From the NCBI RefSeq assembly GCF_000152905.1, contig NZ_AAMY01000005.1, positions 62,001 through 126,000 of the forward strand: a stretch of DNA of 64,000 nt, written 5' to 3'. This stretch comes from Nitrobacter sp. Nb-311A (lineage in GTDB: Bacteria; Pseudomonadota; Alphaproteobacteria; Rhizobiales; Xanthobacteraceae). Below are positions 1 to 64,000 of this stretch, piece after piece. The notes below the pieces were generated by a model. That model was given only the letters and a program-made list of their open reading frames with translations. It searched no databases and had not been told where the DNA came from. Position 1 is the stretch's first letter. Each line of letters opens with the position of its first letter. The position numbers and the translations under genes were made by a program.

Positions 1-642
1 GCCGGTCTTGAAGCCCGGGTCGTCGAGATGCCGGGTGTGCTTGAGCGCCCAGGCGGCCTTGTCCGTGATCGAAGGCACCTCGCGATACATATTGAATAGC
101 TCGCCCTCGTCGAGGCCAAGGCTTTCGACAATGTATTGAAAGGTGTGAGTGTGGACGGCCTCCTCGAAGGCCTGCCGCAGCAGATACTGCCGGCATTCCG
201 GGTTGGTGAGGTGGCGGTAGATCGCCAGTACGATATTGTTGGCGACAAGCGACTCCGACGCCGCGAAGAAACCGAGGTTGCGCTTGACCATGCGCCGCTC
301 GTCATCGGTCAGGCCGTCCCTCGATTTCCACAGCGCGATGTCGGCCTGCATCGACACCTCGGTCGGCATCCAGTGGTTGTTGCAGCCGGACAGATACTTC
401 TCCCAGGCCCAGCGGTACTTGAACGGCAGGAGCTGGTTGACGTCGGCGCGGGCGTTGATCATCCGCTTGTCGTCGACGCGCACCCGCGCCGCGCCGCGAT
501 CGATGTCGCCAAGGCCGGTGGCGTCGGCGGAGGTATCGGTTAGCGTAGGTGATGGATCAGACGCCCCGTCGCTATGCGCAAGCGTCTGCGGCGGAACGGG
601 CGGTGTCGGCGTGGAAGGAGAAGTATCGGGCCAATCGAGCAT
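1..642 (-). CDS. nrdB: Ribonucleoside-diphosphate reductase beta subunit, class Ic-like (3' end outside window)
   Basis: Small (R2) subunit of class I ribonucleotide reductase, which houses the dimetal cofactor that starts radical chemistry in NrdA. Only the first 214 codons lie in the window; the gene runs off the left edge. After a Pro/Ser/Thr-rich, poorly conserved N-terminus (about 1-50), the ferritin-like core begins. Visible cofactor residues are Glu130 (in FFAASES), Glu161 and His164 (in [11 protein letters not shown]). The position four residues after this His, where E. coli R2 has the radical Tyr122, is Phe168, and the first ligand is Glu rather than Asp. Both are features of the Chlamydia-type class Ic Mn/Fe subunit. 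It follows nrdA after 63 bp on the same strand and shares its B12 riboswitch. The ATG at 642 opens the frame. Family certain; the class Ic assignment is inference from spacing. Confidence 0.93.
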
Positions 643-705
643 GAGGGTATTCCTGAATTTCTTTTTCTTTCGTCATGGCCGGCGCGAGCGGGGCATGAGA
701 GTGCG

Positions 706-3615
706 TTACTGACATGCCTCGCAGGTCGGATCCTCGATACGGCAGGATTTCCATCCCTCGCTCGCGGAGGCGGCGGTGGCATGACCATTCAACGGCGCGG
801 CCGATACCGACGCAGCGACCGCGTTGAGCTTGCCGTCGGTGCCCTTGAGGGTCGATTTCTCGACATGCGTCGCCGATCGCGAGCGCAGGTAATAAGTCGT
901 CTTCAGGCCACGTTTCCAGGCGTGGCGATAAAGCGCGTCGAGCTTCTTGCCGCTCGGATTGGCGATGTAGAGATTGAGGGACTGCGCTTGGTCGATCCAC
1001 TTTTGCCGCCTCGCCGCGGCATCGATCAGCCAGCTTGAGTCAATCTCGAAGGCGGTAGCATAGAGCGCCTTGAGATCATCGGGGACGCGGTCGATCTGAC
1101 CGACGCTGCCGTCGAAATATTTGAGGTCCGAAATCATCACCTCATCCCACAGGCCGCGCGCCTTGAGGTCGCGCACGAGGTGCGCGTTCACCACCGTGAA
1201 GTCGCCGGACATGTTGGATTTGACATAGAGGTTCTGATAGGCGGGCTCGATCGACTGCGACACGCCGCAGATGTTGGAGATCGTCGCGGTCGGCGCGATC
1301 GCCATGCAGTTCGAGTTGCGCATTCCGATGGTCATGACGCTCTCGCGTAGCGAGTCCCAGTCGAGACGGCTGGAACGGTCGATGTCGACCGCCGCGCCGC
1401 GTGCTTCATCAACGAGCGTGAGAGAGTCGAGCGGCAATATGCCCTTCGACCATAGCGATCCCTGATAGGAGGGATAGCGGCCGCGCTCGGCGGCGAGTTC
1501 GACCGAGCCGGAGATTGCGTAATAGGCGATCGCTTCCATGCTTTCGTCGGCGAAGGAGACGGCCCCATTCGAGGCATAGGGCAGGCGCAGGATGTTGAGC
1601 GCATCCTGAAAGCCCATGACGCCGAGCCCGACCGGCCGGTGCCGTAGGTTCGAGGTTCGCGCCTCCGGAATGGTGTAGAAATTTACGTCGAGCACGTTGT
1701 CGAGCATACGCATCGCGATCCTGACCGTGCGCGCGAGATGCTCGTGGTCGAGCTTGCCGTCCTTGATGTGGCTGACGAGATTAACCGAGCCGAGATTGCA
1801 AACCGCGACCTCGGTGTTCGAGGTGTTGAGCGTGATCTCGGTGCAGAGATTCGAGGAATGAACGACGCCGCAATGTTGCTGGGGCGAACGCAGATTGCAG
1901 GGATCCTTGAAGGTGATCCACGGATGCCCGGTCTCGAACAGCATGGTCAGCATGCGCCGCCACAGGTCGACGGCGCGGACCTGCTTCGTCACCCGCAGCT
2001 CGCCGCGCGCGGCCTTCTCCTCATAGCAAGCATAGCGTTCGGTGAAGGCCTTGCCGGTGAGATCATGCAGGTCCGGCGTCTCGTCGGGTGAGAACAGCGT
2101 CCACATGCCATCCTCCTCGACGCGCCGCATGAAGAGGTCCGGCACCCAGTTCGCCGTATTCATGTCGTGTGTGCGGCGGCGGTCATCGCCGGTGTTTTTT
2201 CGCAGGTCGAGAAATTCCTCGATGTCGATGTGCCAGGTTTCGAGATAGGCGCATACCGCGCCCTTGCGCTTGCCGCCCTGGTTGACGGCGATCGCGGTGT
2301 CGTTGGCGACCTTCAGGAACGGCACCACGCCCTGGCTTTCGCCATTGGTGCCCTTGATGTGCGCGCCGAGCCCGCGCACGCGCGTCCAATCGTTGCCGAG
2401 TCCGCCAGCATACTTGGAAAGCAACGCATTGTCCTTGATCGCCTTGAAGATGCCGTCGAGATCGTCGGCGACGGTGGTGAGAAAGCAGGACGAGAGTTGC
2501 GGGCGCAGCGTTCCGGCGTTGAACAGTGTCGGTGTCGAGGCCATGAAATCGAACGACGAGAGCAGGTCGTAGAACGCGATCGCCTTCTCCTCGCGGTCGA
2601 TCTCGCGGAGCGCGAGGCCGCAGGCGACGCGCATGAAGAACGCCTGCGGCAGCTCGAATCGCACGCCGCGAACGTGCAGGAAGTAGCGGTCATAGAGCGT
2701 CTGGAGTCCGAGATAATCGAATCGCAGATCGCGTTCGGGCTTCAGCGCCGCCGCAAGCCGGTCGAGATCGAAACGGCCGATCTCCAGATCGAGCAGTTCG
2801 TTGTCGATGCCTGTTCGCACATAAGCACGGAAATAGTCCGCATAGCGTTCCGCCATCTCGGCTTGTGTGGCCTGTTCGGACCGTCCTGAGACAAAGCTCA
2901 ATGCCTCGCGGCGCAGCTTGTCGAGCAGCAGTCGGGCGCTGGCCTTGGCGTAATCGGGATCGGTTTCGACCAGCGTGCGGGCGGCAAGGATCGGCGCCAG
3001 CGCCAGTTCATCCACGCTGATGCCGTCATAAAGGTTGCGATGGGTTTCAGCCAGAATGGCGGAGGCGGAGACGTCTCCAAGCCCCGCACAGGCCTCCACC
3101 ACCACTGTGGCGAGGCGTTTGGTGTCGAGCGCGATCAGCGATCCGTCGGCCGACTTCATCCGCAGCACCGTCTTTGCCGCTGTCGTGTTGCCCTTCTTTG
3201 CTTTCGATTCCTGCGACTTCGCCCGTTCGCGGGCGCGCTCCTCGCGGTAGAGCACATAGGCGCGCGCGACCTTGTGATGCTCGCTCCGCATCAGCGCGAG
3301 TTCGACCTGATCCTGAATGTCCTCGATGTGGAAGGTGCGGCCGGCGTCGGAGCGCCGCGTCAGGCTGGCGACGATCTGGCCGGTCAATTCAGCGACGATG
3401 TCGTGGACTCGGCGCGAGGCGGCGGCGCTGTTGCCCTCAACCGCGAGAAACGCCTTGGTGAGAGCGACCGCGATCTTGGCGGAATCGAACGGCGACACCG
3501 AGCCGTTGCGCCGGATAACCTGATAAGCGGGCTCGCTGGGCGGCATTGCTGCCGCTGCGGACAAGGATGGACGCATGATACGCGCAGCGGGTGCAGTTTC
3601 GGTTGCGGTAGACAT
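706..3615 (-). CDS. nrdA: Ribonucleoside-diphosphate reductase alpha subunit with two ATP-cones
   Basis: Large (R1) subunit that reduces NDPs to dNDPs in the cytoplasm, working with the downstream NrdB. The 969 residues begin with an Ala-rich leader. An ATP-cone follows at about 31-120 (YQVIRRNGSVSPFD) and a second, more divergent cone at about 150-240 (ALDTKRLATVVVEACAGLG). The 10-stranded barrel contains the redox cysteine in QLSSCFL (near 375) and the thiyl-radical region SSNLCTEITLNT (near 590). The tail ends in Cys965-x-x-Cys968, the usual swinging thiol pair. The length and the tandem cones exceed the 761-residue E. coli protein and resemble Chlamydia-type enzymes, in line with the NrdB signature. 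A cobalamin riboswitch lies in its leader (3741-3932), so expression is expected to fall when B12 is abundant. Confidence 0.97.
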   Translation of the reverse strand: MSTATETAPAARIMRPSLSAAAAMPPSEPAYQVIRRNGSVSPFDSAKIAVALTKAFLAVEGNSAAASRRVHDIVAELTGQIVASLTRRSDAGRTFHIEDIQDQVELALMRSEHHKVARAYVLYREERARERAKSQESKAKKGNTTAAKTVLRMKSADGSLIALDTKRLATVVVEACAGLGDVSASAILAETHRNLYDGISVDELALAPILAARTLVETDPDYAKASARLLLDKLRREALSFVSGRSEQATQAEMAERYADYFRAYVRTGIDNELLDLEIGRFDLDRLAAALKPERDLRFDYLGLQTLYDRYFLHVRGVRFELPQAFFMRVACGLALREIDREEKAIAFYDLLSSFDFMASTPTLFNAGTLRPQLSSCFLTTVADDLDGIFKAIKDNALLSKYAGGLGNDWTRVRGLGAHIKGTNGESQGVVPFLKVANDTAIAVNQGGKRKGAVCAYLETWHIDIEEFLDLRKNTGDDRRRTHDMNTANWVPDLFMRRVEEDGMWTLFSPDETPDLHDLTGKAFTERYACYEEKAARGELRVTKQVRAVDLWRRMLTMLFETGHPWITFKDPCNLRSPQQHCGVVHSSNLCTEITLNTSNTEVAVCNLGSVNLVSHIKDGKLDHEHLARTVRIAMRMLDNVLDVNFYTIPEARTSNLRHRPVGLGVMGFQDALNILRLPYASNGAVSFADESMEAIAYYAISGSVELAAERGRYPSYQGSLWSKGILPLDSLTLVDEARGAAVDIDRSSRLDWDSLRESVMTIGMRNSNCMAIAPTATISNICGVSQSIEPAYQNLYVKSNMSGDFTVVNAHLVRDLKARGLWDEVMISDLKYFDGSVGQIDRVPDDLKALYATAFEIDSSWLIDAAARRQKWIDQAQSLNLYIANPSGKKLDALYRHAWKRGLKTTYYLRSRSATHVEKSTLKGTDGKLNAVAASVSAAPLNGHATAASASEGWKSCRIEDPTCEACQ

Positions 3616-3740
3616 CGCTCAAACCCCGGTCTGGTTGCGAGCCGGGGTCGTGGGGGACGCGCGCAGAAAAACGTCGCGGTGAGGTCGCGATTCCTGCCGT
3701 GCGGCCCGCCGGGACACCCCGCCCAGGGACGTTCTTTCCG

Positions 3741-3932
3741 CCACGGCAGATCTCCTGACTTGCGGGTCGTAGCGTCCGTCCGGCCTTCCCGGAACCCTGC
3801 GGTTCCAGTGACACTCAATTGGACTCGGCTCGCCGCTTACAGTTGCGGGGGCAGCGCTGGCCTTGCCCGGATCATGGACCGAGGCGCACCAGCTTCCCTC
3901 TTAGCTCTCGGTACGACGACTCGAGAGACCGT
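3741..3932 (-). promoter_or_regulatory. Cobalamin riboswitch in the nrdAB leader
   Basis: Read on the minus strand, the leader carries the conserved blocks of an adenosylcobalamin riboswitch in order. These are a CTCTCG/CGAGAG hairpin, AAGAGGGAAGCTGGTGC, the core GCTGCCCCCGCAACTGTAAG, GTCACTGG, GGGAAGGCCGG, and the B12-box region GACCCGCAAGTCAGGAGAT. The ends (ACGGTCTC and GAGATCTGCCGT) can pair as P1. About 17 nt downstream (3706-3724) lies GGGCGGGGTGTCCCGG, which also follows the metE riboswitch and is probably part of the expression platform. Confidence 0.95.
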
Positions 3933-4140
3933 GGCTACCATATCTAGTCGCTTCACGAACATAGGAGTCAACAGATCGTTTTCGATTTCGGTCACGGACC
4001 TCCCGTAATGCACAGGTCCGACGAAACGCGTGGAATTCCTCGCCCCCATCGCTTGGTCCGGCCCTTGACGCTCCGGCCATTCAGACCATTATCTCCGATA
4101 TGCTGCGGGGCTTTTCCGCCGCTCAACTGTCGAGTTTTAC

Positions 4141-4809
4141 GTGAACGACTTCGTCCGACCCACCCTCACGCCCCCGAACGGGCAAAAGAAGGTGCTGCTG
4201 CACTCCTGTTGCGCGCCTTGCTCGGGCGAGGTGATGGAGGCGATGCTGGCTTCGGGGATCGATTACACGATCTTCTTTTACAATCCGAACATCCACCCCC
4301 TGAAAGAGTATCTGCTGCGCAAGGATGAGAATGTCCGTTTCGCGGAAAAGCATGGCGTGCCGTTCGTCGACGCCGATTACGACAAGGACAACTGGTTCGC
4401 CCGCGCCAGGGGGATGGAGTGGGAACCCGAACGTGGCGCGCGCTGCACCATGTGTTTCGACATGCGCTTCGAACGCACCGCGCTCTATGCGCATGAACAT
4501 GGTTTTCCGGTGATGACGTCCTGCCTCGGCATATCCCGGTGGAAGAACATGGCGCAGATCAACGACTGCGGCCATCGCGCGGCAGGACGCTATGACGGTC
4601 TGTCATACTGGGACTTCAACTGGCGCAAGGGCGGCGGCGCGCAGCGGATGATCGAGATCAGCAAGCGCGAGCAATTCTATCAGCAGGAGTATTGCGGCTG
4701 CGTCTATTCGCTGCGCGACACCAATCAGCATCGCCGGAATCATGGCCGGGCGCCGATCGTGATCGGGACGCAATTCTACCGGCAGGGCAAGGAACCGGAC
4801 GCGACATAA
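4141..4809 (+). CDS. queH: Epoxyqueuosine reductase QueH
   Basis: Reduces epoxyqueuosine to queuosine in tRNA, the last step of Q biosynthesis; QueH (DUF208) is the non-orthologous alternative to QueG. The 222-residue protein shows the family's cysteine pattern: [11 protein letters not shown] near residue 20, RCTMCFDMR near 103, and a late [11 protein letters not shown] near 185. These cysteines bind an Fe-S cluster and a second metal. The frame opens with GTG at 4141 directly after a stretch without start codons; no strong ribosome-binding site is visible. It lies alone between two B12 riboswitches of opposite orientation, and its own promoter must lie in the 200 bp upstream of it. Confidence 0.93.
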
Positions 4810-4863
4810 GATTCGTCCGCGCAGGTTGACGGCCGGTGGACGCTGGCCCATAGGATGGGTGGT

Positions 4864-5040
4864 CGAGGTTCTCCGGGACGATTCACGCCCGGAGCTAAGA
4901 GGGAAGCCGGTGTGTCTTCGGATAAAGCCGGCGCTGCCCCCGCAACTGTAAGCGGTGAGCCGTGGTCCATCATGCCACTGGGTATTGTCCCGGGAAGGCC
5001 GGACCAAAGCCGAGACCCGCGAGCCAGGAGACCTGCCCCG
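4864..5040 (+). promoter_or_regulatory. Cobalamin riboswitch in the metE leader
   Basis: The blocks in order are a CTCCGGG/CCCGGAG hairpin, TAAGAGGGAAGCCGGTG, GCTGCCCCCGCAACTGTAAG, GCCACTGG, CGGGAAGGCCGG, and GACCCGCGAGCCAGGAGACC. This is a textbook cobalamin aptamer. GGGCGGGGTGTCCCGG follows at 5058-5073, as in the nrdAB leader. It should shut off B12-independent MetE when cobalamin is available. Confidence 0.96.
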
Positions 5041-5163
5041 ACAACATAGTCGTCCTCGGGCGGGGTGTCCCGGTGGTGCGCTTGCGGTCTCGATGGCGGC
5101 GCGCCGCCAGGATTCCCATGCCGCGTCGCTAAGGCCCAGCCCCCAACACATGGGGTAAAGCCA

Positions 5164-7503
5164 GTGTCTGTTTCCTCTCCTCTTCCTGTGGCTACGCTCG
5201 GCACGCCGCGCATCGGTCCGCGCCGCGAGTTGAAGATCGCGCTCGAAAGCTATTGGTCCGGCAAATCAAGCGAATCCGCATTGCTTGAAGCGGCGGCTGG
5301 ATTGCGCGCTGCGAACTGGGCGCGCCAGAAGTCGCTGGGCGTCACCGTCATCCCGTCGAACGATTTCACTCTCTATGATCATGTGCTCGACACCAGCGTC
5401 ATGGTGGGAGCGATCCCGGAAGTTTACGGATGGAAAAGCGGGCCAGTGCCGCTCGTGACCTATTTCGCGATGGCGCGAGGCGCTCAGGGCGGAAATGACG
5501 ATGCGGCCTGTGCGCATGGTCATCAGGGCGACGGTCATGCGCATGGTGCGCCGGCGCAGGAAATGACCAAGTGGTTCGACACCAATTATCATTACATGGT
5601 CCCCGAGTTCAGCAAGGGCCAACGCTTTGCGCTGTCCTCGCTCAAGGCCGTCGACGAATATCGCGAGGCCAAGGCGCTCGGCTACCAGACCCGGCCGGTG
5701 CTGCTCGGTCCCGTCACCTATCTGAAGCTCGGCAAGAGCAAGGACGCGAATCTCGATCCGCTGTCGCTGCTTCCTGACCTGCTTCCGGTCTATATCGATG
5801 TGCTCAAGCGCCTGGCGGCGGAGGGCGCCGAGTGGGTACAGCTCGACGAACCCTGCCTCGTTCTCGATCTCGACGATGCGACCCGCAGGGCGATGCGCGC
5901 GACATACGAACAGCTCGCTGACGCGCTGCCGAAGCTGAAGATCATGCTGACCACTTATTTCGGCGGGCTCGGCGACAACCTGGATGCCGCATTGTCGCTG
6001 CCGGTCACGGGACTTCACATTGATCTCGCTCGCGTTCCGGACCAGCTCGAGTCGGTCGCGGCAAAGGCGCCGCACGATCTGGTTCTGTCGCTCGGCGTCA
6101 TCGACGGCCGCAATATCTGGCGCGCCAACCTTCCCGCCTTGCTCGACCGCCTGGAGCCCATCGTCTCCGAACGCGGCGCCGATCGCGTGCAGGTCGCCCC
6201 ATCCTGCTCGCTTCTGCATGTGCCGATCGACGTATCGCTGGAAAATGATCTCGACGCGGAGTTGAAGAGCTGGCTTTCCTTCTCCGTTCAGAAGATGGGT
6301 GAACTAGCTACGCTCGGCGAGGCGCTCGCCAAGGGCCGCGCCTCGGTCGCCGACGCCCTGAAAACGTCGGCAGACGCGGCTGCGGCGCGCAAGACGTCGC
6401 CGAAAGTCAACGACGCCACTGTCGCGGCTCGAATCAGGGCGGTCACGGCAGACATGGCCCGGCGCAAAAGCATCTTCTCCGACCGCGCTAAGGTGCAGCG
6501 CGAGCGCTTCGGCCTGCCGTCGTTCCCGACCACCACGATCGGTTCGTTCCCGCAGACCCCTGAGGTTCGAAAGGCGCGTTCAGCTCACGCCAAAGGTACA
6601 TTGAGCGATGCCGATTACGAGAAGTTCCTGCAGGAGGAGACGGCGCGAACCATTCGCTGGCAGGAAGACATCGGCCTTGACGTGCTCGTGCACGGCGAGT
6701 TCGAGCGCAACGACATGGTGCAGTATTTCGGCGAGCAGCTATCGGGATTCGCTTTCACCAAGCACGGTTGGGTGCAGAGCTACGGCTCGCGCTGCGTTCG
6801 ACCGCCGATCCTGTTCGGCGACGTGTCCCGGCCCAGGCCGATGACCGTTGGCTGGTGGAAATACGCGCAGTCCCTGACTGTGAAGCCGATGAAGGGCATG
6901 CTCACCGGCCCCGTCACCATTCTCAACTGGTCCTTCGTGCGTGACGACGTGCCGCGCAGCCTCGCCTGCCGGCAGATCGCGCTCGCCATCCGCGACGAGG
7001 TCGCGGATCTGGAAGCAGCCGGCGCGTCGATGATCCAGATCGACGAGGCGGCACTGCGCGAAGGACTGCCGCTGCGCCGGTCCGAATGGAAGGCGTATCT
7101 CGACTGGGCGGTCGAATGTTTCCGTCTGTGCGCGAGCGGCGTCGACGACGCCACGCAGATTCACACTCACATGTGCTATTCGGAGTTCAATGATATCATC
7201 GACGCGATCGCGGCGATGGATGCGGATGTCATCTCGATCGAGACGTCGCGCTCCAAGATGGAGCTGCTCGACGCCTTCAAGACCTACAAGTACCCGAACG
7301 AGATTGGTCCCGGCGTCTATGACATCCACTCCCCGCGCGTGCCGGCGGTCGATGAGATGGCCAGCCTGCTCAAACTTGCGCGCCAGCGCCTTTCCGACAG
7401 GCAGATCTGGATCAATCCGGATTGCGGACTCAAGACCCGCAAGTGGGAAGAGGTCAGGCCGGCGCTTGTCAACATGGTGGAGGCGGCCAGGCTGATGCGT
7501 TAA
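5164..7503 (+). CDS. metE: Cobalamin-independent methionine synthase MetE
   Basis: 5-methyltetrahydropteroyltriglutamate-homocysteine methyltransferase; it makes methionine without B12. I place the start at GTG 5164, giving SVSSPLPVATLGTPRIGPRR, the usual MetE N-terminus (779 residues). The open frame reaches back to 5065, but that part overlaps the riboswitch expression platform. The N-terminal barrel is followed by the catalytic C-terminal barrel with zinc ligands His669 and Cys671 (in THMCYSEF), the expected Glu near 693, and Cys754 (in NPDCGLK). Unusual is a short His-rich insertion at about residues 114-133 (AHGHQGDGHAHG) in the N-terminal barrel. A perfect hairpin follows at 7571-7600. 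Confidence 0.97.
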   Translation: MSVSSPLPVATLGTPRIGPRRELKIALESYWSGKSSESALLEAAAGLRAANWARQKSLGVTVIPSNDFTLYDHVLDTSVMVGAIPEVYGWKSGPVPLVTYFAMARGAQGGNDDAACAHGHQGDGHAHGAPAQEMTKWFDTNYHYMVPEFSKGQRFALSSLKAVDEYREAKALGYQTRPVLLGPVTYLKLGKSKDANLDPLSLLPDLLPVYIDVLKRLAAEGAEWVQLDEPCLVLDLDDATRRAMRATYEQLADALPKLKIMLTTYFGGLGDNLDAALSLPVTGLHIDLARVPDQLESVAAKAPHDLVLSLGVIDGRNIWRANLPALLDRLEPIVSERGADRVQVAPSCSLLHVPIDVSLENDLDAELKSWLSFSVQKMGELATLGEALAKGRASVADALKTSADAAAARKTSPKVNDATVAARIRAVTADMARRKSIFSDRAKVQRERFGLPSFPTTTIGSFPQTPEVRKARSAHAKGTLSDADYEKFLQEETARTIRWQEDIGLDVLVHGEFERNDMVQYFGEQLSGFAFTKHGWVQSYGSRCVRPPILFGDVSRPRPMTVGWWKYAQSLTVKPMKGMLTGPVTILNWSFVRDDVPRSLACRQIALAIRDEVADLEAAGASMIQIDEAALREGLPLRRSEWKAYLDWAVECFRLCASGVDDATQIHTHMCYSEFNDIIDAIAAMDADVISIETSRSKMELLDAFKTYKYPNEIGPGVYDIHSPRVPAVDEMASLLKLARQRLSDRQIWINPDCGLKTRKWEEVRPALVNMVEAARLMR

Positions 7504-8093
7504 CTCGCGAGGCAATCGCGTTCGCGCGGATGATCGGCCGCGCCGAACCGCGCATCATACATGCGTATATGGAGAGAGATGGACTCGGCCATCTCTCTCC
7601 GGGCGGTTGGGACGTGCGCGCTCCGTGAGGAATCGTAAAAGCGGGAAAGCCGTCGCGTGAGAACGGATTCACGGTCGCGCCGGCACCTTTGAAGGCGAGT
7701 TCTCCAACCGGATGGAGAGCTATGCCGGCAAAGGGGTGCTAAGGTACTCGTGGTAAGCACAGCATCACTTCTTGGAAGCCTGCGAGAATAGGCGACGAAA
7801 ACGGCGTGACAGTCGTTACGATCTAGAATCGTTTTAATCTTCACGCCGTATAATCCGACACCTCCCCGCTTGCCATGATGGTTTGCCACCATGACGTGCA
7901 TCTGCCGGCAAGGCACAGGGTTTACTTGCTCGCCGCGAGCGCTTTCCTCTTTGCCCTAAATCGAATACAACGATGCCATCGGCGTCACATCGCGAATCCT
8001 CGGCTTTTGCGCGATATATCGCCGGGCGTCGGCGTAGCGAGGCAGTTCCTCGAATCTATTTAGTGTCGGTCACCTTTAAGTTCTGATGCGCAA
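7504..8093. other. Intergenic region metE to PepSY gene
   Basis: 590 bp without a supportable gene. Apart from the metE hairpin it holds a second imperfect stem (AGTTCTCCA / TGGAGAGCT near 7698-7721). The 5' flank of the PepSY gene is AT-richer than its surroundings and may hold an iron-responsive operator, but I could not identify a convincing Fur or Irr box. Confidence 0.4.
7571..7600 (+). terminator. Perfect 12-bp hairpin downstream of metE
   Basis: GGAGAGAGATGG, loop ACTCGG, then CCATCTCTCTCC form a perfect 12-bp stem 67 bp after the metE stop. No U-tract follows, so it may be an mRNA 3'-end stabiliser or a Rho-dependent end rather than an intrinsic terminator. Confidence 0.55.
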
Positions 8094-9233
8094 ATGACGA
8101 TCAAATTATGGTCCCGCATCCATACATGGACATCGCTCGTCAGCATGCTGTTTTTGCTGATGCTATGCGTGACCGGCCTGCCGCTCATCTTTCATCATGA
8201 GATTGATGATCTATTTGAGGAGGAAATTGCCGCGCCCGCGATGGCAGCGGATACGCCCCGGGCATCGCTGGATCGTGTGATCGAGGCTGCCCAGAAACTA
8301 TACCCTGGCCAATTCATTCTTTTTTTACAGCCAAGCCAGACGGAGCCGGTGGTGAGCATTGCCACATCACCGACGGCAGTCCCGCTCCCCGGTATGTTCA
8401 AGCGCACGACGTTCGATGCACGGACCGTTGAAGTGCTGGGAGAGGAGGTGCCGCGTTTGGACGTCATGAACATCATATTACGTATTCACAGGGATATGTT
8501 CGTCGGTCTGCCGGGCGAGCTTTTTCTCGGCGTGATGGGTCTTGTTTTCGTAGTCTCGATCGTATCGGGCATTGTCGTTTACTGGCCGTTCATGAGGCGG
8601 CTGGATTTCGGCTCAATTCGTCCCACATTCTCCCGCGTGAAGTGGCTGGACAGGCACAATCTCCTGGGCATCGTGACCGTAGCCTGGGCGCTGGTTGTCG
8701 GGTTGACGGGCACGATCAACACGCTTGCGACTCCGTTGTCCGATCTCTGGCGTGCTCAATACCTACCAACCCTGCTTGCTCCCCATGCAGGCAAACCGGT
8801 CGCGCAGATTCCGTCCATTCAAACAGTCGTTGATAATGTGCGAGAGAAATTCCCTGACCGGATCATCACGCAGATTATTATGCCAACCTCTGGCCGGTTT
8901 GGAAGCCCGCAACATCTTATCGTGGGAACCAAGGGCAGCACGCCGTTCACGGCGCGGATGCGGGAACCCATTCTGGTCGATGCAAACGACGCGTCAAGCA
9001 TGGTGGCGCCGCAGGTTCCTTGGTACCTCAAGGTCTTGCAGGTTTCACGTCCGCTCCATTTTGGAGACTATGGAGAATTGCCTCTAAAAATCATCTGGGC
9101 GCTTTTCGATATTATTACGATCATCATCCTGTTGAGTGGCCTTTACCTGTGGGTCATCAAGAAACGAACCTTTGTGATCGATCGTGCGTCCCGCAGCATA
9201 CCTCGGATAGCTGATCCGAAGCGCGAGTATTGA
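8094..9233 (+). CDS. PepSY-associated TM helix (PiuB-like) membrane protein
   Basis: Inner-membrane protein of the PepSY/PiuB family, often iron-regulated and linked to siderophore or haem uptake; the exact reaction is not established. The 379 residues show about four membrane segments (near 12-35, 140-165, 188-212 and 335-357), with the PepSY-type periplasmic domain between the first two. Family marks are the N-terminal LWSRIHTWTSL, where the His is typical, IHRDMFVG before the second helix, and WLDRHNLLGI before the third. The next gene starts immediately after its stop, so the two are cotranscribed. Confidence 0.88.
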   Translation: MTIKLWSRIHTWTSLVSMLFLLMLCVTGLPLIFHHEIDDLFEEEIAAPAMAADTPRASLDRVIEAAQKLYPGQFILFLQPSQTEPVVSIATSPTAVPLPGMFKRTTFDARTVEVLGEEVPRLDVMNIILRIHRDMFVGLPGELFLGVMGLVFVVSIVSGIVVYWPFMRRLDFGSIRPTFSRVKWLDRHNLLGIVTVAWALVVGLTGTINTLATPLSDLWRAQYLPTLLAPHAGKPVAQIPSIQTVVDNVREKFPDRIITQIIMPTSGRFGSPQHLIVGTKGSTPFTARMREPILVDANDASSMVAPQVPWYLKVLQVSRPLHFGDYGELPLKIIWALFDIITIIILLSGLYLWVIKKRTFVIDRASRSIPRIADPKREY

Positions 9234-9548
9234 ATGACTCAAATCCACATCCCCCGCCAGAAAGTTGTCCATAGAACGGTTTGGGAAGTTTTTCGTGGGC
9301 CTGTTTTCATAGCAGTTATCACCACGGCAGGGTTGACGTTTGCTCTATTGGGCGATCATCTTTGGGATGCCATCTCGTGGTTGGCGCTCGCTGTGCCGGT
9401 AATAATTGCAACTTTTTACTGGATTAAGGGCCGGTCCGTTAATCGGGGAAGTGCTCGTGGCAAATCTGACCTTCATCACCCCAGGCACGTAATAAGCGGG
9501 GGTCAGAATTCGGGATTTGGTTCGAGCGGTACGGGACTGCCGATCTGA
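9234..9548 (+). CDS. Small membrane protein paired with the PepSY protein
   Basis: Begins directly after the preceding stop codon (TGA then ATG). It has two hydrophobic stretches (about 22-42 and 46-62, the second containing AISWLALAVPVIIATFYW), the layout of the short partners often found after PepSY membrane genes. After residue 68 the sequence turns hydrophilic and low in conservation signals. The C-terminal 35 residues may therefore be an extension into former intergenic DNA after loss of the original stop. Confidence 0.6.
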   Translation: MTQIHIPRQKVVHRTVWEVFRGPVFIAVITTAGLTFALLGDHLWDAISWLALAVPVIIATFYWIKGRSVNRGSARGKSDLHHPRHVISGGQNSGFGSSGTGLPI

Positions 9549-9604
9549 TGAGCCTGCATCCTCCACGGACCTGCCAGGTTATGTTCAGCGGATAAGAGGG
9601 CTTG

Positions 9605-9760
9605 ATGAACGAACACGAGGCACTGATCTCTATCAAAAAGATGATAAAGGCGGCGACCGACCTCGATGACATCGAAGCCGTTCAGGATCAACTTCACACA
9701 ATGCTCATAGTCGCGAACTACGCACTTCCTGCTGCCCAGCGCAAGCTACCGAAGAAATAG
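9605..9760 (+). CDS. Small hypothetical protein (51 aa)
   Basis: ATG at 9605 follows a plausible Shine-Dalgarno (AAGAGG, about 6 nt upstream). It encodes a charged, helical 51-residue protein starting MNEHEALISIKKMIKAATDL. I recognise no family. The ribosome-binding site and amphipathic pattern favour a real gene. Confidence 0.4.
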   Translation: MNEHEALISIKKMIKAATDLDDIEAVQDQLHTMLIVANYALPAAQRKLPKK

Positions 9761-9986
9761 AAAATCCTGGCGGAGGGAGCGTCAGGCGGTGAGCGCTTGC
9801 TTCGCTGTCGTCGCCCTTCAGATGGGTCAATTGGCGTCCATTGGTCCGTTACTCTGATATAATCCTCTGGATCGGGACTGCCGGCCTGGTACCAACATTG
9901 GGGGTCGACCGGCAGCCCCTAGCCGGACGCCTCCCGGCCCTGTGATCATATTGGAAAGATCGCCGGAGAAACCATGCGACGATCCG

Positions 9987-10463
9987 TCATCTTGGCGGAG
10001 GTTGTTTCCCTGATCTTTGCCACAGACCGTCAGATGGCCACGCAAGTAGAGTGATGCCTGCGACGATCGGCGTACTTCTATGCAGCCCGGATTGCACCGC
10101 CAAGTTGGAGAACCTGCTCTCCGCGACGACGATATCTGCATAGGCGACAACGGCGCAGAAGGTCTTCATGTCGCGGAAGTCGCTTTCTTCGATGGGACGA
10201 TCTTGCGCCTCGATAGGCAGGCCAATCTCGCGCTCGATAAAATAGGTTGGGCATTCGTTCATGATGCTGCGGACGAATTTCTAAAGGACGGCGTTCTCAT
10301 CTAATTCGAGAAGCCCGGCCATGAGAATAGACGAAAAAACAAGACCCATAATCTTTGCGGGGGGAGTCGCTGTTGACATCCTCGCCTGAAGGTCACTCCG
10401 AACCCTGTTCGTTGCGTTCATTGACGCTGACAATCCGCGCTCATCAGTCTGGCCGGACTCCAT
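9987..10463 (-). pseudogene. Unidentified gene interrupted by an in-frame amber codon
   Basis: On the minus strand a 60-codon stretch (from 10463) ends in TAG at 10281-10283 and continues in the same frame with KFVRSIMNECPTYFIEREIG and DFRDMKTFCAVVAYADIVVAE. The join reads DENAVL-stop-KFVRS, which suits a CAG-to-TAG change. The distal part loses protein-like character after about 10030, so a further lesion is likely. I do not recognise the family with certainty. The wording AYADIVVAE...N-LA resembles the C-terminal part of uncharacterised proteins in which an acidic residue in such a motif is conserved. Confidence 0.6.
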
Positions 10464-10578
10464 TTTTTCAAGGAAGTGATTTTAAATGGTGAGCTGTAGA
10501 GGCAGATGCCCGCGAGCGCGCCGATTTTGGCGAGACAGGTTATGAACGCCGTGGCTTTTGCAGTGTCATCGGCAGCTC

Positions 10579-10592
10579 TTGATCTAGATCAA
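10579..10592. promoter_or_regulatory. FixK/FNR-type box upstream of xfp
   Basis: TTGATCTAGATCAA is a perfect match to the TTGAT-N4-ATCAA palindrome bound by FNR and FixK proteins. It lies 216 bp before the xfp start, in the intergenic region 10464-10807, which otherwise holds no supportable gene. This suggests that the phosphoketolase-acetate kinase genes are induced at low oxygen. Confidence 0.72.
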
Positions 10593-10807
10593 AATAGCAG
10601 CCCGGCTTTGGATGACCATCGAAAGGCGCGGAAGGACGGCCAAATTCCGCGCCCGAGTCACAGCGATAATCTATCGGCACGGAAGCAATGCTGGTGGAGG
10701 GCGAGCGCGATGAAGATGCGGATCGGAGCCGCCAGGTGAGGACCGACAATGGCAACATGACAACAGGTGCAACGTTGCAGGTAACGCTGTGATCAGGGAG
10801 GTAGGAG

Positions 10808-13210
10808 ATGGCAAGTACGCTTTCCGACAAAGAGCGGACGTTAATGAATGCGTACTGGCGGGCGGCCAACTACCTTTCGGTCGGTCAGATCTATCTTTAC
10901 GATAACCCGCTGCTTAAGCAGTCGCTCACAAAGGATCACATCAAGCCGAGACTTCTCGGCCACTGGGGAACGACGCCAGGCCTGAATTTCATTTATGTTC
11001 ACCTCAATCGGGTGATTAACAAGCACGACCTCGACGTAATCTACATCACAGGTCCCGGACACGGTGGTCCCGGGCTGGTCGCGAACGCCTACCTGGAGGG
11101 GACCTATAGCGAGGTCTATCCGAACATTTCTCCCGATGAAGAGGGAATGAAGCGACTATTCACCCAATTCTCTTTCCCGGGCGGTGTCCCGAGCCACGTC
11201 GCACCGGAGACCCCTGGTTCGATTCACGAAGGCGGCGAACTCGGCTACGCACTTTCGCATGCCTACGGAGCAGCCTTCGATAACCCCAATTTAATCGTGG
11301 CCTGTGTCGTCGGCGACGGCGAAGCGGAAACAGGGCCGCTGGCAACCAGCTGGCATTCCAATAAGTTCCTGAACCCGGCGAGCGATGGGGTGGTTTTGCC
11401 GATACTCCACCTGAACGGCTACAAGATCGCCAACCCCTGTGTTCTCGCGCGCATCAGTCATGATGAGTTGGATCACTTGTTTCGCGGCTACGGCTATACG
11501 CCGTATTTCGTGGAGGGGGATGAGCCCGAGAAAATGCACGAGTTGATGGCTGCAACCATGGATAAGGTTGTCGGGGAAATTCGGCGCATTAAATCCGCTG
11601 CAAAGGATGGCTTCGTGGAACGTCCATTATGGCCGATGATCGTGCTCCGCACACCCAAAGGCTGGACATGTCCGAAAGAAATTGATGGCAAGCGCACCGA
11701 GGATTACTGGCGATCGCACCAGGTGCCGATGGGCGAGATGCATCAGAACGCGGCTCATGTCCGTCTTCTCGAAGAGTGGATGAAGAGCTATCGGCCTTCA
11801 GAGCTGTTCGATGACAGCGGCCAACTCCGCCCCGAGTTGGCCGATCTCGCCCCGCGAGGTGCGCGTCGCATGAGCGCCAATCCGCATACCAATGGCGGGT
11901 TGATCCTGCGCGAATTGCGGCTGCCAAATTTCCGCGATTACGCTGTCGACGTGACCGCACCGGGCGCCGAAACCGCCGAATCCACGAGAGTCATGGGCCG
12001 GTTCCTTCGCGATGTCATGAAGCTAAACATGGAGACCCGGAATTTCCGGCTCTTCAGTCCGGACGAAAACAACTCGAACCGCTGGCAGGATGTGCTCGAA
12101 GTCACCAATCGTGCCTGGGCCGCAAGCACCTATCCCTGGGATGATCATCTCGCGCCCGATGGGCGGGTTATGGAAATGCTCAGCGAGCATCAATGCCAGG
12201 GTTGGCTCGAGGGCTACCTCCTGACCGGCCGGCACGGCTTTTTCTCTTGCTATGAGGCGTTCATCCACATCATTGACTCGATGTTCAATCAGCACGCCAA
12301 GTGGCTGAAGGTTTGCAATCAAATACCATGGCGACGGCCTATCGGATCGCTGAACTACTTATTGTCGAGTCACGTCTGGCGCCAGGACCACAACGGCTTC
12401 AGCCATCAAGATCCCGGGTTTATCGATCACGTCATTAATAAAAAAGCTGAGGTCATCCGCGTCTATCTCCCGCCAGACGCTAATTGCTTGCTCTCGGTCA
12501 CTGATCACTGTCTGCGCAGCCGAAACTACGTCAACGTCGTCGTCGCGGGGAAGCAGCCCGCTCCTCAATGGTTGACGATGGACGAAGCTGTCAGGCATTG
12601 CGAAGCTGGATTGGGAATTTGGGAATGGGCCAGCAACGACCACGGCGGCGAGCCCGATGTCGTAATGGCTTGCTGTGGTGACGTGCCAACGCTGGAGACG
12701 CTCGCCGCCGTAGACCTCCTTCGAAGATACGCGCCCGATCTAAAGGTCCGCGTCATCAATGTCGTCAATCTGATGAAGCTGCAACCCCCGAGCGAGCATC
12801 CGCACGGTCTGTCTGATCATGATTTCGACACGCTGTTCACGGTCGACAAGCCGATCATCTTCGCGTTCCACGGGTACCCGTGGCTAATTCACAGGCTGAT
12901 ATACCGGCGCACGAGCCACGACAACGTGCATGTGCGAGGCTACAAGGAAGAGGGCACCACTACGACACCGTTCGACATGTGCGTGCTCAACGAGCTAGAT
13001 CGCTTCCACCTCGTCAGCGACGTAATCGATCGCGTACCAAAACTCGGATCGCGCGCTGCCTATGCCAAGCAGGCCATTCGCGACAAGCTCATCGACCACA
13101 GGACCTTCATCGTCCGGTATGGGGACGATATGCCGGAGATCACTGGCTGGAGATGGGGACAGCAGGCTGCTTCTGCGGCCGTTCGCTCGACCGAGGCGGA
13201 CAACGTCTAA
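10808..13210 (+). CDS. xfp: Phosphoketolase (xylulose-5-P / fructose-6-P)
   Basis: Thiamine-diphosphate enzyme that cleaves xylulose-5-P or fructose-6-P with phosphate to acetyl-P plus glyceraldehyde-3-P or erythrose-4-P. At 800 residues it has normal length. Visible are the N-terminal [30 protein letters not shown], the GPGHGGPG loop, and the TPP/Mg motif GDGEAETG near residue 169. The C-terminal portion includes [22 protein letters not shown] precedes the ATG. Acetyl-P made here feeds the downstream acetate kinase. The phosphotransacetylase gene between them is broken, so the route should now yield acetate and ATP rather than acetyl-CoA unless another Pta exists. Confidence 0.97.
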
Positions 13211-13245
13211 ACCCGCTGGCGAAGCCGGAATGAACGTTTTCGCGA

Positions 13246-13373
13246 TTGGAGATTAGACATGGGGAGACAGCGTGGAGCCTCAATGTCCGGCACAACGGCA
13301 CGACCGACATTCCCGTGACGGACAACGGTCGCCGGACTGCGATGCAGATGTGGCCGGTGCTCGTTGCCGCCGC
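13246..13373 (+). pseudogene. N-terminal remnant of a histidine phosphatase family protein
   Basis: The frame from TTG 13246 gives [15 protein letters not shown] and [11 protein letters not shown], the RHG motif region of the phosphoglycerate-mutase-like histidine phosphatases. It covers only the first 40 or so residues and then runs without a stop into phosphotransacetylase sequence. An upstream ATG at 13230 is in another frame, giving NVFAIGD then stop. It is therefore a truncated, start-less remnant. Confidence 0.7.
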
Positions 13374-13851
13374 GCGGGATATCATTCAGAATGCCATTGA
13401 TCTGTACACACAAACCAGATTCGGGAAGTTATCGCGCGTGGCGATCCTGTCGGCGGTCGAGGCCGTTACTCCGCGGTATCCCGTCGACGATCGAGGCGGC
13501 GGCACTGTGCAAAACGGCCGATCGAGGGCAGATCACCGGCGGCGTGCTCGACGGACCTCTTGCTTTCGACAATGCGATCGATGTGGAGGCTGCACGGATC
13601 AGGGCATCAGGTCCGATATTGCGGGCCGGGCACAGATACTGCTCGTTCCGGACCTCGAAGCCGGCAATATGCTGGCGAAGAATCTCGCCTACTTCGCCAA
13701 GGCAGACAGTGCGGGTATTGTGCTCGGTGCCCGGGCGCCTGTCGTTTCGACGCCTCGTGCAGATTCGGCGCGCGCTCGGATGGCGTCCTGTGCGGTCGCG
13801 GCTCTTTATGCGAATGCAAGGCGCCAGCCGGCTCCAACAATTGCCGCGTGA
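13374..13851 (+). pseudogene. pta: Phosphate acetyltransferase remnant with two frameshifts
   Basis: The C-terminal part of a Pta/Ptb-family enzyme is spread over two frames. The first frame gives [11 protein letters not shown] and [14 protein letters not shown] (to about 13480). The next frame gives [20 protein letters not shown] and [16 protein letters not shown] (about 13480-13605). The first frame resumes with [40 protein letters not shown] and [17 protein letters not shown], ending at TGA 13849-13851. The two shifts compensate, but the enzyme's N-terminal half is missing and replaced by the histidine-phosphatase remnant. In related genomes a pta gene normally sits between xfp and ackA. 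Confidence 0.85.
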
Positions 13852-13856
13852 TCGTC

Positions 13857-15071
13857 ATGGATACCATCCTCATCGTCAATGCAGGTTCATCAAGCGCCAA
13901 GTTTCAGGTCTTCTCCGTGGATGGAGAGGGAGAGCTGCGGCGTGAGATCAAGGGCCAGCTCGATGGCATTGGCACTCGTCCTCGCCTACGGGCGAGCGGT
14001 GCTGACAACGAACCTTTGACCGACCGCACCTATCCGAAAGAATCGGTTTCGGATCTTCCAGCAGCAATGGAGGTCGCCGGCGGATGGCTGCGGGACGAGC
14101 GCCGCATTAGTCCAATTGCGGTTGGTCATCGCGTGGTTCATGGCGGTCCGGACTTCGTCCGGCCGGTGCTGATCGACCATGGCGTTGTAGCGCGGTTGGA
14201 GCGGCTCGTGGCGCTGGCCCCGCTTCATCAGCCGCACAATCTGGCTCCGATCCGGTCGATTCTCGCTAATTTTCCAGCTCTCCCGCAGGTGGCTTGTTTC
14301 GACACGGCGTTTCATCGCACGCATGACGCTGTCGCTGACTGCTATGCAATTCCATATCAATTTTATGCCGAGGGCGTGCGGCGTTACGGATTTCACGGCC
14401 TATCCTATGAATATATCGCGAAGACTTTGCCGCATGTCGCTCCCGAAATCGCCAAGCGGCGGGTGATCGTTGCGCATCTCGGTAGCGGAGCCTCGATGTG
14501 CGCATTAATGGGTGGACGCAGTGTCGAGAGCACGATGGGGTTCACTGCGCTCGACGGGATACCCATGGGAACGCGTCCAGGACAAATCGATCCTGGTATC
14601 GTGTTCTATCTGATCTCAGAGAAGGGCATGTCGCCCGCCAAAGCACAAAATTTCCTTTACCGGGATTGCGGATTGAAAGGGCTCTCGGGTGTCAGCAACG
14701 ATATGCGCGAACTGGAGGCAAGCGAGAATCTTAACGCGAAGTTCGCGATCGATTATTTCGTCTACCGGATTGGGCTCAACGCCGGCATGCTTGCTGCTGC
14801 GCTGCAGGGGCTCGACGCTTTCGTCTTTACAGCCGGTATCGGCGAAAACTCGATGCGTATTCGGGCGCATATCGTCGATCAACTGAGATGGCTTGGCGTT
14901 ACGCTTGATCCCATCGGGAATTCCCGTCACATGCGCCTGATATCCGGTTCCGATAGTCGCATCCCGGTTTACGTCATACCGACTGACGAGGAGTTGATGA
15001 TCGCGCAGCACACGTTGTCGCTGTTGCGAGAGAAGCCATCGTCGAGTGCGAAACATGAGTGTGCGCCATGA
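13857..15071 (+). CDS. ackA: Acetate kinase
   Basis: Converts acetyl-P and ADP to acetate and ATP. ATG 13857 gives the family N-terminus [19 protein letters not shown], and the 404-residue length is normal for AckA; the open frame extends upstream but that is pta sequence. Conserved segments are [53 protein letters not shown] and FTAGIGENS. It starts 5 bp after the pta remnant's stop, and no clear ribosome-binding site precedes it, so it probably depended on translational coupling from intact pta. The product completes a phosphoketolase-to-acetate branch. Confidence 0.96.
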
Positions 15072-15125
15072 TTCCAGAACTTCCCTGCACCAAGGGTTGT
15101 CTTGAAGGACAAGAAAGGCCTGACC
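15068..15125 (+). pseudogene. Possible stub of enoyl-ACP reductase (fabI-like) start
   Basis: ATGA overlaps the ackA stop and opens MIPELP. One frame over, LKDKKGL follows, which is how FabI paralogues coded after ackA in related genomes begin. No further FabI sequence (for example the GIANxxSIAxG region) remains before tamB. The evidence is only a few residues and synteny. Confidence 0.25.
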
Positions 15126-15211
15126 GGCCGATTTCGGGAACATACTTTCGATTTCGCAGATGTGGAGAGCGAGATGGCGAAATGCATCAACCGTAGGGTT
15201 GATCAGTCTCG

Positions 15212-18200
15212 TCACCATTCGAACTTCATGCCGACTCCCATCGATGTCGCGCCTCTCGCATCGACATCGGATTCCACCCGGATATGACGCGTCACGTCCA
15301 CATTGGCCGAGAGTCCGGACTGGCTGGCGCTCGCGCCGGTTCGGACTCCGACGCTCAGCCTGTCGCCGATCGCGCGGGACGCGCCGACCATTGGGCCGCC
15401 TCCCGATCCGACGCCGACATCCAGACTGTCGACGCCGAGCGAGCGGCGCATTCGGTCCAGCACGCCGTCGCCGCCGCCTGCGAACTGGGCCGCAACTTGG
15501 GCGAGTTGCAGGGCCTGCGCCGTCGTCAGGTTGCCTGACGCCTTCTGGAACAGGATGCGTGACAGGATTTCATCCTGCGGCAACTCCGGTCGCGATGTGA
15601 AGACGAAAGCCGGTGCGGCCGCCGGGCCCGAGATCCCGATCTGCGCGGTGATATCGGAGGCTTCTATCTCGGCCGCGAAATCGAGTTCAGGCGCAAGGTC
15701 CCCGTTGAAGGAGAGATTTCCTCTGGTGAAATTCAGCGTCTTTCCGAGTGCCGTCATCTTGCCGCGATAAAGCGAGAATGCGCCTTTCGGCAAGGGTTTG
15801 TTGGTCGTTCCGCCGACGTGAAGAGAGCCGCCAAGTTCCGCGTTCACGCCACGGCCGTGCACGAAAACGTGGTTCGGCGCCGAGACGGTGACGTCGAGTG
15901 CGGCGTTGAAAAGCGCCTGACGTCCCTTGCCATTGCTCCTCTCTGCGGCTTGCGCCTTGCGCGCCGCCGCGAGCCGGATGGCGGCCTGGCCCGTGGCGTT
16001 GACATGGTCGATGCCGTCGATCGGCTTCAGCGTCGAGGGCAGGCGCTCTGGAATATCGACGCTGACATGGGTGAGATCGACGCGGCCGCTGATCTTCGGA
16101 TCGCGCGCAAGCGCGCCGGTGACGTTGATATCAAGATTCGCCCGAGCGGTCGCCAGCGCGCTCGCCGCGAGCGTCGCCTGTTGCCCGCGGATCGAGACCG
16201 TGCCGGGAAAACCCGCATCGGGCGCGATGCGGACCTGGCCGGAGCCGGACAGCACGCCGCCGTTGGGGGTCGTCGCGCTCAGCCGCTCTATGGATAGGCG
16301 CTCACCTTCGGCGGTGAGCTTTGCCTCGATGGCGTCGAACCGCATTCCCGTCTGGTTATCGCGGAAGCTGCCGCCGCTCATGGCGGCAAAGCCGCCGACC
16401 TGAGGCCTGGCGCGTGTGCCGTTCACGCGGGCATCAAGCTGCACGATTCCGGAAACGGTGCGGCCGGAAGCCGACAGCATGGCATTGGCGACGGCGGCAT
16501 CGAGCCGGCCTTTTGCCGTCAGTGCGATCGTCTCGGAGACGTCGAACGGTATGGTGCCGGCCGCCGTGAAGGTGCCGGCCTTGCCTGCCGAGGCCGTGGC
16601 GTTGAGCTTTGTGCGGGTCTTTTCGAGACGGCCGTCGAGAGTGATATCGATCGGCGGCACGCCCGCGTTCCTTGTTTGCGGCGCCGTGAGCCGTTTGACG
16701 GCGATCTTGTACTGTCCTGTCGGCGCGCTTGCGGAACCGCCGATTTCGGCCGACGCATCGAGCGTGCCGCCGAGGCCGAGGCCAGGCACCGCGACATCGG
16801 CTTCGGCGAGCGGGACCGCGCTCGCCGCGGCCTTGAGGTCGAGCACCTTGCCGGCCGTGCCGTCGAGCGTAAAGCGGCCGCCGCCGATCCCGATCGCCAG
16901 ATGCTGGATCCGCATGGTGTCGTTGTTGAGCGTGAAGCTCGCAGGCCTCTGCAGGGCGATCGTCCTGGCACCGCGTTTCGCGGTGAAGCGGTTGAGGTCG
17001 AACCGGATGCGCTCCTTCGGCATCAACACGCCCGCGGCATCGAGATTGAAGCCGGCGGCTTTGGCCGACAAGTTGATTGTGCTCGCGTCGGCGTTGCCCT
17101 TCGCGATTAGGGTTGCGCTCGCGATGGTCTGGCCGCCGATCTCGGCGCCGTTGATCCGGGCATCCGCGTTGAGCACCGGATGGCTGTAGAGATCGTCGCC
17201 CTCGGCACGCAGATCGAAGTTCCGGATCTCCGTGGCGGCGGCCCGAAGCCCCGTGCCCTTGCTGGCAAGGCGGACGGACTGCCGCCCGCTGTCGTCAGAC
17301 AGCGCAAGGTCGAGTGAAGCCGCGCCGGCGAGGTCGATGAGGGCAAGCGGTGCGATGTCCGCCAGCGAGCCGGCCGCGAAGCGAAGCTGTCCGCGCGCGA
17401 GGTTTTGCGCGTCGATCGCGCCCGCGCCCTTCAGCGACACCGATCCGATGGTGATGTCGATGGTGCTGGCGTCCCAGCCCGCGAAGGCAGGCGCGGGCTT
17501 GTCGCGCGCATCCTGATCGGCCTTGGTGCCTGTGTCGCGCTCCATCGGACGGCGGCTCGCCTGGACGATGCCGCGTGCCGGCTTGCCGTCAATGGTGCCG
17601 TCGAGCCTGACGTCGATGGCGCAAGGCCCGTTGATGTCGGAGACCGTCGCTGTGAGCCCCAGATGCGGGATCGGTCGCTGCATCGCCGTCGCGCGATCCA
17701 GCGCCGCTGTGAGCGATAGTCCGGGATGCGCGAGTCCTCCGGTCAACCCCGCGTCGAGCGACGCCATGCCGGTCAGGCGTACATCGCCAGCCGCGAGATT
17801 CGGAAGCTCGATACGCGCCGCGAGGTCGCTGGCTTCGCGGGTTAGGCTTCCCTTGGCGCGAACCGCGACATGGGCGCCGTCCAGCGAAGCCGCGCGGACC
17901 GTGTAGGTATCGTTGCCGCCGGATGAAAAATCGGCGGCGAGGGTGACGCGTGGCCCCGCAAGTCCGTCGAGCGCCGGAAGCCCGGTGGCGAAGCGGTCAC
18001 CGGTGCCGGAGAGCTTGGCGTCGATGCGGCCGCGTTGAAGGTCACCGTCAAGATCGAGGTCCAGCTTCACCGCGCCCGCAAGATTCAACCCGGCAAGGCC
18101 GTCGAAGCGGCCGAGATCGGGCACGGTGCCGGTCGCGTGACCGCGCAGACGGTCCCGGCTGGCTTCGCCCGTATAAGTAGTCTGAACTGTGGAGGTGCCG

Positions 18201-19678
18201 ACTTCCAGCCGCTCGATCTTGGCCTCGCCGCCGAGATCCGTTGTGCCTTTCAGCACGAGGGATACGCTGTCGCCGATCGCTGCCGCGAGAGCAGGGTCCC
18301 GTAGCGCAATGCCGGAAGCACGCAGGTTGGCATCGATCGCGATGGTCGTGGCGAGGTCGCTGAGTTCGGCGTCTGGAGCGACGTTGATCGAGGCTTCGAG
18401 CGCGTCGAGGCTGCCGTCGGGCAAGCGGGCACCGGACACCGCGAGCTTCGCCGAAACCCGGGGCGCCTTCGTCGGGCCGTTGACGCGGCCGTCGAAGGTG
18501 AGGCTGCGGATCGAGCCGTGATCGGTTTCGGTGACGTCGCCGTTGCTCGGCAGCGAGCGAACAGTCGCCGAGAAATCCATCATCTTGTCAGCGCCGAGCG
18601 CGCCCTTCGCTTCGAGGCGGGCGAGACGGCTGGTGAGGGTCAACCCGTCCATGACGACGCTGCCGTCGTCGCCGATGCGTGTGGCGCTATCGAGCCTGGT
18701 TTCGCCGGCGAAGACGGAGGCGGCAAGCGGCGGCAGCCATGGTCCGAGATGACCGTTGATCCGGGTCGCGAGCACGCGGCCGGTCCCGTCCCGGTCAAGC
18801 ATGATGGAGCCGGTCGCATCGATGGTGGGGCCGGCCTGGAATTTCAGCGCGCCGCGAAAGCTGTCGAGCGTACCCTTGCCGCGAAGCGCGAAGGCGATCG
18901 GCGGCTCGTCGGGAAACCGGCCGAGCTTGGATAAGAGTCCATGGGATGGCTCGTCGAGAGTAACGTCGAGGGTGAGGGCGTTGCCCTTCGGTACGAAGGC
19001 AAGCGCCACCTTGAAGCGGCCCGGGGAATCCTTGCGGGTTGCGTCGAGATTGAAGATGAGCCCTTCCGACGGCGAGCCCAGTTCGGTGTTTCCGGTCGCG
19101 GCAATGCTTACGGCCTCGCCTAGAACCGGCTCGCTGAGCACCAGCGCATGCAGGTCGAAAGCCTTTACCTGTACCTTTACCGGAAGGTTCGGCAGAATAG
19201 GCTGACTTGACGTCGCTGCGGATGGCCCCGGCTGTGCGGCGGCGTTCTGCTCGGTGTCGGACTGGTCGCTCTCCGCGGCAGGCTGCTCTGACTCTGTGAC
19301 GGGCTGGTCGGCGGCGAGCGGCTTGCGGCGGATCTCGAGCGTGCCGATCTCGAGACGATCGATCTCCAGCCGTCCCAGCAGCAGCGCGGTGCGCCGCCAG
19401 ACGAGGCGGGCCCGATCGAGCTTCAACCAGGTGCCTTCCTTGTCGGTGATGGTTACGTCGCGGATCGTGGCGTCGGACGATAATGCGCCATCCACAGCCC
19501 CGATATGCACCTGGGTGGCCGGCGTGGAGAGCGTCCGCGACACCAGGCCGGCGAGCAGGTCCTGCTGATTGTCGCCGGCTCCTCCGATCATCTTGTAGAC
19601 GGCGACGCCGGCCGCCGTGACGCCGGCGAGTGCGAGCGCTGCGGCGGCGGCGAGGAAGATGGTTCGCCGCGCGCGCAT
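15212..19678 (-). CDS. tamB: Translocation and assembly module subunit TamB
   Basis: Inner-membrane-anchored, periplasm-spanning AsmA/DUF490-type protein. It works with TamA in outer-membrane protein assembly and, from work on TamB-like proteins, probably lipid transport. The 1488 residues start with a signal anchor (about 7-29), then a low-complexity Pro/Ser/Glu/Gln stretch (about 125-165). Long beta-rich repeats follow. The C-terminal TamB domain ends in GVGMKFEW, close to the usual aromatic C-terminus. The start codon overlaps the tamA stop (TGATG), showing translational coupling. Confidence 0.93.
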   Translation of the reverse strand: MRARRTIFLAAAAALALAGVTAAGVAVYKMIGGAGDNQQDLLAGLVSRTLSTPATQVHIGAVDGALSSDATIRDVTITDKEGTWLKLDRARLVWRRTALLLGRLEIDRLEIGTLEIRRKPLAADQPVTESEQPAAESDQSDTEQNAAAQPGPSAATSSQPILPNLPVKVQVKAFDLHALVLSEPVLGEAVSIAATGNTELGSPSEGLIFNLDATRKDSPGRFKVALAFVPKGNALTLDVTLDEPSHGLLSKLGRFPDEPPIAFALRGKGTLDSFRGALKFQAGPTIDATGSIMLDRDGTGRVLATRINGHLGPWLPPLAASVFAGETRLDSATRIGDDGSVVMDGLTLTSRLARLEAKGALGADKMMDFSATVRSLPSNGDVTETDHGSIRSLTFDGRVNGPTKAPRVSAKLAVSGARLPDGSLDALEASINVAPDAELSDLATTIAIDANLRASGIALRDPALAAAIGDSVSLVLKGTTDLGGEAKIERLEVGTSTVQTTYTGEASRDRLRGHATGTVPDLGRFDGLAGLNLAGAVKLDLDLDGDLQRGRIDAKLSGTGDRFATGLPALDGLAGPRVTLAADFSSGGNDTYTVRAASLDGAHVAVRAKGSLTREASDLAARIELPNLAAGDVRLTGMASLDAGLTGGLAHPGLSLTAALDRATAMQRPIPHLGLTATVSDINGPCAIDVRLDGTIDGKPARGIVQASRRPMERDTGTKADQDARDKPAPAFAGWDASTIDITIGSVSLKGAGAIDAQNLARGQLRFAAGSLADIAPLALIDLAGAASLDLALSDDSGRQSVRLASKGTGLRAAATEIRNFDLRAEGDDLYSHPVLNADARINGAEIGGQTIASATLIAKGNADASTINLSAKAAGFNLDAAGVLMPKERIRFDLNRFTAKRGARTIALQRPASFTLNNDTMRIQHLAIGIGGGRFTLDGTAGKVLDLKAAASAVPLAEADVAVPGLGLGGTLDASAEIGGSASAPTGQYKIAVKRLTAPQTRNAGVPPIDITLDGRLEKTRTKLNATASAGKAGTFTAAGTIPFDVSETIALTAKGRLDAAVANAMLSASGRTVSGIVQLDARVNGTRARPQVGGFAAMSGGSFRDNQTGMRFDAIEAKLTAEGERLSIERLSATTPNGGVLSGSGQVRIAPDAGFPGTVSIRGQQATLAASALATARANLDINVTGALARDPKISGRVDLTHVSVDIPERLPSTLKPIDGIDHVNATGQAAIRLAAARKAQAAERSNGKGRQALFNAALDVTVSAPNHVFVHGRGVNAELGGSLHVGGTTNKPLPKGAFSLYRGKMTALGKTLNFTRGNLSFNGDLAPELDFAAEIEASDITAQIGISGPAAAPAFVFTSRPELPQDEILSRILFQKASGNLTTAQALQLAQVAAQFAGGGDGVLDRMRRSLGVDSLDVGVGSGGGPMVGASRAIGDRLSVGVRTGASASQSGLSANVDVTRHIRVESDVDARGATSMGVGMKFEW

Positions 19679-21711
19679 CAGAACGCCTGCCCGATGCTGA
19701 CATAGATGGCCCAGCGGCTGTCGCCGGGGCGGGGGTTCAACGGTGTCGCAACATCGAGGCGGATCGGCCCGACCGGTGTGAGATAACGCAGGCCGATGCC
19801 CGCGCCGTAGCCGACATAGTCGTCGAAGTTCGGTAGCGATGAACTGGAGGCGGTACCGAAATCGACGAACGGCACGACGCCGATGGTCGGCGTGACCTTC
19901 ACCCGCATCTCGGCGGAGCCTTCGACCAGGCTGCGGCCGCCAATGATCTTGCCGAACATCATCGGCGAGATCGTATTGAAAATGAACCCGCGGACGGAGC
20001 CGCCGCCGCCGGAGAAGAAGCGGTGCGCATCCGGAATGCGGGCCAGCGGCGCGCCACCGAGTGAGCCTGCCGCCAACCGGCCCGCCAGCACATAGTTGGC
20101 ATCTTCGTCGAGTGCGTAGTAGGTCGAGCCCGCGATCCGCGCTTCATAGAGATCGATCGTCGAGCCCATCAGCTTCGAATAGGCATTCATTGTCGCGGCG
20201 AGGCGCACCCCGCGCGTCGGATCGAGCAGGTTGTCGGTTGTATCATAGCGTCCGCTGGTGGCGACGCCGATCAGCGTCGCATCGACCCGCCCGAGCACGT
20301 CCTGCGATTGCGACCGCTCAACCTGGAGGCCGGCCTGAACCCAGGCCATCTCCGAAAAGCGGTGGATCACGCCGACGGTGCCACGCACCGCATCGTTAGT
20401 GTAGCCGCCGAGGTCGTTGTTGCCGACGCGCTCGCGAAAGGCGGTGGCCTCGACCAGGAGGTCGTTGGGCGTGCCGTAAAGCCCCGGCTTGAGGAAAGTC
20501 GCGGTGAACCGTCCGCCGAAATCGGAGGCGCGGATATCGCCGAAGTTCAAGGAGGAGGAGCCGTCGAGTCGCCGCAACAGCGAGGCGGATGCATCGAGCC
20601 GCAGGCGCTCGGCGTTGCCGAACAGGTTGCGATGCTCGTAATAGGTGGAGACGCCGGGGCCGTCGATGGTTGAATATCGCGCCGATAAACCTGCCGCGTG
20701 TTTCGGCCTCTCGGTCACGTCGATGAAGATCGGCACGTTGCCGTTGGCGTCGAGCTCGTCGCCCTCGCGGATGCGGATGCCGCCGATCGCCGGAATCCTG
20801 GCGATCGAGGTCTTCATCAGCACGAGGCGCTCGGGCGAATAAGGCTCGCCTTCGCGCAGATGGACATGGGTGGCGACCACGCGCGGATCGATATCCCCGC
20901 CACCTGAAATCGCGACATGGCCGATGCCGGCCTTGGGACCGGCTTCGACCCGCAACCGAAAATCCATCGCGGTGGCCGCATGATCCACGGTGGCTTTCAC
21001 GTCCGCGACCTTCGCGAGCGGATGACCGTTGCTGCGAAACCAGTCGATGAGCTTCAATTGCGCGGCGCGCAGGTTGGCGGAGATCGCCGGATCGCCGGGC
21101 TTCAGCGGGAAGGCGCGGCGCGGCAGCCGCTGCGGGATCATCTCGCGCGGATAATCGACATCAACGGCGCGCAGCTTGAATACCGGACCGAGCCGCGCGA
21201 CGACCTTGACGGGAATGATCCCCCGATTGCGAAAGCTCTCCGCCCGATGTACCGCGGCGGCAAGATCGGTCTCGTCGAGCGTGACGGGAATCCCGTCGAC
21301 CGTGACGTCGATCTCCGCATTGTAGCGTCCAAGTCCCCAAAGGGCATCCAGCATTGGATTGATGTCGGCCTGCAGGCGGCGCACGAGACCTTCGCCGTCT
21401 GTCGGCGGGGCCTGCCTGAGGCGATAGGTCGCGGACGCGTCCCGTAGCGCCTGTGCGGCGTCACCGTCCTTCTTGCCGTTGGCGCTCCTGGCCTCGATCT
21501 CGAGGCGATACGACAATGCCGTCGTGCTGATCGGTGGCGGATTGTCGGAATCGAACAGACCGAAAAGGTCGAACGCATGCGCCGGCTCACATAGTGACCA
21601 GCCAACGGTTCCGATGGCGGCACAACCGGTACACAGAAACAGTCGTGCCGCAGCGATAAAATTTCTTCGCCTTGCCGGGCTCTCCGAGAGAGCCGGGCTT
21701 TGTGGCAGCAC
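19678..21711 (-). CDS. tamA: Outer-membrane assembly factor TamA (BamA family)
   Basis: Omp85-family barrel partner of TamB. The 677 residues begin with a hydrophobic export signal after an Arg-rich start (RRRNFIAAARLFLCTGCAA). POTRA-like domains follow up to about 370, and then a 16-strand-type barrel with GARLxATMNAY-like strands and the FFSGGGGSVRGF signature of the Omp85 L6 loop region (near 585). The C-terminus is SIGQAF, with the terminal Phe needed for barrel assembly. A GTG start with AGGA 4 nt upstream fits. It overlaps tamB by one base. Confidence 0.93.
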   Translation of the reverse strand: MLPQSPALSESPARRRNFIAAARLFLCTGCAAIGTVGWSLCEPAHAFDLFGLFDSDNPPPISTTALSYRLEIEARSANGKKDGDAAQALRDASATYRLRQAPPTDGEGLVRRLQADINPMLDALWGLGRYNAEIDVTVDGIPVTLDETDLAAAVHRAESFRNRGIIPVKVVARLGPVFKLRAVDVDYPREMIPQRLPRRAFPLKPGDPAISANLRAAQLKLIDWFRSNGHPLAKVADVKATVDHAATAMDFRLRVEAGPKAGIGHVAISGGGDIDPRVVATHVHLREGEPYSPERLVLMKTSIARIPAIGGIRIREGDELDANGNVPIFIDVTERPKHAAGLSARYSTIDGPGVSTYYEHRNLFGNAERLRLDASASLLRRLDGSSSLNFGDIRASDFGGRFTATFLKPGLYGTPNDLLVEATAFRERVGNNDLGGYTNDAVRGTVGVIHRFSEMAWVQAGLQVERSQSQDVLGRVDATLIGVATSGRYDTTDNLLDPTRGVRLAATMNAYSKLMGSTIDLYEARIAGSTYYALDEDANYVLAGRLAAGSLGGAPLARIPDAHRFFSGGGGSVRGFIFNTISPMMFGKIIGGRSLVEGSAEMRVKVTPTIGVVPFVDFGTASSSSLPNFDDYVGYGAGIGLRYLTPVGPIRLDVATPLNPRPGDSRWAIYVSIGQAF

Positions 21712-21994
21712 CTGTTCCTGAATTATTCCGCTCCCCCGAGCTGTTATCGGCTCAACCCGAGTCTTAGGTAGCTCAGGCTCGGCGATTCCCCCTGTCTCTG
21801 TAGCTCACTAGGCTGTAGCCCAACAGGCGCCCGCGTGTCATTTATAGACATCATGATGGATTTTGTTGGACGAAAATATGGAGTCCGATGCTATGACACA
21901 TCCGTTAAAAAAGTCGCGCACTTGACTCAATGACGAACCGTGGAAACGGCTCTTTCCCGTGGGGATAAGTACGAGATCGGACTGAGTCGCGTGC

Positions 21995-23056
21995 TCAGAG
22001 ACCGAGGAATTTGAACGGCTTGGCTTCCTTGAATCGATCGTTGGCAACCCCGGAATAGATCGTCTGGTCGGGACCAAGATCCAGTTTCAACACCTTTCCG
22101 GTTTTCTCGGAAAAATCCAGTTTGTTCAGGTCGACCCAGAAGATGTTGGGCGTGAGCACCGACTCGAAGAAATAGAGCTTGCGTTTCTGGTCGGATACGC
22201 TGCGCCAGCGGGTCGAGGAGATGTTGGGCTGATCGAGCGTATTGATACCGAACGGAACGGAGACATTGCGGATGACACTGAACACGCTTGCGATCGCCTC
22301 GACCGGCTTCTCGCTCTTGGGGATCGCATTCACATAGAAGGAGGCGCGAGCAAACCGGTCGGAAGCACGGTTCGTGCCCGGCAGCATCACGGTGCCGCCG
22401 ATCTGTTTCCAATATTCGTTCAGCGCGAGCTGCTTCTCGAAGATCGGTGAATTTGTCATCACCTGAAAGTCACGGCTGTGGTGGATGACCTGTTTGCCGC
22501 CGATAAATTCGATGATGGCGCTATCGCCAGTCGCATCAGAGAGTGAGAGATGCAGTGTGGCCAGCCGATCCTGGCCGGGCACCTTGTCCGTAACGATCGT
22601 AAAAGACTGCTTTGCCAGCACATCGACAGCTTCCTGAACGGTGGCGAAGTTGTCGAGCACATATTGCGCCCAGGCTGCGATCGACAGGGCGGGAGACTTG
22701 CCGTCGTATTCCGGATAGGAGGACTCGACCAGCCATAGCACGTTGGTCACAAGCCCTGCCTCGTTCATGCCGTCGGTGGTCGAAACATCGTAACCGGAGG
22801 CGATAACGCTGCCGTATTTCGACGTCCACCGGATCGAGTTCGGTCCCGCCTCGCCGGACCGCTTCATGCCGCGTGGAAAGACCCAGAGATTTGTGCCGAC
22901 ATCGAGCGTCCAGTCCATCGAGCGCGCCGTGATCACTTCACCGTCGGCGCCATGGTAGACGACGCGTGTGCAGGCTTCGGCCACAGGGGTGAAAAGCAGA
23001 TTTGCGGAGACGAACAAGGCGGCGCAACGCGACGCGCGTGAATATTTTGGTGACAT
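21995..23056 (-). CDS. Linear amide C-N hydrolase (choloylglycine hydrolase / penicillin acylase V family), exported
   Basis: Ntn-hydrolase that cleaves linear amides (bile salts, penicillin V or N-acyl homoserine lactones in characterised relatives; substrate here unknown). ATG 23056 gives a signal peptide ending VAEA, directly followed by Cys29 in CTRVVYHG. Cleavage would expose Cys as the N-terminal nucleophile. Other marks are ARSMDW, the GMNEAGL motif and an Asn/Arg-containing core. AAAGGGG precedes the start by 6 nt. A much longer open frame (to 23749) is not needed. The start overlaps a small upstream membrane ORF (TGATG). Confidence 0.9.
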   Translation of the reverse strand: MSPKYSRASRCAALFVSANLLFTPVAEACTRVVYHGADGEVITARSMDWTLDVGTNLWVFPRGMKRSGEAGPNSIRWTSKYGSVIASGYDVSTTDGMNEAGLVTNVLWLVESSYPEYDGKSPALSIAAWAQYVLDNFATVQEAVDVLAKQSFTIVTDKVPGQDRLATLHLSLSDATGDSAIIEFIGGKQVIHHSRDFQVMTNSPIFEKQLALNEYWKQIGGTVMLPGTNRASDRFARASFYVNAIPKSEKPVEAIASVFSVIRNVSVPFGINTLDQPNISSTRWRSVSDQKRKLYFFESVLTPNIFWVDLNKLDFSEKTGKVLKLDLGPDQTIYSGVANDRFKEAKPFKFLGL

Positions 23057-23190
23057 CACGAACCCCTTTTCATTCCAGCAGCATGATTCCGAATCATGCA
23101 CCCTAAAGAGAGAGCCGCCACGATCAGCGCGATCAGGCCCATCAGGACCCAGCGTAGCGCAAGCAATAGCGTGCCGGCAAACAGCGCCAT
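23056..23190 (-). CDS. Small single-span membrane protein coupled to the amide hydrolase
   Basis: A 44-residue frame on the minus strand, [20 protein letters not shown] and onward, with a hydrophobic span to about residue 31 and a basic tail (KRGS). Its stop overlaps the ATG of the amide hydrolase by one base (TGATG). It is too short for most gene finders. The hydrophobicity and coupling favour a real peptide, although a chance frame cannot be excluded. Confidence 0.45.
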
Positions 23191-23355
23191 CCAGAATTGC
23201 GCTCTTCCTGTGACCGCCGCGACGTTGCGGGATGTTTGGGCTTCTCAAGGCTTCGCTCCGGCGTTTGCCAAATAGCGCTGTTCCTCCGGAACTGTGGTTC
23301 GCCCGCCGCATTGAGACAGACGGGCAGAGCGCGCGCATTTTCAGAGGGAAACCAA

Positions 23356-25461
23356 ATGGCCAAAACCTCAAAAGGGGCGTCGAAGAAAAGTGCGACCATT
23401 CATGATCAAACGCTGATCCGAGGAAACGGCGGCGAGCTGCATCAGCTTGCCGAAGGCGATGTCCCCGTCTTGACGACCGCCCAAGGCGGTCCGATTTCGG
23501 ACGATCAGAACACATTAAGGGCGGGTGAGCGGGGACCCAGCCTGATCGAGGATTTTCAATTTCGCGAAAAGCTCTTTCATTTCGATCATGAGCGGATCCC
23601 AGAGCGCGTGGTGCATGCCCGCGGCTATGGAGCGCACGGCTACTTCGAGACTTACGAGTCGCTCGCCAAATATACCCGCGCCGATATCTTCCAGCGCGCC
23701 GGCGAGAAGACTCCGGTCTTCGTGCGGTTCTCGACCGTCGCCGGGTCAAAAGGATCCTTCGACCTGGCTCGCGATGTGCGGGGCTTCGCCGTCAAGCTGT
23801 ATACCAAGGAAGGCAACTGGGACGTCGTAGGCAACAATATCCCGGTGTTCTTCATTCAGGATGCGATCAAGTTCCCGGATATGGTCCATGCCGTGAAGGA
23901 AGAGCCTGATCGAGCATTTCCGCAAGCGCAGTCGGCGCATGACAACTTCTGGGACTTTATCAGTCTGACGCCAGAATCGATGCACATGATCATGTGGGTC
24001 ATGTCCGATCGGGCCATCCCACGCTCCTTCCGCTTCATGGAAGGATTTGGTGTCCATACATTCCGCTTCCTCAACGCTAACGACGAATCAACTTTCGTCA
24101 AATTCCATTGGAAGCCAAAGCTAGGCCTGCAGTCTGTCGTCTGGAACGAGGCGGTAAAGATCAACGGCGCCGATCCGGATTTCCACCGCCGCGATCTTTG
24201 GCAAGCTATTAAGTCCGGCCATTTTCCCGAATGGGAGCTGCGGGTGCAGCTATTTGATCAAGCGTTTGCCGACGGTTTCGATTTCGACGTGTTGGATCCG
24301 ACCAAGATCATTCCAGAAGAGTTACTCGAGCCGATGCCTGTGGGTCGGCTGGTGCTCGACCGTATGCCCGACAACTTCTTTGCTGACACCGAACAGATTG
24401 CGTTCATGACGCAAAATGTTCCGCCGGGCATCGATTTCTCCAACGATCCGCTCTTGCAGGGCCGCAATTTCTCCTATCTCGACACCCAGTTGAAGCGCCT
24501 GGGCAGTCCAAACTTCACCCATATTCCGATCAATGCACCGAAATGCCCGCTCCACCACTTCCAGCAGGATGGCCACATGGCTATGTGCAATCCTGTCGGC
24601 CGCGCCAACTATCAGCCCAATTCCTTCGGCGAAGGGCCGCGCGAAAGTCCGCAGGGTGGGTTTCGTTCCTTTACGGATCTGGAAAAGGGTCAAAAAGTAC
24701 GGCTCCGCGCCGAAAGCTTCGCCGATCACTATAGCCAGGCCCGCCAGTTCTTCATCAGTCAGACGGCGCCCGAGCAGCATCACATCGCGATGGCACTGAC
24801 ATTCGAGCTCAGCAAGGTCGAAACTCCGCTTATCCGCGAGAGGATGGTGGCTCATTTGTTGAACATCGACGAGGGGCTTGCGGAGATGGTCGCCGACAAG
24901 CTCGCTATCCGGACCATGCCGAAGCCTGCCGAGGCTGCCGTTGCTCCCCGTGATGATCTGGATCCATCGCCCGCGTTGAGTATCATCGAGAATTGTCCGA
25001 TGAGCTTCGCGGGCCGTAAAGTAGGCGTGTTGGTGAGCCCCGGCGCCGACGCCGGGTTGCTGAAGACGCTCATGACGGCGATCGAGAAGGAGGCCGCGGC
25101 GATGGAAGTGATCGCGCCAAAGATCGGAGGTGTCCAAGCCGCGGATGGAAGCTGGATCATGGCCAACCACACGATCGACGGTGGGCCATCGGTGCTGTTC
25201 GATGCGGTCGTCCTGCTACTTTCTGCGGAAGGTGCAGGGCATCTGATGGTCGAAGCCGCGGCCCGTGATTTCGTCGCGGACGCTTTTGCTCATTGCAAGT
25301 TCATCGGCTTTACTGCGGAGGCAGTCCCTCTGCTAAAGAAAGCCGGCGTCGATCCCGAAGCGGACGAAGGCTTGATTTCATTCGACGGCCCGGCGTCGAT
25401 TAAAGGATTTATCGAATCTTGCCGCAAGCTGCGGCTTTGGAGACGGGAATCCAGGCGTTAA
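23356..25461 (+). CDS. katE: Large-subunit (clade 2) monofunctional catalase
   Basis: HPII-type haem catalase that disproportionates hydrogen peroxide. ATG 23356 follows AGAGGGA and gives 701 residues. Seen in order are the catalytic His near 87 ([14 protein letters not shown]), the distal Asn in [10 protein letters not shown], the [10 protein letters not shown] segment, and the haem-ligand Tyr in RNFSYLDTQ near 374. The C-terminal flavodoxin/DJ-1-like domain typical of large catalases occupies about 555-700. The frame is open upstream to 23197 but lacks catalase sequence there. Confidence 0.96.
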
Positions 25462-25740
25462 CGAGAAGCCACTCGGTTATTTCAGTCGGCGTTAGCCGTG
25501 TTCACAGCCCAAGAAGGCGATCCATCCGGCTTTGCGTCCGCCACGCGACGCATCGGTTTTATCGTCCGCCGGCCGCCTTTCGCGATCTGTGGGAGCCGCG
25601 CACTATAAAGATATTCAGCAGAATTTCGTAGCGGCTCTCGCCAAGCCGCTCGAGCACAAGGTCCAATAAAATATTATCATTCGATGTGATGTTGTGGATA
25701 CCATCGTGACATACTGCGATGACGCAGGGCGGCGCAGCCT

Positions 25741-27264
25741 TTAAAAGAAGAAACTCGTCTGGAGATAACCGTAGAAGGTGTCAGCCGTGTTGGGCGCGTT
25801 GGGGGCGTCCCTCAGGAATCTGCCTTTGATCAGGTAGGCTGCCCCGGTTTCGAGCAGCATGGCATCGGGGACGACCCAGTATCGCAGACGAGCCTCAACC
25901 TGGTGGCCGGCGAAGTTGCCGGATTGGCCGGAAGGGTCCCGCACTCGCGTGCCGCCGAAGCTGTCGGTGCGATCCGCCAGGAAAAGCGAGCGGTAAGCGA
26001 CGAAGGCATCCCACACCGGGCTCGGCGTCACCTCGAAGCGTATCGCCGGTGAGACCAGGTTCGCCCGCCCCACCGGTCTGTAGAGAGCCATCGGGTTGTA
26101 TTCGCGCGCGACGCCATACAGAGTGTCGAAACGGGTGAAGGTATTAGGATTGCTGCTGTCGCCGCTGGCGTGATCGTATTGCAGCGCGACCCGCGGCCGC
26201 CAGGGCGCAGCGAAGGTGTAGCCTGCCTCGCCATGGACGAAGAAGGCCGAGACGCTGAGGTCGCGCGTATCGGTGACGGCGGTCGTCTCCCGAGCGCGGC
26301 CCATCTGGTAGATCGCCTCGAAATCGTAGTCCAATTCTCCGGGCTTCTTCTTCCGTGCCAGCCGCGCACCGGGGATAAACAGGCGACGGTTCCGGGTCTG
26401 CACCGATCCCGGACCTGTCCCGGTATCCCGTTCATACAGGCCGTAGCTATAGACCTCGAACGATCCGCCGAACACATTCGCAAAAGTATAGGAACCGCCG
26501 AACAATTGCAGGTCCGGGCTCTCCGAGTCTAACTCGATCGTATTGTTACGGATACCGCGGGTGTCATCGGGCAACCGAATCTGCGGCATGGTCCAGAGCA
26601 GGGTCATCTGATCCTTGTTGGCGCCTTTCCAGTCGTAGGAGAGGCCGGTGAAGCCGTTCATGGTGTTGCGGTACAGCGGACGCGCTATGAGACGGCGTGA
26701 GCCGACGTCCTTCGTGAACCGGCCGGCGGTGAGGCTGCTCCTCGAGCCATCCTGCAAGATGCCGGTGAGATCGACGTTGAGATAGGCTTGGCCGAGTTGA
26801 AAGGCATTCACGTCGGTGGTGGAGACCGCCGAGTTTTGTGGTTCGAAGTAGCCGCGGCTGTCGAACAGCTCAGCGCCGATCTTCACCGTGCCGAGATTGT
26901 ATTCGGCGAAAATGTCGGTGAAGAACGAGGCCATATAGTCGTCGTGCGAGAAAGGCGCCGGGCGAAACGTATTGGCAAGCCCTTCGCCGCGGGCACGGAA
27001 CATGCCCTTGACCGTGAAATTCTCGGGTCGCCCGAGTGCGTCGTAGAGTGAAAATATCGGCTTTGACGTGGTCGCCTTGAATGTCGGCCAGGTCTGCGGC
27101 TTCGCCTCAGTGTGAACATCTCCGTTCTGAGCTATGGCATGGCCATGGCCATGCCCCTGGCCCTCGTCGCCCTGTGCCTGTGCGAGATTCGGAGGAATGG
27201 CGACAAACAAGGCAGCAGATAGGAAAACCAGCCCTGCCGTCGAGCCAAGGAGCGAACCCTTCAT
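25741..27264 (-). CDS. AlgE-like outer-membrane porin (alginate export family)
   Basis: Predicted outer-membrane beta-barrel of the alginate-export family. In proteobacteria without alginate genes this family usually serves as a general or anion porin; no alginate genes are nearby. A signal peptide (MKGSLLGSTAGLVFLSAALF, cleaved after AQA) is followed by a His-rich mature N-terminus (GHGHGHA). The C-terminus ends in FFF, an outer-membrane insertion signal. Two ATGs, at 27273 and 27264, are possible. GGGGGAAGGG ends right at the first, so the second has the better spacing. Confidence 0.85.
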   Translation of the reverse strand: MKGSLLGSTAGLVFLSAALFVAIPPNLAQAQGDEGQGHGHGHAIAQNGDVHTEAKPQTWPTFKATTSKPIFSLYDALGRPENFTVKGMFRARGEGLANTFRPAPFSHDDYMASFFTDIFAEYNLGTVKIGAELFDSRGYFEPQNSAVSTTDVNAFQLGQAYLNVDLTGILQDGSRSSLTAGRFTKDVGSRRLIARPLYRNTMNGFTGLSYDWKGANKDQMTLLWTMPQIRLPDDTRGIRNNTIELDSESPDLQLFGGSYTFANVFGGSFEVYSYGLYERDTGTGPGSVQTRNRRLFIPGARLARKKKPGELDYDFEAIYQMGRARETTAVTDTRDLSVSAFFVHGEAGYTFAAPWRPRVALQYDHASGDSSNPNTFTRFDTLYGVAREYNPMALYRPVGRANLVSPAIRFEVTPSPVWDAFVAYRSLFLADRTDSFGGTRVRDPSGQSGNFAGHQVEARLRYWVVPDAMLLETGAAYLIKGRFLRDAPNAPNTADTFYGYLQTSFFF

Positions 27265-27330
27265 ATAATTCATACCCTTCCCCCATGTTGCTCTCTCATG
27301 GCGGGTTTCGGATCCGCTGAGCCACAACAT

Positions 27331-27893
27331 TCGAAAAACGTTTCGCGCAGTCTTTGACTGAACGCAGCAGTCCGCGATTGCCGAACATCCCTCATCAAGG
27401 AGCGATGCGACATCTCAAAAGCGGCGATCATCTAAAAACAGGACGACTCGGGATTGCTCCCCGGTCGATAGCCTATCGATGTATCTATCGCTATACATCG
27501 AGTTCCGTGATGTCAACAACCACGTATCTCTATTAAGGAAGCGAGGGGTCCGAGTGAGACTTAAAGGCAACACACAGGCAGCTCATGCGAACGACGATGA
27601 TTGCAGTCCTGCGATCAATGATACGGCGGTTATCTGCGCGTATATTTTCTGTTCAGCCGCGCCAAACTCGGTGCAACGCTACGTGGGATGAGATTATGTG
27701 CTCGCTTTATGGTTGACGGCGGTGCTATCGGTAGGTGCTGTCGGTATATGTGTATAACTACATCGGCCGGAATTTTGCTTTATAAGGGCGAGCGCTCTGG
27801 TTTCAACTCTTGAAACACTAAGACGGCAAGAGCGCTCCCGTCGGACGCTGGCGATCTGCAATGAACTAATTCAGGAGGCGTGAGGCCGCCATT
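27331..27893. other. Intergenic region between porin and small ORF
   Basis: About 560 bp without a supportable gene. It is richer in A and T than its flanks, and holds the nested inverted repeat and the putative porin promoter region. Confidence 0.4.
27790..27837. repeat. Nested inverted repeats in intergenic DNA
   Basis: GAGCGCTCT (27790-27798) and AGAGCGCTC (27829-27837) flank a tight inner hairpin GTTTCAA-CTC-TTGAAAC (27800-27816). The structure is symmetrical on both strands. No gene starts within 50 bp. Confidence 0.6.
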
Positions 27894-28064
27894 TCACTTT
27901 GGCGGCTGTAATCCTGGTGAATTGATCCACCTTTCGACGATTATGGCGTGATCCGCCTGTAGGAGCTTTTTCAGCATTGCGTATCGCCCCGGTCCAGGTG
28001 GAAGCGGGCTATTCTTCTCGCGTACATCAGTTGGAACAGTAGCCTTCGAAGCAGCTTCAGGCAT
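27894..28064 (-). CDS. Small hypothetical protein (56 aa)
   Basis: On the minus strand, ATG at 28064 follows CGGAGA at 6-7 nt and encodes a 56-residue protein. It has a Pro-rich linker (PLPPGPGRY) and an amphipathic segment (MLKKLLQADHAIIVERWI). The composition is protein-like and no family is recognised. Confidence 0.45.
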   Translation of the reverse strand: MPEAASKATVPTDVREKNSPLPPGPGRYAMLKKLLQADHAIIVERWINSPGLQPPK

Positions 28065-28325
28065 TTTTGGTCTCCGTGCGGTATATTGACATTAATATAT
28101 CGTCTCTGGCCTTGCGCTGTCTATCGAGCGAAAAGCGTGAATACGCTCCGGGGCTCAGCTCAAATACGGACAGAATCGTTTGACATAGGCCAGGAAACGC
28201 TCCGCCATCGATGGTTTGCGACCGTCGTTGCCTCGGAGACGCCCGGAATAATTGTCGTATGCACGGTCCATTGGACCCCTCCGAGTGGGCGAGGAAGTCG
28301 AGTTTTCAGTTGGCGCGGCGAACTT

Positions 28326-28550
28326 CTATTTCGGCTTGAATGTCTCGCTGGAGACGACCAGTGCCTCCATACGAGCTGCTCTAACAGCGATGTCGGTCAA
28401 ATCCTTTCGGCGATAAACACCTTTTGCTGCGGCCTTCAGAATCTGTTCGGCCATAAATGCCTTGGTCGACGAATCCGACTGGATCTGCAGGGCAGCGTCA
28501 TCAAGGGCTGCGGATAACATCCGGGTGAATTCCGATGAAAATTGCGACAC
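28326..28550 (-). CDS. Small conserved-looking hypothetical protein
   Basis: AGGGAGGA followed by 5 nt and GTG 28550 decides the start. The resulting 74-residue product is helical and mildly acidic (FSSEFTRMLSAALDDAALQI, KAFMAEQILKAAAKGVYRRK). The open frame reaches an ATG at 28589, but that codon has no ribosome-binding site. No known domain is recognised. Confidence 0.6.
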   Translation of the reverse strand: MSQFSSEFTRMLSAALDDAALQIQSDSSTKAFMAEQILKAAAKGVYRRKDLTDIAVRAARMEALVVSSETFKPK

Positions 28551-28901
28551 GTCTTCCTCCCTGCTTCCATTCCGGCTTTGGCGCTCCATTCGTTATATTA
28601 TGAGAAATATATCGCAATCGATATCGAGATGTCCATACTTAAAAAGGGCGGGGCGTGATCATGATTGTGGCGGCAATCATGCCGCTCTCGGGCCGCGGAA
28701 GACGTGCGCTACCCCTCGAAATTCTGCTGTGCAATTGTAAAGTTCAGCGATATATATGTGTGAATACGACAATCTCATCGTCCGTTTCCGCCGCAAGGTG
28801 GTGGTGGCTTGGTTCCAGGCCGCTTGCGTTCCCAGCAGAACTTGCCGCGCTGTTCGCTTCGGTGGATGGCGCGGCTTCTTTATGATGCCTCGGAGAAGAG
28901 A

Positions 28902-29111
28902 ATGTCGACAGGTATAGTGAAGTGGTTTAACAGCCAGAAAGGTTATGGATTTATCCAGCCGGATGGCGGCGGCAATGACGTGTTCGTGCACATCAGCGCT
29001 GTTCAGCGCGCTGGACTCAACGGTCTGGGAGAAGGTCAAAAGGTGTCGTTTGAAGCCAGAACCGATGAGGCGCGCGGCAAGGTGAGCGCGCAGAATCTGT
29101 CGCTCAGGTGA
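28902..29111 (+). CDS. Cold-shock domain protein (CspA family)
   Basis: Single-stranded nucleic-acid-binding OB-fold protein of 69 residues. The RNP1 motif KGYGFIQ and RNP2 motif VFVHISAV are both intact, after the standard [10 protein letters not shown] start. ATG 28902 follows GGAGAAGAG. The in-frame extension up to 28809 is leader sequence. A stem (GTAGCTCG 29136-29143 with CGAGCTAC 29161-29168) lies downstream and may end the transcript. Confidence 0.95.
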
Positions 29112-29135
29112 GGACACGGATTGTGCCGAACTGAG

Positions 29136-29168
29136 GTAGCTCGTCCGTTCCAATACAGGGCGAGCTAC
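29136..29168 (+). terminator. Stem-loop after the cold-shock gene
   Basis: GTAGCTCG and CGAGCTAC can form an 8-bp stem around a 17-nt loop, 25 bp after the stop. There is no U-tract, so the role as terminator is tentative. Confidence 0.35.
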
Positions 29169-29396
29169 ACCCTCCGGAGCGCATTCGATCCGCGTTGAGG
29201 GTATCCAGACGGATCTATGTTGGCGAGCGGCGCTTTCGGTCCGGTCGATCATCGCCCGCTCAATGCGAACGCTTCCAGCGCTGATGGTGGAACCCTCCGT
29301 TCGTCAACGCAGCTTGCGTTGGCGCACCTGGCCGTAGAAATGGACGTTATAAAAGACTAATATAAAGCCTCATCCTCCGAGCACGTTGAGTGTGAC

Positions 29397-29801
29397 ATGC
29401 GGCCGTCGTCCAACAGACCACTACTTTCACTGAACTTACGGATCGATCTCGATCCCACGAGTTGCATAGGACCGGGCAAAATCCAGCTGCTCGAGAGCAT
29501 ACGGACTTGCGGCTCAATTTCGGCTGCCGGACGTTCCATGGACATGTCCTACAAGCGCGCGTGGGATCTCGTCGATGAAATAAATCGCATCTGCCGGCAG
29601 GCGGCAGTCGCGCGGCAGGCGGGCGGCAAAAACGGAGGCGGCGCAGTTCTGACCCCGTTCGGGGTCTCCCTGGTCGCTCGCTATCGAAAAATCGAACGCG
29701 ATGCCGCCAGCGCAGTTCACAAGGAACTTGAGGCGCTGCGCAACGACATCCGGCACCCCAAAAAGAGCACGGAACGAGGCCGGGACGTCAAGGCTCATTG
29801 A
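29397..29801 (+). CDS. ModE-type winged-helix DNA-binding protein (N-terminal domain only)
   Basis: 134 residues match the LysR-like winged helix of ModE, the molybdate-responsive repressor (IGPGKIQLLESIRTCGSISA, MSYKRAWDLVDEIN, GGGAVLTPFG). The C-terminal molybdate-binding MOP domains of full ModE are absent, as in the stand-alone ModE_N proteins of many proteobacteria. No mod transport genes are adjacent. The molybdenum enzyme in the window lies about 22 kb away, so a link is only a guess. Confidence 0.85.
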   Translation: MRPSSNRPLLSLNLRIDLDPTSCIGPGKIQLLESIRTCGSISAAGRSMDMSYKRAWDLVDEINRICRQAAVARQAGGKNGGGAVLTPFGVSLVARYRKIERDAASAVHKELEALRNDIRHPKKSTERGRDVKAH

Positions 29802-30269
29802 ACCTGGGCCCTTTCCGCTTCCAGCTTGCCCTATGACGTAATATCACTGGACGGGTAGCGACGTAAATCGAGGAGCGGGATCACGTTCGACGCCCAGTGC
29901 GATTTGCCGCTCTGGTCAACACGGAAGTGAAGACCTCGATCAGATCCTGCATGAGTTCGCTTCCAGTCTATAAACGTCAACGGTCAACGCCAACGGTCAT
30001 CGCGCCGTGAGCATCGTTCAGCGTGGACGCCACTGAGTTGGCGCCGTTCAGCTTTCCGGATTTGGACGAGCAAGGCCACATAATAACAAGGCGGTCGTTG
30101 GTTCCCAATGCGTTCGATCTGAACGTCACGCGAGTCGGCAGAGGCAAAGCCTGAGCGATTTCTCAGGTAATTATGAAGACGCGTGACGGACTATATGCAC
30201 ATCGAGACTGCGATGTTATCGATATGTCCTGCGTCGTCATGGCGACGCGCCCTGCATATAGGGAGATCC
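29802..30269. other. Intergenic region upstream of glk
   Basis: About 470 bp without a supportable gene. It contains a short tandem CAACGGTCA repeat near 29980-30001 and the glk promoter region. I see no recognisable operator. Confidence 0.4.
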
Positions 30270-31256
30270 ATGGCTGACATTGCAAGTCGCAAATTAGTGG
30301 GTGACATCGGCGGGACCAATGCCCGGTTTGCACTCGTCACGGATGAGCGCATGGGGCCGATCGAGACATTGGCGGTCGCCGATTATCCGGACTTCGATCG
30401 GGCGCTGGCCGCGTTCCTTGATCGTCATCGGAACGGACTTCCGATCTCCGGCGCGGTGTTCGCCGTAGCCGGAGCCGTCGAGGCCAATCGCAGCATACTG
30501 ACCAACAGTGGTTGGCTGATCGATGCTGATCGATTGGGAGCGATGTTCGATTTACCGGTCGTGCGCGTTGTCAACGACTTCAAGGCGGTCGCCTGGTCGC
30601 TGCCGGATCTCACCCCTCGCGACCTGCTTGCGATCGGAGGCGGCGAGCGGGCTACAGCTGCGCCTGCAGTCGTGCTGGGGCCCGGAACGGGCCTCGGGCT
30701 CGCCTGTTTCGTGCCGGGACCTTACGACCCGCTCGTCGTCACGACGGAGGCGGCCCATACCACGCTTCCAGGCACCAATGCGCGGGAGGATGCGGTCATC
30801 GCGCATCTACGTGGATGCTTCGGCCATGTCTCCGTGGAGCGCGCCTTGTCAGGTGCGGGGCTGGTCAATCTTTACCAGTCGCTCGCCGCCATTGATCATC
30901 TTTCCGTGCCTCGACGCGAACCGCGCGAGATCACCGAAGCGGCGCTTCGCGGGAGTTGTCCGACTTGCCGAGAGGCTGTCGACATGTTCTGCGCCATGCT
31001 GGGCACCGTTGCTGGAAATGCCGCGCTGACTTTCGATGCGCGTGGCGGCGTGTATATCGGCGGGGGCATTGCCCCGCGGATCAGCGAGTATCTGGCATGC
31101 TCGCAGTTTCGCGCGCGGTTCGAAGCGAAGGGGCGTTTCCATGCCTACGTCGCGGCCATCCCGTCCTGGGTGATCACGCGGCCCGATCCTGCCTTCATTG
31201 GATTGCGGCATCTCGCCACGAAGCTGAGCAGCGACCGCGAGCCGACCTCACGGTAA
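30270..31256 (+). CDS. glk: Glucokinase
   Basis: Phosphorylates glucose with ATP; the first step in feeding glucose to the Entner-Doudoroff or pentose phosphate route. ATG 30270 with GGGAG 4 nt upstream gives 328 residues, normal for the Glk (non-ROK) family. Visible are the ATP-phosphate loop LVGDIGGTNARFAL, VVNDFKAVAWSL, the glucose-binding region LGPGTGLGLA, TEAAHTTLPG, and late GGVYIGGGIAPR. An upstream in-frame start at 30183 would add 29 non-conserved residues. The gene stands alone. Confidence 0.95.
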   Translation: MADIASRKLVGDIGGTNARFALVTDERMGPIETLAVADYPDFDRALAAFLDRHRNGLPISGAVFAVAGAVEANRSILTNSGWLIDADRLGAMFDLPVVRVVNDFKAVAWSLPDLTPRDLLAIGGGERATAAPAVVLGPGTGLGLACFVPGPYDPLVVTTEAAHTTLPGTNAREDAVIAHLRGCFGHVSVERALSGAGLVNLYQSLAAIDHLSVPRREPREITEAALRGSCPTCREAVDMFCAMLGTVAGNAALTFDARGGVYIGGGIAPRISEYLACSQFRARFEAKGRFHAYVAAIPSWVITRPDPAFIGLRHLATKLSSDREPTSR

Positions 31257-31496
31257 TTGCGCTCGGTTCGATCGGTAGATTCCCAATCGCGCTTCATCCC
31301 GGATCAGGCTCGCAGGAACGGCTTCGGCCCGCAGAGACAGATGTCCGCCTCCGCTTGAGCTTTTCCGCTTCTCACTCAATCAGAAACGGGAAGCCGACGA
31401 AACTGAGATGACCGGGGCCATGGCGTCCATGAAGATCGTCTCTGGCGGTGAGGACATCTACCTGCTGATCCCGATCGTTGACGGCACAGCCGACCG

Positions 31497-33800
31497 CTAC
31501 CCACTGTTCATATCGGCTTCGATAGTGAGGCGCGGTGATGTCTTGAATTGTGACCGGTAGACCTGCAGGTTCTCCATGACACGCTGTACATAGATGCGAG
31601 TCTCCGTGAAAGGGATCCGCTCGACCCAGTCGATTGCATCCACGCTTGGGTCACGTGGATCGCCATAGCGTGCGATCCATTCTTTGACACGCCCGGGGCC
31701 GGCGTTATAGCCAACAAAAGCAAGAACGTAATTGCCATCGTATGTACCAACGAGATGAGCGATCTCCGCTGAACCCATCTGCAGATTGTAAGTCGGATCG
31801 CTGAGCAGCCGCTTGAGGTCGAACTTGATCCCCAGCCGGCGGGCGATCGTGCGACCGGCGGCCGGGGTCACTTGCATCAAGCCCTTTGCCTTGGCGCCTG
31901 ACACCGCGCTGGTATTGAAAGCGCTTTCCGCTTTCGCGATCGCGTAGACGAGGCTCGTCTCGGCCTTCGGTCCGATCGAAACATATTTCGGCAGGCCGAA
32001 AGCCGGAAAGGCATATTGATCGAGCGCAAAACCACGCGCGAGCGCTTTCCTGCCAATCGTCAGCATCGCGCGTGCATCCTTATGCTTTGCTGCCGTCTCG
32101 GCGATGAGCGTGAGTATGCCGATGTCACCAACGCGGCCGAGATCGACAACAAACGAAGCCACGAGATCACGATTGCCGGTTGCGTAAAGTAGATCAACCG
32201 CACGGACCAGATCGACTTTGCGCAGCGCTGCGCGCTTGGTGCGGTCCAGCCGGGGTGGCCGGCGTACTGCGATCGTGCGCCGGCCGAGGCGGGCGTCTGC
32301 CAACTGGCCATAGTATGCTGCAGTATACTGCCCCGCTTCATTGTAGTATCGGCTTGCCTCGCGGCTATGGCCGGCTGCTTCCGCCGTACGCCCGAGCCAA
32401 TAATAAGCACGAGCAAGCGAGGTTGGATGTATCGTGATCCGTGGAATGCGAGCGAAATGCTCCGCCGCACGGGTCGGATCGCGGAGGAAACGCAATGCGA
32501 TCCACCCTGCAGTGAAGGGTTGATCGACGCGAAGGCCTTCTTTCGAGGGCGGGGCCGCGTCGCGAGAAATCCGGTAGGCGATCTGTGCTTCGCCTCTGTC
32601 GAGCAGTTCACGAACAAGAATACGGCACTCGATCCACCACTCATCAGGATTGCGAGCGGTGTTCCGATCATGAGATGCCGACAATATCAAGCGGCTGGCT
32701 TCGCCGATATGACCGCTGCGCCGAAGCCACTGGGCGCGGGTAAGAAGGTAGACGAGGTTGCTGCGAGCAGACTTTGGCACCGCGTTGAGCAGTGCGTGTG
32801 CGTTCTTTGCCTTGCTGTTGACGGCGGCTCGCGCCTTTACGAGAGCGATCTCAGCTTCCCCGAGGCGCCTTGCCGCGCGCATCGCTGCACCAAAATCGTT
32901 CGCATAGAGCCGCATGTCCATGCGCACTCTGTGGTCGGCCCTTGTCAGCAGCCGCCCAAATTCCTTGATCACCTGCGATTCGGCATGGACGGAGAAACGG
33001 CCTGTATGCCACGCAGAGCGAACATATTTTTGAGCTGCCGCGGTCTCACCCTGCGCAATCAATGCGCGTGCCAGCGCTAATTTGCCAGGCGCTGCCGATG
33101 GCTTATGCTGGGCGAAGAAGTCGAATACAACGCGCGGCTGCTTTGGTTCAAGCCAGAGCTTGGATTCCGCGCATCGTCGGAACTGGCTGACGCTCGGCCA
33201 ACCAGGATTGGCTCGTACGAACGTAGCGTAACGCGCAAAGCTCATTGCATTGTTGCAGGAACGCAGGATCGTCCATTCTACCAGCTTTCTGCCGATAGGG
33301 TCGCGGATCTGACGGCGACGATCCGTCGCCGCCGGGACATTGCCGCGACCCGCGAGTTGTACGGCTTCTTTGATAGTATTGAGGTCCGTTTTCGACGGCG
33401 CGTGCCCCGGCGAATAAGCTGCATCGGTCGTTGATGATTCGACTCTTGACGGAGGAACAACAGCAGGGGATGCGTGCGTCGGCGGCATCGACGAGAGAAG
33501 ACCGTCTATTGCGTCCTGTTGAGTCGGAACGGCGGTTACATGCGGCCGAGGGCGTGGCGCGGGCGCGTTGTGGTGCGCCGGCAGCCGACCGGCGATGCGC
33601 AGATTTGTCGCAGCGTCACCTCTGCGGATCGTCTCCCTCCGCGCGTTGGACGCGGTCGCGACCTCCTGATCGACAGCCTGCTCCAGGGTTGTGTACTTGC
33701 CGGTATTCGCACGCGCAGCATCAGAGCTCGTCGCCAATAGCGTTATGCTTGCAATAAGCGAGAGGTGAGCAAGATATGCGCGAATCCTTGATATCATCAT
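31497..33800 (-). CDS. Soluble lytic murein transglycosylase
   Basis: Periplasmic peptidoglycan-cleaving enzyme of the Slt70 type. The 767 residues start with a signal peptide (MMISRIRAYLAHLSLIASIT, cleaved near ANA/ARA). A long alpha-superhelical ring domain follows. The SLT catalytic domain at about 610-740 has the catalytic Glu in AIAKAESAFN (near 624), the GLMQVTPAAG motif, YNLQMGSAEI and AFVGYNAGPGRV. The region at about 60-130 is low-complexity and Pro-rich, longer than in E. coli Slt. The gene is convergent with glk. Confidence 0.93.
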   Translation of the reverse strand: MMISRIRAYLAHLSLIASITLLATSSDAARANTGKYTTLEQAVDQEVATASNARRETIRRGDAATNLRIAGRLPAHHNAPAPRPRPHVTAVPTQQDAIDGLLSSMPPTHASPAVVPPSRVESSTTDAAYSPGHAPSKTDLNTIKEAVQLAGRGNVPAATDRRRQIRDPIGRKLVEWTILRSCNNAMSFARYATFVRANPGWPSVSQFRRCAESKLWLEPKQPRVVFDFFAQHKPSAAPGKLALARALIAQGETAAAQKYVRSAWHTGRFSVHAESQVIKEFGRLLTRADHRVRMDMRLYANDFGAAMRAARRLGEAEIALVKARAAVNSKAKNAHALLNAVPKSARSNLVYLLTRAQWLRRSGHIGEASRLILSASHDRNTARNPDEWWIECRILVRELLDRGEAQIAYRISRDAAPPSKEGLRVDQPFTAGWIALRFLRDPTRAAEHFARIPRITIHPTSLARAYYWLGRTAEAAGHSREASRYYNEAGQYTAAYYGQLADARLGRRTIAVRRPPRLDRTKRAALRKVDLVRAVDLLYATGNRDLVASFVVDLGRVGDIGILTLIAETAAKHKDARAMLTIGRKALARGFALDQYAFPAFGLPKYVSIGPKAETSLVYAIAKAESAFNTSAVSGAKAKGLMQVTPAAGRTIARRLGIKFDLKRLLSDPTYNLQMGSAEIAHLVGTYDGNYVLAFVGYNAGPGRVKEWIARYGDPRDPSVDAIDWVERIPFTETRIYVQRVMENLQVYRSQFKTSPRLTIEADMNSG

Positions 33801-34130
33801 TTTCCGTGCGCGAATCCCTGAACTGAAAGGGGCGAATCGTTCACAGGAGATTTTCTCGCGGAACTGTTGAGGAATCGAAAACCGGAATCAAGTTGGCGCA
33901 ATACAGACCTCAAGATTTGAGATTGAGGCGCGCGAGGCGACTTGGAACTTGTCCGGTCTCATGATCGCATGGTCATTGATTAAACTGTGCGTCCTGTGAG
34001 CCCGCCAAAAAGCCGGTTCGTGCGAAAAGAAGCCTGTTCGTTTCCTCGTTCTTCCTATCAGTCGGCGCCCGGTTCTCGATCACGCGGCCAGCGATGCCGC
34101 GACCGATGAGGCTGGGCGAAGCGCGCCGAT
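33801..34130. other. Intergenic region between the transglycosylase and ectR
   Basis: 330 bp. It carries the promoter side of the transglycosylase gene and the 3' flank of the MarR gene. I see no supportable gene or clear site. Confidence 0.35.
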
Positions 34131-34619
34131 CTATTTCGGCTGGGATCGATCGATTGCACTGCTGTCGAGCAAGGGAGCGGCATCGATATTCTGCGCATCC
34201 ATAAGCATGGCCAACCGCTCGACCGCAGCAAGAATCATTGCTTGCTCCCACTGCGGCAATTGAATGAAGCGACTGGTGAATGTGAGGTGAAGCAGGTCCG
34301 GCGCGTTGGTCACCACCTCCCTGCCAGTCGGCGTGGCCGTCAGCAAGCATTGGCGCTTGTCGCTCGCGCTACGCTGACGCTGCACCAAGTTTAGCGCAGC
34401 AAGCCGATCGACGATGGTTGTAACTGTCGCCTGGCTGAATTGCAGCGCCTGCGCGATGACGCTCGGCGTCGTTTCCGTGCGCGCGTCGATCTCGCGCAAC
34501 ACGAGCCATTGCGATGTGGTGAGGCCTGTCGCGAGAGCCAGCCGGCGACTGCCGATTTCGGTCGCTCGCAGTACCCGTCGCAGGGCACGCAAGGTCAATG
34601 AAGCGATCTCTGGTTTCAT
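34131..34619 (-). CDS. ectR: MarR-family regulator of the ectoine cluster (EctR-like)
   Basis: Winged-helix MarR protein divergent from ectA, the position and family of EctR regulators of ectoine synthesis. From ATG 34619 (AAAGG 7 nt upstream) it is 162 residues. The HTH core reads TTSQWLVLREID, PSVIAQALQFSQATVTTIVD, and the wing is RQRSASDKRQCLLTATPTG. The open frame reaches a TTG at 34676 without a ribosome-binding site. The operator presumably lies in the AT-rich 34620-34911 interval. The name is by synteny and family; binding is not shown. Confidence 0.8.
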   Translation of the reverse strand: MKPEIASLTLRALRRVLRATEIGSRRLALATGLTTSQWLVLREIDARTETTPSVIAQALQFSQATVTTIVDRLAALNLVQRQRSASDKRQCLLTATPTGREVVTNAPDLLHLTFTSRFIQLPQWEQAMILAAVERLAMLMDAQNIDAAPLLDSSAIDRSQPK

Positions 34620-34796
34620 GTGCCAGCCTTTAACCTTGCCCTCATTCTGAAGCGAATCGCCATTGATCCACTGCAAGATATTCGAAATTAATTTGATATT
34701 CTAAATAGTTCAGGGAGTTGAAATCACAGAAATTGACACATATTTCGCTATCTTGCCATCGAAGAGCCTATGCGATAGCTTAAATATAATACGTAA

Positions 34797-34829
34797 ACTG
34801 AAGCAATTAATTCGGATACTGAAGCAATT
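34797..34829. repeat. 12-bp direct repeat pair in the ectR-ectA intergenic region
   Basis: ACTGAAGCAATT occurs at 34797-34808 and 34818-34829, exactly 21 bp apart (two helical turns). The spacing suggests two protein-binding sites on one face of the DNA, for EctR or another osmotic regulator. It lies upstream of the TTG start that I choose for ectA. Confidence 0.5.
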
Positions 34830-34911
34830 GCGGGGTCGTCAGATTCGAACATCAGATAGATCCTTGTCCGCGACATTGAATGCTGTTCGGCGCTTTCGGG
34901 AAGGAGTCCGG

Positions 34912-35415
34912 TTGAGGAAGCCTACGGTTGCGGATGGCCCCGCGATCACGCGGCTGATCGCGGCCAGCGCGCCGCTCGACGTCAATTCCGCTTATTGCAA
35001 CTTGCTTCAGTGTACGCATTTCGCGGACACGTGCATCGTTGCCGAACGGGGTGGAGAAATCCTTGGATGGGTTTCGGGATATCGTCCACCGAGCGAGCCG
35101 AGCAGCTTCTTCGTGTGGCAAGTGGCGATCGCGAGAGAGGCGCGCGGCAAGGGCCTCGCCCGGCACATGATCAACGCCTTGCTGGACCGGCCGTTCGCTG
35201 CGGGCGTCACCCGCCTCATTGCTACTGTGACGGAAGATAATGCGCCGTCGCGGGCTTTGTTCAATGGATTGGCCCGTGCATGGCGCGCTTCGCTGACCAG
35301 GCGTGCGATGTTCGAATGCGACACGCATTTCGCCGGCGCGCACGCCACCGAATGGCTGGTCTGCATCGGTCCTTTACAAGGCCGACACTTCCAAACTCAA
35401 GATCAGGAGATCTGA
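34912..35415 (+). CDS. ectA: L-2,4-diaminobutyrate N-gamma-acetyltransferase
   Basis: GNAT enzyme that acetylates diaminobutyrate, the second step of ectoine synthesis. I start at TTG 34912: AAGGAG sits 5 nt upstream, and the protein then begins RKPTVADGPAITRLI, just where EctA conservation begins (167 residues). The open frame extends to 34753 but crosses the 12-bp direct repeats and is not EctA-like. Core motifs are PLDVNSAYCNLLQ, DTCIVAERGGEILGWVSGY, and VAIAREARGKGLARHM (acetyl-CoA loop). The TTG start may keep expression low. ectB follows after 4 bp. Confidence 0.93.
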   Translation: MRKPTVADGPAITRLIAASAPLDVNSAYCNLLQCTHFADTCIVAERGGEILGWVSGYRPPSEPSSFFVWQVAIAREARGKGLARHMINALLDRPFAAGVTRLIATVTEDNAPSRALFNGLARAWRASLTRRAMFECDTHFAGAHATEWLVCIGPLQGRHFQTQDQEI

Positions 35416-35419
35416 CGAC

Positions 35420-36742
35420 ATGGCCACAACTGTGCTTGCCGCGCGGCGGCCTACGCCGACCCGCCGCATTCCCGACCGCTCCATCTATGAGCGCCGTGAA
35501 TCCGAAGTGCGCAGCTATGCGCGCGCCATGCCGCGGCAGTTCAACAAGGCCGAAGGCGTTTGGATGTACGACAATCAGGGCGGTCGCTATCTCGACTTTC
35601 TGTCGGGATGCTCGACGCTCAATTACGGTCACAATCATCCGGTGTTGAAGAAAGCGCTGATCGAGTACATCTCCGCCAACGGCATCACCCACGGGCTTGA
35701 TCTTCACACCGATGCCAAGGCGGAGTTCCTCGCAACCTTCGAGTCGGTGATCCTGAAGTCGCGCGGGCTGGACTATCGCGCGATGTTCACCGGACCCACC
35801 GGCACCAACGCAGTCGAAGCCGCCATCAAGCTGGCCCGCAAGGTGACCGGCCGCGGATTGGTGATAGCGTTCACCAACGGCTTTCACGGCATGACCCTCG
35901 GCGCGCTGGCCTGCACCGGCAACGCCGCCAAACGCATCGGCGCGGGAGTGCCGCTCAGTCACGTCAGCCACGAGCTGTATGACGGCTATCTCGGCCCGGA
36001 TGTCGATACCGCCGAACTGCTGGATCGGCGGTTATCCGATCCTTCCAGCGGACTCGATGCGCCGGCGGCGATTCTCGTCGAGACGGTGCAGGGCGAGGGC
36101 GGGCTTAACACCGCGTCGCCGGAATGGTTGCGCGCCATCGCCGACATCGCCAGACGTCACGGCGCGCTGCTGATCGTCGACGACATTCAGGCCGGCTGCG
36201 GCCGCACCGGAACATTCTTCAGCTTCGAAGGCATGGGTTTCACGCCGGATATCGTCACCATGGCGAAATCGCTCTCCGGCATGGGACTGCCGTTCGCGCT
36301 CACCTTGTTCCGTCCGGATCTCGACCGGTGGTCGCCGGGCGAGCATAACGGCACGTTCCGCGGCAACAACCACGCTTTCGTCACCGCGACGGCCGCGTTG
36401 CGGCACTTCTGGAAGGATGACGCCTTTGAGAAGGATATCGCGCACAGGGGGCGGCTGCTGGCGAAACGCCTGGACGCGGTGGCTGACGAGTTCGGACTTT
36501 CAACGCGCGGCCGTGGCATGATGCGCGGCATCAATGTCGGGTCCGGCGAGGTCGCCGACACCATTACCCGCGCCTGCTTCTCCGCTGGGCTCATCATCGA
36601 GACCAGCGGCGCGCATGACGAAATCGTCAAGGTGCTTGCCCCTCTCACTATCGACGATGCTGTTCTTTCTGCCGGCCTCGACATTCTTGAGGAATCGGTT
36701 CGCACCGTGGTGACCGGCAGTCACGGCGTCGCAGCCGAATAA
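35420..36742 (+). CDS. ectB: Diaminobutyrate-2-oxoglutarate transaminase
   Basis: PLP aminotransferase making L-2,4-diaminobutyrate from aspartate semialdehyde and glutamate, the first step of ectoine synthesis. ATG 35420 gives 440 residues. Class III marks are FTGPTGTNAVEAAIKLA, GFHGMTLGALA, LIVDDIQAGCGRTG and the PLP lysine Lys283 in MAKSLSG. The in-frame extension to 35303 lies inside ectA and is ignored. AGGAG is 10 nt upstream. Confidence 0.97.
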   Translation: MATTVLAARRPTPTRRIPDRSIYERRESEVRSYARAMPRQFNKAEGVWMYDNQGGRYLDFLSGCSTLNYGHNHPVLKKALIEYISANGITHGLDLHTDAKAEFLATFESVILKSRGLDYRAMFTGPTGTNAVEAAIKLARKVTGRGLVIAFTNGFHGMTLGALACTGNAAKRIGAGVPLSHVSHELYDGYLGPDVDTAELLDRRLSDPSSGLDAPAAILVETVQGEGGLNTASPEWLRAIADIARRHGALLIVDDIQAGCGRTGTFFSFEGMGFTPDIVTMAKSLSGMGLPFALTLFRPDLDRWSPGEHNGTFRGNNHAFVTATAALRHFWKDDAFEKDIAHRGRLLAKRLDAVADEFGLSTRGRGMMRGINVGSGEVADTITRACFSAGLIIETSGAHDEIVKVLAPLTIDDAVLSAGLDILEESVRTVVTGSHGVAAE

Positions 36743-36761
36743 AGCAAGAAAGAGAAAATGA

Positions 36762-37178
36762 ATGATCGTTCGTCAACTCAGCAACATTCGAAAGACCGAC
36801 CGGCTCGTCAAATCGAAGGGTTGGGACAGTACCCGCCTTCTCCTCAAGCGCGATGGCATGGGCTTCTCCTTCCACATCACGACGATGTACGCCGGCGAAG
36901 AACTCAAGATGCATTATCAGAACCATCTTGAGGCGGTTTTCGTTCTGGAAGGGACCGGGGTCATCGAGGATCTCGGGACCGGGAAAATCCACAAGCTTGA
37001 GCCTGGCGTCATGTACGCGCTCAACAAGCACGACCGCCACATCGTTCGCCCCAGGACAGACATTCTGACGGCCTGCGTGTTCAATCCGCCGGTCGCCGGC
37101 CAGGAGGTGCACGACGAGAACGGCGCCTATCCGGCGGAGGCCGACATCGCGCCGCAGAAGGCAGCGGTCAATTCCTGA
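36762..37178 (+). CDS. ectC: L-ectoine synthase
   Basis: Cupin-fold cyclase that closes N-gamma-acetyldiaminobutyrate to ectoine. The 138 residues are normal in length, with [20 protein letters not shown] at the start, the cupin motif [16 protein letters not shown] and the second motif [11 protein letters not shown]. It lies 19 bp after ectB and 23 bp before ectD. Confidence 0.97.
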
Positions 37179-37201
37179 AACTCTTTCGAGAGAGAATCGA
37201 G

Positions 37202-38122
37202 ATGAACGATTTTTACCCATCGCGTATCGCGCCGGAAGCACAGATGCTTCCGCGCCTCGATCCCGTCGTTCACGGCAAATGGACCGAGGATGCGCCGCTG
37301 ACGCGACAGCAGGCCGAGGAGTTCGACCGCGACGGTTTCCTGGTGCTCGAGAACGTGTTCTCGCCGGAGGAGGTTGCCTATCTGCAGCAGCAGTCGAAGA
37401 TATTGCTGTCGGGCCCCGAGGGCCTCAACCCGCAGACCGTCATCACCGAGCCCGGCAGCGCGGAAATCCGCTCGATCTTCGAAATCCACCTCCAGAGCCG
37501 CGTCATCGGACGCCTTGCCGCCGACGCGCGGCTCGCCGGGGTGGCCCAGTTTCTGCTCGACGATATGGTCTACATCCACCAGTCGCGCCTCAACTACAAG
37601 CCTGGCTTCGAGGGCAAGGAGTTCTATTGGCACTCCGATTTCGAGACCTGGCACGTTGAGGACGGCATGCCGCGCATGCGGGCGCTCTCCATGTCGGTGC
37701 TTTTGGCGGAGAACACGCCGGACAACGGACCTTTGATGCTGATGCCCGGCTCGCACCGGGTCTTTCTGACCTGTATCGGCGCGACGCCGGAAGATCACTA
37801 TCGCACTTCGTTGAAGAAGCAGGAATTCGGTGTCCCCGACCGGCGGAGTCTGACCGAACTGGCACATCGTCATGACATCGTGGCTGCGACCGGCGGGCCG
37901 GGCACGGTGGTGATTTTCGACTGCAATACAATGCATGGATCGAATAGCAACATCACGCCCTATCCACGCGCCAACGCGTTCTTCGTCTACAATGCGGTGA
38001 GCAACCGGCTGCGGGAACCGTTCGGCGTCAAGAAGCCGCGGCCGGGTTTCATCGCCGCGCGCGGCGAAACGAAGCCTCTGGTGCCGCAGAGCAGCCCGCT
38101 GATGGAGGATGCCCTCACATGA
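37202..38122 (+). CDS. ectD: Ectoine 5-hydroxylase
   Basis: Fe(II)/2-oxoglutarate dioxygenase that makes 5-hydroxyectoine. It is 306 residues long. The iron ligands are His144 and Asp146 in FYWHSDFETWH and His245 in TMHGSNSN. The segment between them carries the EctD consensus (GMPRMRALSMSV, LMLMPGSHRVFL). GAGAGAAT precedes ATG 37202. Its stop overlaps the ATG of the degraded aspartokinase gene (ATGA). Confidence 0.97.
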   Translation: MNDFYPSRIAPEAQMLPRLDPVVHGKWTEDAPLTRQQAEEFDRDGFLVLENVFSPEEVAYLQQQSKILLSGPEGLNPQTVITEPGSAEIRSIFEIHLQSRVIGRLAADARLAGVAQFLLDDMVYIHQSRLNYKPGFEGKEFYWHSDFETWHVEDGMPRMRALSMSVLLAENTPDNGPLMLMPGSHRVFLTCIGATPEDHYRTSLKKQEFGVPDRRSLTELAHRHDIVAATGGPGTVVIFDCNTMHGSNSNITPYPRANAFFVYNAVSNRLREPFGVKKPRPGFIAARGETKPLVPQSSPLMEDALT

Positions 38123-38510
38123 GCAGTGGTTATGGCATCGGGAAGGTCGGCGGAGCGTTCGGCAATAACCTGATTGCGGCGCGTAACGGAGCGGGCTTTT
38201 ATGATCGCGCCGTCGTCGTCGCGGCCTCTGACCGCGGTGTCGATGCTGTATCGGCCTGACGCTGTGGGACGGGCAGGGCCAGCTCAGTCTTGACGATCGC
38301 ATTTGCGTCGCCGGCATCGCGGATGGCATCGATATGACGATGCCGATCGTCATCGACGTTGTCGGATGTGGTGTGGGCACGGCTCGCCGTTCTTGCCGCG
38401 GCTATTCGGAAATGATCTCTCCGCGCATCGGTGTGCTCGTCCGCATGGGCGTGCGCAATTCTTTCGATCGCACGCCCGATGCCCCGACGGTCGGGGGACG
38501 GCAGCCGTGA
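38119..38510 (+). pseudogene. ask_ect: Degraded ectoine-specific aspartokinase
   Basis: Ask_Ect normally follows ectD and supplies aspartyl-phosphate for ectoine synthesis. Here ATG 38119 overlaps the ectD stop and gives GIGKVGGAFGNN (compare VEKIGGTSMS) and FYDRAVVVAA (compare RIFVVSAY). It then jumps directly to DRGVDA and ends. One frame over, LTLWDGQGQLSLDDRI, GIDMTMPIVIDVVGC and RRSCRGYSEMISPRIGVL match the aspartokinase stretch around DRGYSEMTFSRIA. So at least a large internal deletion, a frameshift near 38257 and loss of the C-terminal half have occurred. The remaining TGA (38508-38510) overlaps the GTG of the next gene. Confidence 0.82.
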
Positions 38511-39823
38511 CCTGCTCTGCGTCGGCTTCCGGATCAATCGACGAACGTGCCACGCTGCACCGTGCGATTGCCGCTTCCGCCATCGGTAACGCCGCGGAAT
38601 GGTTCGACTACGGTATCTATGCCTACGGCGTCACCTATATTTCGACCGCGCTGTTTCCCGGCGATGTCGGCGAGGCGGTCCTGTTCGCGCTGGCCACCTT
38701 CGCGATCTCCTTCCTGGTGCGTCCGCTTGGCGGCGTGTTCTGGGGCTCGCTCGGTGACAGGCTCGGCCGCAAATCGGTGCTGGCGCTGACCATCCTCCTG
38801 ATGTCGGGCGCGACATTGTCGGTCGGCCTTATTCCGTCCTATGACAGCATCGGCTTCTGGGCTCCGCTGATCCTCATCGTCCTGCGTATGATCCAGGGCT
38901 TTTCGACTGGCGGCGAATATGGCGGCGCCGCGACGTTCATGGCCGAATACGCGCCGGACGAAAGTCGTGGCTTCTATGGCAGCTTCCTGGAGCTTGGAAC
39001 GCTTGCGGGCTTCTCGCTGGGCGCGCTGCTGATGCTGACCTTCTCGCTGCTGCTTGGCGACGAGGTTATGCACGCCTGGGGATGGCGTATTCCGTTTCTG
39101 ATCGCCGCGCCGATGGGCCTGATCGGCATGTATCTGCGTTCGCGGATGGAGGACACGCCAGTGTTCAGGGCGCATGAAGCCTCAAGCGAGATGAAACCAT
39201 CGCCGGGACCGGGCGCTTTGATGCGACGGCACTGGCGGCCCATGCTGGTGGTCGGCGGTGCCGTTGTCGCGCTCAACGTCGTCAATTATACGCTTCTCAG
39301 CTACATGCCGACATATCTGCAGCGCCGGATCGGCCTATCGTCGGACGAAGCGCTGGCGGTGCCGCTGGTTGGCATGCTGTCCATGGCGCTGTTCCTGCCG
39401 TTGGCGGGACACCTTTCGGATCGCGTCGGGCGCCGCCCGATGTGGCGCTTTTCACTGATCGGGCTACTGCTGTTGGTGACGCCGCTTTATATGCTGATGG
39501 GCACCGGGCTTGTCGGCGCCTGTGTCGGCTTCATCCTGCTCGGACTACTCTACGTGCCGCAGCTTGCGACCATTTCCGCGACGTTCCCGGCGATGTTCCC
39601 GACCAGCGTGCGCTTCGCCGGATTTGCCAATGCCTACAATATTTCGACATCGATATTCGGCGGCACGGCGCCGGTCGTCAGCAGCTTCCTCATTACCCTC
39701 ACCGGCAATGAACTGATGCCCGCCTTCTACATGATGGGGACGTGCCTGGTCGGGCTGGTGGCGCTGCACTTCATGCCGGAAACGGCGGGACGGTCCCTTT
39801 ATGACGATCCTTTCGCGGATTAG
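38507..39823 (+). CDS. MFS transporter, metabolite:H+ symporter (ProP-like)
   Basis: Twelve-helix major facilitator of the MHS family that includes ProP, which imports proline, betaine and ectoine. GTG 38507 gives 438 residues beginning TCSASASGSIDERATLHRAI. MHS marks are GNAAEWFDYGIYAY, RPLGGVFWGSLGDRLGRK and RMIQGFSTGGEYGGAA. The longer open frame to 38303 lies within the aspartokinase remnant. The GTGA overlap with the remnant's stop suggests it was once coupled to the aspartokinase gene. The cluster context makes compatible-solute uptake or recapture the likely role. Confidence 0.9.
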   Translation: MTCSASASGSIDERATLHRAIAASAIGNAAEWFDYGIYAYGVTYISTALFPGDVGEAVLFALATFAISFLVRPLGGVFWGSLGDRLGRKSVLALTILLMSGATLSVGLIPSYDSIGFWAPLILIVLRMIQGFSTGGEYGGAATFMAEYAPDESRGFYGSFLELGTLAGFSLGALLMLTFSLLLGDEVMHAWGWRIPFLIAAPMGLIGMYLRSRMEDTPVFRAHEASSEMKPSPGPGALMRRHWRPMLVVGGAVVALNVVNYTLLSYMPTYLQRRIGLSSDEALAVPLVGMLSMALFLPLAGHLSDRVGRRPMWRFSLIGLLLLVTPLYMLMGTGLVGACVGFILLGLLYVPQLATISATFPAMFPTSVRFAGFANAYNISTSIFGGTAPVVSSFLITLTGNELMPAFYMMGTCLVGLVALHFMPETAGRSLYDDPFAD

Positions 39824-39985
39824 CGTTGCCTTTGAGGGGCGATCCATCCCATAGCCGTATCCTTTTAGGAATGTATGGACTTGCGAGACATTCCTTCTCT
39901 TGGGCCAAGGGCAGGAAGAATGATCGGAATGCACAAGTGCAGGCACGATGTGAACCACCAGGCCGATGAGGAAAGGGCTTCTTAA

Positions 39986-40000
39986 CGGGGTGAAACCCCG
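39986..40000 (+). promoter_or_regulatory. Leader hairpin before the helicase operon
   Basis: CGGGGT-GAA-ACCCCG is a perfect 6-bp stem with a 3-nt loop, 25 bp before the ATG at 40026. GAGGGGG, the ribosome-binding site, follows it at 40012-40018. It may be a terminator for read-through from upstream or may modulate translation. Confidence 0.5.
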
Positions 40001-40025
40001 CTAGTCTCTCCGAGGGGGCTCGTCA

Positions 40026-43000
40026 ATGCACAAGGATGATGTAGAAGGCGACGGGATTTGCGTTGCGGAGGATGCCAAGGCTCCTGTGATTGTTGCGGAT
40101 GTCGCAGCCAGCTTTACTTACGCATCCTACCAGAACGCGATTCCGGTTATCCGATCCCTGCTGATCGAGAACGTAAGCGACCGGCATATCGAGCGATGCA
40201 CGCTCGAGCTGATCTCTTCGCCTTCGTTTTTGAGACCGAAAACCTGGACCATCGATCGGCTGTTGCCTGGGGACAGGCTTCCTCTGACCGATCGGAAGGT
40301 CGAACTCGACGCGGGCTATCTTGCGGGCCTCAACGAGGCGGAACGCGGCGAGATCACACTACGCCTTTCCTTGAGAGAAGACATCCTTGACGAGTGCCGT
40401 CTTTCCGTCAGGCTGCTCGCGCGTGATGAATGGGGCGGTGTCGCCGATATGGCGCAACTGCTGCCAGCCTTCGTGATGCCGAACGATCCGGGCGTGGCCC
40501 AGATCCTACGAACCGCGGCGGAACGGCTTGCCGCGCATGGCCATCCGAGCGGACTGGATGGCTACCAATCCCAGGACCCTCAGCGAGCCTATATGCTGGC
40601 CGCGGCGGTTTATTCGGCCATTGCCGGGATGGGGATGCACTACGCCGAGCCGCCCGCGAGCTTTGAGAGCCGCGGCCAGAAGATCCGGCGTCCAAGTACC
40701 ATCGCCGAGGAACGGCTGGCGACTTGCCTCGATACCACCCTGCTTTTTGCCGCTGCGCTGGAGGCCGCCGGATTGCACCCGGTTATCCTGATGTTCGAAG
40801 GACACGCGGCGGCCGGCGTATGGCTGACCAAGAGAACTTTCGCCCAGGCGATCGAGACGGATCAGATGGAGGTCCGCAAGGCGCTGGCGTCGCGCGAGCT
40901 GATCGTCTTCGAGACCACCGGCGTGACCCATCGCCCCGCCCTAACCTTCGAGAGTGCGGAACGAGCCCTGGATCGGCGTCTCGCCGAGGAAGAAGCTCGC
41001 GCTTTCGCCGCAGCGATCGACATCAAGCGGTCCCGAAGCGGCGGGATCACGCCGCTCGCCTCGCACGAGCCGATCACGCGCAACGCCATCGATGATGAAA
41101 CCGCTCCCGTCCCGGATTTGCCGCTTCCTCCAGCCCCGACTCTTGGCGATCTGCCGGTTGAAGCGATCGAGGTGAAGCCGACCACCGCCGCCGGCCGCAT
41201 CGACCGCTGGCAGAAGAAGTTGCTCGACCTGACACTTCGCAATCGGCTTCTCAACTTTCCGGATTCCAAAAAGACGATTCCGTTTCTCTGCACCGACATC
41301 GCTTATCTCGAAGACCGGCTCGCGAATGGCGCCGCCATCCGGATCATATCGTTGCCGGAGCAGAACCCACTCGGCGAGCGCGACGCGACGATCTATCGTG
41401 ATGTTCATGGACGCGATCTTCAGCGCGGTTTCGCGGCCGAATCGCTGCTCAGGGACGAGCTTCCCTCGCCATTGGAGGCGCGGCCGCTGGAGGCGCGGCT
41501 GATCCACCTCTATCGGCAGGTCCGCAACGACTTTGCCGAAGGAGGAGCCAACACTCTATTTCTCGCCGTCGGCTTCCTGCGCTGGAAGAAGAAGCCGGAA
41601 GACGAGCGCAGCTATCGCGCACCGCTTCTGCTGGTTCCGGTGAAACTCGAGCGCCGCAGCGCCAGTTCACGCTTCACGATTCGCTTCCACGAGGATGAAC
41701 CACGCTTCAACGCGACCCTGTTGCAGTTCCTCGAGCGGGATTTCGATTTGGCGCTCCCCCAGTTCGGTGGCGATCTGCCGCTCGACGATAGCGGAGTGGA
41801 TGTGCCGAAACTTCTCACCATGATGCGCCAGGCCGTCCGCGACGTGCCCGGCATGGAAGTCGTGGACGAGACGGCATTGTCGACCTTCTCCTTTGCGAAA
41901 TTTCTCATGTGGAAGGATCTGGTCGAACGCACTGACGCGCTTCGCGAGAACAGGGTGGTCCGCCACCTGATCGACACGCCCGAACAGGCATTTTCGGAAG
42001 GCGACGGACAACCGACATTCCGTGACGAGCGCGAGCTCGATCGCGTTTACGCACCGACGGATATCATCCGTCTTCTTCCCTCGGACTCGTCGCAGACGGC
42101 GGCGAGCCTCGCGGCCGCCGAAGGACGAGATTTCGTTGTCGTCGGCCCGCCCGGTACCGGCAAGAGCCAGACCATCGCCAACATGATCGCCCACTGCCTC
42201 GCGGTCGGAAAGACTGTGCTGTTCGTCGCCGAAAAGACCGCCGCGCTCGACGTCGTCTATCGTCGGCTGCGCGAGCATGGCCTCGGAAACCATTGCATCG
42301 AATTGCATTCGAACAAGGCTGACCGCCGGCATTTTCTCGGACAGCTCAAGGCGGCCTGGGAGCATGGCGGACCAACCGATGCGTCCGAATGGGTGGCGAT
42401 CAATGAGCGCCTTCGATTGCGCCGCGACGAACTCAATGCCTATGTCGAAGCTCTGCACAAGCGCTACCCGAACGGATGGACGCCCTATTTTGCGCTGGGC
42501 CTCGCGCTCAAGGCCGCGAACGCCTCGGCACCGGTCTTTTCCTGGCCGGAACGGGATGCCCATGACGCGCAAACCCTGCGCGACCTTGAAGACCTTGCCG
42601 CCGAACTCGGCCTTGTCTTCGCGTCGATCGAGCGGCAGCCAACGCTGGATCTCGTTGATGTCGTCGAGTGGAGCTCCGGGTGGCAGGACAGCCTGCTGAC
42701 GGCAGCAATGTCGCTGGGGAACGCGATCGATCTGTTGGCGATTTCGTTCGAAGGTTATGTCGCTGCTCTTGGTTTGAAGCCGCGGAAGCGGCTATCACAA
42801 GCCGAACTCCAGGCACTGGCAGCCTTGGCAAGGGCCCTTCGGAAAAGTGCCGGTCGCGACATCACGATCGCTTCCGATCGGGATTTTGCTCTGTGCGCCG
42901 GCGCATTGGACAGTTTAGGCCGATCCATCAACGATTATCGCGAAGCGGAGCGAGGCCTCAGCGCATCATATGGCGTTTCCGCAATTCGCGATCTCGATCC

Positions 43001-46000
43001 GGGAGGTCTGGAACGCCAATGGCGTGAGGCAAACGCTTCCTTCTGGCCCAACACGATGCTCTGCAAACGCAAAGTTCAGAAGCTGCTGCAAAGCTATGCC
43101 GACCGTGGGACCGCTGATCCTCAAAGGGATCTTCCGCTGCTCCGGCGCATGAAGGAATGCCTTTCGGCAATCGACGAGAGCCTGCTGGCGACGAAGCCGC
43201 TTCCGGTCAATGGTCTGGAGACCGATATCGAAGCCGTCGCGGACACGATTGAACTTGCGCGGGAGCTTCTCGATGCCTTGCGCTTGCCAAATATGGAACA
43301 AGAAGAGCTCCGTTCGATCGGCCGGTCCGTCGCCATCTGTTTGCGCGGCACGGTGGAAAATGACAGGGTGCGACAGGCGGGCGACAGGCTTCTTGCCGCA
43401 ATTCAGGGCTTGGAGACCACTGGCCGGCATTTCTCGGATCTATCGGGCCGGGACATCCGGCTCGGACAGGACGATACTGACCTCGAGATAGTGCGGGAGA
43501 ATCTCGCAGCTCTCGCGAATACCCAGCATCTGTTGCGCGACTGGGCAGCCTGGTGCCGCATCAGAAACCGGGCGCTGGCATCCGGCCTTGCCCCGTTGGT
43601 CGAGCAGATCGAGAAGGGAGAGGTTCAAGCCGACGAAGCGCGCGTCGCGTTTCGCCTCGGTTATGCGCGATGGTGGCTTCCGAAAGTTCTCGACGCCGAC
43701 CCCGTCCTGCGGAATTTCCGGCGCTTCCAGCACGAAAACGCCATCAAGGAATTCCGCGAGATCGACGATCTCGTACGCTCGCATGCCGCCCATCGCGTGA
43801 TCGGCGCGGTCGCGCATGGTCTGCCGCCCGTGCAGAGCGTCCCGCGCAATTCCGAGCTCGGGCTGCTGCGTCACCAGATGGAGTTGCAGCGTCCCAGCCA
43901 ATCGATACGCGACATGATCGGCAGGATGCCGCAGAGCTTTTCCAGGCTCGCGCCCTGCATGCTGATGTCGCCGCTCTCCATCGCCCAGTATCTCCCGCCC
44001 GATCAGGCGCTCTTTGACGTGGTGATCTTCGACGAGGCGTCGCAGATCACGACCTGGGACGCGGTTGGCGCCATCGCCCGCGCGCGCCAGACCATCATCG
44101 TCGGCGACCCCAAGCAGTTGCCGCCGACGAACTTCTTTGGCCGCAACGAAGACGATGACGACGAGAAGATCGCCGATCACGAGAAGGATCTGGAGAGCAT
44201 TCTCGATGAAGCGAAAGCCGCCGGCATACCGGTCCGCGATTTGAGATGGCACTATCGCAGCCGAAGCGAATCCCTGATCGCCTTCTCGAATCATCACTAT
44301 TACCAGAACCGCCTGGTGACATTTCCCTCGCCGGCCGTCGAAGACCGCGCCGTGCATCTGCGCAAGGTGCCGCATGGCGTCTACGACCGCGGCAAGAGCC
44401 GAACCAACAAGATCGAGGCCGAGGCCGTCGTCAAGGAAGCCGTGGCGCGCATGAAAGCCTGGCTCAAGATTCCCGAAAAGGAGCGGCCGACGCTCGGCGT
44501 GATCACTCTCAATATACAACAGCAGTCGCTGATTCTTGATCTTCTCGATGTCGCGCGCCGGGACGATCCCGAGCTTGAGTGGTTCTTTGCCGAGGAACGG
44601 GTCGAGCCGGCCATCGTCAAGAATCTCGAGAACGTGCAGGGCGACGAGCGGGACGTGATTCTTTTTTCCATCACTTTCTGGAAGGATACAGCCAACAAGC
44701 GCTCGATGGATTTCGGCGCGCTCAACCGCGACGGCGGCGAACGGCGTCTCAATGTCGCCGTGACCCGCGCGCGGCAGGAACTCATCGTGTTCTCCGGCTT
44801 CACGGCCGACCAGATCGACTCGTCCCGAACCAAGGCGGTCGCGGTCCACCACCTCAAGACGTTCCTCGACTACGCCGAACGCGGCGCGATCGCTTTGCCG
44901 GCCCAGGACATCGGTTCTGCCGGCGGCTTCGATTCCCCCTTCGAGGAAGCCGTTGCCGCACAACTGGAGCGCCGCGGCTGGATGGTCGTGCCGCAGGTCG
45001 GGATTTCCGGCTTTCGCATCGACCTCGGCATTCGCCATCCCGATCTGGCCGGGGCTTATCTGGCGGGCGTGGAATGCGACGGCGCCACCTATCACGGCTC
45101 GGCCACGGCAAGGGACCGCGACAAGGTTCGTGAGCAGGTGTTGAGGGGACTGGGCTGGAACATCCTCCGCGTCTGGTCGACGGATTGGTGGTTCGACGCC
45201 GCAGGCTGCGCCGAGCGGCTGCACGCCAGCCTCGAAAGCCTCTTGGATCAAAGCCGGGCGCGCCGCGCCGCCGAGCAGGAGGAGATCGCGACCCATTGGG
45301 ACATGGGACACAACGTGGAAGGGATCGACGAGATCCGCGACGACGAGGCCGCCGCCACTGTTGACGAAGTGGCGCCGCCTCCGGCGCCCACCGACACCGA
45401 ACGCGTATCGGTGGAGCCGCCGGCAGAGTCTCGCGCCATCGAAGCGACAGAGCCGCAGCCGGATGCAGGTCCGGCGCCTGCCGATACTCCGGATGATCGA
45501 CGATACCACGTCGCCGATCTCTCCAGCTTCGAGGCGGATCCGGGCCAGTTCTTCGAATTCGGCTACCGCGACACCCTGCGAGGCATGATCGAGGCCGTCA
45601 TCGAAACCGAAAGCCCTTTGCGCACGGACATTCTCGCCAAAAGAATTTCACGGGCGCATGGCTGGCTGCGCACGGGCGGACGCATCAGGGAACACATCGA
45701 TCTGCACCTGCGCGGTTACGACACGACGCGCGAATCGAGCGGCGAGTTCATCTGGAAAAAGGGAGCCGTGGTCGACGTTCTCGCCTACCGCCAGCCAGCG
45801 AACGAGGATGCGCGCCGGTCGATCGCGGATATCCCGCTTGCCGAGTTGGCCTCCGTCGTGCTCGATAGCCCTGCCCTGTTGGACGATGCCGATCCTGCAC
45901 GCTATCTGGCGCGTCTGCTCGGCGTCGAACGCCTTGCAGCCGCATCCCGCACCCGCCTCGACGAAGCGATCATGAGAGCCCGCCAGCGTATCGCAACCAT

Positions 46001-46016
46001 TCAACCATCCGGATAG
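40026..46016 (+). CDS. Giant transglutaminase-like / DUF4011 / SF1 helicase / PD-(D/E)XK nuclease / DUF3320 protein
   Basis: 1996 residues. A beta-rich N-terminus (1-110) is followed by a transglutaminase-like segment (about 190-320) with Cys236 in TCLDTTLLFAAALEAAGL and His260 in FEGHAAAGVWL. DUF4011 starts near 392 (IDRWQKKLLDLTLRNRLLNF). The SF1 helicase core has Walker A GPPGTGKSQT at about 707 and Walker B FDEASQ near 1335. GDPKQLPP and the C-terminal lobe VQGDERDVILFS, RRLNVAVTRARQEL follow. A Vsr/MTES_1575-like nuclease domain (about 1635-1745) shows FEEAV, RIDLGI and GVECDG, the E/D/ExD residues of a PD-(D/E)XK site. DUF3320 lies at about 1830-1925. GAGGGGG precedes ATG 40026. An SbcD-like gene follows after 2 bp. 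The role is inferred: DNA unwinding and cutting, plausibly genome defence. Confidence 0.9.
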   Translation: MHKDDVEGDGICVAEDAKAPVIVADVAASFTYASYQNAIPVIRSLLIENVSDRHIERCTLELISSPSFLRPKTWTIDRLLPGDRLPLTDRKVELDAGYLAGLNEAERGEITLRLSLREDILDECRLSVRLLARDEWGGVADMAQLLPAFVMPNDPGVAQILRTAAERLAAHGHPSGLDGYQSQDPQRAYMLAAAVYSAIAGMGMHYAEPPASFESRGQKIRRPSTIAEERLATCLDTTLLFAAALEAAGLHPVILMFEGHAAAGVWLTKRTFAQAIETDQMEVRKALASRELIVFETTGVTHRPALTFESAERALDRRLAEEEARAFAAAIDIKRSRSGGITPLASHEPITRNAIDDETAPVPDLPLPPAPTLGDLPVEAIEVKPTTAAGRIDRWQKKLLDLTLRNRLLNFPDSKKTIPFLCTDIAYLEDRLANGAAIRIISLPEQNPLGERDATIYRDVHGRDLQRGFAAESLLRDELPSPLEARPLEARLIHLYRQVRNDFAEGGANTLFLAVGFLRWKKKPEDERSYRAPLLLVPVKLERRSASSRFTIRFHEDEPRFNATLLQFLERDFDLALPQFGGDLPLDDSGVDVPKLLTMMRQAVRDVPGMEVVDETALSTFSFAKFLMWKDLVERTDALRENRVVRHLIDTPEQAFSEGDGQPTFRDERELDRVYAPTDIIRLLPSDSSQTAASLAAAEGRDFVVVGPPGTGKSQTIANMIAHCLAVGKTVLFVAEKTAALDVVYRRLREHGLGNHCIELHSNKADRRHFLGQLKAAWEHGGPTDASEWVAINERLRLRRDELNAYVEALHKRYPNGWTPYFALGLALKAANASAPVFSWPERDAHDAQTLRDLEDLAAELGLVFASIERQPTLDLVDVVEWSSGWQDSLLTAAMSLGNAIDLLAISFEGYVAALGLKPRKRLSQAELQALAALARALRKSAGRDITIASDRDFALCAGALDSLGRSINDYREAERGLSASYGVSAIRDLDPGGLERQWREANASFWPNTMLCKRKVQKLLQSYADRGTADPQRDLPLLRRMKECLSAIDESLLATKPLPVNGLETDIEAVADTIELARELLDALRLPNMEQEELRSIGRSVAICLRGTVENDRVRQAGDRLLAAIQGLETTGRHFSDLSGRDIRLGQDDTDLEIVRENLAALANTQHLLRDWAAWCRIRNRALASGLAPLVEQIEKGEVQADEARVAFRLGYARWWLPKVLDADPVLRNFRRFQHENAIKEFREIDDLVRSHAAHRVIGAVAHGLPPVQSVPRNSELGLLRHQMELQRPSQSIRDMIGRMPQSFSRLAPCMLMSPLSIAQYLPPDQALFDVVIFDEASQITTWDAVGAIARARQTIIVGDPKQLPPTNFFGRNEDDDDEKIADHEKDLESILDEAKAAGIPVRDLRWHYRSRSESLIAFSNHHYYQNRLVTFPSPAVEDRAVHLRKVPHGVYDRGKSRTNKIEAEAVVKEAVARMKAWLKIPEKERPTLGVITLNIQQQSLILDLLDVARRDDPELEWFFAEERVEPAIVKNLENVQGDERDVILFSITFWKDTANKRSMDFGALNRDGGERRLNVAVTRARQELIVFSGFTADQIDSSRTKAVAVHHLKTFLDYAERGAIALPAQDIGSAGGFDSPFEEAVAAQLERRGWMVVPQVGISGFRIDLGIRHPDLAGAYLAGVECDGATYHGSATARDRDKVREQVLRGLGWNILRVWSTDWWFDAAGCAERLHASLESLLDQSRARRAAEQEEIATHWDMGHNVEGIDEIRDDEAAATVDEVAPPPAPTDTERVSVEPPAESRAIEATEPQPDAGPAPADTPDDRRYHVADLSSFEADPGQFFEFGYRDTLRGMIEAVIETESPLRTDILAKRISRAHGWLRTGGRIREHIDLHLRGYDTTRESSGEFIWKKGAVVDVLAYRQPANEDARRSIADIPLAELASVVLDSPALLDDADPARYLARLLGVERLAAASRTRLDEAIMRARQRIATIQPSG

Positions 46017-46018
46017 AC

Positions 46019-47143
46019 ATGATCCGTTTCATCCATTCGAGCGACCTGCATCTCGGCAAGCGCTTCGGCAACTTCGACGGCGACCTGCCGAGCCGGCTAC
46101 GCGAGGCGCGGCATGCGGTCATCGCCCGGCTGGCGCAGCACGCGCGTGAGCAAAGCGCGACCACGATCCTGCTCGCGGGCGATATGTTCGATACCGAGAC
46201 GCCCGCTTCGGATATCCGACGTCAGGCGCTGGCCGAGATGGCGCATCATGCGCCGATCCGATGGGTGATCCTGCCCGGCAATCACGATTCGCTGCAAGCG
46301 ACCCAGCTCTGGACCACGCTGCGAGAGGAAGCTCCCGACAACGTCATTCTTGCGGTCGCGTCGCGCCCGATCGCACTGACGGCGGACGTCGTGCTGCTGC
46401 CCGCGCCTTGCACGACGCGCCGACCCGGTCGTGATCTCACCGAATGGATGGACAACGAGGCGACGCCGGAAGGAGCCATCCGGCTCGGCCTCGCCCATGG
46501 CGCGATCCAGAGTTTTTCCGAGGAGGCCGCCGCGTCCGACGTCATCGCGCCGGACCGGGCGCAACGCGCCGGCCTTGCCTATCTGGCGCTCGGTGACTGG
46601 CATGGCGCGGTGAACGTCGGGCCGCGCATCCGCTATAGCGGCACACCCGAGCCGGACCGGTTCAAGCACGACCACCCCGGCGAGGCCTCGCTGGTCAGCA
46701 TTGCCAGCTGTTCTGCATTGCCCGAGGTGACGCCGCTGTCCACGGCCAGCTTCGCCTGGCGCACGCTGGAACTGCATCTGCTCGACGGGAACGATCCTGC
46801 ACAGGCGCTGGAGGCGCTGTTGCCGGAAGCGCGGTGCCGTCGACAAACACTCGCGCGCGTCATGGCGACTGGCCGCACCCGCCTGCCGACACGCACGGCC
46901 CTGACTCGCGCCATCGAGAGCGCAACGCCGGATTTCGCCCTGCTGGAGCTTGACGACGCCGGTCTCACGATAGAGTGCGAAGTGGAAGATCTTGATCAGA
47001 TCGACCGCGCCGGAGCGCTTCGCGAAGCCGCGAACGCGTTGCTGGCCGAATCCGGAGATGAAAGCCGTTCCGCCAACGAGCGCGAGATCGCGCGCGACGC
47101 CCTCGCCCGGCTCTATTCCTATGCGCGGGTGGCGGGGTCATGA
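46019..47143 (+). CDS. SbcD/YhaO-like DNA repair metallophosphoesterase
   Basis: Calcineurin-like phosphoesterase resembling the nuclease subunit of SbcCD/Mre11 (374 residues). All dimetal motifs are visible: SSDLHLG (Asp9, His11), AGDMFD near 53, PGNHDS near 88, LAHGA near 160 and GDWHG near 198. It starts 2 bp after the helicase-nuclease gene, and its stop overlaps the next start (ATGA). It should pair with the downstream ATPase as an Mre11-Rad50-like complex acting on DNA ends. It is distinct from housekeeping SbcD, to judge by its coupling to the helicase gene. Confidence 0.92.
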   Translation: MIRFIHSSDLHLGKRFGNFDGDLPSRLREARHAVIARLAQHAREQSATTILLAGDMFDTETPASDIRRQALAEMAHHAPIRWVILPGNHDSLQATQLWTTLREEAPDNVILAVASRPIALTADVVLLPAPCTTRRPGRDLTEWMDNEATPEGAIRLGLAHGAIQSFSEEAAASDVIAPDRAQRAGLAYLALGDWHGAVNVGPRIRYSGTPEPDRFKHDHPGEASLVSIASCSALPEVTPLSTASFAWRTLELHLLDGNDPAQALEALLPEARCRRQTLARVMATGRTRLPTRTALTRAIESATPDFALLELDDAGLTIECEVEDLDQIDRAGALREAANALLAESGDESRSANEREIARDALARLYSYARVAGS

Positions 47144-49764
47144 AAATCTCGGCGCTGCGCCTGTTCAACGTGAAGCGCTTTGCCGGCCGCGGCGTCGCCA
47201 TCGAGGGGATCGAGGGCGGCGTCAATGTACTCTGCGCCGCCAATGAGTTCGGCAAGTCGACGAGTTTCGAGGCGCTGCACGCGTTGTTTTTCCAGCCGCA
47301 TTCGAGCGGCTCCGGCGATGTCAGGATCCTCAGGCCGTATAGCGGCGGCAGTCCGCTGGTCGAAGCCGATATCGTGACCGGCGCAGGCCGTTTCCGCATT
47401 ACGAAGCAGTATTTCGCCGGCCGCTCCGCGCAGGTGACCGATCTGGCTACGGGGCGGTTGGTGGCTCAAGCAGATGAAGCTGAAAACTTCATTGCCGGCC
47501 TGGTCAAAGGCGGCACAGCCGGGCCGGCCGGACTGCTCTGGGTGCGCCAGGGTGTGACAGGCATCGAAAGGCGCAGCAAGTCGGAGGAGGAGGACGAGAG
47601 GGAGGTTCGCCGCACCCTGCTCGAATCCGTGCAGGGCGAGGTCGAGGCCGTCACCGGCGGGCGGCGCATGACCGAGATTCTTTCTGCCACGCAACAGGCT
47701 CTGTCGGAACTGGTCACCGCCACCGGCAGGCCAAAGGCCGGCGGTCGATACGCCAGTGCAATTGAAGATCGCGACCGGTTGATTGGAGACGAACAAAAGC
47801 TTTCGGGCGAGGTCACGGTCTTGCGCGAGGCGCTGGATCAACGCGCCTCGGCTACGAAGCGGCTTGCCGAACTCGACAGTGCCGGCGACAGGCAGGAACG
47901 CCGCAAGGCCGTCGAGGCGGCGCAAGCCGCCTTCGATGCCGCCAAGTCCCAGAGCGAAAAGCTGAAGGCGGCCGAAGCCGAATTCAAGCTCGCGCTCGAT
48001 CGCCGGGATGTTGCCGAGAAAGAGCTTCTGACGTTCCGCGCCGCCATGGAAAAAGCAAGGGAGTTGCGTCAAAAGCGGCTTGCGGCCGAAGATCGCCACC
48101 GCAAGGCCGAGGACAAGCGTCGCGAGGTCAACGAGGCGATCGCAAAGGCAACGACGGATGTCGAGGCGGCGGAGGCTCGCGAGAAGGAGGCGCGCGACCT
48201 GCTCACACGCCTGGACGCGGCATTGAGAGCGCGCGAGGCATTCGAGCGGCTCGCCCAACTCAAGGATCAACTCGCCAGCGCGGAAGCCACGCGTCAGGCG
48301 CTCGAACAGGGCGAGGCAGAGCTTTCGCTTCTCAAACTGCCATCGAGCGCCATCGACGAGCTTCAGGATCTGGACGTCGAGATCGCAAGACTTCACGCTG
48401 TCGAGGAAGCCGCGCGTCCTTCCATCTCCGTCGATTATCAGCCGGATGCGTTCGGTCCCGTGACGATGGATGGTAACCCACTATCGGACGGCAAAGAGCG
48501 CACCTACGACGGACAAGCGCGGCTTTCGATTCCGGGAATCGGCACGATGACGCTTCGATCGAACCGGCCGTCCCGGAGCGATGATCGTCTTGAAAAGGCC
48601 CAGGCAAGGCGACGCACACTGCTTTCTTCAATGGGTGTTGACGATCTTGCCGCAGCACGGAAGCGGCAGGTTCAGGCCCAGCGGATGGACGCCGGGCTCG
48701 GCGAACTACGTGGCCGGCTGTCCCAGCTTGCGCCGCAAGGTTTGCCAAGGCTCCGGGAAAACGTCGCCGCGCAGAGCGCGGTCGATGCCGGGGCTCTCGA
48801 ACTGAAAGCGGATCCGGCGCAGGTTCGGACCTCCCTCGCCGAAGCCGAGGAGCGGCTGACCGCGGTACGGCTGGTCCGGCGCGAGATGGAGTCGCTGCAC
48901 GGCAACGCCAGTGACGCCTTCATCGCCGCCGAAAAGGAATCGGCCGCGCTGAATGCAGAGTGGACCCAAGTCGATTCAATCCTCGGCCCTGAAGAGGAGC
49001 GCGCAGCACGCGAACAGCAGCTGGTGAAGGTGCGCGATGATCGGGAGCGATCACGCGCCGATGCCGAAGTCCATGCGGAGAGGCTGCGCGCCACGGCCAT
49101 CGCCCTCGATTCCGCCGAGGCCGTGCTGAAGCGCGCCCGCTCGGTTGAAGAAGCCGCAGAGAAGGAGATAAACCGGCTCCGTGAGACCATTGCCGGCTTG
49201 AACGCCGGGATATGCGCGCGCGCCGACGAGGCGGTGGAAGAAAAATGGCGCGAAACCACAGACGCGCTCTCCACCGCAACGGCCCGCGTCGCGGCGTTCG
49301 CGAAGGAAGTCACCATCCTGCAACGGCTGGCTTCAGCCTTGGAGGCAGCCAGATCCCAGGCTCGCGAACTCTATCTCAAGCCTGTCATGACAGAGCTGAC
49401 GCCGCTTCTCGGACTGCTCTTCGACGATGTCTCGATTACCTTCGACGAGAAGTCGCTGCTGCCCCATGCGATCCGGCGTAGCGGCCAGGAGGAGGATGTT
49501 GATCGCCTGAGCGGCGGCATGCGGGAACAGCTGTCTGTGCTGACACGGCTCGCCTTCGCAAGGTTGCTCGCCCGCGACGGCCGGCCGGCGCCGGTCATCC
49601 TCGACGACGCACTCGTCTATTCGGACGACGACCGGATCGAGAAGATGTTCGACGCGCTCCACCGGCAGTCCAGGGATCAGCAGATTATCGTTTTCTCTTG
49701 CCGTCAGCGCGCATTCCAGAGGCTCGGCGGAAACATTCTTCAGATGACCGACTGGCAGCCTTAA
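47140..49764 (+). CDS. SbcC/Rad50/YhaN-like coiled-coil ATPase
   Basis: 874-residue ABC-type ATPase. Walker A is a variant, AANEFGKST (about 34-42), where GPNGAGKST-like sequence is usual. Two long Ala/Glu/Arg-rich coiled-coil arms (about 220-420 and 490-740) flank a central stretch around 430-480 (VDYQPDAFGPVTMDGNPLSD). No CxxC zinc hook is visible. The signature LSGGMREQL is near 789 and Walker B PVILDDALVYSDDDR near 817. ATG 47140 overlaps the SbcD-like stop. The absence of a zinc hook and the central domain are more like YhaN than canonical SbcC. Confidence 0.92.
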   Translation: MKISALRLFNVKRFAGRGVAIEGIEGGVNVLCAANEFGKSTSFEALHALFFQPHSSGSGDVRILRPYSGGSPLVEADIVTGAGRFRITKQYFAGRSAQVTDLATGRLVAQADEAENFIAGLVKGGTAGPAGLLWVRQGVTGIERRSKSEEEDEREVRRTLLESVQGEVEAVTGGRRMTEILSATQQALSELVTATGRPKAGGRYASAIEDRDRLIGDEQKLSGEVTVLREALDQRASATKRLAELDSAGDRQERRKAVEAAQAAFDAAKSQSEKLKAAEAEFKLALDRRDVAEKELLTFRAAMEKARELRQKRLAAEDRHRKAEDKRREVNEAIAKATTDVEAAEAREKEARDLLTRLDAALRAREAFERLAQLKDQLASAEATRQALEQGEAELSLLKLPSSAIDELQDLDVEIARLHAVEEAARPSISVDYQPDAFGPVTMDGNPLSDGKERTYDGQARLSIPGIGTMTLRSNRPSRSDDRLEKAQARRRTLLSSMGVDDLAAARKRQVQAQRMDAGLGELRGRLSQLAPQGLPRLRENVAAQSAVDAGALELKADPAQVRTSLAEAEERLTAVRLVRREMESLHGNASDAFIAAEKESAALNAEWTQVDSILGPEEERAAREQQLVKVRDDRERSRADAEVHAERLRATAIALDSAEAVLKRARSVEEAAEKEINRLRETIAGLNAGICARADEAVEEKWRETTDALSTATARVAAFAKEVTILQRLASALEAARSQARELYLKPVMTELTPLLGLLFDDVSITFDEKSLLPHAIRRSGQEEDVDRLSGGMREQLSVLTRLAFARLLARDGRPAPVILDDALVYSDDDRIEKMFDALHRQSRDQQIIVFSCRQRAFQRLGGNILQMTDWQP

Positions 49765-50022
49765 AACCCAGGCTGATTGTCGAATGTTGACCAAAATCAA
49801 CGGTCGATGTCGCGATGGCGGCCAGCGCAATTACGCGACCAAGATTCTCTCGCCGGGCTATCGCGCTCAGCAAGACTGTTTGGCGCGCGCAGCCGTACTT
49901 CGCGGAAGTCTTTACAATGCGCCTTTATAGCAAGCGCGATTTCTGCTCGGCAGGCGGCAATGCCGGAACAAAAGCTTCTCGAATGCGTCGTTCTGTCCGC
50001 AGTAACAACCGTCGGAGTCCAA

Positions 50023-50508
50023 GTGGCTCACATGAGGCATGCACAGAAAGAGATCGGTGGAACTCACCGGACGGAGCGCAGTAGAAGCTCGCAGCTGTTC
50101 GGCGCGATTGCAAACAGCACCTCGCGGGCGGCGGGCGGCGCTCCGACCTTCGTCGCCGCCGTCGCCGTTGTTCTAATCTGGGCCTTCACGGGTCCGCTGT
50201 TCGGCTATTCCGACACCTGGCAACTTGTCATCAACACCGGCACGACTATCGTGACCTTCCTGATGGTGTTTTTGATACAAAACTCTCAGAACCGGGACGG
50301 CGCGGCCATTCAGGTCAAATTGGACGAGTTGATCCGCGTGAGTATGGCGCAGAATTCGTTTGTTGGAATTGAGCATCTGACCGACGAAGAACTCGACGAT
50401 ATTCGAGAGAAGTGCGAACGTCGGGCTAAAGCTGAAAAGATCGGCGAGAAGAAAATTGGATTGGCAGGTAAAAAGGCCAAGCAGGCCGCGGACCGGGTTT
50501 CTGATTGA
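50023..50508 (+). CDS. Low-affinity iron permease family protein
   Basis: Small membrane protein of the family PF04120, named for a yeast low-affinity iron transporter; function in bacteria is uncertain. Two membrane spans are visible (about 45-65 and 72-92: FVAAVAVVLIWAFTGPLFGY and IVTFLMVFLIQNSQNRD). A charged cytosolic tail ends in a Lys-rich coil. GGAG with a 5-nt spacer supports GTG 50023; ATG 50032 is an alternative. The in-frame extension to 49777 has no conserved sequence. Confidence 0.85.
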   Translation: MAHMRHAQKEIGGTHRTERSRSSQLFGAIANSTSRAAGGAPTFVAAVAVVLIWAFTGPLFGYSDTWQLVINTGTTIVTFLMVFLIQNSQNRDGAAIQVKLDELIRVSMAQNSFVGIEHLTDEELDDIREKCERRAKAEKIGEKKIGLAGKKAKQAADRVSD

Positions 50509-50574
50509 GGTCTTGCCCGCGCTTCGGTTCGTCTGAATTTTCCTGACCGGAAAATCTGCGGGCGAGGGAGAAGT

Positions 50575-50594
50575 GTGCCCGCATAAGCGGGCAC
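50575..50594. terminator. Bidirectional hairpin between convergent genes
   Basis: GTGCCCGC-ATAA-GCGGGCAC is a perfect 8-bp stem in the 95-bp gap between the iron-permease gene and the convergent GlsB-type gene. There is no long U-tract, but position and symmetry fit a shared terminator. Confidence 0.6.
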
Positions 50595-50603
50595 CGGTTG
50601 AGG

Positions 50604-50855
50604 CTAGGCGCGAATGGCCCTTGCGCCCCAAATAAGGAGGCAGGCTCCGATAAATCCGGCAATGAGATAGCCCAGCCATCCGCCAAACGAGACGCCGATC
50701 AAACCGAATAAGGCGCTTGCGACGGCGGCGCCAACGATGCCGAGAAGGATATTCATGAAGATGCCGGTGTTGCTCTTCATGAAGTTAGAAGCGATCCAAC
50801 CTGCCAACCCGCCGATGATAATGGCCGCGATCCAACCAATGCTAGCGTCATCCAT
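50604..50855 (-). CDS. GlsB/YeaQ/YmgE family stress-response membrane protein
   Basis: 83 residues with three hydrophobic Gly-rich helices: IGWIAAIIIGGLAGWIASNF, GIFMNILLGIVGAAVASALF and WLGYLIAGFIGACLLIWG. This is the transglycosylase-associated protein fold of the family (PF04226). ATG 50855 follows GGCGGAG at 8 nt. It is probably stress-induced, as in relatives. Confidence 0.92.
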   Translation of the reverse strand: MDDASIGWIAAIIIGGLAGWIASNFMKSNTGIFMNILLGIVGAAVASALFGLIGVSFGGWLGYLIAGFIGACLLIWGARAIRA

Positions 50856-51309
50856 TTTGCAATCTCCGCCTCGTTAAAGTGATTAGAGTCTCCCCCCGTG
50901 GTATGTTTGAAAACGATCATTGTTCGCTTTGGGTTCCACCCTGCCTCGAGGAATGGATGCTCCGGTGTGGTCTCGAAGGGCGCTCTACTAACCGTTGGAC
51001 ATTCGACAGGTTGGTAATCTTCGACCGAAGAGGATAGCTGGAGCCTCCAGATACTCTCCGGGCGAGAAAACGCAGAAGGAGGATGCTCTCGATGAGATCA
51101 GCTGGAGGCCAATGAAATGCACGACATGCGAATAAACTTCTACGGTAGCTTTTCTGCCCTTGTCGTCTTCGTTACCTTGACGCGACTGCCGGCGACGTCA
51201 TGAAGAGGAGCGGCCGGGGATATCCTTCGCTCAAAACGCTCTCACGGTCACGATCACTGTCATTAGCGTGGTACGGGGGCGACTTTCTTTTCCGCACGAT
51301 GAGGTCCGC
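50856..51309. other. Intergenic region between GlsB-type gene and paoC
   Basis: About 450 bp. It holds the promoter side of the GlsB-type gene and the 3' flank of the aldehyde oxidoreductase operon. No frame above 30 codons looks protein-like. Confidence 0.4.
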
Positions 51310-53670
51310 CTAGGCGTCTCGTGTCAGCTTGTCGAGAGTAATCGGGAGATCTCGCACCCGCTTGCCGGTCGCATGATAGACTGCGTTGGCGATCGCCGCG
51401 GGAACGCCGACGATGCCGATCTCACCCAACCCCTTGATGCCCATCGGGTTGACGATATCGTCCTGCTCGTCGACGAAGATGACCTCCACGCTGTGAACGT
51501 CGGCATTCACCGGAACATGATATTCGGCGATATTAGCATTCATGATCCGGCCGAAGCGGTGGTCGATAAGCGTCTCTTCGTGCAACGCCATGCCGATGCC
51601 CCAGATCATGCCGCCCATGACCTGACTGCGTGCGGTCTTGAGGTTGAGGATACGTCCCGCGGCGACCGCGCTAACGAGCCGAGTGACGCGGATCACCCCC
51701 AATTGCTCATCCACTTTTACTTCGGCAAAGATCGCCGAATGGGTGTTGTGCGCGTGCTTGCCGTCCTTTCCGAATTTTGTGGCCTTTTCCTGCGCGATAC
51801 GATCGACGCCGGCGTGACGCATGATGTCCGCAATCGGAACAGTGCTGCGCGGCGTCTTTTTGACGGTAACGCTGCCATCGGAGAGTGTTACGTCGGCAGT
51901 TTTTATACCCATCAGCGGCGAGTTCGGCATTGTCTCCGCCAGCCGCAGCAGCTCATCGCGGATGGCGTTGCTGGTGGTGACGATACCGTTCGAGACCGAT
52001 GCGGCAATCCATGATCCACCTTCGACCGGGGAGGGCGGCAGCGTCGAGTCGCCGAGCTTGACGGTGACGTTGTCGATCGGCACGCCGAGCATGTCGGCGG
52101 CGGCTTGGGCCATGATCGTATAGGTGCCGGTGCCGATGTCTGATGTCGCGCACGCGACTTCCGCGTGGCCGTTGGCCGTCAGTGTGATCCGCACGGTGAT
52201 CGGGACCTGGAGCGCTTCCCAGATGCCCGTAGCCATGCCCCAGCCGATCAGATCGTTACCCTCACGCATCGATCGTGGCTCGGGATTGCGCCTGCTCCAG
52301 CCGAACGCCTCCGCAGCCTGGCTGTAACATTCGCGCAGGCTCTTGCTGCTGAATGGCAGGCCGGTGTGCTGATCGCTATCGGAATAGCATTTCAGCCGCA
52401 GTTCGAGCGGATCCATTTGTAACGCAACCGCGAGTTCATCCATCGCCGCTTCCAGCGCGTAAACGCCGGTTGCCGCACTCGGCGCGCGCATATCACAGGC
52501 GGCGGGAAGATCGAGGCGGACCAGTTTGTGCGCGTAGCTGGCGGTCTCGCTCTTGTAAAGAAGACCAGACCACGTGGTCTCATTACGATGGAAGTCCTCG
52601 TATTGCGACGTGATGGTGGTGGCGTTGTGGGTGATCGCATTCAGCGCGCCGTCTGTCTTTGCGCCGAGCTGGATACGCTGGACCATCGCCGGGCGATAGC
52701 CGACCATGTACATTTGCTGCCGCGTCAGCACGAGGCGGACCGAGCGCTTGAGCGCGCGAGCGCCGAGCACTGCGAGCACCACCTGATATTGCGGCCGCAG
52801 GCCGGAGCCGAATCCGCCGCCCATGAACGGCGACATGACCCTGATTTCATCGGGCCTGGCCTGGAACACACCGCAAAGATAGCGCTGAACGTTCTGGACC
52901 CCTTGCGTCTTGTCGTAAACCGTGAGCTTGCCGTCGCGCCACACGGCGGTCGATGCGAACAACTCCATTGGATTGTGGTGCTCGACCGGCACATAGTATT
53001 CGGCATCATGACGGATATCAGAAACCGCGAATGCCTTGGCGGCGTCGCCGCGCGGCTTGGCCGGTGCGGGAAGGGCTTTTGCCTTGCCGAGCTGCTTTTC
53101 GAAATCGGTGATGTGCGGCTGCTCCTCATACTCGACCTTCACCAGCGAGGCGGCATAGGTCGCTGTTTCGAGGTCCTCCGCCAGCACCAACGCGACTGGC
53201 TGGCCGTTGAATTTGATACTGCCGTCATAAAGCGGGCGATAGGGCGAACCGTCTCCGGGCGCGACATCATCCTTGTAAGCCTCGTCGTTGTCCGCCATCG
53301 GTGGCCGGTTTTCATGGGTGAGGACGGTGATGACGCCATCCACCTTCATGGCCTCGCCCGCATCAATCCGCCTGATGCGGCCTTTGGCGATGGTTGAATT
53401 GACCACGCTGCCATGCGCAAGGTCGGGTGCTCCATACTCGCCGGCGTAACGCGCGGCGCCGGTGACTTTGTCGCGCCCATCGACGCGGGACGTCGCTGTA
53501 CCGATATAGGTCGTCATGGCTCTGCTCGGTTGACGGACGTGGGGCACAGGTGATGCCGCACCTTGGTGTGTCGCATATCGGATGGCGCCGATCGTGACGG
53601 CACCTTGCAGGACGCTCCGGCGGCTGATGCCAATGATGTCGTCATGACCGGATCGGGTGAAGCGCGCCAC
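51310..53670 (-). CDS. paoC: Molybdopterin-binding subunit of aldehyde oxidoreductase (PaoC-like)
   Basis: Large subunit of a xanthine-oxidase-family enzyme that oxidises aldehydes to acids with Mo-pterin cytosine dinucleotide. From GTG 53670 it is 786 residues. The family core begins IGTATSRVDGRDKVTGAARY at about residue 55. Mo-site segments include MGGGFGSGLRPQYQ and IGTGTYTIMAQAAAD, and the C-terminal GLGEIGIVGVPAAIANA holds the catalytic Glu. The first 50 residues carry SRRSVLQGAVTIGA, which looks like a twin-arginine signal. If it is not used, ATG 53517 is the start. It lies 7 bp after paoB. Confidence 0.9.
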   Translation of the reverse strand: MARFTRSGHDDIIGISRRSVLQGAVTIGAIRYATHQGAASPVPHVRQPSRAMTTYIGTATSRVDGRDKVTGAARYAGEYGAPDLAHGSVVNSTIAKGRIRRIDAGEAMKVDGVITVLTHENRPPMADNDEAYKDDVAPGDGSPYRPLYDGSIKFNGQPVALVLAEDLETATYAASLVKVEYEEQPHITDFEKQLGKAKALPAPAKPRGDAAKAFAVSDIRHDAEYYVPVEHHNPMELFASTAVWRDGKLTVYDKTQGVQNVQRYLCGVFQARPDEIRVMSPFMGGGFGSGLRPQYQVVLAVLGARALKRSVRLVLTRQQMYMVGYRPAMVQRIQLGAKTDGALNAITHNATTITSQYEDFHRNETTWSGLLYKSETASYAHKLVRLDLPAACDMRAPSAATGVYALEAAMDELAVALQMDPLELRLKCYSDSDQHTGLPFSSKSLRECYSQAAEAFGWSRRNPEPRSMREGNDLIGWGMATGIWEALQVPITVRITLTANGHAEVACATSDIGTGTYTIMAQAAADMLGVPIDNVTVKLGDSTLPPSPVEGGSWIAASVSNGIVTTSNAIRDELLRLAETMPNSPLMGIKTADVTLSDGSVTVKKTPRSTVPIADIMRHAGVDRIAQEKATKFGKDGKHAHNTHSAIFAEVKVDEQLGVIRVTRLVSAVAAGRILNLKTARSQVMGGMIWGIGMALHEETLIDHRFGRIMNANIAEYHVPVNADVHSVEVIFVDEQDDIVNPMGIKGLGEIGIVGVPAAIANAVYHATGKRVRDLPITLDKLTRDA

Positions 53671-53677
53671 GGCCGGC

Positions 53678-54694
53678 TCATGCGATCTTCTTGCTGGACT
53701 GCGATTGCGGCGTACCGTTCATGGCCTGCGTCAACGCCCGGATGATGGTGCGACGCGCAAGGTCTATCTTGAAGGTATTGCGGCCGAAGCCCTTGGCCTC
53801 ATGCAGCACGATATCGGCGGCGCGGGCGAAGGTGTCGGTGTTGGCGGCCTGTCCGTTCAGCGCTGCTTCGGCCTCCGGATTTCGCCACGGTTTGTGAGCA
53901 ACGCCACCGAGCGCCAGCCGCGCGTCGCGAGTCGTGCCGTTATCCATCCTGAGCGCCGCCGCAACCGAAACGAGCGCGAAGGCGTAGGACAGACGATCCC
54001 GGATCTTGAGATAGGTGTAGTGCTTGCTGAAACCTTGCGGCGGGAGTTCGATGGCCGTGATGATTTCTTTCGGATCGAGATTGGTGTCACGCTGCGGCGT
54101 ATCGCCGGGCAGGCGATGGAAATCCACCAGTGCAATGGTGCGCTCGCCATTGGGACCGGCGACATGCACCTCGGCATCAAGCGCCGCCAGCGCGACGCAC
54201 ATATCGGAGGGGTGTGTGGCGATGCAGGCATCGCTGGTGCCGAGGATGGCGTTGATCCGGTTGATTCCCTCTTTCGCCGGGCAGCCCGAACCGGGCTCGC
54301 GCTTGTTGCATGGTGTGGCGACATCATAGAAATAGAGGCATCTGGTCCGCTGCAACAGGTTGCCGCCGGTTGACGCCATGTTGCGCAGTTGGGCCGAGGC
54401 GCCGGCGAGGAGGGCGCTCGACAGCAAGGGATAACGTTCCGTCACCAGTGGATGCCAGGCGAGGTCGGAATTTGGCACCAGCGCACCGATACGCAGGCCG
54501 CCGGCGGTCGTTTCCTCGATTTTGGTGAGGGGAAGGTGAGAGATGTCGATCAGCCGGCTGGGATGCTCGACGTCGTATTTCATCAGATCGACGAGATTGG
54601 TGCCGCCGGCAATGAACTTTGCCGAGGCATCGGACGCAATCTGGCTCAGGGCGTCGGCAACATCCGTTGCCCGCGAGTACTGGAAATTATTCAT
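53678..54694 (-). CDS. paoB: FAD-binding subunit of aldehyde oxidoreductase (PaoB-like)
   Basis: Medium subunit, 338 residues, that passes electrons between the Fe-S and FAD centres. The FAD motif is [13 protein letters not shown] near 28, and [20 protein letters not shown] follows near 110. An inserted loop with four cysteines ([21 protein letters not shown]) matches the extra [4Fe-4S] cluster described in E. coli PaoB. ATG 54694 overlaps the paoA stop (ATGA). Confidence 0.93.
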
Positions 54695-55197
54695 GACGCA
54701 TCCATGGCCTGCTGAATAGCGGCGACGATGTTCGGATAAGCCGCGCAGCGGCAGATGTTTCCGCTCATCAGTTCGCGAATGTCATCGGGTGTCTTCGCCT
54801 TGCCTTCGGCGATCAGGCCGATCGCCGAGCAAATCTGTCCCGGCGTGCAGTAACCGCACTGGAATGCGTCATGATCGATGAAGGCCTGCTGCACGGGATG
54901 AAGGACCCCATCGGTTGCAAGACCCTCGACGGTGATTACCTCGGCGCCGTCTTTCATCACCGCCAGCGTCAGGCAGGAATTGACTCGTCGGCCGTCAACC
55001 AGCACCGTACAGGCGCCGCATTGGCCATGGTCGCAGCCTTTCTTGGTGCCCATGAGGCCCATACGATCTCGCAATGCATCGAGCAACGTTGTCCAAGGAG
55101 CAATATCGAGCTTTACCTTGGCGCCGTTGACCGTCAGTTCAATGCTGATCAAGCCGGGAAATAAAGCGGCTGCCGGAGCGGTGTGTGACCGGGCCAT
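54691..55197 (-). CDS. paoA: 2Fe-2S subunit of aldehyde oxidoreductase (PaoA-like)
   Basis: Small subunit with two [2Fe-2S] clusters. [13 protein letters not shown] and a following Cys form the plant-ferredoxin-type site; CGYCTPGQ and [10 protein letters not shown] form the helical-bundle site. ATG 55197 with AGGGGAG upstream gives 168 residues. The in-frame extension to 55275 overlaps a dispersed repeat and is ignored. No twin-arginine signal is present, unlike E. coli PaoA, while one seems to sit on the large subunit. No XdhC/PaoD-type chaperone gene follows. Confidence 0.93.
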
Positions 55198-55215
55198 GCC
55201 GATACTCCCCTCTAT

Positions 55216-55283
55216 GGCGCTTTCGGGCGAAGTGGATGCCGGTTCGCGTGAAGAAAACGCGTCAAATCCGAACACCAGAATCG
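55216..55283. repeat. Dispersed intergenic repeat, copy A
   Basis: Core CGAAGTGGATGCCGGTTCGC and GTGAAGAAAACGCGTCAAA. It shares these blocks with copies at 59768-59834 and 62596-62700. It lies directly upstream of paoA. Confidence 0.75.
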
Positions 55284-55485
55284 TTCACCGTTTCCGTGAA
55301 CGGTGAAAGACTCTGGTTAAGAAGGCTGGGCGATAACGCGATCCCGGCGCGCATGTTCCATGCGGGGCACCCCCTTGCTCGGGATCCCTTTCGTGCCCCG
55401 GATTGGCAACTCCGGCACATGTCGCGATGCTGGCTGGTCGCCAACACGAACGAGCACGACGGGCGTGCTGATGTCGCTCGCGTCG

Positions 55486-56412
55486 TTATCGCAACGGCAT
55501 CGGCGGCCGGGGAGCGCTGTCGTCGCCGGGCTGCGGCGGAAGCCGGGCGGGTGCGGGCGCTTGCGACGGAATGTAGGCGTCGCGTTGCGGGTGGATCTGC
55601 CTTTCGGTCGCCTGTGGCGGCGACCGGGACGGGAGAGGAGGATTGGAGGTTGCTGCTTGAGGCGAGGGTCGTTGCGGCCTCGGCGGAACAGGCTTCGCCC
55701 GGTGCTGCACAGGCTTGGGGTGAGCTTCGCGCTCTGCGGCCGTTGCGATCTCCCGGCGCAGTTGCTCTTGGCCGGTTTTCAAATCCTCGACAGTGCTTTT
55801 CAGCGCGGCGATCTCACTTGCCATTGCCTCAAGCGACTGTGCAATTTCGGCCGGAAGCGCAGCTTGAGTTGATGGAGCCTGCGTCGGCGTGACGGCATCC
55901 GTCGACGCTGTTGGCGGCTGGGATGTGGCCGCAGGCTCTTGCGCGGGTTCCGCTTCGGCAGCGGGTTGAGGTGCGGCCGCCTGGGTCGCCGTATCCTGCC
56001 CTTCAACTGCGTTTACATTTTGCGTGGAAGCGGGAGCCCAAATGGTAAGTTGCGGTATAAGATCGGAAAGCCTCTGTTTGGCCTCTTCACCATAGGAACG
56101 CCAGGCCGTGCTTGCGGCGACGCCGGCGCAGATGGCCAACACCACGGTTAAGATACCGCGACGAGATCGTGACCGGCGGCTTGGATCGCGGAGCGCAGCG
56201 GCGTTGTCGTTCGACGGCGCAGGGTGAAACAACGGTTCGCCTGTCGGCAGTAATGGTACCGTCGATGGGGACGTCTCTTCAACCTGTGACGGCTCATGAT
56301 TGCCTTCGATCTGAGGCTCATGCTTGATTCTCGGCGCGAGGTCGCGAAGCTGCGCGACTATAGCGTCGTGCGGATCGGCTTGAGGACCAGCAGGCTGGGA
56401 TCTGAATAGCAT
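55486..56412 (-). CDS. Unknown single-span membrane protein with coiled coil and Pro-rich tail
   Basis: 308 residues. A cytosolic N-terminal third is followed by a basic stretch (RRSRSRRG) and one membrane span (about 87-105, LTVVLAICAGVAASTAWRSY). A Pro/Ala/Thr/Glu-rich linker comes next, then a coiled coil (about 195-240, EIAQSLEAMASEIAALKSTV). The tail is Pro/Arg-rich. Similar low-complexity proteins are frequent in Bradyrhizobiaceae. No function can be assigned. Confidence 0.7.
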   Translation of the reverse strand: MLFRSQPAGPQADPHDAIVAQLRDLAPRIKHEPQIEGNHEPSQVEETSPSTVPLLPTGEPLFHPAPSNDNAAALRDPSRRSRSRRGILTVVLAICAGVAASTAWRSYGEEAKQRLSDLIPQLTIWAPASTQNVNAVEGQDTATQAAAPQPAAEAEPAQEPAATSQPPTASTDAVTPTQAPSTQAALPAEIAQSLEAMASEIAALKSTVEDLKTGQEQLRREIATAAEREAHPKPVQHRAKPVPPRPQRPSPQAATSNPPLPSRSPPQATERQIHPQRDAYIPSQAPAPARLPPQPGDDSAPRPPMPLR

Positions 56413-56902
56413 TTGATTTCCAGGTTACATGTTGCGCGGCCAGTTTCCCATGTGGACCGGCTGGTCCGTATGTCGAGAAGGAAGCCTTGCGTTTGACCTC
56501 AGCAAGGCGGCAAAATGAAAAGTGTAAGGCAGGGAAACCAGGAACGGACACGACCCGTTCCCGGATACGCCTTGGAGCGAGCGAATTTGTATAATAAGCG
56601 AAATCCGTTCATACCCGCTCATCTCCATGGATTTATTCGAAAATTCCTGTTTTCTGAAGACGCGGTTGAGGGTGGAAGATGCCGTTTCCTCCCATGCCAG
56701 GCCGCCGCCGCTGTTGCGCTGCACAAATTTTCAGCATCGTTTTGCCCCCATAACGAGCGATCCCGCTCCGTCGTCCTTACAAGCGGTCGATTCCGGTAGC
56801 GGTTTTGATAGCGGCGTGTTTGCATTTTCGGGATTGGCATGGGTCTTGCGTTATTGATCCGCGACGGCTCTCTCTATCTGAGGACGACGGAGCAAGATCG
56901 AA
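56413..56902. other. Intergenic region upstream of nirBD
   Basis: About 490 bp without a supportable gene. It contains the sigma-54 promoter at 56835-56849. A weak NtrC-like half-site pair (TGCAC at 56720, AGCA at 56733) lies about 140 bp before the inferred transcription start. Confidence 0.5.
56835..56849 (+). promoter_or_regulatory. Sigma-54 promoter of nirBD
   Basis: TGGCAT-GGGTC-TTGC matches the -24/-12 consensus TGGCAC-N5-TTGC, with the required 10 bp between GG (56836-56837) and GC (56848-56849). Transcription would begin near 56861, 42 nt before the nirB ATG. This fits nitrogen control through NtrC. Confidence 0.75.
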
Positions 56903-59365
56903 ATGAACAAAAAAGAGAGGCTCGTCATCGTCGGCGCAGGCATGGCCTCCGGACGCATGCTCGAGCATCTGTTCGAAACTGACCCTGAACGTTTCGACAT
57001 TACCCTTTTTGGAGCGGAGCCGCGCGGGAACTACAACCGCATCATGCTGTCGCCGGTGTTGGCAGGCGAGAAGTCGTTCGATCAGATCGTCACGCATGAT
57101 GCGGCCTGGTATGATGCCCATCAGGTCGAATGCCGCTTCGGCGAGACGATTACGCGCATCGATCGCGCGGCGAAGATGGTGTGCTCGGCAAGCAGCGAAA
57201 CTCCTTACGACAAGCTTGTGATCGCGACCGGATCCGCTCCCTTCATGATCCCCGTCGCCGGGCGGGACTTGCCGGGCGTCATGGCATTTCGCGACTATGA
57301 CGACGTCCAGGCGATGGTGGCCGCAGCCAGAAAAAAGGGCGCCAAGGCTGTCGTCATCGGCGGCGGCCTGCTCGGACTGGAGGCTGCGGCGGCGCTCAGG
57401 CTGTATGGCATGGAGGTGGTGGTCCTGCATCTGATGGGCCACCTGATGGAGCGTCAGCTGGACGCGGCGGCGGGCTATCTCTTGCAGAAGGAACTGGAGA
57501 GCCGCGGCATCAAGGTTCATTGCAAGGCGCAGACCAGCGCGATCGTAGGACATGGGCGCACCGAAGCGGTGTTGCTGGATGACGGCACCCTTTATCCGGC
57601 CGATATCGTTGTGATGGCGGTCGGCATTCGTCCCGAAGCCCGGATCGCGACCGATGCGGGCCTCCATGTCGAGCGTGGCATCGTCGTGGACGACCGGATG
57701 CTGACATCCGATCCGGACATTCTCGCCATCGGCGAGTGCTGCGAGCATGGCGGCATCTGCTATGGCCTCGTCGCGCCGCTCTACGACATGGCCAAGGTCG
57801 CGGCGAAGACTTTGACAGGAGTTGAAGCGGCGTTCCGCAGCATCGAAACAGCGACTCAGTTGAAGGTGACCGGCGTGAGCCTTTATTCGGCAGGCGACTT
57901 CGCCGACGCGCCTGATCGGGAAGATATCGTGCTGCGGAATTCGGGCGCGGGAATCTACAAGCGGCTCGTGCTGAAGGACAATCGCATTGTCGGCGCGGTG
58001 CTTTACGGCGAAACCACGGACGGCGCCTGGTACTTCGATATGCTGCGCAAGGGGACGGATGTCTCGGAGGTGCGCGAGACGCTGATCTTCGGCCAATCCC
58101 GTCAGGGAGGCGCATCCCTCGACCCGATGGCGGCAGTCGCAGCCTTGCCGGATGATGCGGAGATTTGCGGCTGCAACGGCGTCTGCAAGGGCAAGATCGT
58201 ATCGGCCATCATCGCCAAGGATCTGACGTCGCTCGACGACGTGCGCGCCCACACCAAAGCGTCCGCCTCCTGCGGCTCCTGCACCGGTCTCGTCGAGCAG
58301 CTCATGACACTGACGCTCGGGGATAAGTACAATCCCGGCGCCGTACAGCCGATATGCGGTTGCACCACGCTTGGCCATGGCGATGTCCGCCGGCTGATCA
58401 AGGCCAAGAGTCTGAAGACCATTCCCGCCGTGATGCAGGAACTGGAATGGAAGACCTCATGCGGCTGCGCGAAGTGCCGGCCGGCGCTCAACTACTATCT
58501 CGTCTGCGACTGGCCGGACGAATATGCCGATGACTACCAGTCGCGTTTCGTCAACGAGCGTGTTCATGCCAACATTCAGAAGGATGGCACCTATTCGGTT
58601 GTGCCGCGCATGTGGGGCGGCGTCACCAGCGCCAAGGAACTGCGCGCCATCGCTGACGTGGTCGATAAATTTCACATTCCCACCGTGAAGGTCACGGGCG
58701 GCCAGCGCATCGACATGTTGGGCGTCAGGAAGGAGGACCTGCCTGGGGTGTGGGCCGATCTCGGCAGAGCCGGCTTTATCTCGGGTCATGCCTATGCCAA
58801 GGGCCTGCGCACGGTCAAAACCTGCGTCGGGTCGGACTGGTGCCGCTTCGGCACGCAGGATTCGACCGGGCTTGGCATCCGCATCGAGAAATTCATGTGG
58901 GGCTCGTGGACTCCGGCCAAGGTCAAGATGGCCGTCTCAGGCTGTCCGCGTAACTGCGCCGAGGCAACGTGCAAGGACGTCGGCGTGATCTGCGTCGACT
59001 CCGGCTATGAGATCCATTTCGCCGGCGCGGCGGGTCTCGATATCAAGGGCACCGAGGTTCTGGGGGTCGTAAAGACCGAGGACGACGCGCTGGAGCATAT
59101 CGTGGCGCTCGTCCAGATGTACCGCGAGCAGGCCCACTATCTGGAGCGCATCTATAAATGGGCGAAGCGCGTCGGCCTCGACGAGATCCGCCGCCAGATT
59201 CTGGAGGATCCCCAGAAGCGCAAGGCTTATTTCGATCGCTTCGCCTTCAGCCGGAAGTTCGCCCAGGTCGATCCGTGGTCTGAACGCGTATCCGGCAAGG
59301 ACAAGCACGAATTCCGGCCGATGGCGGCGATCGGCTTTCCGGTTGTAGCAGAGGGAGCACTATGA
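56903..59365 (+). CDS. nirB: Assimilatory nitrite reductase (NADH) large subunit
   Basis: Reduces nitrite to ammonium in the cytoplasm. The 820 residues begin with an FAD/NADH oxidoreductase module (VIVGAGMASGRML; NADH loop VVIGGGLLGLEAAAAL near 150). The BFD-like [2Fe-2S] region follows (CGCNGVCKGK near 423, SCGSCTGLV). The sirohaem/[4Fe-4S] domain has TCVGSDWCRFGTQ near 640 and GCPRNCAEA near 679. GGAG lies 14 nt upstream of ATG 56903. Its stop overlaps nirD (ATGA). No nitrate reductase gene follows, so nitrate reduction must be coded elsewhere or be absent. Confidence 0.97.
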   Translation: MNKKERLVIVGAGMASGRMLEHLFETDPERFDITLFGAEPRGNYNRIMLSPVLAGEKSFDQIVTHDAAWYDAHQVECRFGETITRIDRAAKMVCSASSETPYDKLVIATGSAPFMIPVAGRDLPGVMAFRDYDDVQAMVAAARKKGAKAVVIGGGLLGLEAAAALRLYGMEVVVLHLMGHLMERQLDAAAGYLLQKELESRGIKVHCKAQTSAIVGHGRTEAVLLDDGTLYPADIVVMAVGIRPEARIATDAGLHVERGIVVDDRMLTSDPDILAIGECCEHGGICYGLVAPLYDMAKVAAKTLTGVEAAFRSIETATQLKVTGVSLYSAGDFADAPDREDIVLRNSGAGIYKRLVLKDNRIVGAVLYGETTDGAWYFDMLRKGTDVSEVRETLIFGQSRQGGASLDPMAAVAALPDDAEICGCNGVCKGKIVSAIIAKDLTSLDDVRAHTKASASCGSCTGLVEQLMTLTLGDKYNPGAVQPICGCTTLGHGDVRRLIKAKSLKTIPAVMQELEWKTSCGCAKCRPALNYYLVCDWPDEYADDYQSRFVNERVHANIQKDGTYSVVPRMWGGVTSAKELRAIADVVDKFHIPTVKVTGGQRIDMLGVRKEDLPGVWADLGRAGFISGHAYAKGLRTVKTCVGSDWCRFGTQDSTGLGIRIEKFMWGSWTPAKVKMAVSGCPRNCAEATCKDVGVICVDSGYEIHFAGAAGLDIKGTEVLGVVKTEDDALEHIVALVQMYREQAHYLERIYKWAKRVGLDEIRRQILEDPQKRKAYFDRFAFSRKFAQVDPWSERVSGKDKHEFRPMAAIGFPVVAEGAL

Positions 59366-59691
59366 GCTGGATTGCGATTGGCGTGACGGCGGATATCCCG
59401 CTTCGCGGCGCGCGCTGCGTCACGACGCCTCAAGGGCCGATTGCGGTGTTCCGCACTGTCGAGAATCGCTTCTTCGCTATCGAGGACCGCTGTCCACACA
59501 AGGGAGGACCGCTGAGCCAGGGTATCGTTCATGGCGCCCAGGTCACCTGTCCGCTGCACAACTGGGTGATCTCGCTTGAGACGGGGATGGCGCTGGGCGC
59601 CGATGAGGGTTCTGTCCGCACCTTCGCGCTGAAGGTGGAGGGCGAAAAGCTCCTGATATCGTCGGAAGCGCTCGCCAGAAGAACCGCATGA
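59362..59691 (+). CDS. nirD: Nitrite reductase small subunit
   Basis: Rieske-type small subunit of NirBD, 109 residues, with CPHKGGPLSQG and CPLHNWVIS. The Cys-x-His pairs are intact here, whereas some NirD proteins lack them. It starts by ATGA overlap with nirB. Confidence 0.96.
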   Translation: MSWIAIGVTADIPLRGARCVTTPQGPIAVFRTVENRFFAIEDRCPHKGGPLSQGIVHGAQVTCPLHNWVISLETGMALGADEGSVRTFALKVEGEKLLISSEALARRTA

Positions 59692-59767
59692 CCGGAAGCG
59701 ATTTGCCGATCAGCGTCAGATGCTCGGTTCGATCAGCAGTGCGTGCGCGACCTCTATCACGCTACTT

Positions 59768-59834
59768 ATAGCGTTTTCGAGCGAAGTGAAGTCCCGGTTC
59801 GCGTGGAGAAAACCCGCCAAATCAAAAGCTGCGG
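59768..59834. repeat. Dispersed intergenic repeat, copy B
   Basis: TTTTCGAGCGAAGTGAAGTC, CCGGTTCGCGTGGAGAAAAC and CCGCCAAATC share the block order of copies A and C. It lies between nirD and the VOC gene. Confidence 0.75.
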
Positions 59835-59985
59835 TCATAATGGTCGAGGGCCGTTGTAGATTGCGGAGGAGGAACTTCCTGTGCCGGGAGTGTATTCTGC
59901 ATCACCGTGTGCCGCTGAGGCTGACTGTGAATCGATCGCTGCGCCAATGAGCAGGAGTCGGTTTTCAAAAGCAGAGGGACAAGCA

Positions 59986-60465
59986 ATGACAATCGCCAAG
60001 AACACGATCTGTCTATGGTACGACAAGGACGCCGAGGCCGCGGCCCGGTTCTATGCCGAAACTTTTCCTGACAGCTCGGTGAGCGCGGTTCACCGCGCTC
60101 CCAGCGATTACCCGTCCGGCAAGGCCGGCGATGTGCTGACAGTCGAATTCACAGTGGCGGGTATCCCCTGTCTCGGCCTCAATGGCGGGCCTGCGTTCAA
60201 GCATAACGAGGCCTTCTCATTCCAGATCGCCACGGAGGATCAGCAAGAGACCGACCGCTACTGGAACGCCATCGTCGGCAATGGCGGTCAGGAAAGCGCT
60301 TGCGGTTGGTGCAAGGACAAATGGGGCATCTCCTGGCAAATCACGCCGCGCGTGTTGACCGAGGCGCTCGCCGTCGGCGGCGATGAAGCAAAGCGCGCGT
60401 TTGAGGCGATGATGGATATGAAGAAAATCGATGTCGACGCGATCAAGGCGGCTCGGCGCGGTTGA
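59986..60465 (+). CDS. VOC-family (PhnB-like) protein
   Basis: Vicinal-oxygen-chelate fold protein of the PhnB/3-demethylubiquinone-methyltransferase-like group. Such proteins bind small ligands or metals and are poorly characterised. ATG 59986 follows AGAGGGA and gives 159 residues. Typical segments are TICLWYDKDAEAAARFYAET, LNGGPAFKHNEAFSF and GWCKDKWGISWQITPR. The in-frame extension to 59881 is not conserved. Confidence 0.88.
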   Translation: MTIAKNTICLWYDKDAEAAARFYAETFPDSSVSAVHRAPSDYPSGKAGDVLTVEFTVAGIPCLGLNGGPAFKHNEAFSFQIATEDQQETDRYWNAIVGNGGQESACGWCKDKWGISWQITPRVLTEALAVGGDEAKRAFEAMMDMKKIDVDAIKAARRG

Positions 60466-60478
60466 GGGGGCCTGCCCG

Positions 60479-60497
60479 GACCCTGCGTCGGGTCTTT
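60479..60497 (+). terminator. Hairpin with short U-tract after the VOC gene
   Basis: GACCC-TGCGTC-GGGTC followed by TTT lies between the VOC gene and the convergent broken gene at 60518. The stem is short (5 bp). Confidence 0.45.
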
Positions 60498-60517
60498 GAT
60501 CGGCTGTCCGGATTGTC

Positions 60518-60970
60518 TCATTCCAGCCGCCATTCATTGGACGTGGCCATGTCCTCAATGAGGTGCCAGCGCCTGATCCGCTCCGGTGTCGGGGACGCAT
60601 AGAACCGCTGCCACGCCGCCCTGAACGCGTCTTTTGCAGCAGCGTTGCGTCATATATCCCGCTCAAACTCCATGACGGCGTCGAGATTCTCTGGAGCGAG
60701 CTTTTCTTCCGCAACCCAGACATCTCCTTCGCGTTTAAGATCACCGGGGCAAACACGTCTGGCGTTGAGAGGTTCAAAGTCCGCCGGAAGTGTTCCTACA
60801 CGGCGACCGCGGTGCATGACCGGGACACGTTCGATCCCCAGCCACTGGATGAGATTGCCAGCCCCAAATTGCGCCACGGCGTTTTCATCGAGCGTCACAT
60901 AACGGCCGTCGTCTAACTGATACGTAACGGTCCCGCGCCTTTGGCCTTCTTTTCGTTCTATCTTTCTCAT
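60518..60970 (-). pseudogene. Hypothetical protein gene split by an in-frame TGA
   Basis: From ATG 60970 (AGGA 7 nt upstream) the product runs MRKIERKEGQRRGTVTYQLD and onward to EFERDI, then TGA at 60650-60652. The same frame continues without another stop as RNAAAKDAFRAAWQRFYASP and ERIRRWHLIEDMATSNEWRL to TGA 60518-60520. The downstream part is clearly protein-like. The intact protein would have about 150 residues. It is either a recent nonsense mutation or, since the stop is followed by C (TGAC), a site with some read-through. The protein is not recognised. Confidence 0.7.
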
Positions 60971-61272
60971 CTCTCCATCCTGCTTGGGGTGCATCAGGAC
61001 TAAGCCGCAAAGACGGTGGAAAGTTCTCGACTTTATTAGCTTTTCACATCGGCCTCATTCCTTCTCGGACCCGTGTCGTCCATGAAGACAGAGATGAAAA
61101 AGGCGCCATGGATCTGATTTGAAAGGAGTTGATGAAAATCCCGGAACCCCGGGTTGGGCCATCCCGAGTCTGGCAGGAATCGAGGGGGGCTCGAGACGGT
61201 CCGGTTCGTTGACTCAACGTCGCCGCGGCGTGTCGGTGAGTTGACTGACGGCGTGGCCGTCCGCACTTCTCC

Positions 61273-61506
61273 CTATCTCGATCCGATCGCCTCAATCTCT
61301 TCGTCGACAAGTTTTTTAAGCAGGTAGAGCGCTGTTTCTTCGTACGATAAATCCGGCAGTTTCTTGATCGCGGGGACTGCAGCCGTGAAGTTTTCTGGAA
61401 ACAGACGGACCAAATCGTCGCTCTTATCGGCTTCATAGTCCGCGGTGTATAGCCGTCTTCTTCCCCGGTATTTGATGAGGCCAGTGATCTGGTCTTCGTT
61501 GCTCAT
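61273..61506 (-). CDS. Small hypothetical protein (77 aa)
   Basis: ATG 61506 follows GGAAGG at 7 nt. The acidic, well-composed product (IKYRGRRRLYTADYEADKSD, LSYEETALYLLKKLVDEEIE) looks like a folded small protein. I do not recognise a family. Confidence 0.65.
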   Translation of the reverse strand: MSNEDQITGLIKYRGRRRLYTADYEADKSDDLVRLFPENFTAAVPAIKKLPDLSYEETALYLLKKLVDEEIEAIGSR

Positions 61507-61820
61507 GGTCGTACCTTCCGTTCGGCTTGTCTCGGATCAATGATAACCTCCCTCGCTTGATGATCTCAATGGCGTTTGCTCAATTGACCATCACTGACGG
61601 TTCGATGCCGTGGAAATGTTGGCCGGGCCGACTCCGTGGAGACTCTACGCGCGCGCTCTTCTTCCCGATTTCTTCGCTTGCGCTATCCCGAACGGAATCG
61701 GTTCGCTCATACTCTGTTTCGGCATCAGCCAAGTAACCGAACGAGTACCGAATGGGTGACGAGCAACCGGCCGCGCGCTCCAATGCGCGCGACCAGCTGA
61801 GCGATGTCAATGACTCGCGC
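61507..61820. other. Intergenic region with no supported gene
   Basis: 314 bp. Frames on both strands reach about 70 codons, but their composition (Ser/Arg-rich, no ribosome-binding site) does not look coding. Confidence 0.4.
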
Positions 61821-62060
61821 CTATCTCGTGTTTCTCTTCCTTCGCTGTTTCGAAAAATGATGGTTCATATGGTGGTCTTTGTAGGCATCCGTTCTCCCTG
61901 ATCTGCTGACTCCCCTGGCGGTATTCGCCCCCTGCTCGCTGACAGTGGGCACGCCGCTATGCGGATGAGCACCACCGTCGACGTTGTCAGCGAATGAGGC
62001 GGAAGCCGAACCAAAAGCCAGCCCGACAGCAAGGGCGGCTACTGCAATTGCGTTTTTCAT
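61821..62060 (-). CDS. Small exported protein
   Basis: 79 residues from ATG 62060 (GGAGAG 4 nt upstream) with a clear signal peptide: MKNAIAVAALAVGLAFGSAS, cleaved near SFA. The mature part is short, Gly/His/Arg-rich (HHMNHHFSKQRRK tail) and may bind metal or nucleic acid. No family recognised. Confidence 0.7.
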   Translation of the reverse strand: MKNAIAVAALAVGLAFGSASASFADNVDGGAHPHSGVPTVSEQGANTARGVSRSGRTDAYKDHHMNHHFSKQRRKRNTR

Positions 62061-62324
62061 CGTTCTCTCCAATGTTGGTCTCGCAGGGCAATATATAACT
62101 CCGACGCGCAGCGTTCCAGATTAGGTGCAAGTTTAGGCTAACGGCAGGTAGGGTTAAGGCGCGTGGGCGCTGGAGCTGCCCGGATTGGCCGATACCGATG
62201 GGCTTGGGACAGAATTTGATCTGGTGGGGGAAGCTCCCGCAATCGTGGACTTGCAGCACGGCCATGCGGGACGTTTTCGTGTGCCTGTTGATCGGAGGTA
62301 GGGGGAGCGCAGCCGAGAAGTTTC

Positions 62325-62409
62325 TGGTGCCCCTGGCCGGAATCGAACCAGCACTCCTTGCGGAACTCGATTTTGAGTCGAGCGCGTCTACCAGTTCCGC
62401 CACAGGGGC
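62325..62409 (-). tRNA. tRNA-Leu (anticodon CAA)
   Basis: Reading the minus strand, GCCCCTG pairs with CAGGGGC at the acceptor end, followed by A and an encoded CCA. The anticodon stem-loop is CTCGA-CTCAAAA-TCGAG, giving anticodon CAA (UUG codons). The T-arm contains GGTTCGATTCC. The extra arm is long (class II), as expected for Leu. Confidence 0.97.
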
Positions 62410-62595
62410 ATTCGCGAGTCCCATGCCGATGCGGCGGTGGTCTTGCGAAGCGGGGCGGACTATAGCTGCCGATCCCGGTCGGTCAACCCGGCGCGACAGG
62501 CGCACCGCTACAAGGGGGGCATTGGCCCTCGAAACACTCCTGTCAAAGGCCGCAGGTTAAGGGATGCAGGCTCGACAGCGGCGAGCCTCGCAGGC

Positions 62596-62700
62596 TATAG
62601 CCTCTTCGAGCGAAGCGTATCCTCGGGCTTGACCCAGGATTGACACCGGTTCGCATGAAGAAAACGTGTCAGAACAAAATCATAGTGCTTCGTTTCTGAT
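62596..62700. repeat. Dispersed intergenic repeat, copy C, with internal palindrome
   Basis: TCTTCGAGCGAAG, then a 20-30 bp insertion containing ATCCTCGGG-CTTG-ACCCAGGAT (imperfect palindrome), then CCGGTTCGCATGAAGAAAAC and GTGTCAGAAC. The outer blocks match copies A and B. It lies upstream of dsbB in the 62410-62738 gap, which holds nothing else I can identify. Confidence 0.7.
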
Positions 62701-62738
62701 TTTCTCAGGCGCGAAAAAGCGTTTCGCCGGAGGAAGCC

Positions 62739-63281
62739 GTGGCCCTTGATGCTGTCGTGAAATCCACCTCCGGACCCGGTAACCGAAAAATCGCCTTCGC
62801 GGCGGCGCTGGCCGTGGCCTTCATCGCTACGGCGACAATTGCAGGCGCATGGTTTTTTCAGCTCGTGCTGGAGATCCTGCCGTGTCCGCTCTGTCTGGAG
62901 CAGCGCTATGCCTATTATTTCGCGGTGCCATTTGGCCTGCTCGTGGCATTTGCCATCGCGAAGGGCGCGCCACGTTGTCTCATCATACCCCCACTCGCCG
63001 TTCTCGTGCTGGTGGCGCTGGGCAACGCGGGGCTCGGCGCCTATCATGCCGGGGTGGAATGGGGCTTCTGGCTGGGGCCGATCGAGTGCAGCGGAACGGT
63101 GCTCGATCTGGGCAAGGGAAGCCTGCTTGAGAATCTCGACAGGGTGAAGGTCGTGCGTTGCGACGAGGTGCAGTGGCGGTTCCTCGGCCTGTCGCTCGCT
63201 GGCTATAACGCGCTGATTTCGCTGCTGATGGCGGCAATCGCCGGATGGGGGATCGCGGCGTTGGCAGGCAAGGTCAGGTAA
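62739..63281 (+). CDS. dsbB: Disulfide bond formation protein DsbB
   Basis: Inner-membrane quinone reductase that reoxidises DsbA. The 180 residues carry four membrane helices, the first redox pair Cys49-Cys52 (CPLC) and the second pair Cys117 and Cys141 in the second periplasmic loop. GTG 62739 follows GGAGG at 5 nt. No dsbA is adjacent. Confidence 0.93.
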   Translation: MALDAVVKSTSGPGNRKIAFAAALAVAFIATATIAGAWFFQLVLEILPCPLCLEQRYAYYFAVPFGLLVAFAIAKGAPRCLIIPPLAVLVLVALGNAGLGAYHAGVEWGFWLGPIECSGTVLDLGKGSLLENLDRVKVVRCDEVQWRFLGLSLAGYNALISLLMAAIAGWGIAALAGKVR

Positions 63282-63481
63282 ACTCTGGGCAGATGGTCTT
63301 GGCTGGCGGGATGAGGTTGTAGCGGCTTTTCGCCGGCATCCTCTCATCTCATCGCGCCTTAGCGGACCAGCCACCAGCATACGCCGCTTCGCCTGCGTTC
63401 GATCGTTCTATCAGGTCTCGGATGGCAAGCCCGATAGTGTCGCAGCTTGGTTGACCAGGCGACACTATCGGACGAGCGGGA

Positions 63482-63736
63482 TCAGTTCGGCTTGGCCGCG
63501 TTCGCCTTGCACTCGGCGAGGAATTTCTTGCGTTCCTTGCCGTGCAGGCTCTTGGCGTTGGCCTCTTTCGAGCATTCCAGCGAAGCTGCGGTGCGCGGCT
63601 TCTGGGCCTTCTTGGCGGCGGGCGCCATCTTCGAAGCCGGCGCGGGCGTCTCTGGCGCGGGGGCTTGGGCGAAAGCCGTTCCGCCAAGGAGCAGTGATGC
63701 CGCGACGACCGCTATGACGCGGGGAAACATGGTCAT
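63482..63736 (-). CDS. PsiF-repeat exported protein
   Basis: 84 residues: a signal peptide (FPRVIAVVAASLLLGGTAFA), a Pro/Ala/Lys linker and one PsiF repeat (ECSKEANAKSLHGKERKKFL, then AECKANA). PsiF of E. coli is induced by phosphate starvation; its function is unknown. ATG 63736 (GGGATTCCC upstream) or ATG 63730 is the start. Confidence 0.9.
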   Translation of the reverse strand: MTMFPRVIAVVAASLLLGGTAFAQAPAPETPAPASKMAPAAKKAQKPRTAASLECSKEANAKSLHGKERKKFLAECKANAAKPN

Positions 63737-63917
63737 GGGAATCCCTCAGGTTGATGACGGCCGCACCATCGCGGAGGCGAGCTGAACAATGGCTGAACGG
63801 CATCGGGCCGATCTGAACATGAGGCTTTTTTGAGTGCCGGTTCGGGCTCGGCGTTGAAACGGCTGGCGGCAACGCTAGGATGTCGGCCCATCCTTGATGT
63901 CCCGGAAAGACAGACAC

Positions 63918-64000
63918 ATGACATGTTATTTGAAATTGCTTGGCGCCGTGACGGCGGCCGGTCTGGTTGCGCTTTCGGCGCTGCCCGCCAAGGCGTTGAC
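63918..64000 (+). CDS. Start of an exported protein (3' end outside window)
   Basis: ATG 63918 (GGAAAGA upstream) opens MTCYLKLLGAVTAAGLVALS then ALPAKAL, a signal peptide, and runs off the right edge after 27 codons. The family cannot be told. Confidence 0.6.
   Translation, partial: MTCYLKLLGAVTAAGLVALSALPAKAL

Follow-up and report, generated by a model that had tools for sequence, protein, structure and literature searches.

The window analyzed here is a stretch of 64,000 nucleotides from Nitrobacter sp. Nb-311A (contig NZ_AAMY01000005.1, positions 62,001 to 126,000 of the forward strand). It contains three + strand ORFs that encode a giant helicase-nuclease (HEL, 40026-46016), an Mre11-like phosphoesterase (MRE1, 46019-47143), and a Rad50-like ATPase (RAD1, 47140-49764). 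A preliminary description of this DNA had stated that the genes are tightly packed, and this proved correct: all lie on the same strand, with a gap of 2 bp between HEL and MRE1 and a 4-bp ATGA overlap between MRE1 and RAD1. The features of the locus are as follows.

39975..49765, + strand: transferred cassette, its DNA ~88% conserved with two congeners (blastn of the window against L046, L047, and L048)
40026..46016, + strand: giant helicase-nuclease HEL, 1996 aa, NCBIfam NF058533 "anti-phage protein ProA"
40071..40421, + strand: N-terminal beta-sandwich of HEL, residues 16-132
40425..41045, + strand: transglutaminase-like segment of HEL (C234, H260, D279), from conserved residues and the assignment for the MTES_1575 group in the accessible part of PMC3710099
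41217..41732, + strand: DUF4011 of HEL, residues 398-569 (Pfam, 153.6 bits)
42090..44792, + strand: SF1 (Upf1/Sen1/Dna2-like) helicase core with a long insert (AAA_11, AAA_12, and AAA_30 within residues 689-1589)
44940..45233, + strand: Vsr-like MTES_1575 endonuclease, residues 1639-1736 (PF18741, 117.5 bits)
45546..45692, + strand: DUF3320 of HEL, residues 1841-1889 (Pfam, 57.3 bits), a winged helix-turn-helix (wHTH) according to the accessible part of PMC3710099
46019..47143, + strand: Mre11/SbcD-like phosphoesterase MRE1, 374 aa, calcineurin-like (Metallophos, 38.5 bits)
47140..49764, + strand: Rad50/YhaN-like ATPase RAD1, 874 aa, without zinc hook (SMC_N, SbcC_Walker_B, and AAA_27, all weak)
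48421..48573, + strand: small beta region flanked by the two RAD1 coiled-coil arms, replacing the zinc hook (AlphaFold2 secondary structure)

HEL matched NF058533 over the whole model (positions 1-1903 of 1903) with 2194.4 bits, the cut-off being 1500. It also matched the PADLOC candidate PDC-S37 with 1200 bits (model positions 8-1535 of 1550; no cut-off is supplied for this model). The helicase-nuclease part is common to HEL and the DUF4011 anti-phage protein Hhe (NF042953), but HEL scored 786.8 bits against the Hhe model, well under its cut-off of 2000. Sequence relatives of the helicase core were SMUBP-2, Sen1, DNA2, and UPF1. Pfam confirmed the DUF4011, SF1 helicase, and DUF3320 that had been read in this 1996-residue protein. 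The nuclease, first described as PD-(D/E)XK, is also present, and is more precisely a member of the Vsr-like MTES_1575 family.

The catalytic residues checked in HEL were invariant across the covering rows of a set of 44, save for position 279, which, of 43 covering rows, had D in 40 and E in the other three. The Walker A Lys, Walker B Asp-Glu, and motif VI Arg were kept in every covering row, as were nuclease residues D1666, E1683, D1685, and H1690 (43/43). C234 and H260 were both present in 43 of the 43 rows that cover them in this set, the second one compiled; among 27 other-set relatives, C234 was found in 26 and H260 in 27. The transglutaminase-like Cys/His segment therefore stands as a conserved motif, but Pfam gave no transglutaminase match in HEL. 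The fold search on HEL covered mainly residues 16-132, the beta-sandwich that precedes the Cys/His segment.

Giant proteins of similar architecture were described by Anantharaman and others in 2013 (PMC3710099). The accessible part of that paper attributes HEPN, transglutaminase-like, SF1 helicase, Vsr REase, and wHTH domains to the MTES_1575 group, with the wHTH overlapping DUF3320. It predicts that the giant helicase proteins act in modification-independent restriction of invading DNA, and suggests protein cleavage for the transglutaminase-like domain. HEL shares the transglutaminase-like, SF1 helicase, Vsr-like REase, and wHTH elements with this group; however, Pfam found no HEPN domain in HEL, and an Mre11-Rad50 pair is unmentioned in the accessible text. 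In the accessible part of PMC10250203, a large DUF4011 gene borders a defence hotspot of Pseudomonas aeruginosa. The literature source of the name ProA was not found among the matches listed, which covered few subscription papers. The preliminary description had proposed a candidate undescribed system and had called the helicase family orphan genes. An undescribed orphan helicase is ruled out by the NF058533 match and by the 2013 domain analysis with its predicted defence role, as far as that text was accessible, and a PADLOC candidate model exists as well. On sequence grounds, HEL falls within an anti-phage family that was known before.

MRE1 scored 63.3 bits against the SbcD model TIGR00619, under the cut-off of 77.65. 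Its ligand positions are D9, H11, D55, N88, H89, H160, D193, and H195. When compared with the eight-ligand list that we take to be canonical for Mre11, the window protein retains seven of eight. Position 193 was Asp in all eight aligned sequences, whereas Mre11 has His, and His 11 was replaced by Gln in four of the eight, those more distant. The initial claim that all metal motifs are present thus holds for seven ligands and fails at position 193.

RAD1 carries an LSGG signature and a VILDDA Walker B (DD). Against AAA_27, which we take as the mark of YhaN, it scored 20.9 bits, below the cut-off of 22; a close relative (L067) reached 22.2 bits, just above. A CxxC zinc hook defines Rad50/SbcC. 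No CxxC was found in 24 RAD1 proteins including that of the window (four were truncated or broken), so that the missing hook, already noted in the preliminary description, is a family trait. At the apex, an AlphaFold2 model of low overall confidence (pTM 0.28, five sequences) placed the small beta region listed above. The window pair resembles SbcCD/Mre11-Rad50 and YhaNO in its overlapping phosphoesterase and coiled-coil ABC ATPase genes and in retaining most metal ligands; it differs from SbcCD by its score below the SbcD cut-off, the absence of a zinc hook, and this beta region. A search of solved structures with the RAD1 profile gave no match. RAD1 showed weak similarity to LmuB (33 bits), and HEL and MRE1 gave no LmuA or LmuC match.

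Comparison with congeners delimited the cassette. DNA similarity of ~88% began at 39975 or 40064 and ended at 49760 or 49765; outside it, in congener flanks of about 3-10 kb per side, matches to the window consisted only of the gene at 25727-27227 (90%, G005) and stretches of 77 and 87 bp. In one congener (G002) the cassette is divided between two contigs. MRE1 at ≥87% was found in three of nine genus genomes, every time adjoining HEL. Another genome (G003) retains a HEL fragment (71%). G001 lacks any MRE1 match but encodes, close to the end of a contig, a divergent HEL (38%). In none of the eight other genus genomes were the two flanks of the operon in the window found side by side; therefore, no clean empty insertion site could be demonstrated. 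No attachment-site-like repeats were judged present among the 20 largest direct and 25 longest inverted families listed, no clear composition jump was seen at the operon, and Rfam gave no match within 36000-54000. In a Pfam scan of 18 neighbouring window ORFs, all those matched were metabolic, transport, or envelope genes.

The order HEL-MRE1-RAD1 recurs on plasmids of Rhizobium, Sinorhizobium, and Mesorhizobium, and in Mesorhizobium, Aliihoeflea, Methylobrevis, Sphingomonas, and Neoroseomonas. HEL-MRE1 gaps ranged from 2 to 14 bp across these cassettes (L077, whose start is unclear, was left out). RAD1 is interrupted at two loci (L068, L078) and ended by contig ends at two others (L080, L081). 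One of the operons (Pop5) is adjoined by IetAS defence genes. The arrangement was repeated at ten other single-contig loci, in G002 over two contigs, and on one further plasmid, which makes it more than chance. Pairwise distances of HEL were correlated with those of MRE1 (r = 0.90, n = 11) and of RAD1 (r = 0.85, n = 9), each with p = 0.0001 by permutation. The recurring order, the cassette edges in congeners, and the correlated divergence indicate that the genes travel as one unit, and demonstrate that the three are inherited jointly at differing genomic sites.

Among close HELs (≥55% identity, 25 loci read), a pair was adjacent at 21: 13 of the window type (type 1) and 8 of a second type (type 2). 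Remnants only, which we read as lost partners, were left at two loci (L069 and L235, one of them with a broken HEL), and no pair was present at two (L215 and L216; the contig of L216 stops 1.8 kb past HEL). Two of the 25 loci (L078 and L095) are near-copies. The count omits three partial pairless HELs (L064, 71%; L222, 58%; L239, 67%), with which it becomes 21/28; four plasmid records (H1, H4, H5, H12) in which HEL-MRE1 adjacency was taken from coordinates only; and H15-H17 and two records at 60-80%. A close helicase relative without any pair was thus infrequent, at 2/25 of the loci read and 5/28 with the partial genes. In a wider genome scan, the best 80 of 576 HEL loci had an Mre11-like gene in the flanks of 16, adjoining HEL in 15. 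All 10 loci at ≥55% HEL identity had such a gene, vs 6 of 70 below that level. No pair was found in the flanks of the remaining 64 of these 80 loci, many of which stop at contig ends.

The pairs beside HEL are not all of one kind. Type-2 pairs consist of a nuclease of about 410-425 aa, 24-28% identical to MRE1, and an ATPase of 1129-1163 aa; the two ATPases scanned matched AAA_27 at 220 bits (L070) and 223 bits (L237), and CxxC was present in one of two checked. The pair lies divergently upstream of HEL in Mesorhizobium (L070, L079, L082, L233, L234). It follows HEL in Bosea (L071), on the downstream side. R. beringeri (L237, where the ATPase is annotated YhaN) and two Rhodobacteraceae (L086, L137) carry it upstream, on the strand of HEL; at L104, one of the 25 close loci, the Mre11-like gene alone is visible before the contig ends. 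SbcCD adjoins two rhodobacterial HELs, downstream in L127 and convergent in L087. Their SbcD proteins scored 195 and 158 bits, above the TIGR00619 cut-off, and their ATPases had SbcC models as best match, under the cut-offs of those models. YhaO-like pairs below the SbcD cut-off occur convergently at a gammaproteobacterial HEL (L129) and 3.7 kb upstream of an Akkermansiaceae HEL (L088). Apart from SbcD at the two SbcCD-linked loci, no NCBIfam model exceeded its cut-off for the Mre11/Rad50 partners scanned.

A HEL tree of 98 rows, built by a quick method without bootstrap and with the remnant locus L069 scored as without pair, required at least nine changes between pair and no pair (gains plus losses), all forced by well-supported branches; none of 500 shuffles was as low. 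The Mesorhizobium type-2 loci were nested among type-1 loci on this tree. We compared the adjacency with a baseline of 35 SbcD-like matches in 61 relatives (264 Mb), which predicts ~0.15 for the 1.16 Mb of scanned flanks. With six separate origins, this gives a Poisson tail of 1.6e-8, or of 0.005 if the true rate is ten-fold higher; these values are to be read with a baseline drawn from relatives of the window while the loci span other phyla too, and with flank profiles that were built partly from the same loci and are more sensitive than the baseline model. The six origins are our own tree-based count: the close alphaproteobacterial group, the two Rhodobacteraceae type-2 loci, L127, L087, L129, and L088. 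These findings indicate that the HEL family is genuinely and repeatedly linked to SbcCD/YhaNO-like pairs, and to unlike families of them. The association drawn in the preliminary description was borne out in this form, but not as a "fixed fusion": the pair type is swapped, most such pairs occur without the helicase, and no pair was seen at the majority of distant helicases.

Genome-level co-occurrence of HEL and MRE1 was near chance. In 397 genomes of the order, MRE1-type genes were found in 53 (E up to 1e-50) and HEL in 52 (E up to 1e-100). Among the weaker HEL matches, many align over the helicase-nuclease part alone. Both were present in 8 genomes vs 6.9 expected, and adjacent in 2 of these (G000, G129). 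With HEL restricted to matches >1000 bits (23 genomes), both genes were found in 5 genomes vs 3.1 expected. Among 11 MRE1 genes at ≥60%, two were linked to HEL, one (G391) had a HEL remnant and a broken RAD1, and eight had no adjoining HEL; the pair alone is commoner than the pair with the helicase. Linked and unlinked members were mixed on the MRE1 tree (8 changes, at least 6 forced), and 84 of 500 shuffles were as low, so linkage is not clustered there.

Known defence genes showed no clear enrichment at 1e-20 in the flanks of pair-linked HELs (148 test proteins) relative to those of pairs without intact HEL (145 control proteins, 3 of 148 omitted); the test is weak because the flank proteins were predicted by our own codon-usage gene caller, which overlooks atypical genes such as IetA in L067. 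Test matches included IetS, PDC-S06, DarG, and GajB-like and PD-T4-6-like proteins; control matches included DpdF-like proteins (3 members), PsyrT, and a subtilase. Generic ABC-type mad3 matches numbered 2 in the test and 10 in the control set. The DpdF-like helicase upstream of two HEL-less pairs was rejected as such, the Pfam match being to S8 peptidase.

Within its own genome, the window pair was the sole SbcC-Walker-B match (E up to 0.001) and the sole SbcD-like match. Its congener G002 has, in addition to its pair of the window type, an SbcD above the family cut-off, and 33 of 61 relatives had no SbcD-like match at E up to 1e-6. The latter result suggests that the pair is dispensable rather than housekeeping, and together the two results indicate that it is neither a universal repair gene nor always the sole one.

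Eukaryotic Mre11-Rad50 works with the helicase-nuclease Dna2 in end resection. The operon is similar in that an end-processing complex stands beside an Upf1/Dna2-like SF1 helicase bearing its own nuclease. It differs in that the nuclease of HEL is Vsr-like, whereas that of Dna2 is RecB-like, and in that its setting is mobile and patchy. We consider it probable, at roughly 0.55, that the operon encodes a ProA-type anti-phage helicase-nuclease cooperating with an Mre11-Rad50-like complex. The best reading of the sequence comparisons is that the HEL family is an anti-phage effector which may repeatedly have recruited an interchangeable Mre11-Rad50-type DNA-end module. On incoming phage or plasmid DNA, the pair would bind ends, hairpins, or branched intermediates and trim them, and the ends that it finds or makes would give the SF1 helicase its entry point. 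HEL would then unwind the DNA while the Vsr-like nuclease cuts, and the wHTH and transglutaminase-like segment may sense DNA or regulate the complex. Such action would be akin to resection by Mre11-Rad50 and Dna2, directed at foreign DNA. The pair would be an add-on, as none was found next to the majority of distant ProA relatives. NF058533, which HEL matches in full, spans the helicase only and not the Mre11/Rad50 partners, and a protein from a Klebsiella plasmid, for which no pair is annotated in the surrounding 8 kb, scored 2222 against it.

Mre11-Rad50 recognises and processes DNA ends and hairpins, as stated in the accessible part of PMC10586767. The same text covers Lamassu (LmuABC), in which a Rad50-like ATPase is proposed as a sensor of aberrant DNA that triggers an effector. 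Lamassu has a small LmuC and a variable LmuA, whereas the present operon has an Mre11-like nuclease and a giant helicase-nuclease. Among the systems compared, and from the text accessible, Lamassu appears to be the nearest precedent for coupling a Rad50-like sensor to a separate effector.

The near-chance co-occurrence in genomes, and the abundance of pairless HELs as well as of HEL-less pairs, would also fit two independent modules on one transcript: a self-sufficient anti-phage HEL, and a separate repair nuclease that substitutes for YhaNO/SbcCD and hitch-hikes on mobile DNA. That the window pair is the only SbcCD-like pair found in its genome agrees with such a role. However, independent modules do not readily account for repeated adjacency to unlike pair families with partner swaps, nor for the correlated divergence of HEL and pair, and the 33 of 61 relatives without an SbcD-like match suggest that the pair is dispensable, not housekeeping; we regard this explanation as rather unlikely.

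Two other explanations give the pair or the whole operon a role in the host's own DNA. The pair may act as a guard, repairing like an antidote the host DNA breaks made by HEL. The scarcity of unaccompanied HELs among the 25 close loci, where two were pairless and two had remnants only, is what a guard would predict; full-length HELs without a nearby pair are nevertheless common in more distant genomes, and a guard seems improbable. An operon acting as a chromosomal DNA-repair or recombination machine without any defence role is slightly more improbable still. Mre11-Rad50 with a Dna2-like helicase is a repair combination in its chemistry, and the Pfam-matched window neighbours are of the metabolic, transport, or envelope kind. 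Against this stand the patchy presence of the genes even within the genus, where MRE1 is confined to three of nine genomes and always with HEL, their differing genomic sites and plasmid carriage, and the assignment of HEL to an anti-phage family. Cooperation between HEL and the pair in anti-phage defence is the reading we prefer.

The helicase family itself was already known. What looks new is its repeated, exchangeable partnership with Mre11-Rad50-type pairs; this association was not found in the literature, among the matches listed and with few subscription papers covered. Extended to the family, the reading becomes tentative, and we put it at somewhat below even odds: ProA-type helicase-nucleases may constitute a class of immune machines to which interchangeable complexes of the Mre11-Rad50 family are recruited again and again as DNA-end sensors and loaders. 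The recruits would come from no fewer than three unlike families of pairs (the window type, the larger YhaN-like type, and SbcCD) in separate lineages, and the machines would be a bacterial counterpart of Mre11-Rad50 and Dna2 that destroys phage and plasmid DNA. If the pair is irrelevant, the operon is just another ProA locus. If the reading is true, a known anti-phage helicase-nuclease acquired a DNA-end-sensing partner several times, and bacterial immunity would be tied to the Mre11-Rad50/Dna2 resection chemistry of repair. The solo and partnered forms of one effector would then allow a direct comparison of what each recognises.

An additional large gene adjoined the giant helicase-nuclease gene (HEL) at type-2 Mesorhizobium loci, where HEL lies beside a second, larger YhaN-like nuclease/ATPase pair (coordinates here and below are those of each fetched locus unless stated):

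14370-18332, L070, large gene adjoining HEL
15956-18598, L079, the same
12702-16661, L082, the same
14956-17601, L233, the same
15090-17780, L234, the same, on the opposite strand

The annotation of this gene in L070, L233, and L234 names an ATPase or an ATP-binding protein; in L079 and L082 it was predicted by our own gene finder. A DUF6527 gene followed HEL in L070 (18493-18633). On two rhizobial plasmids (L237 being the R. beringeri type-2 locus), HEL was located within 8 kb of a cassette encoding multiubiquitin, a ThiF adenylyltransferase, and DUF6527:

32-2655, L068, cassette
1113-3461, L237, cassette

The Mre11-like/Rad50-like pair (MRE1-RAD1) was also found without HEL, immediately preceded by an S8 peptidase gene, in two genomes of the same genus:

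8008-9864, L229, S8 peptidase gene
7843-9768, L230, S8 peptidase gene

This arrangement is reminiscent of the IetS peptidase adjoining the Pop5 operon, a HEL operon beside IetAS defence genes.

On the R. leguminosarum TpK plasmid (L235, 9001-15127), HEL was broken up into multiple fragments, with a remnant of MRE1 after them. Genome G005 carried, ~3 kb from the operon, a 90% identical copy of the alginate-export-like gene of the window (window positions 25727-27227); the fetched flanks were otherwise unlike those of the window. Six viral-labelled contigs (L240-L245), perhaps prophages, contained HEL relatives (40-43%) that were complete or almost complete in length.
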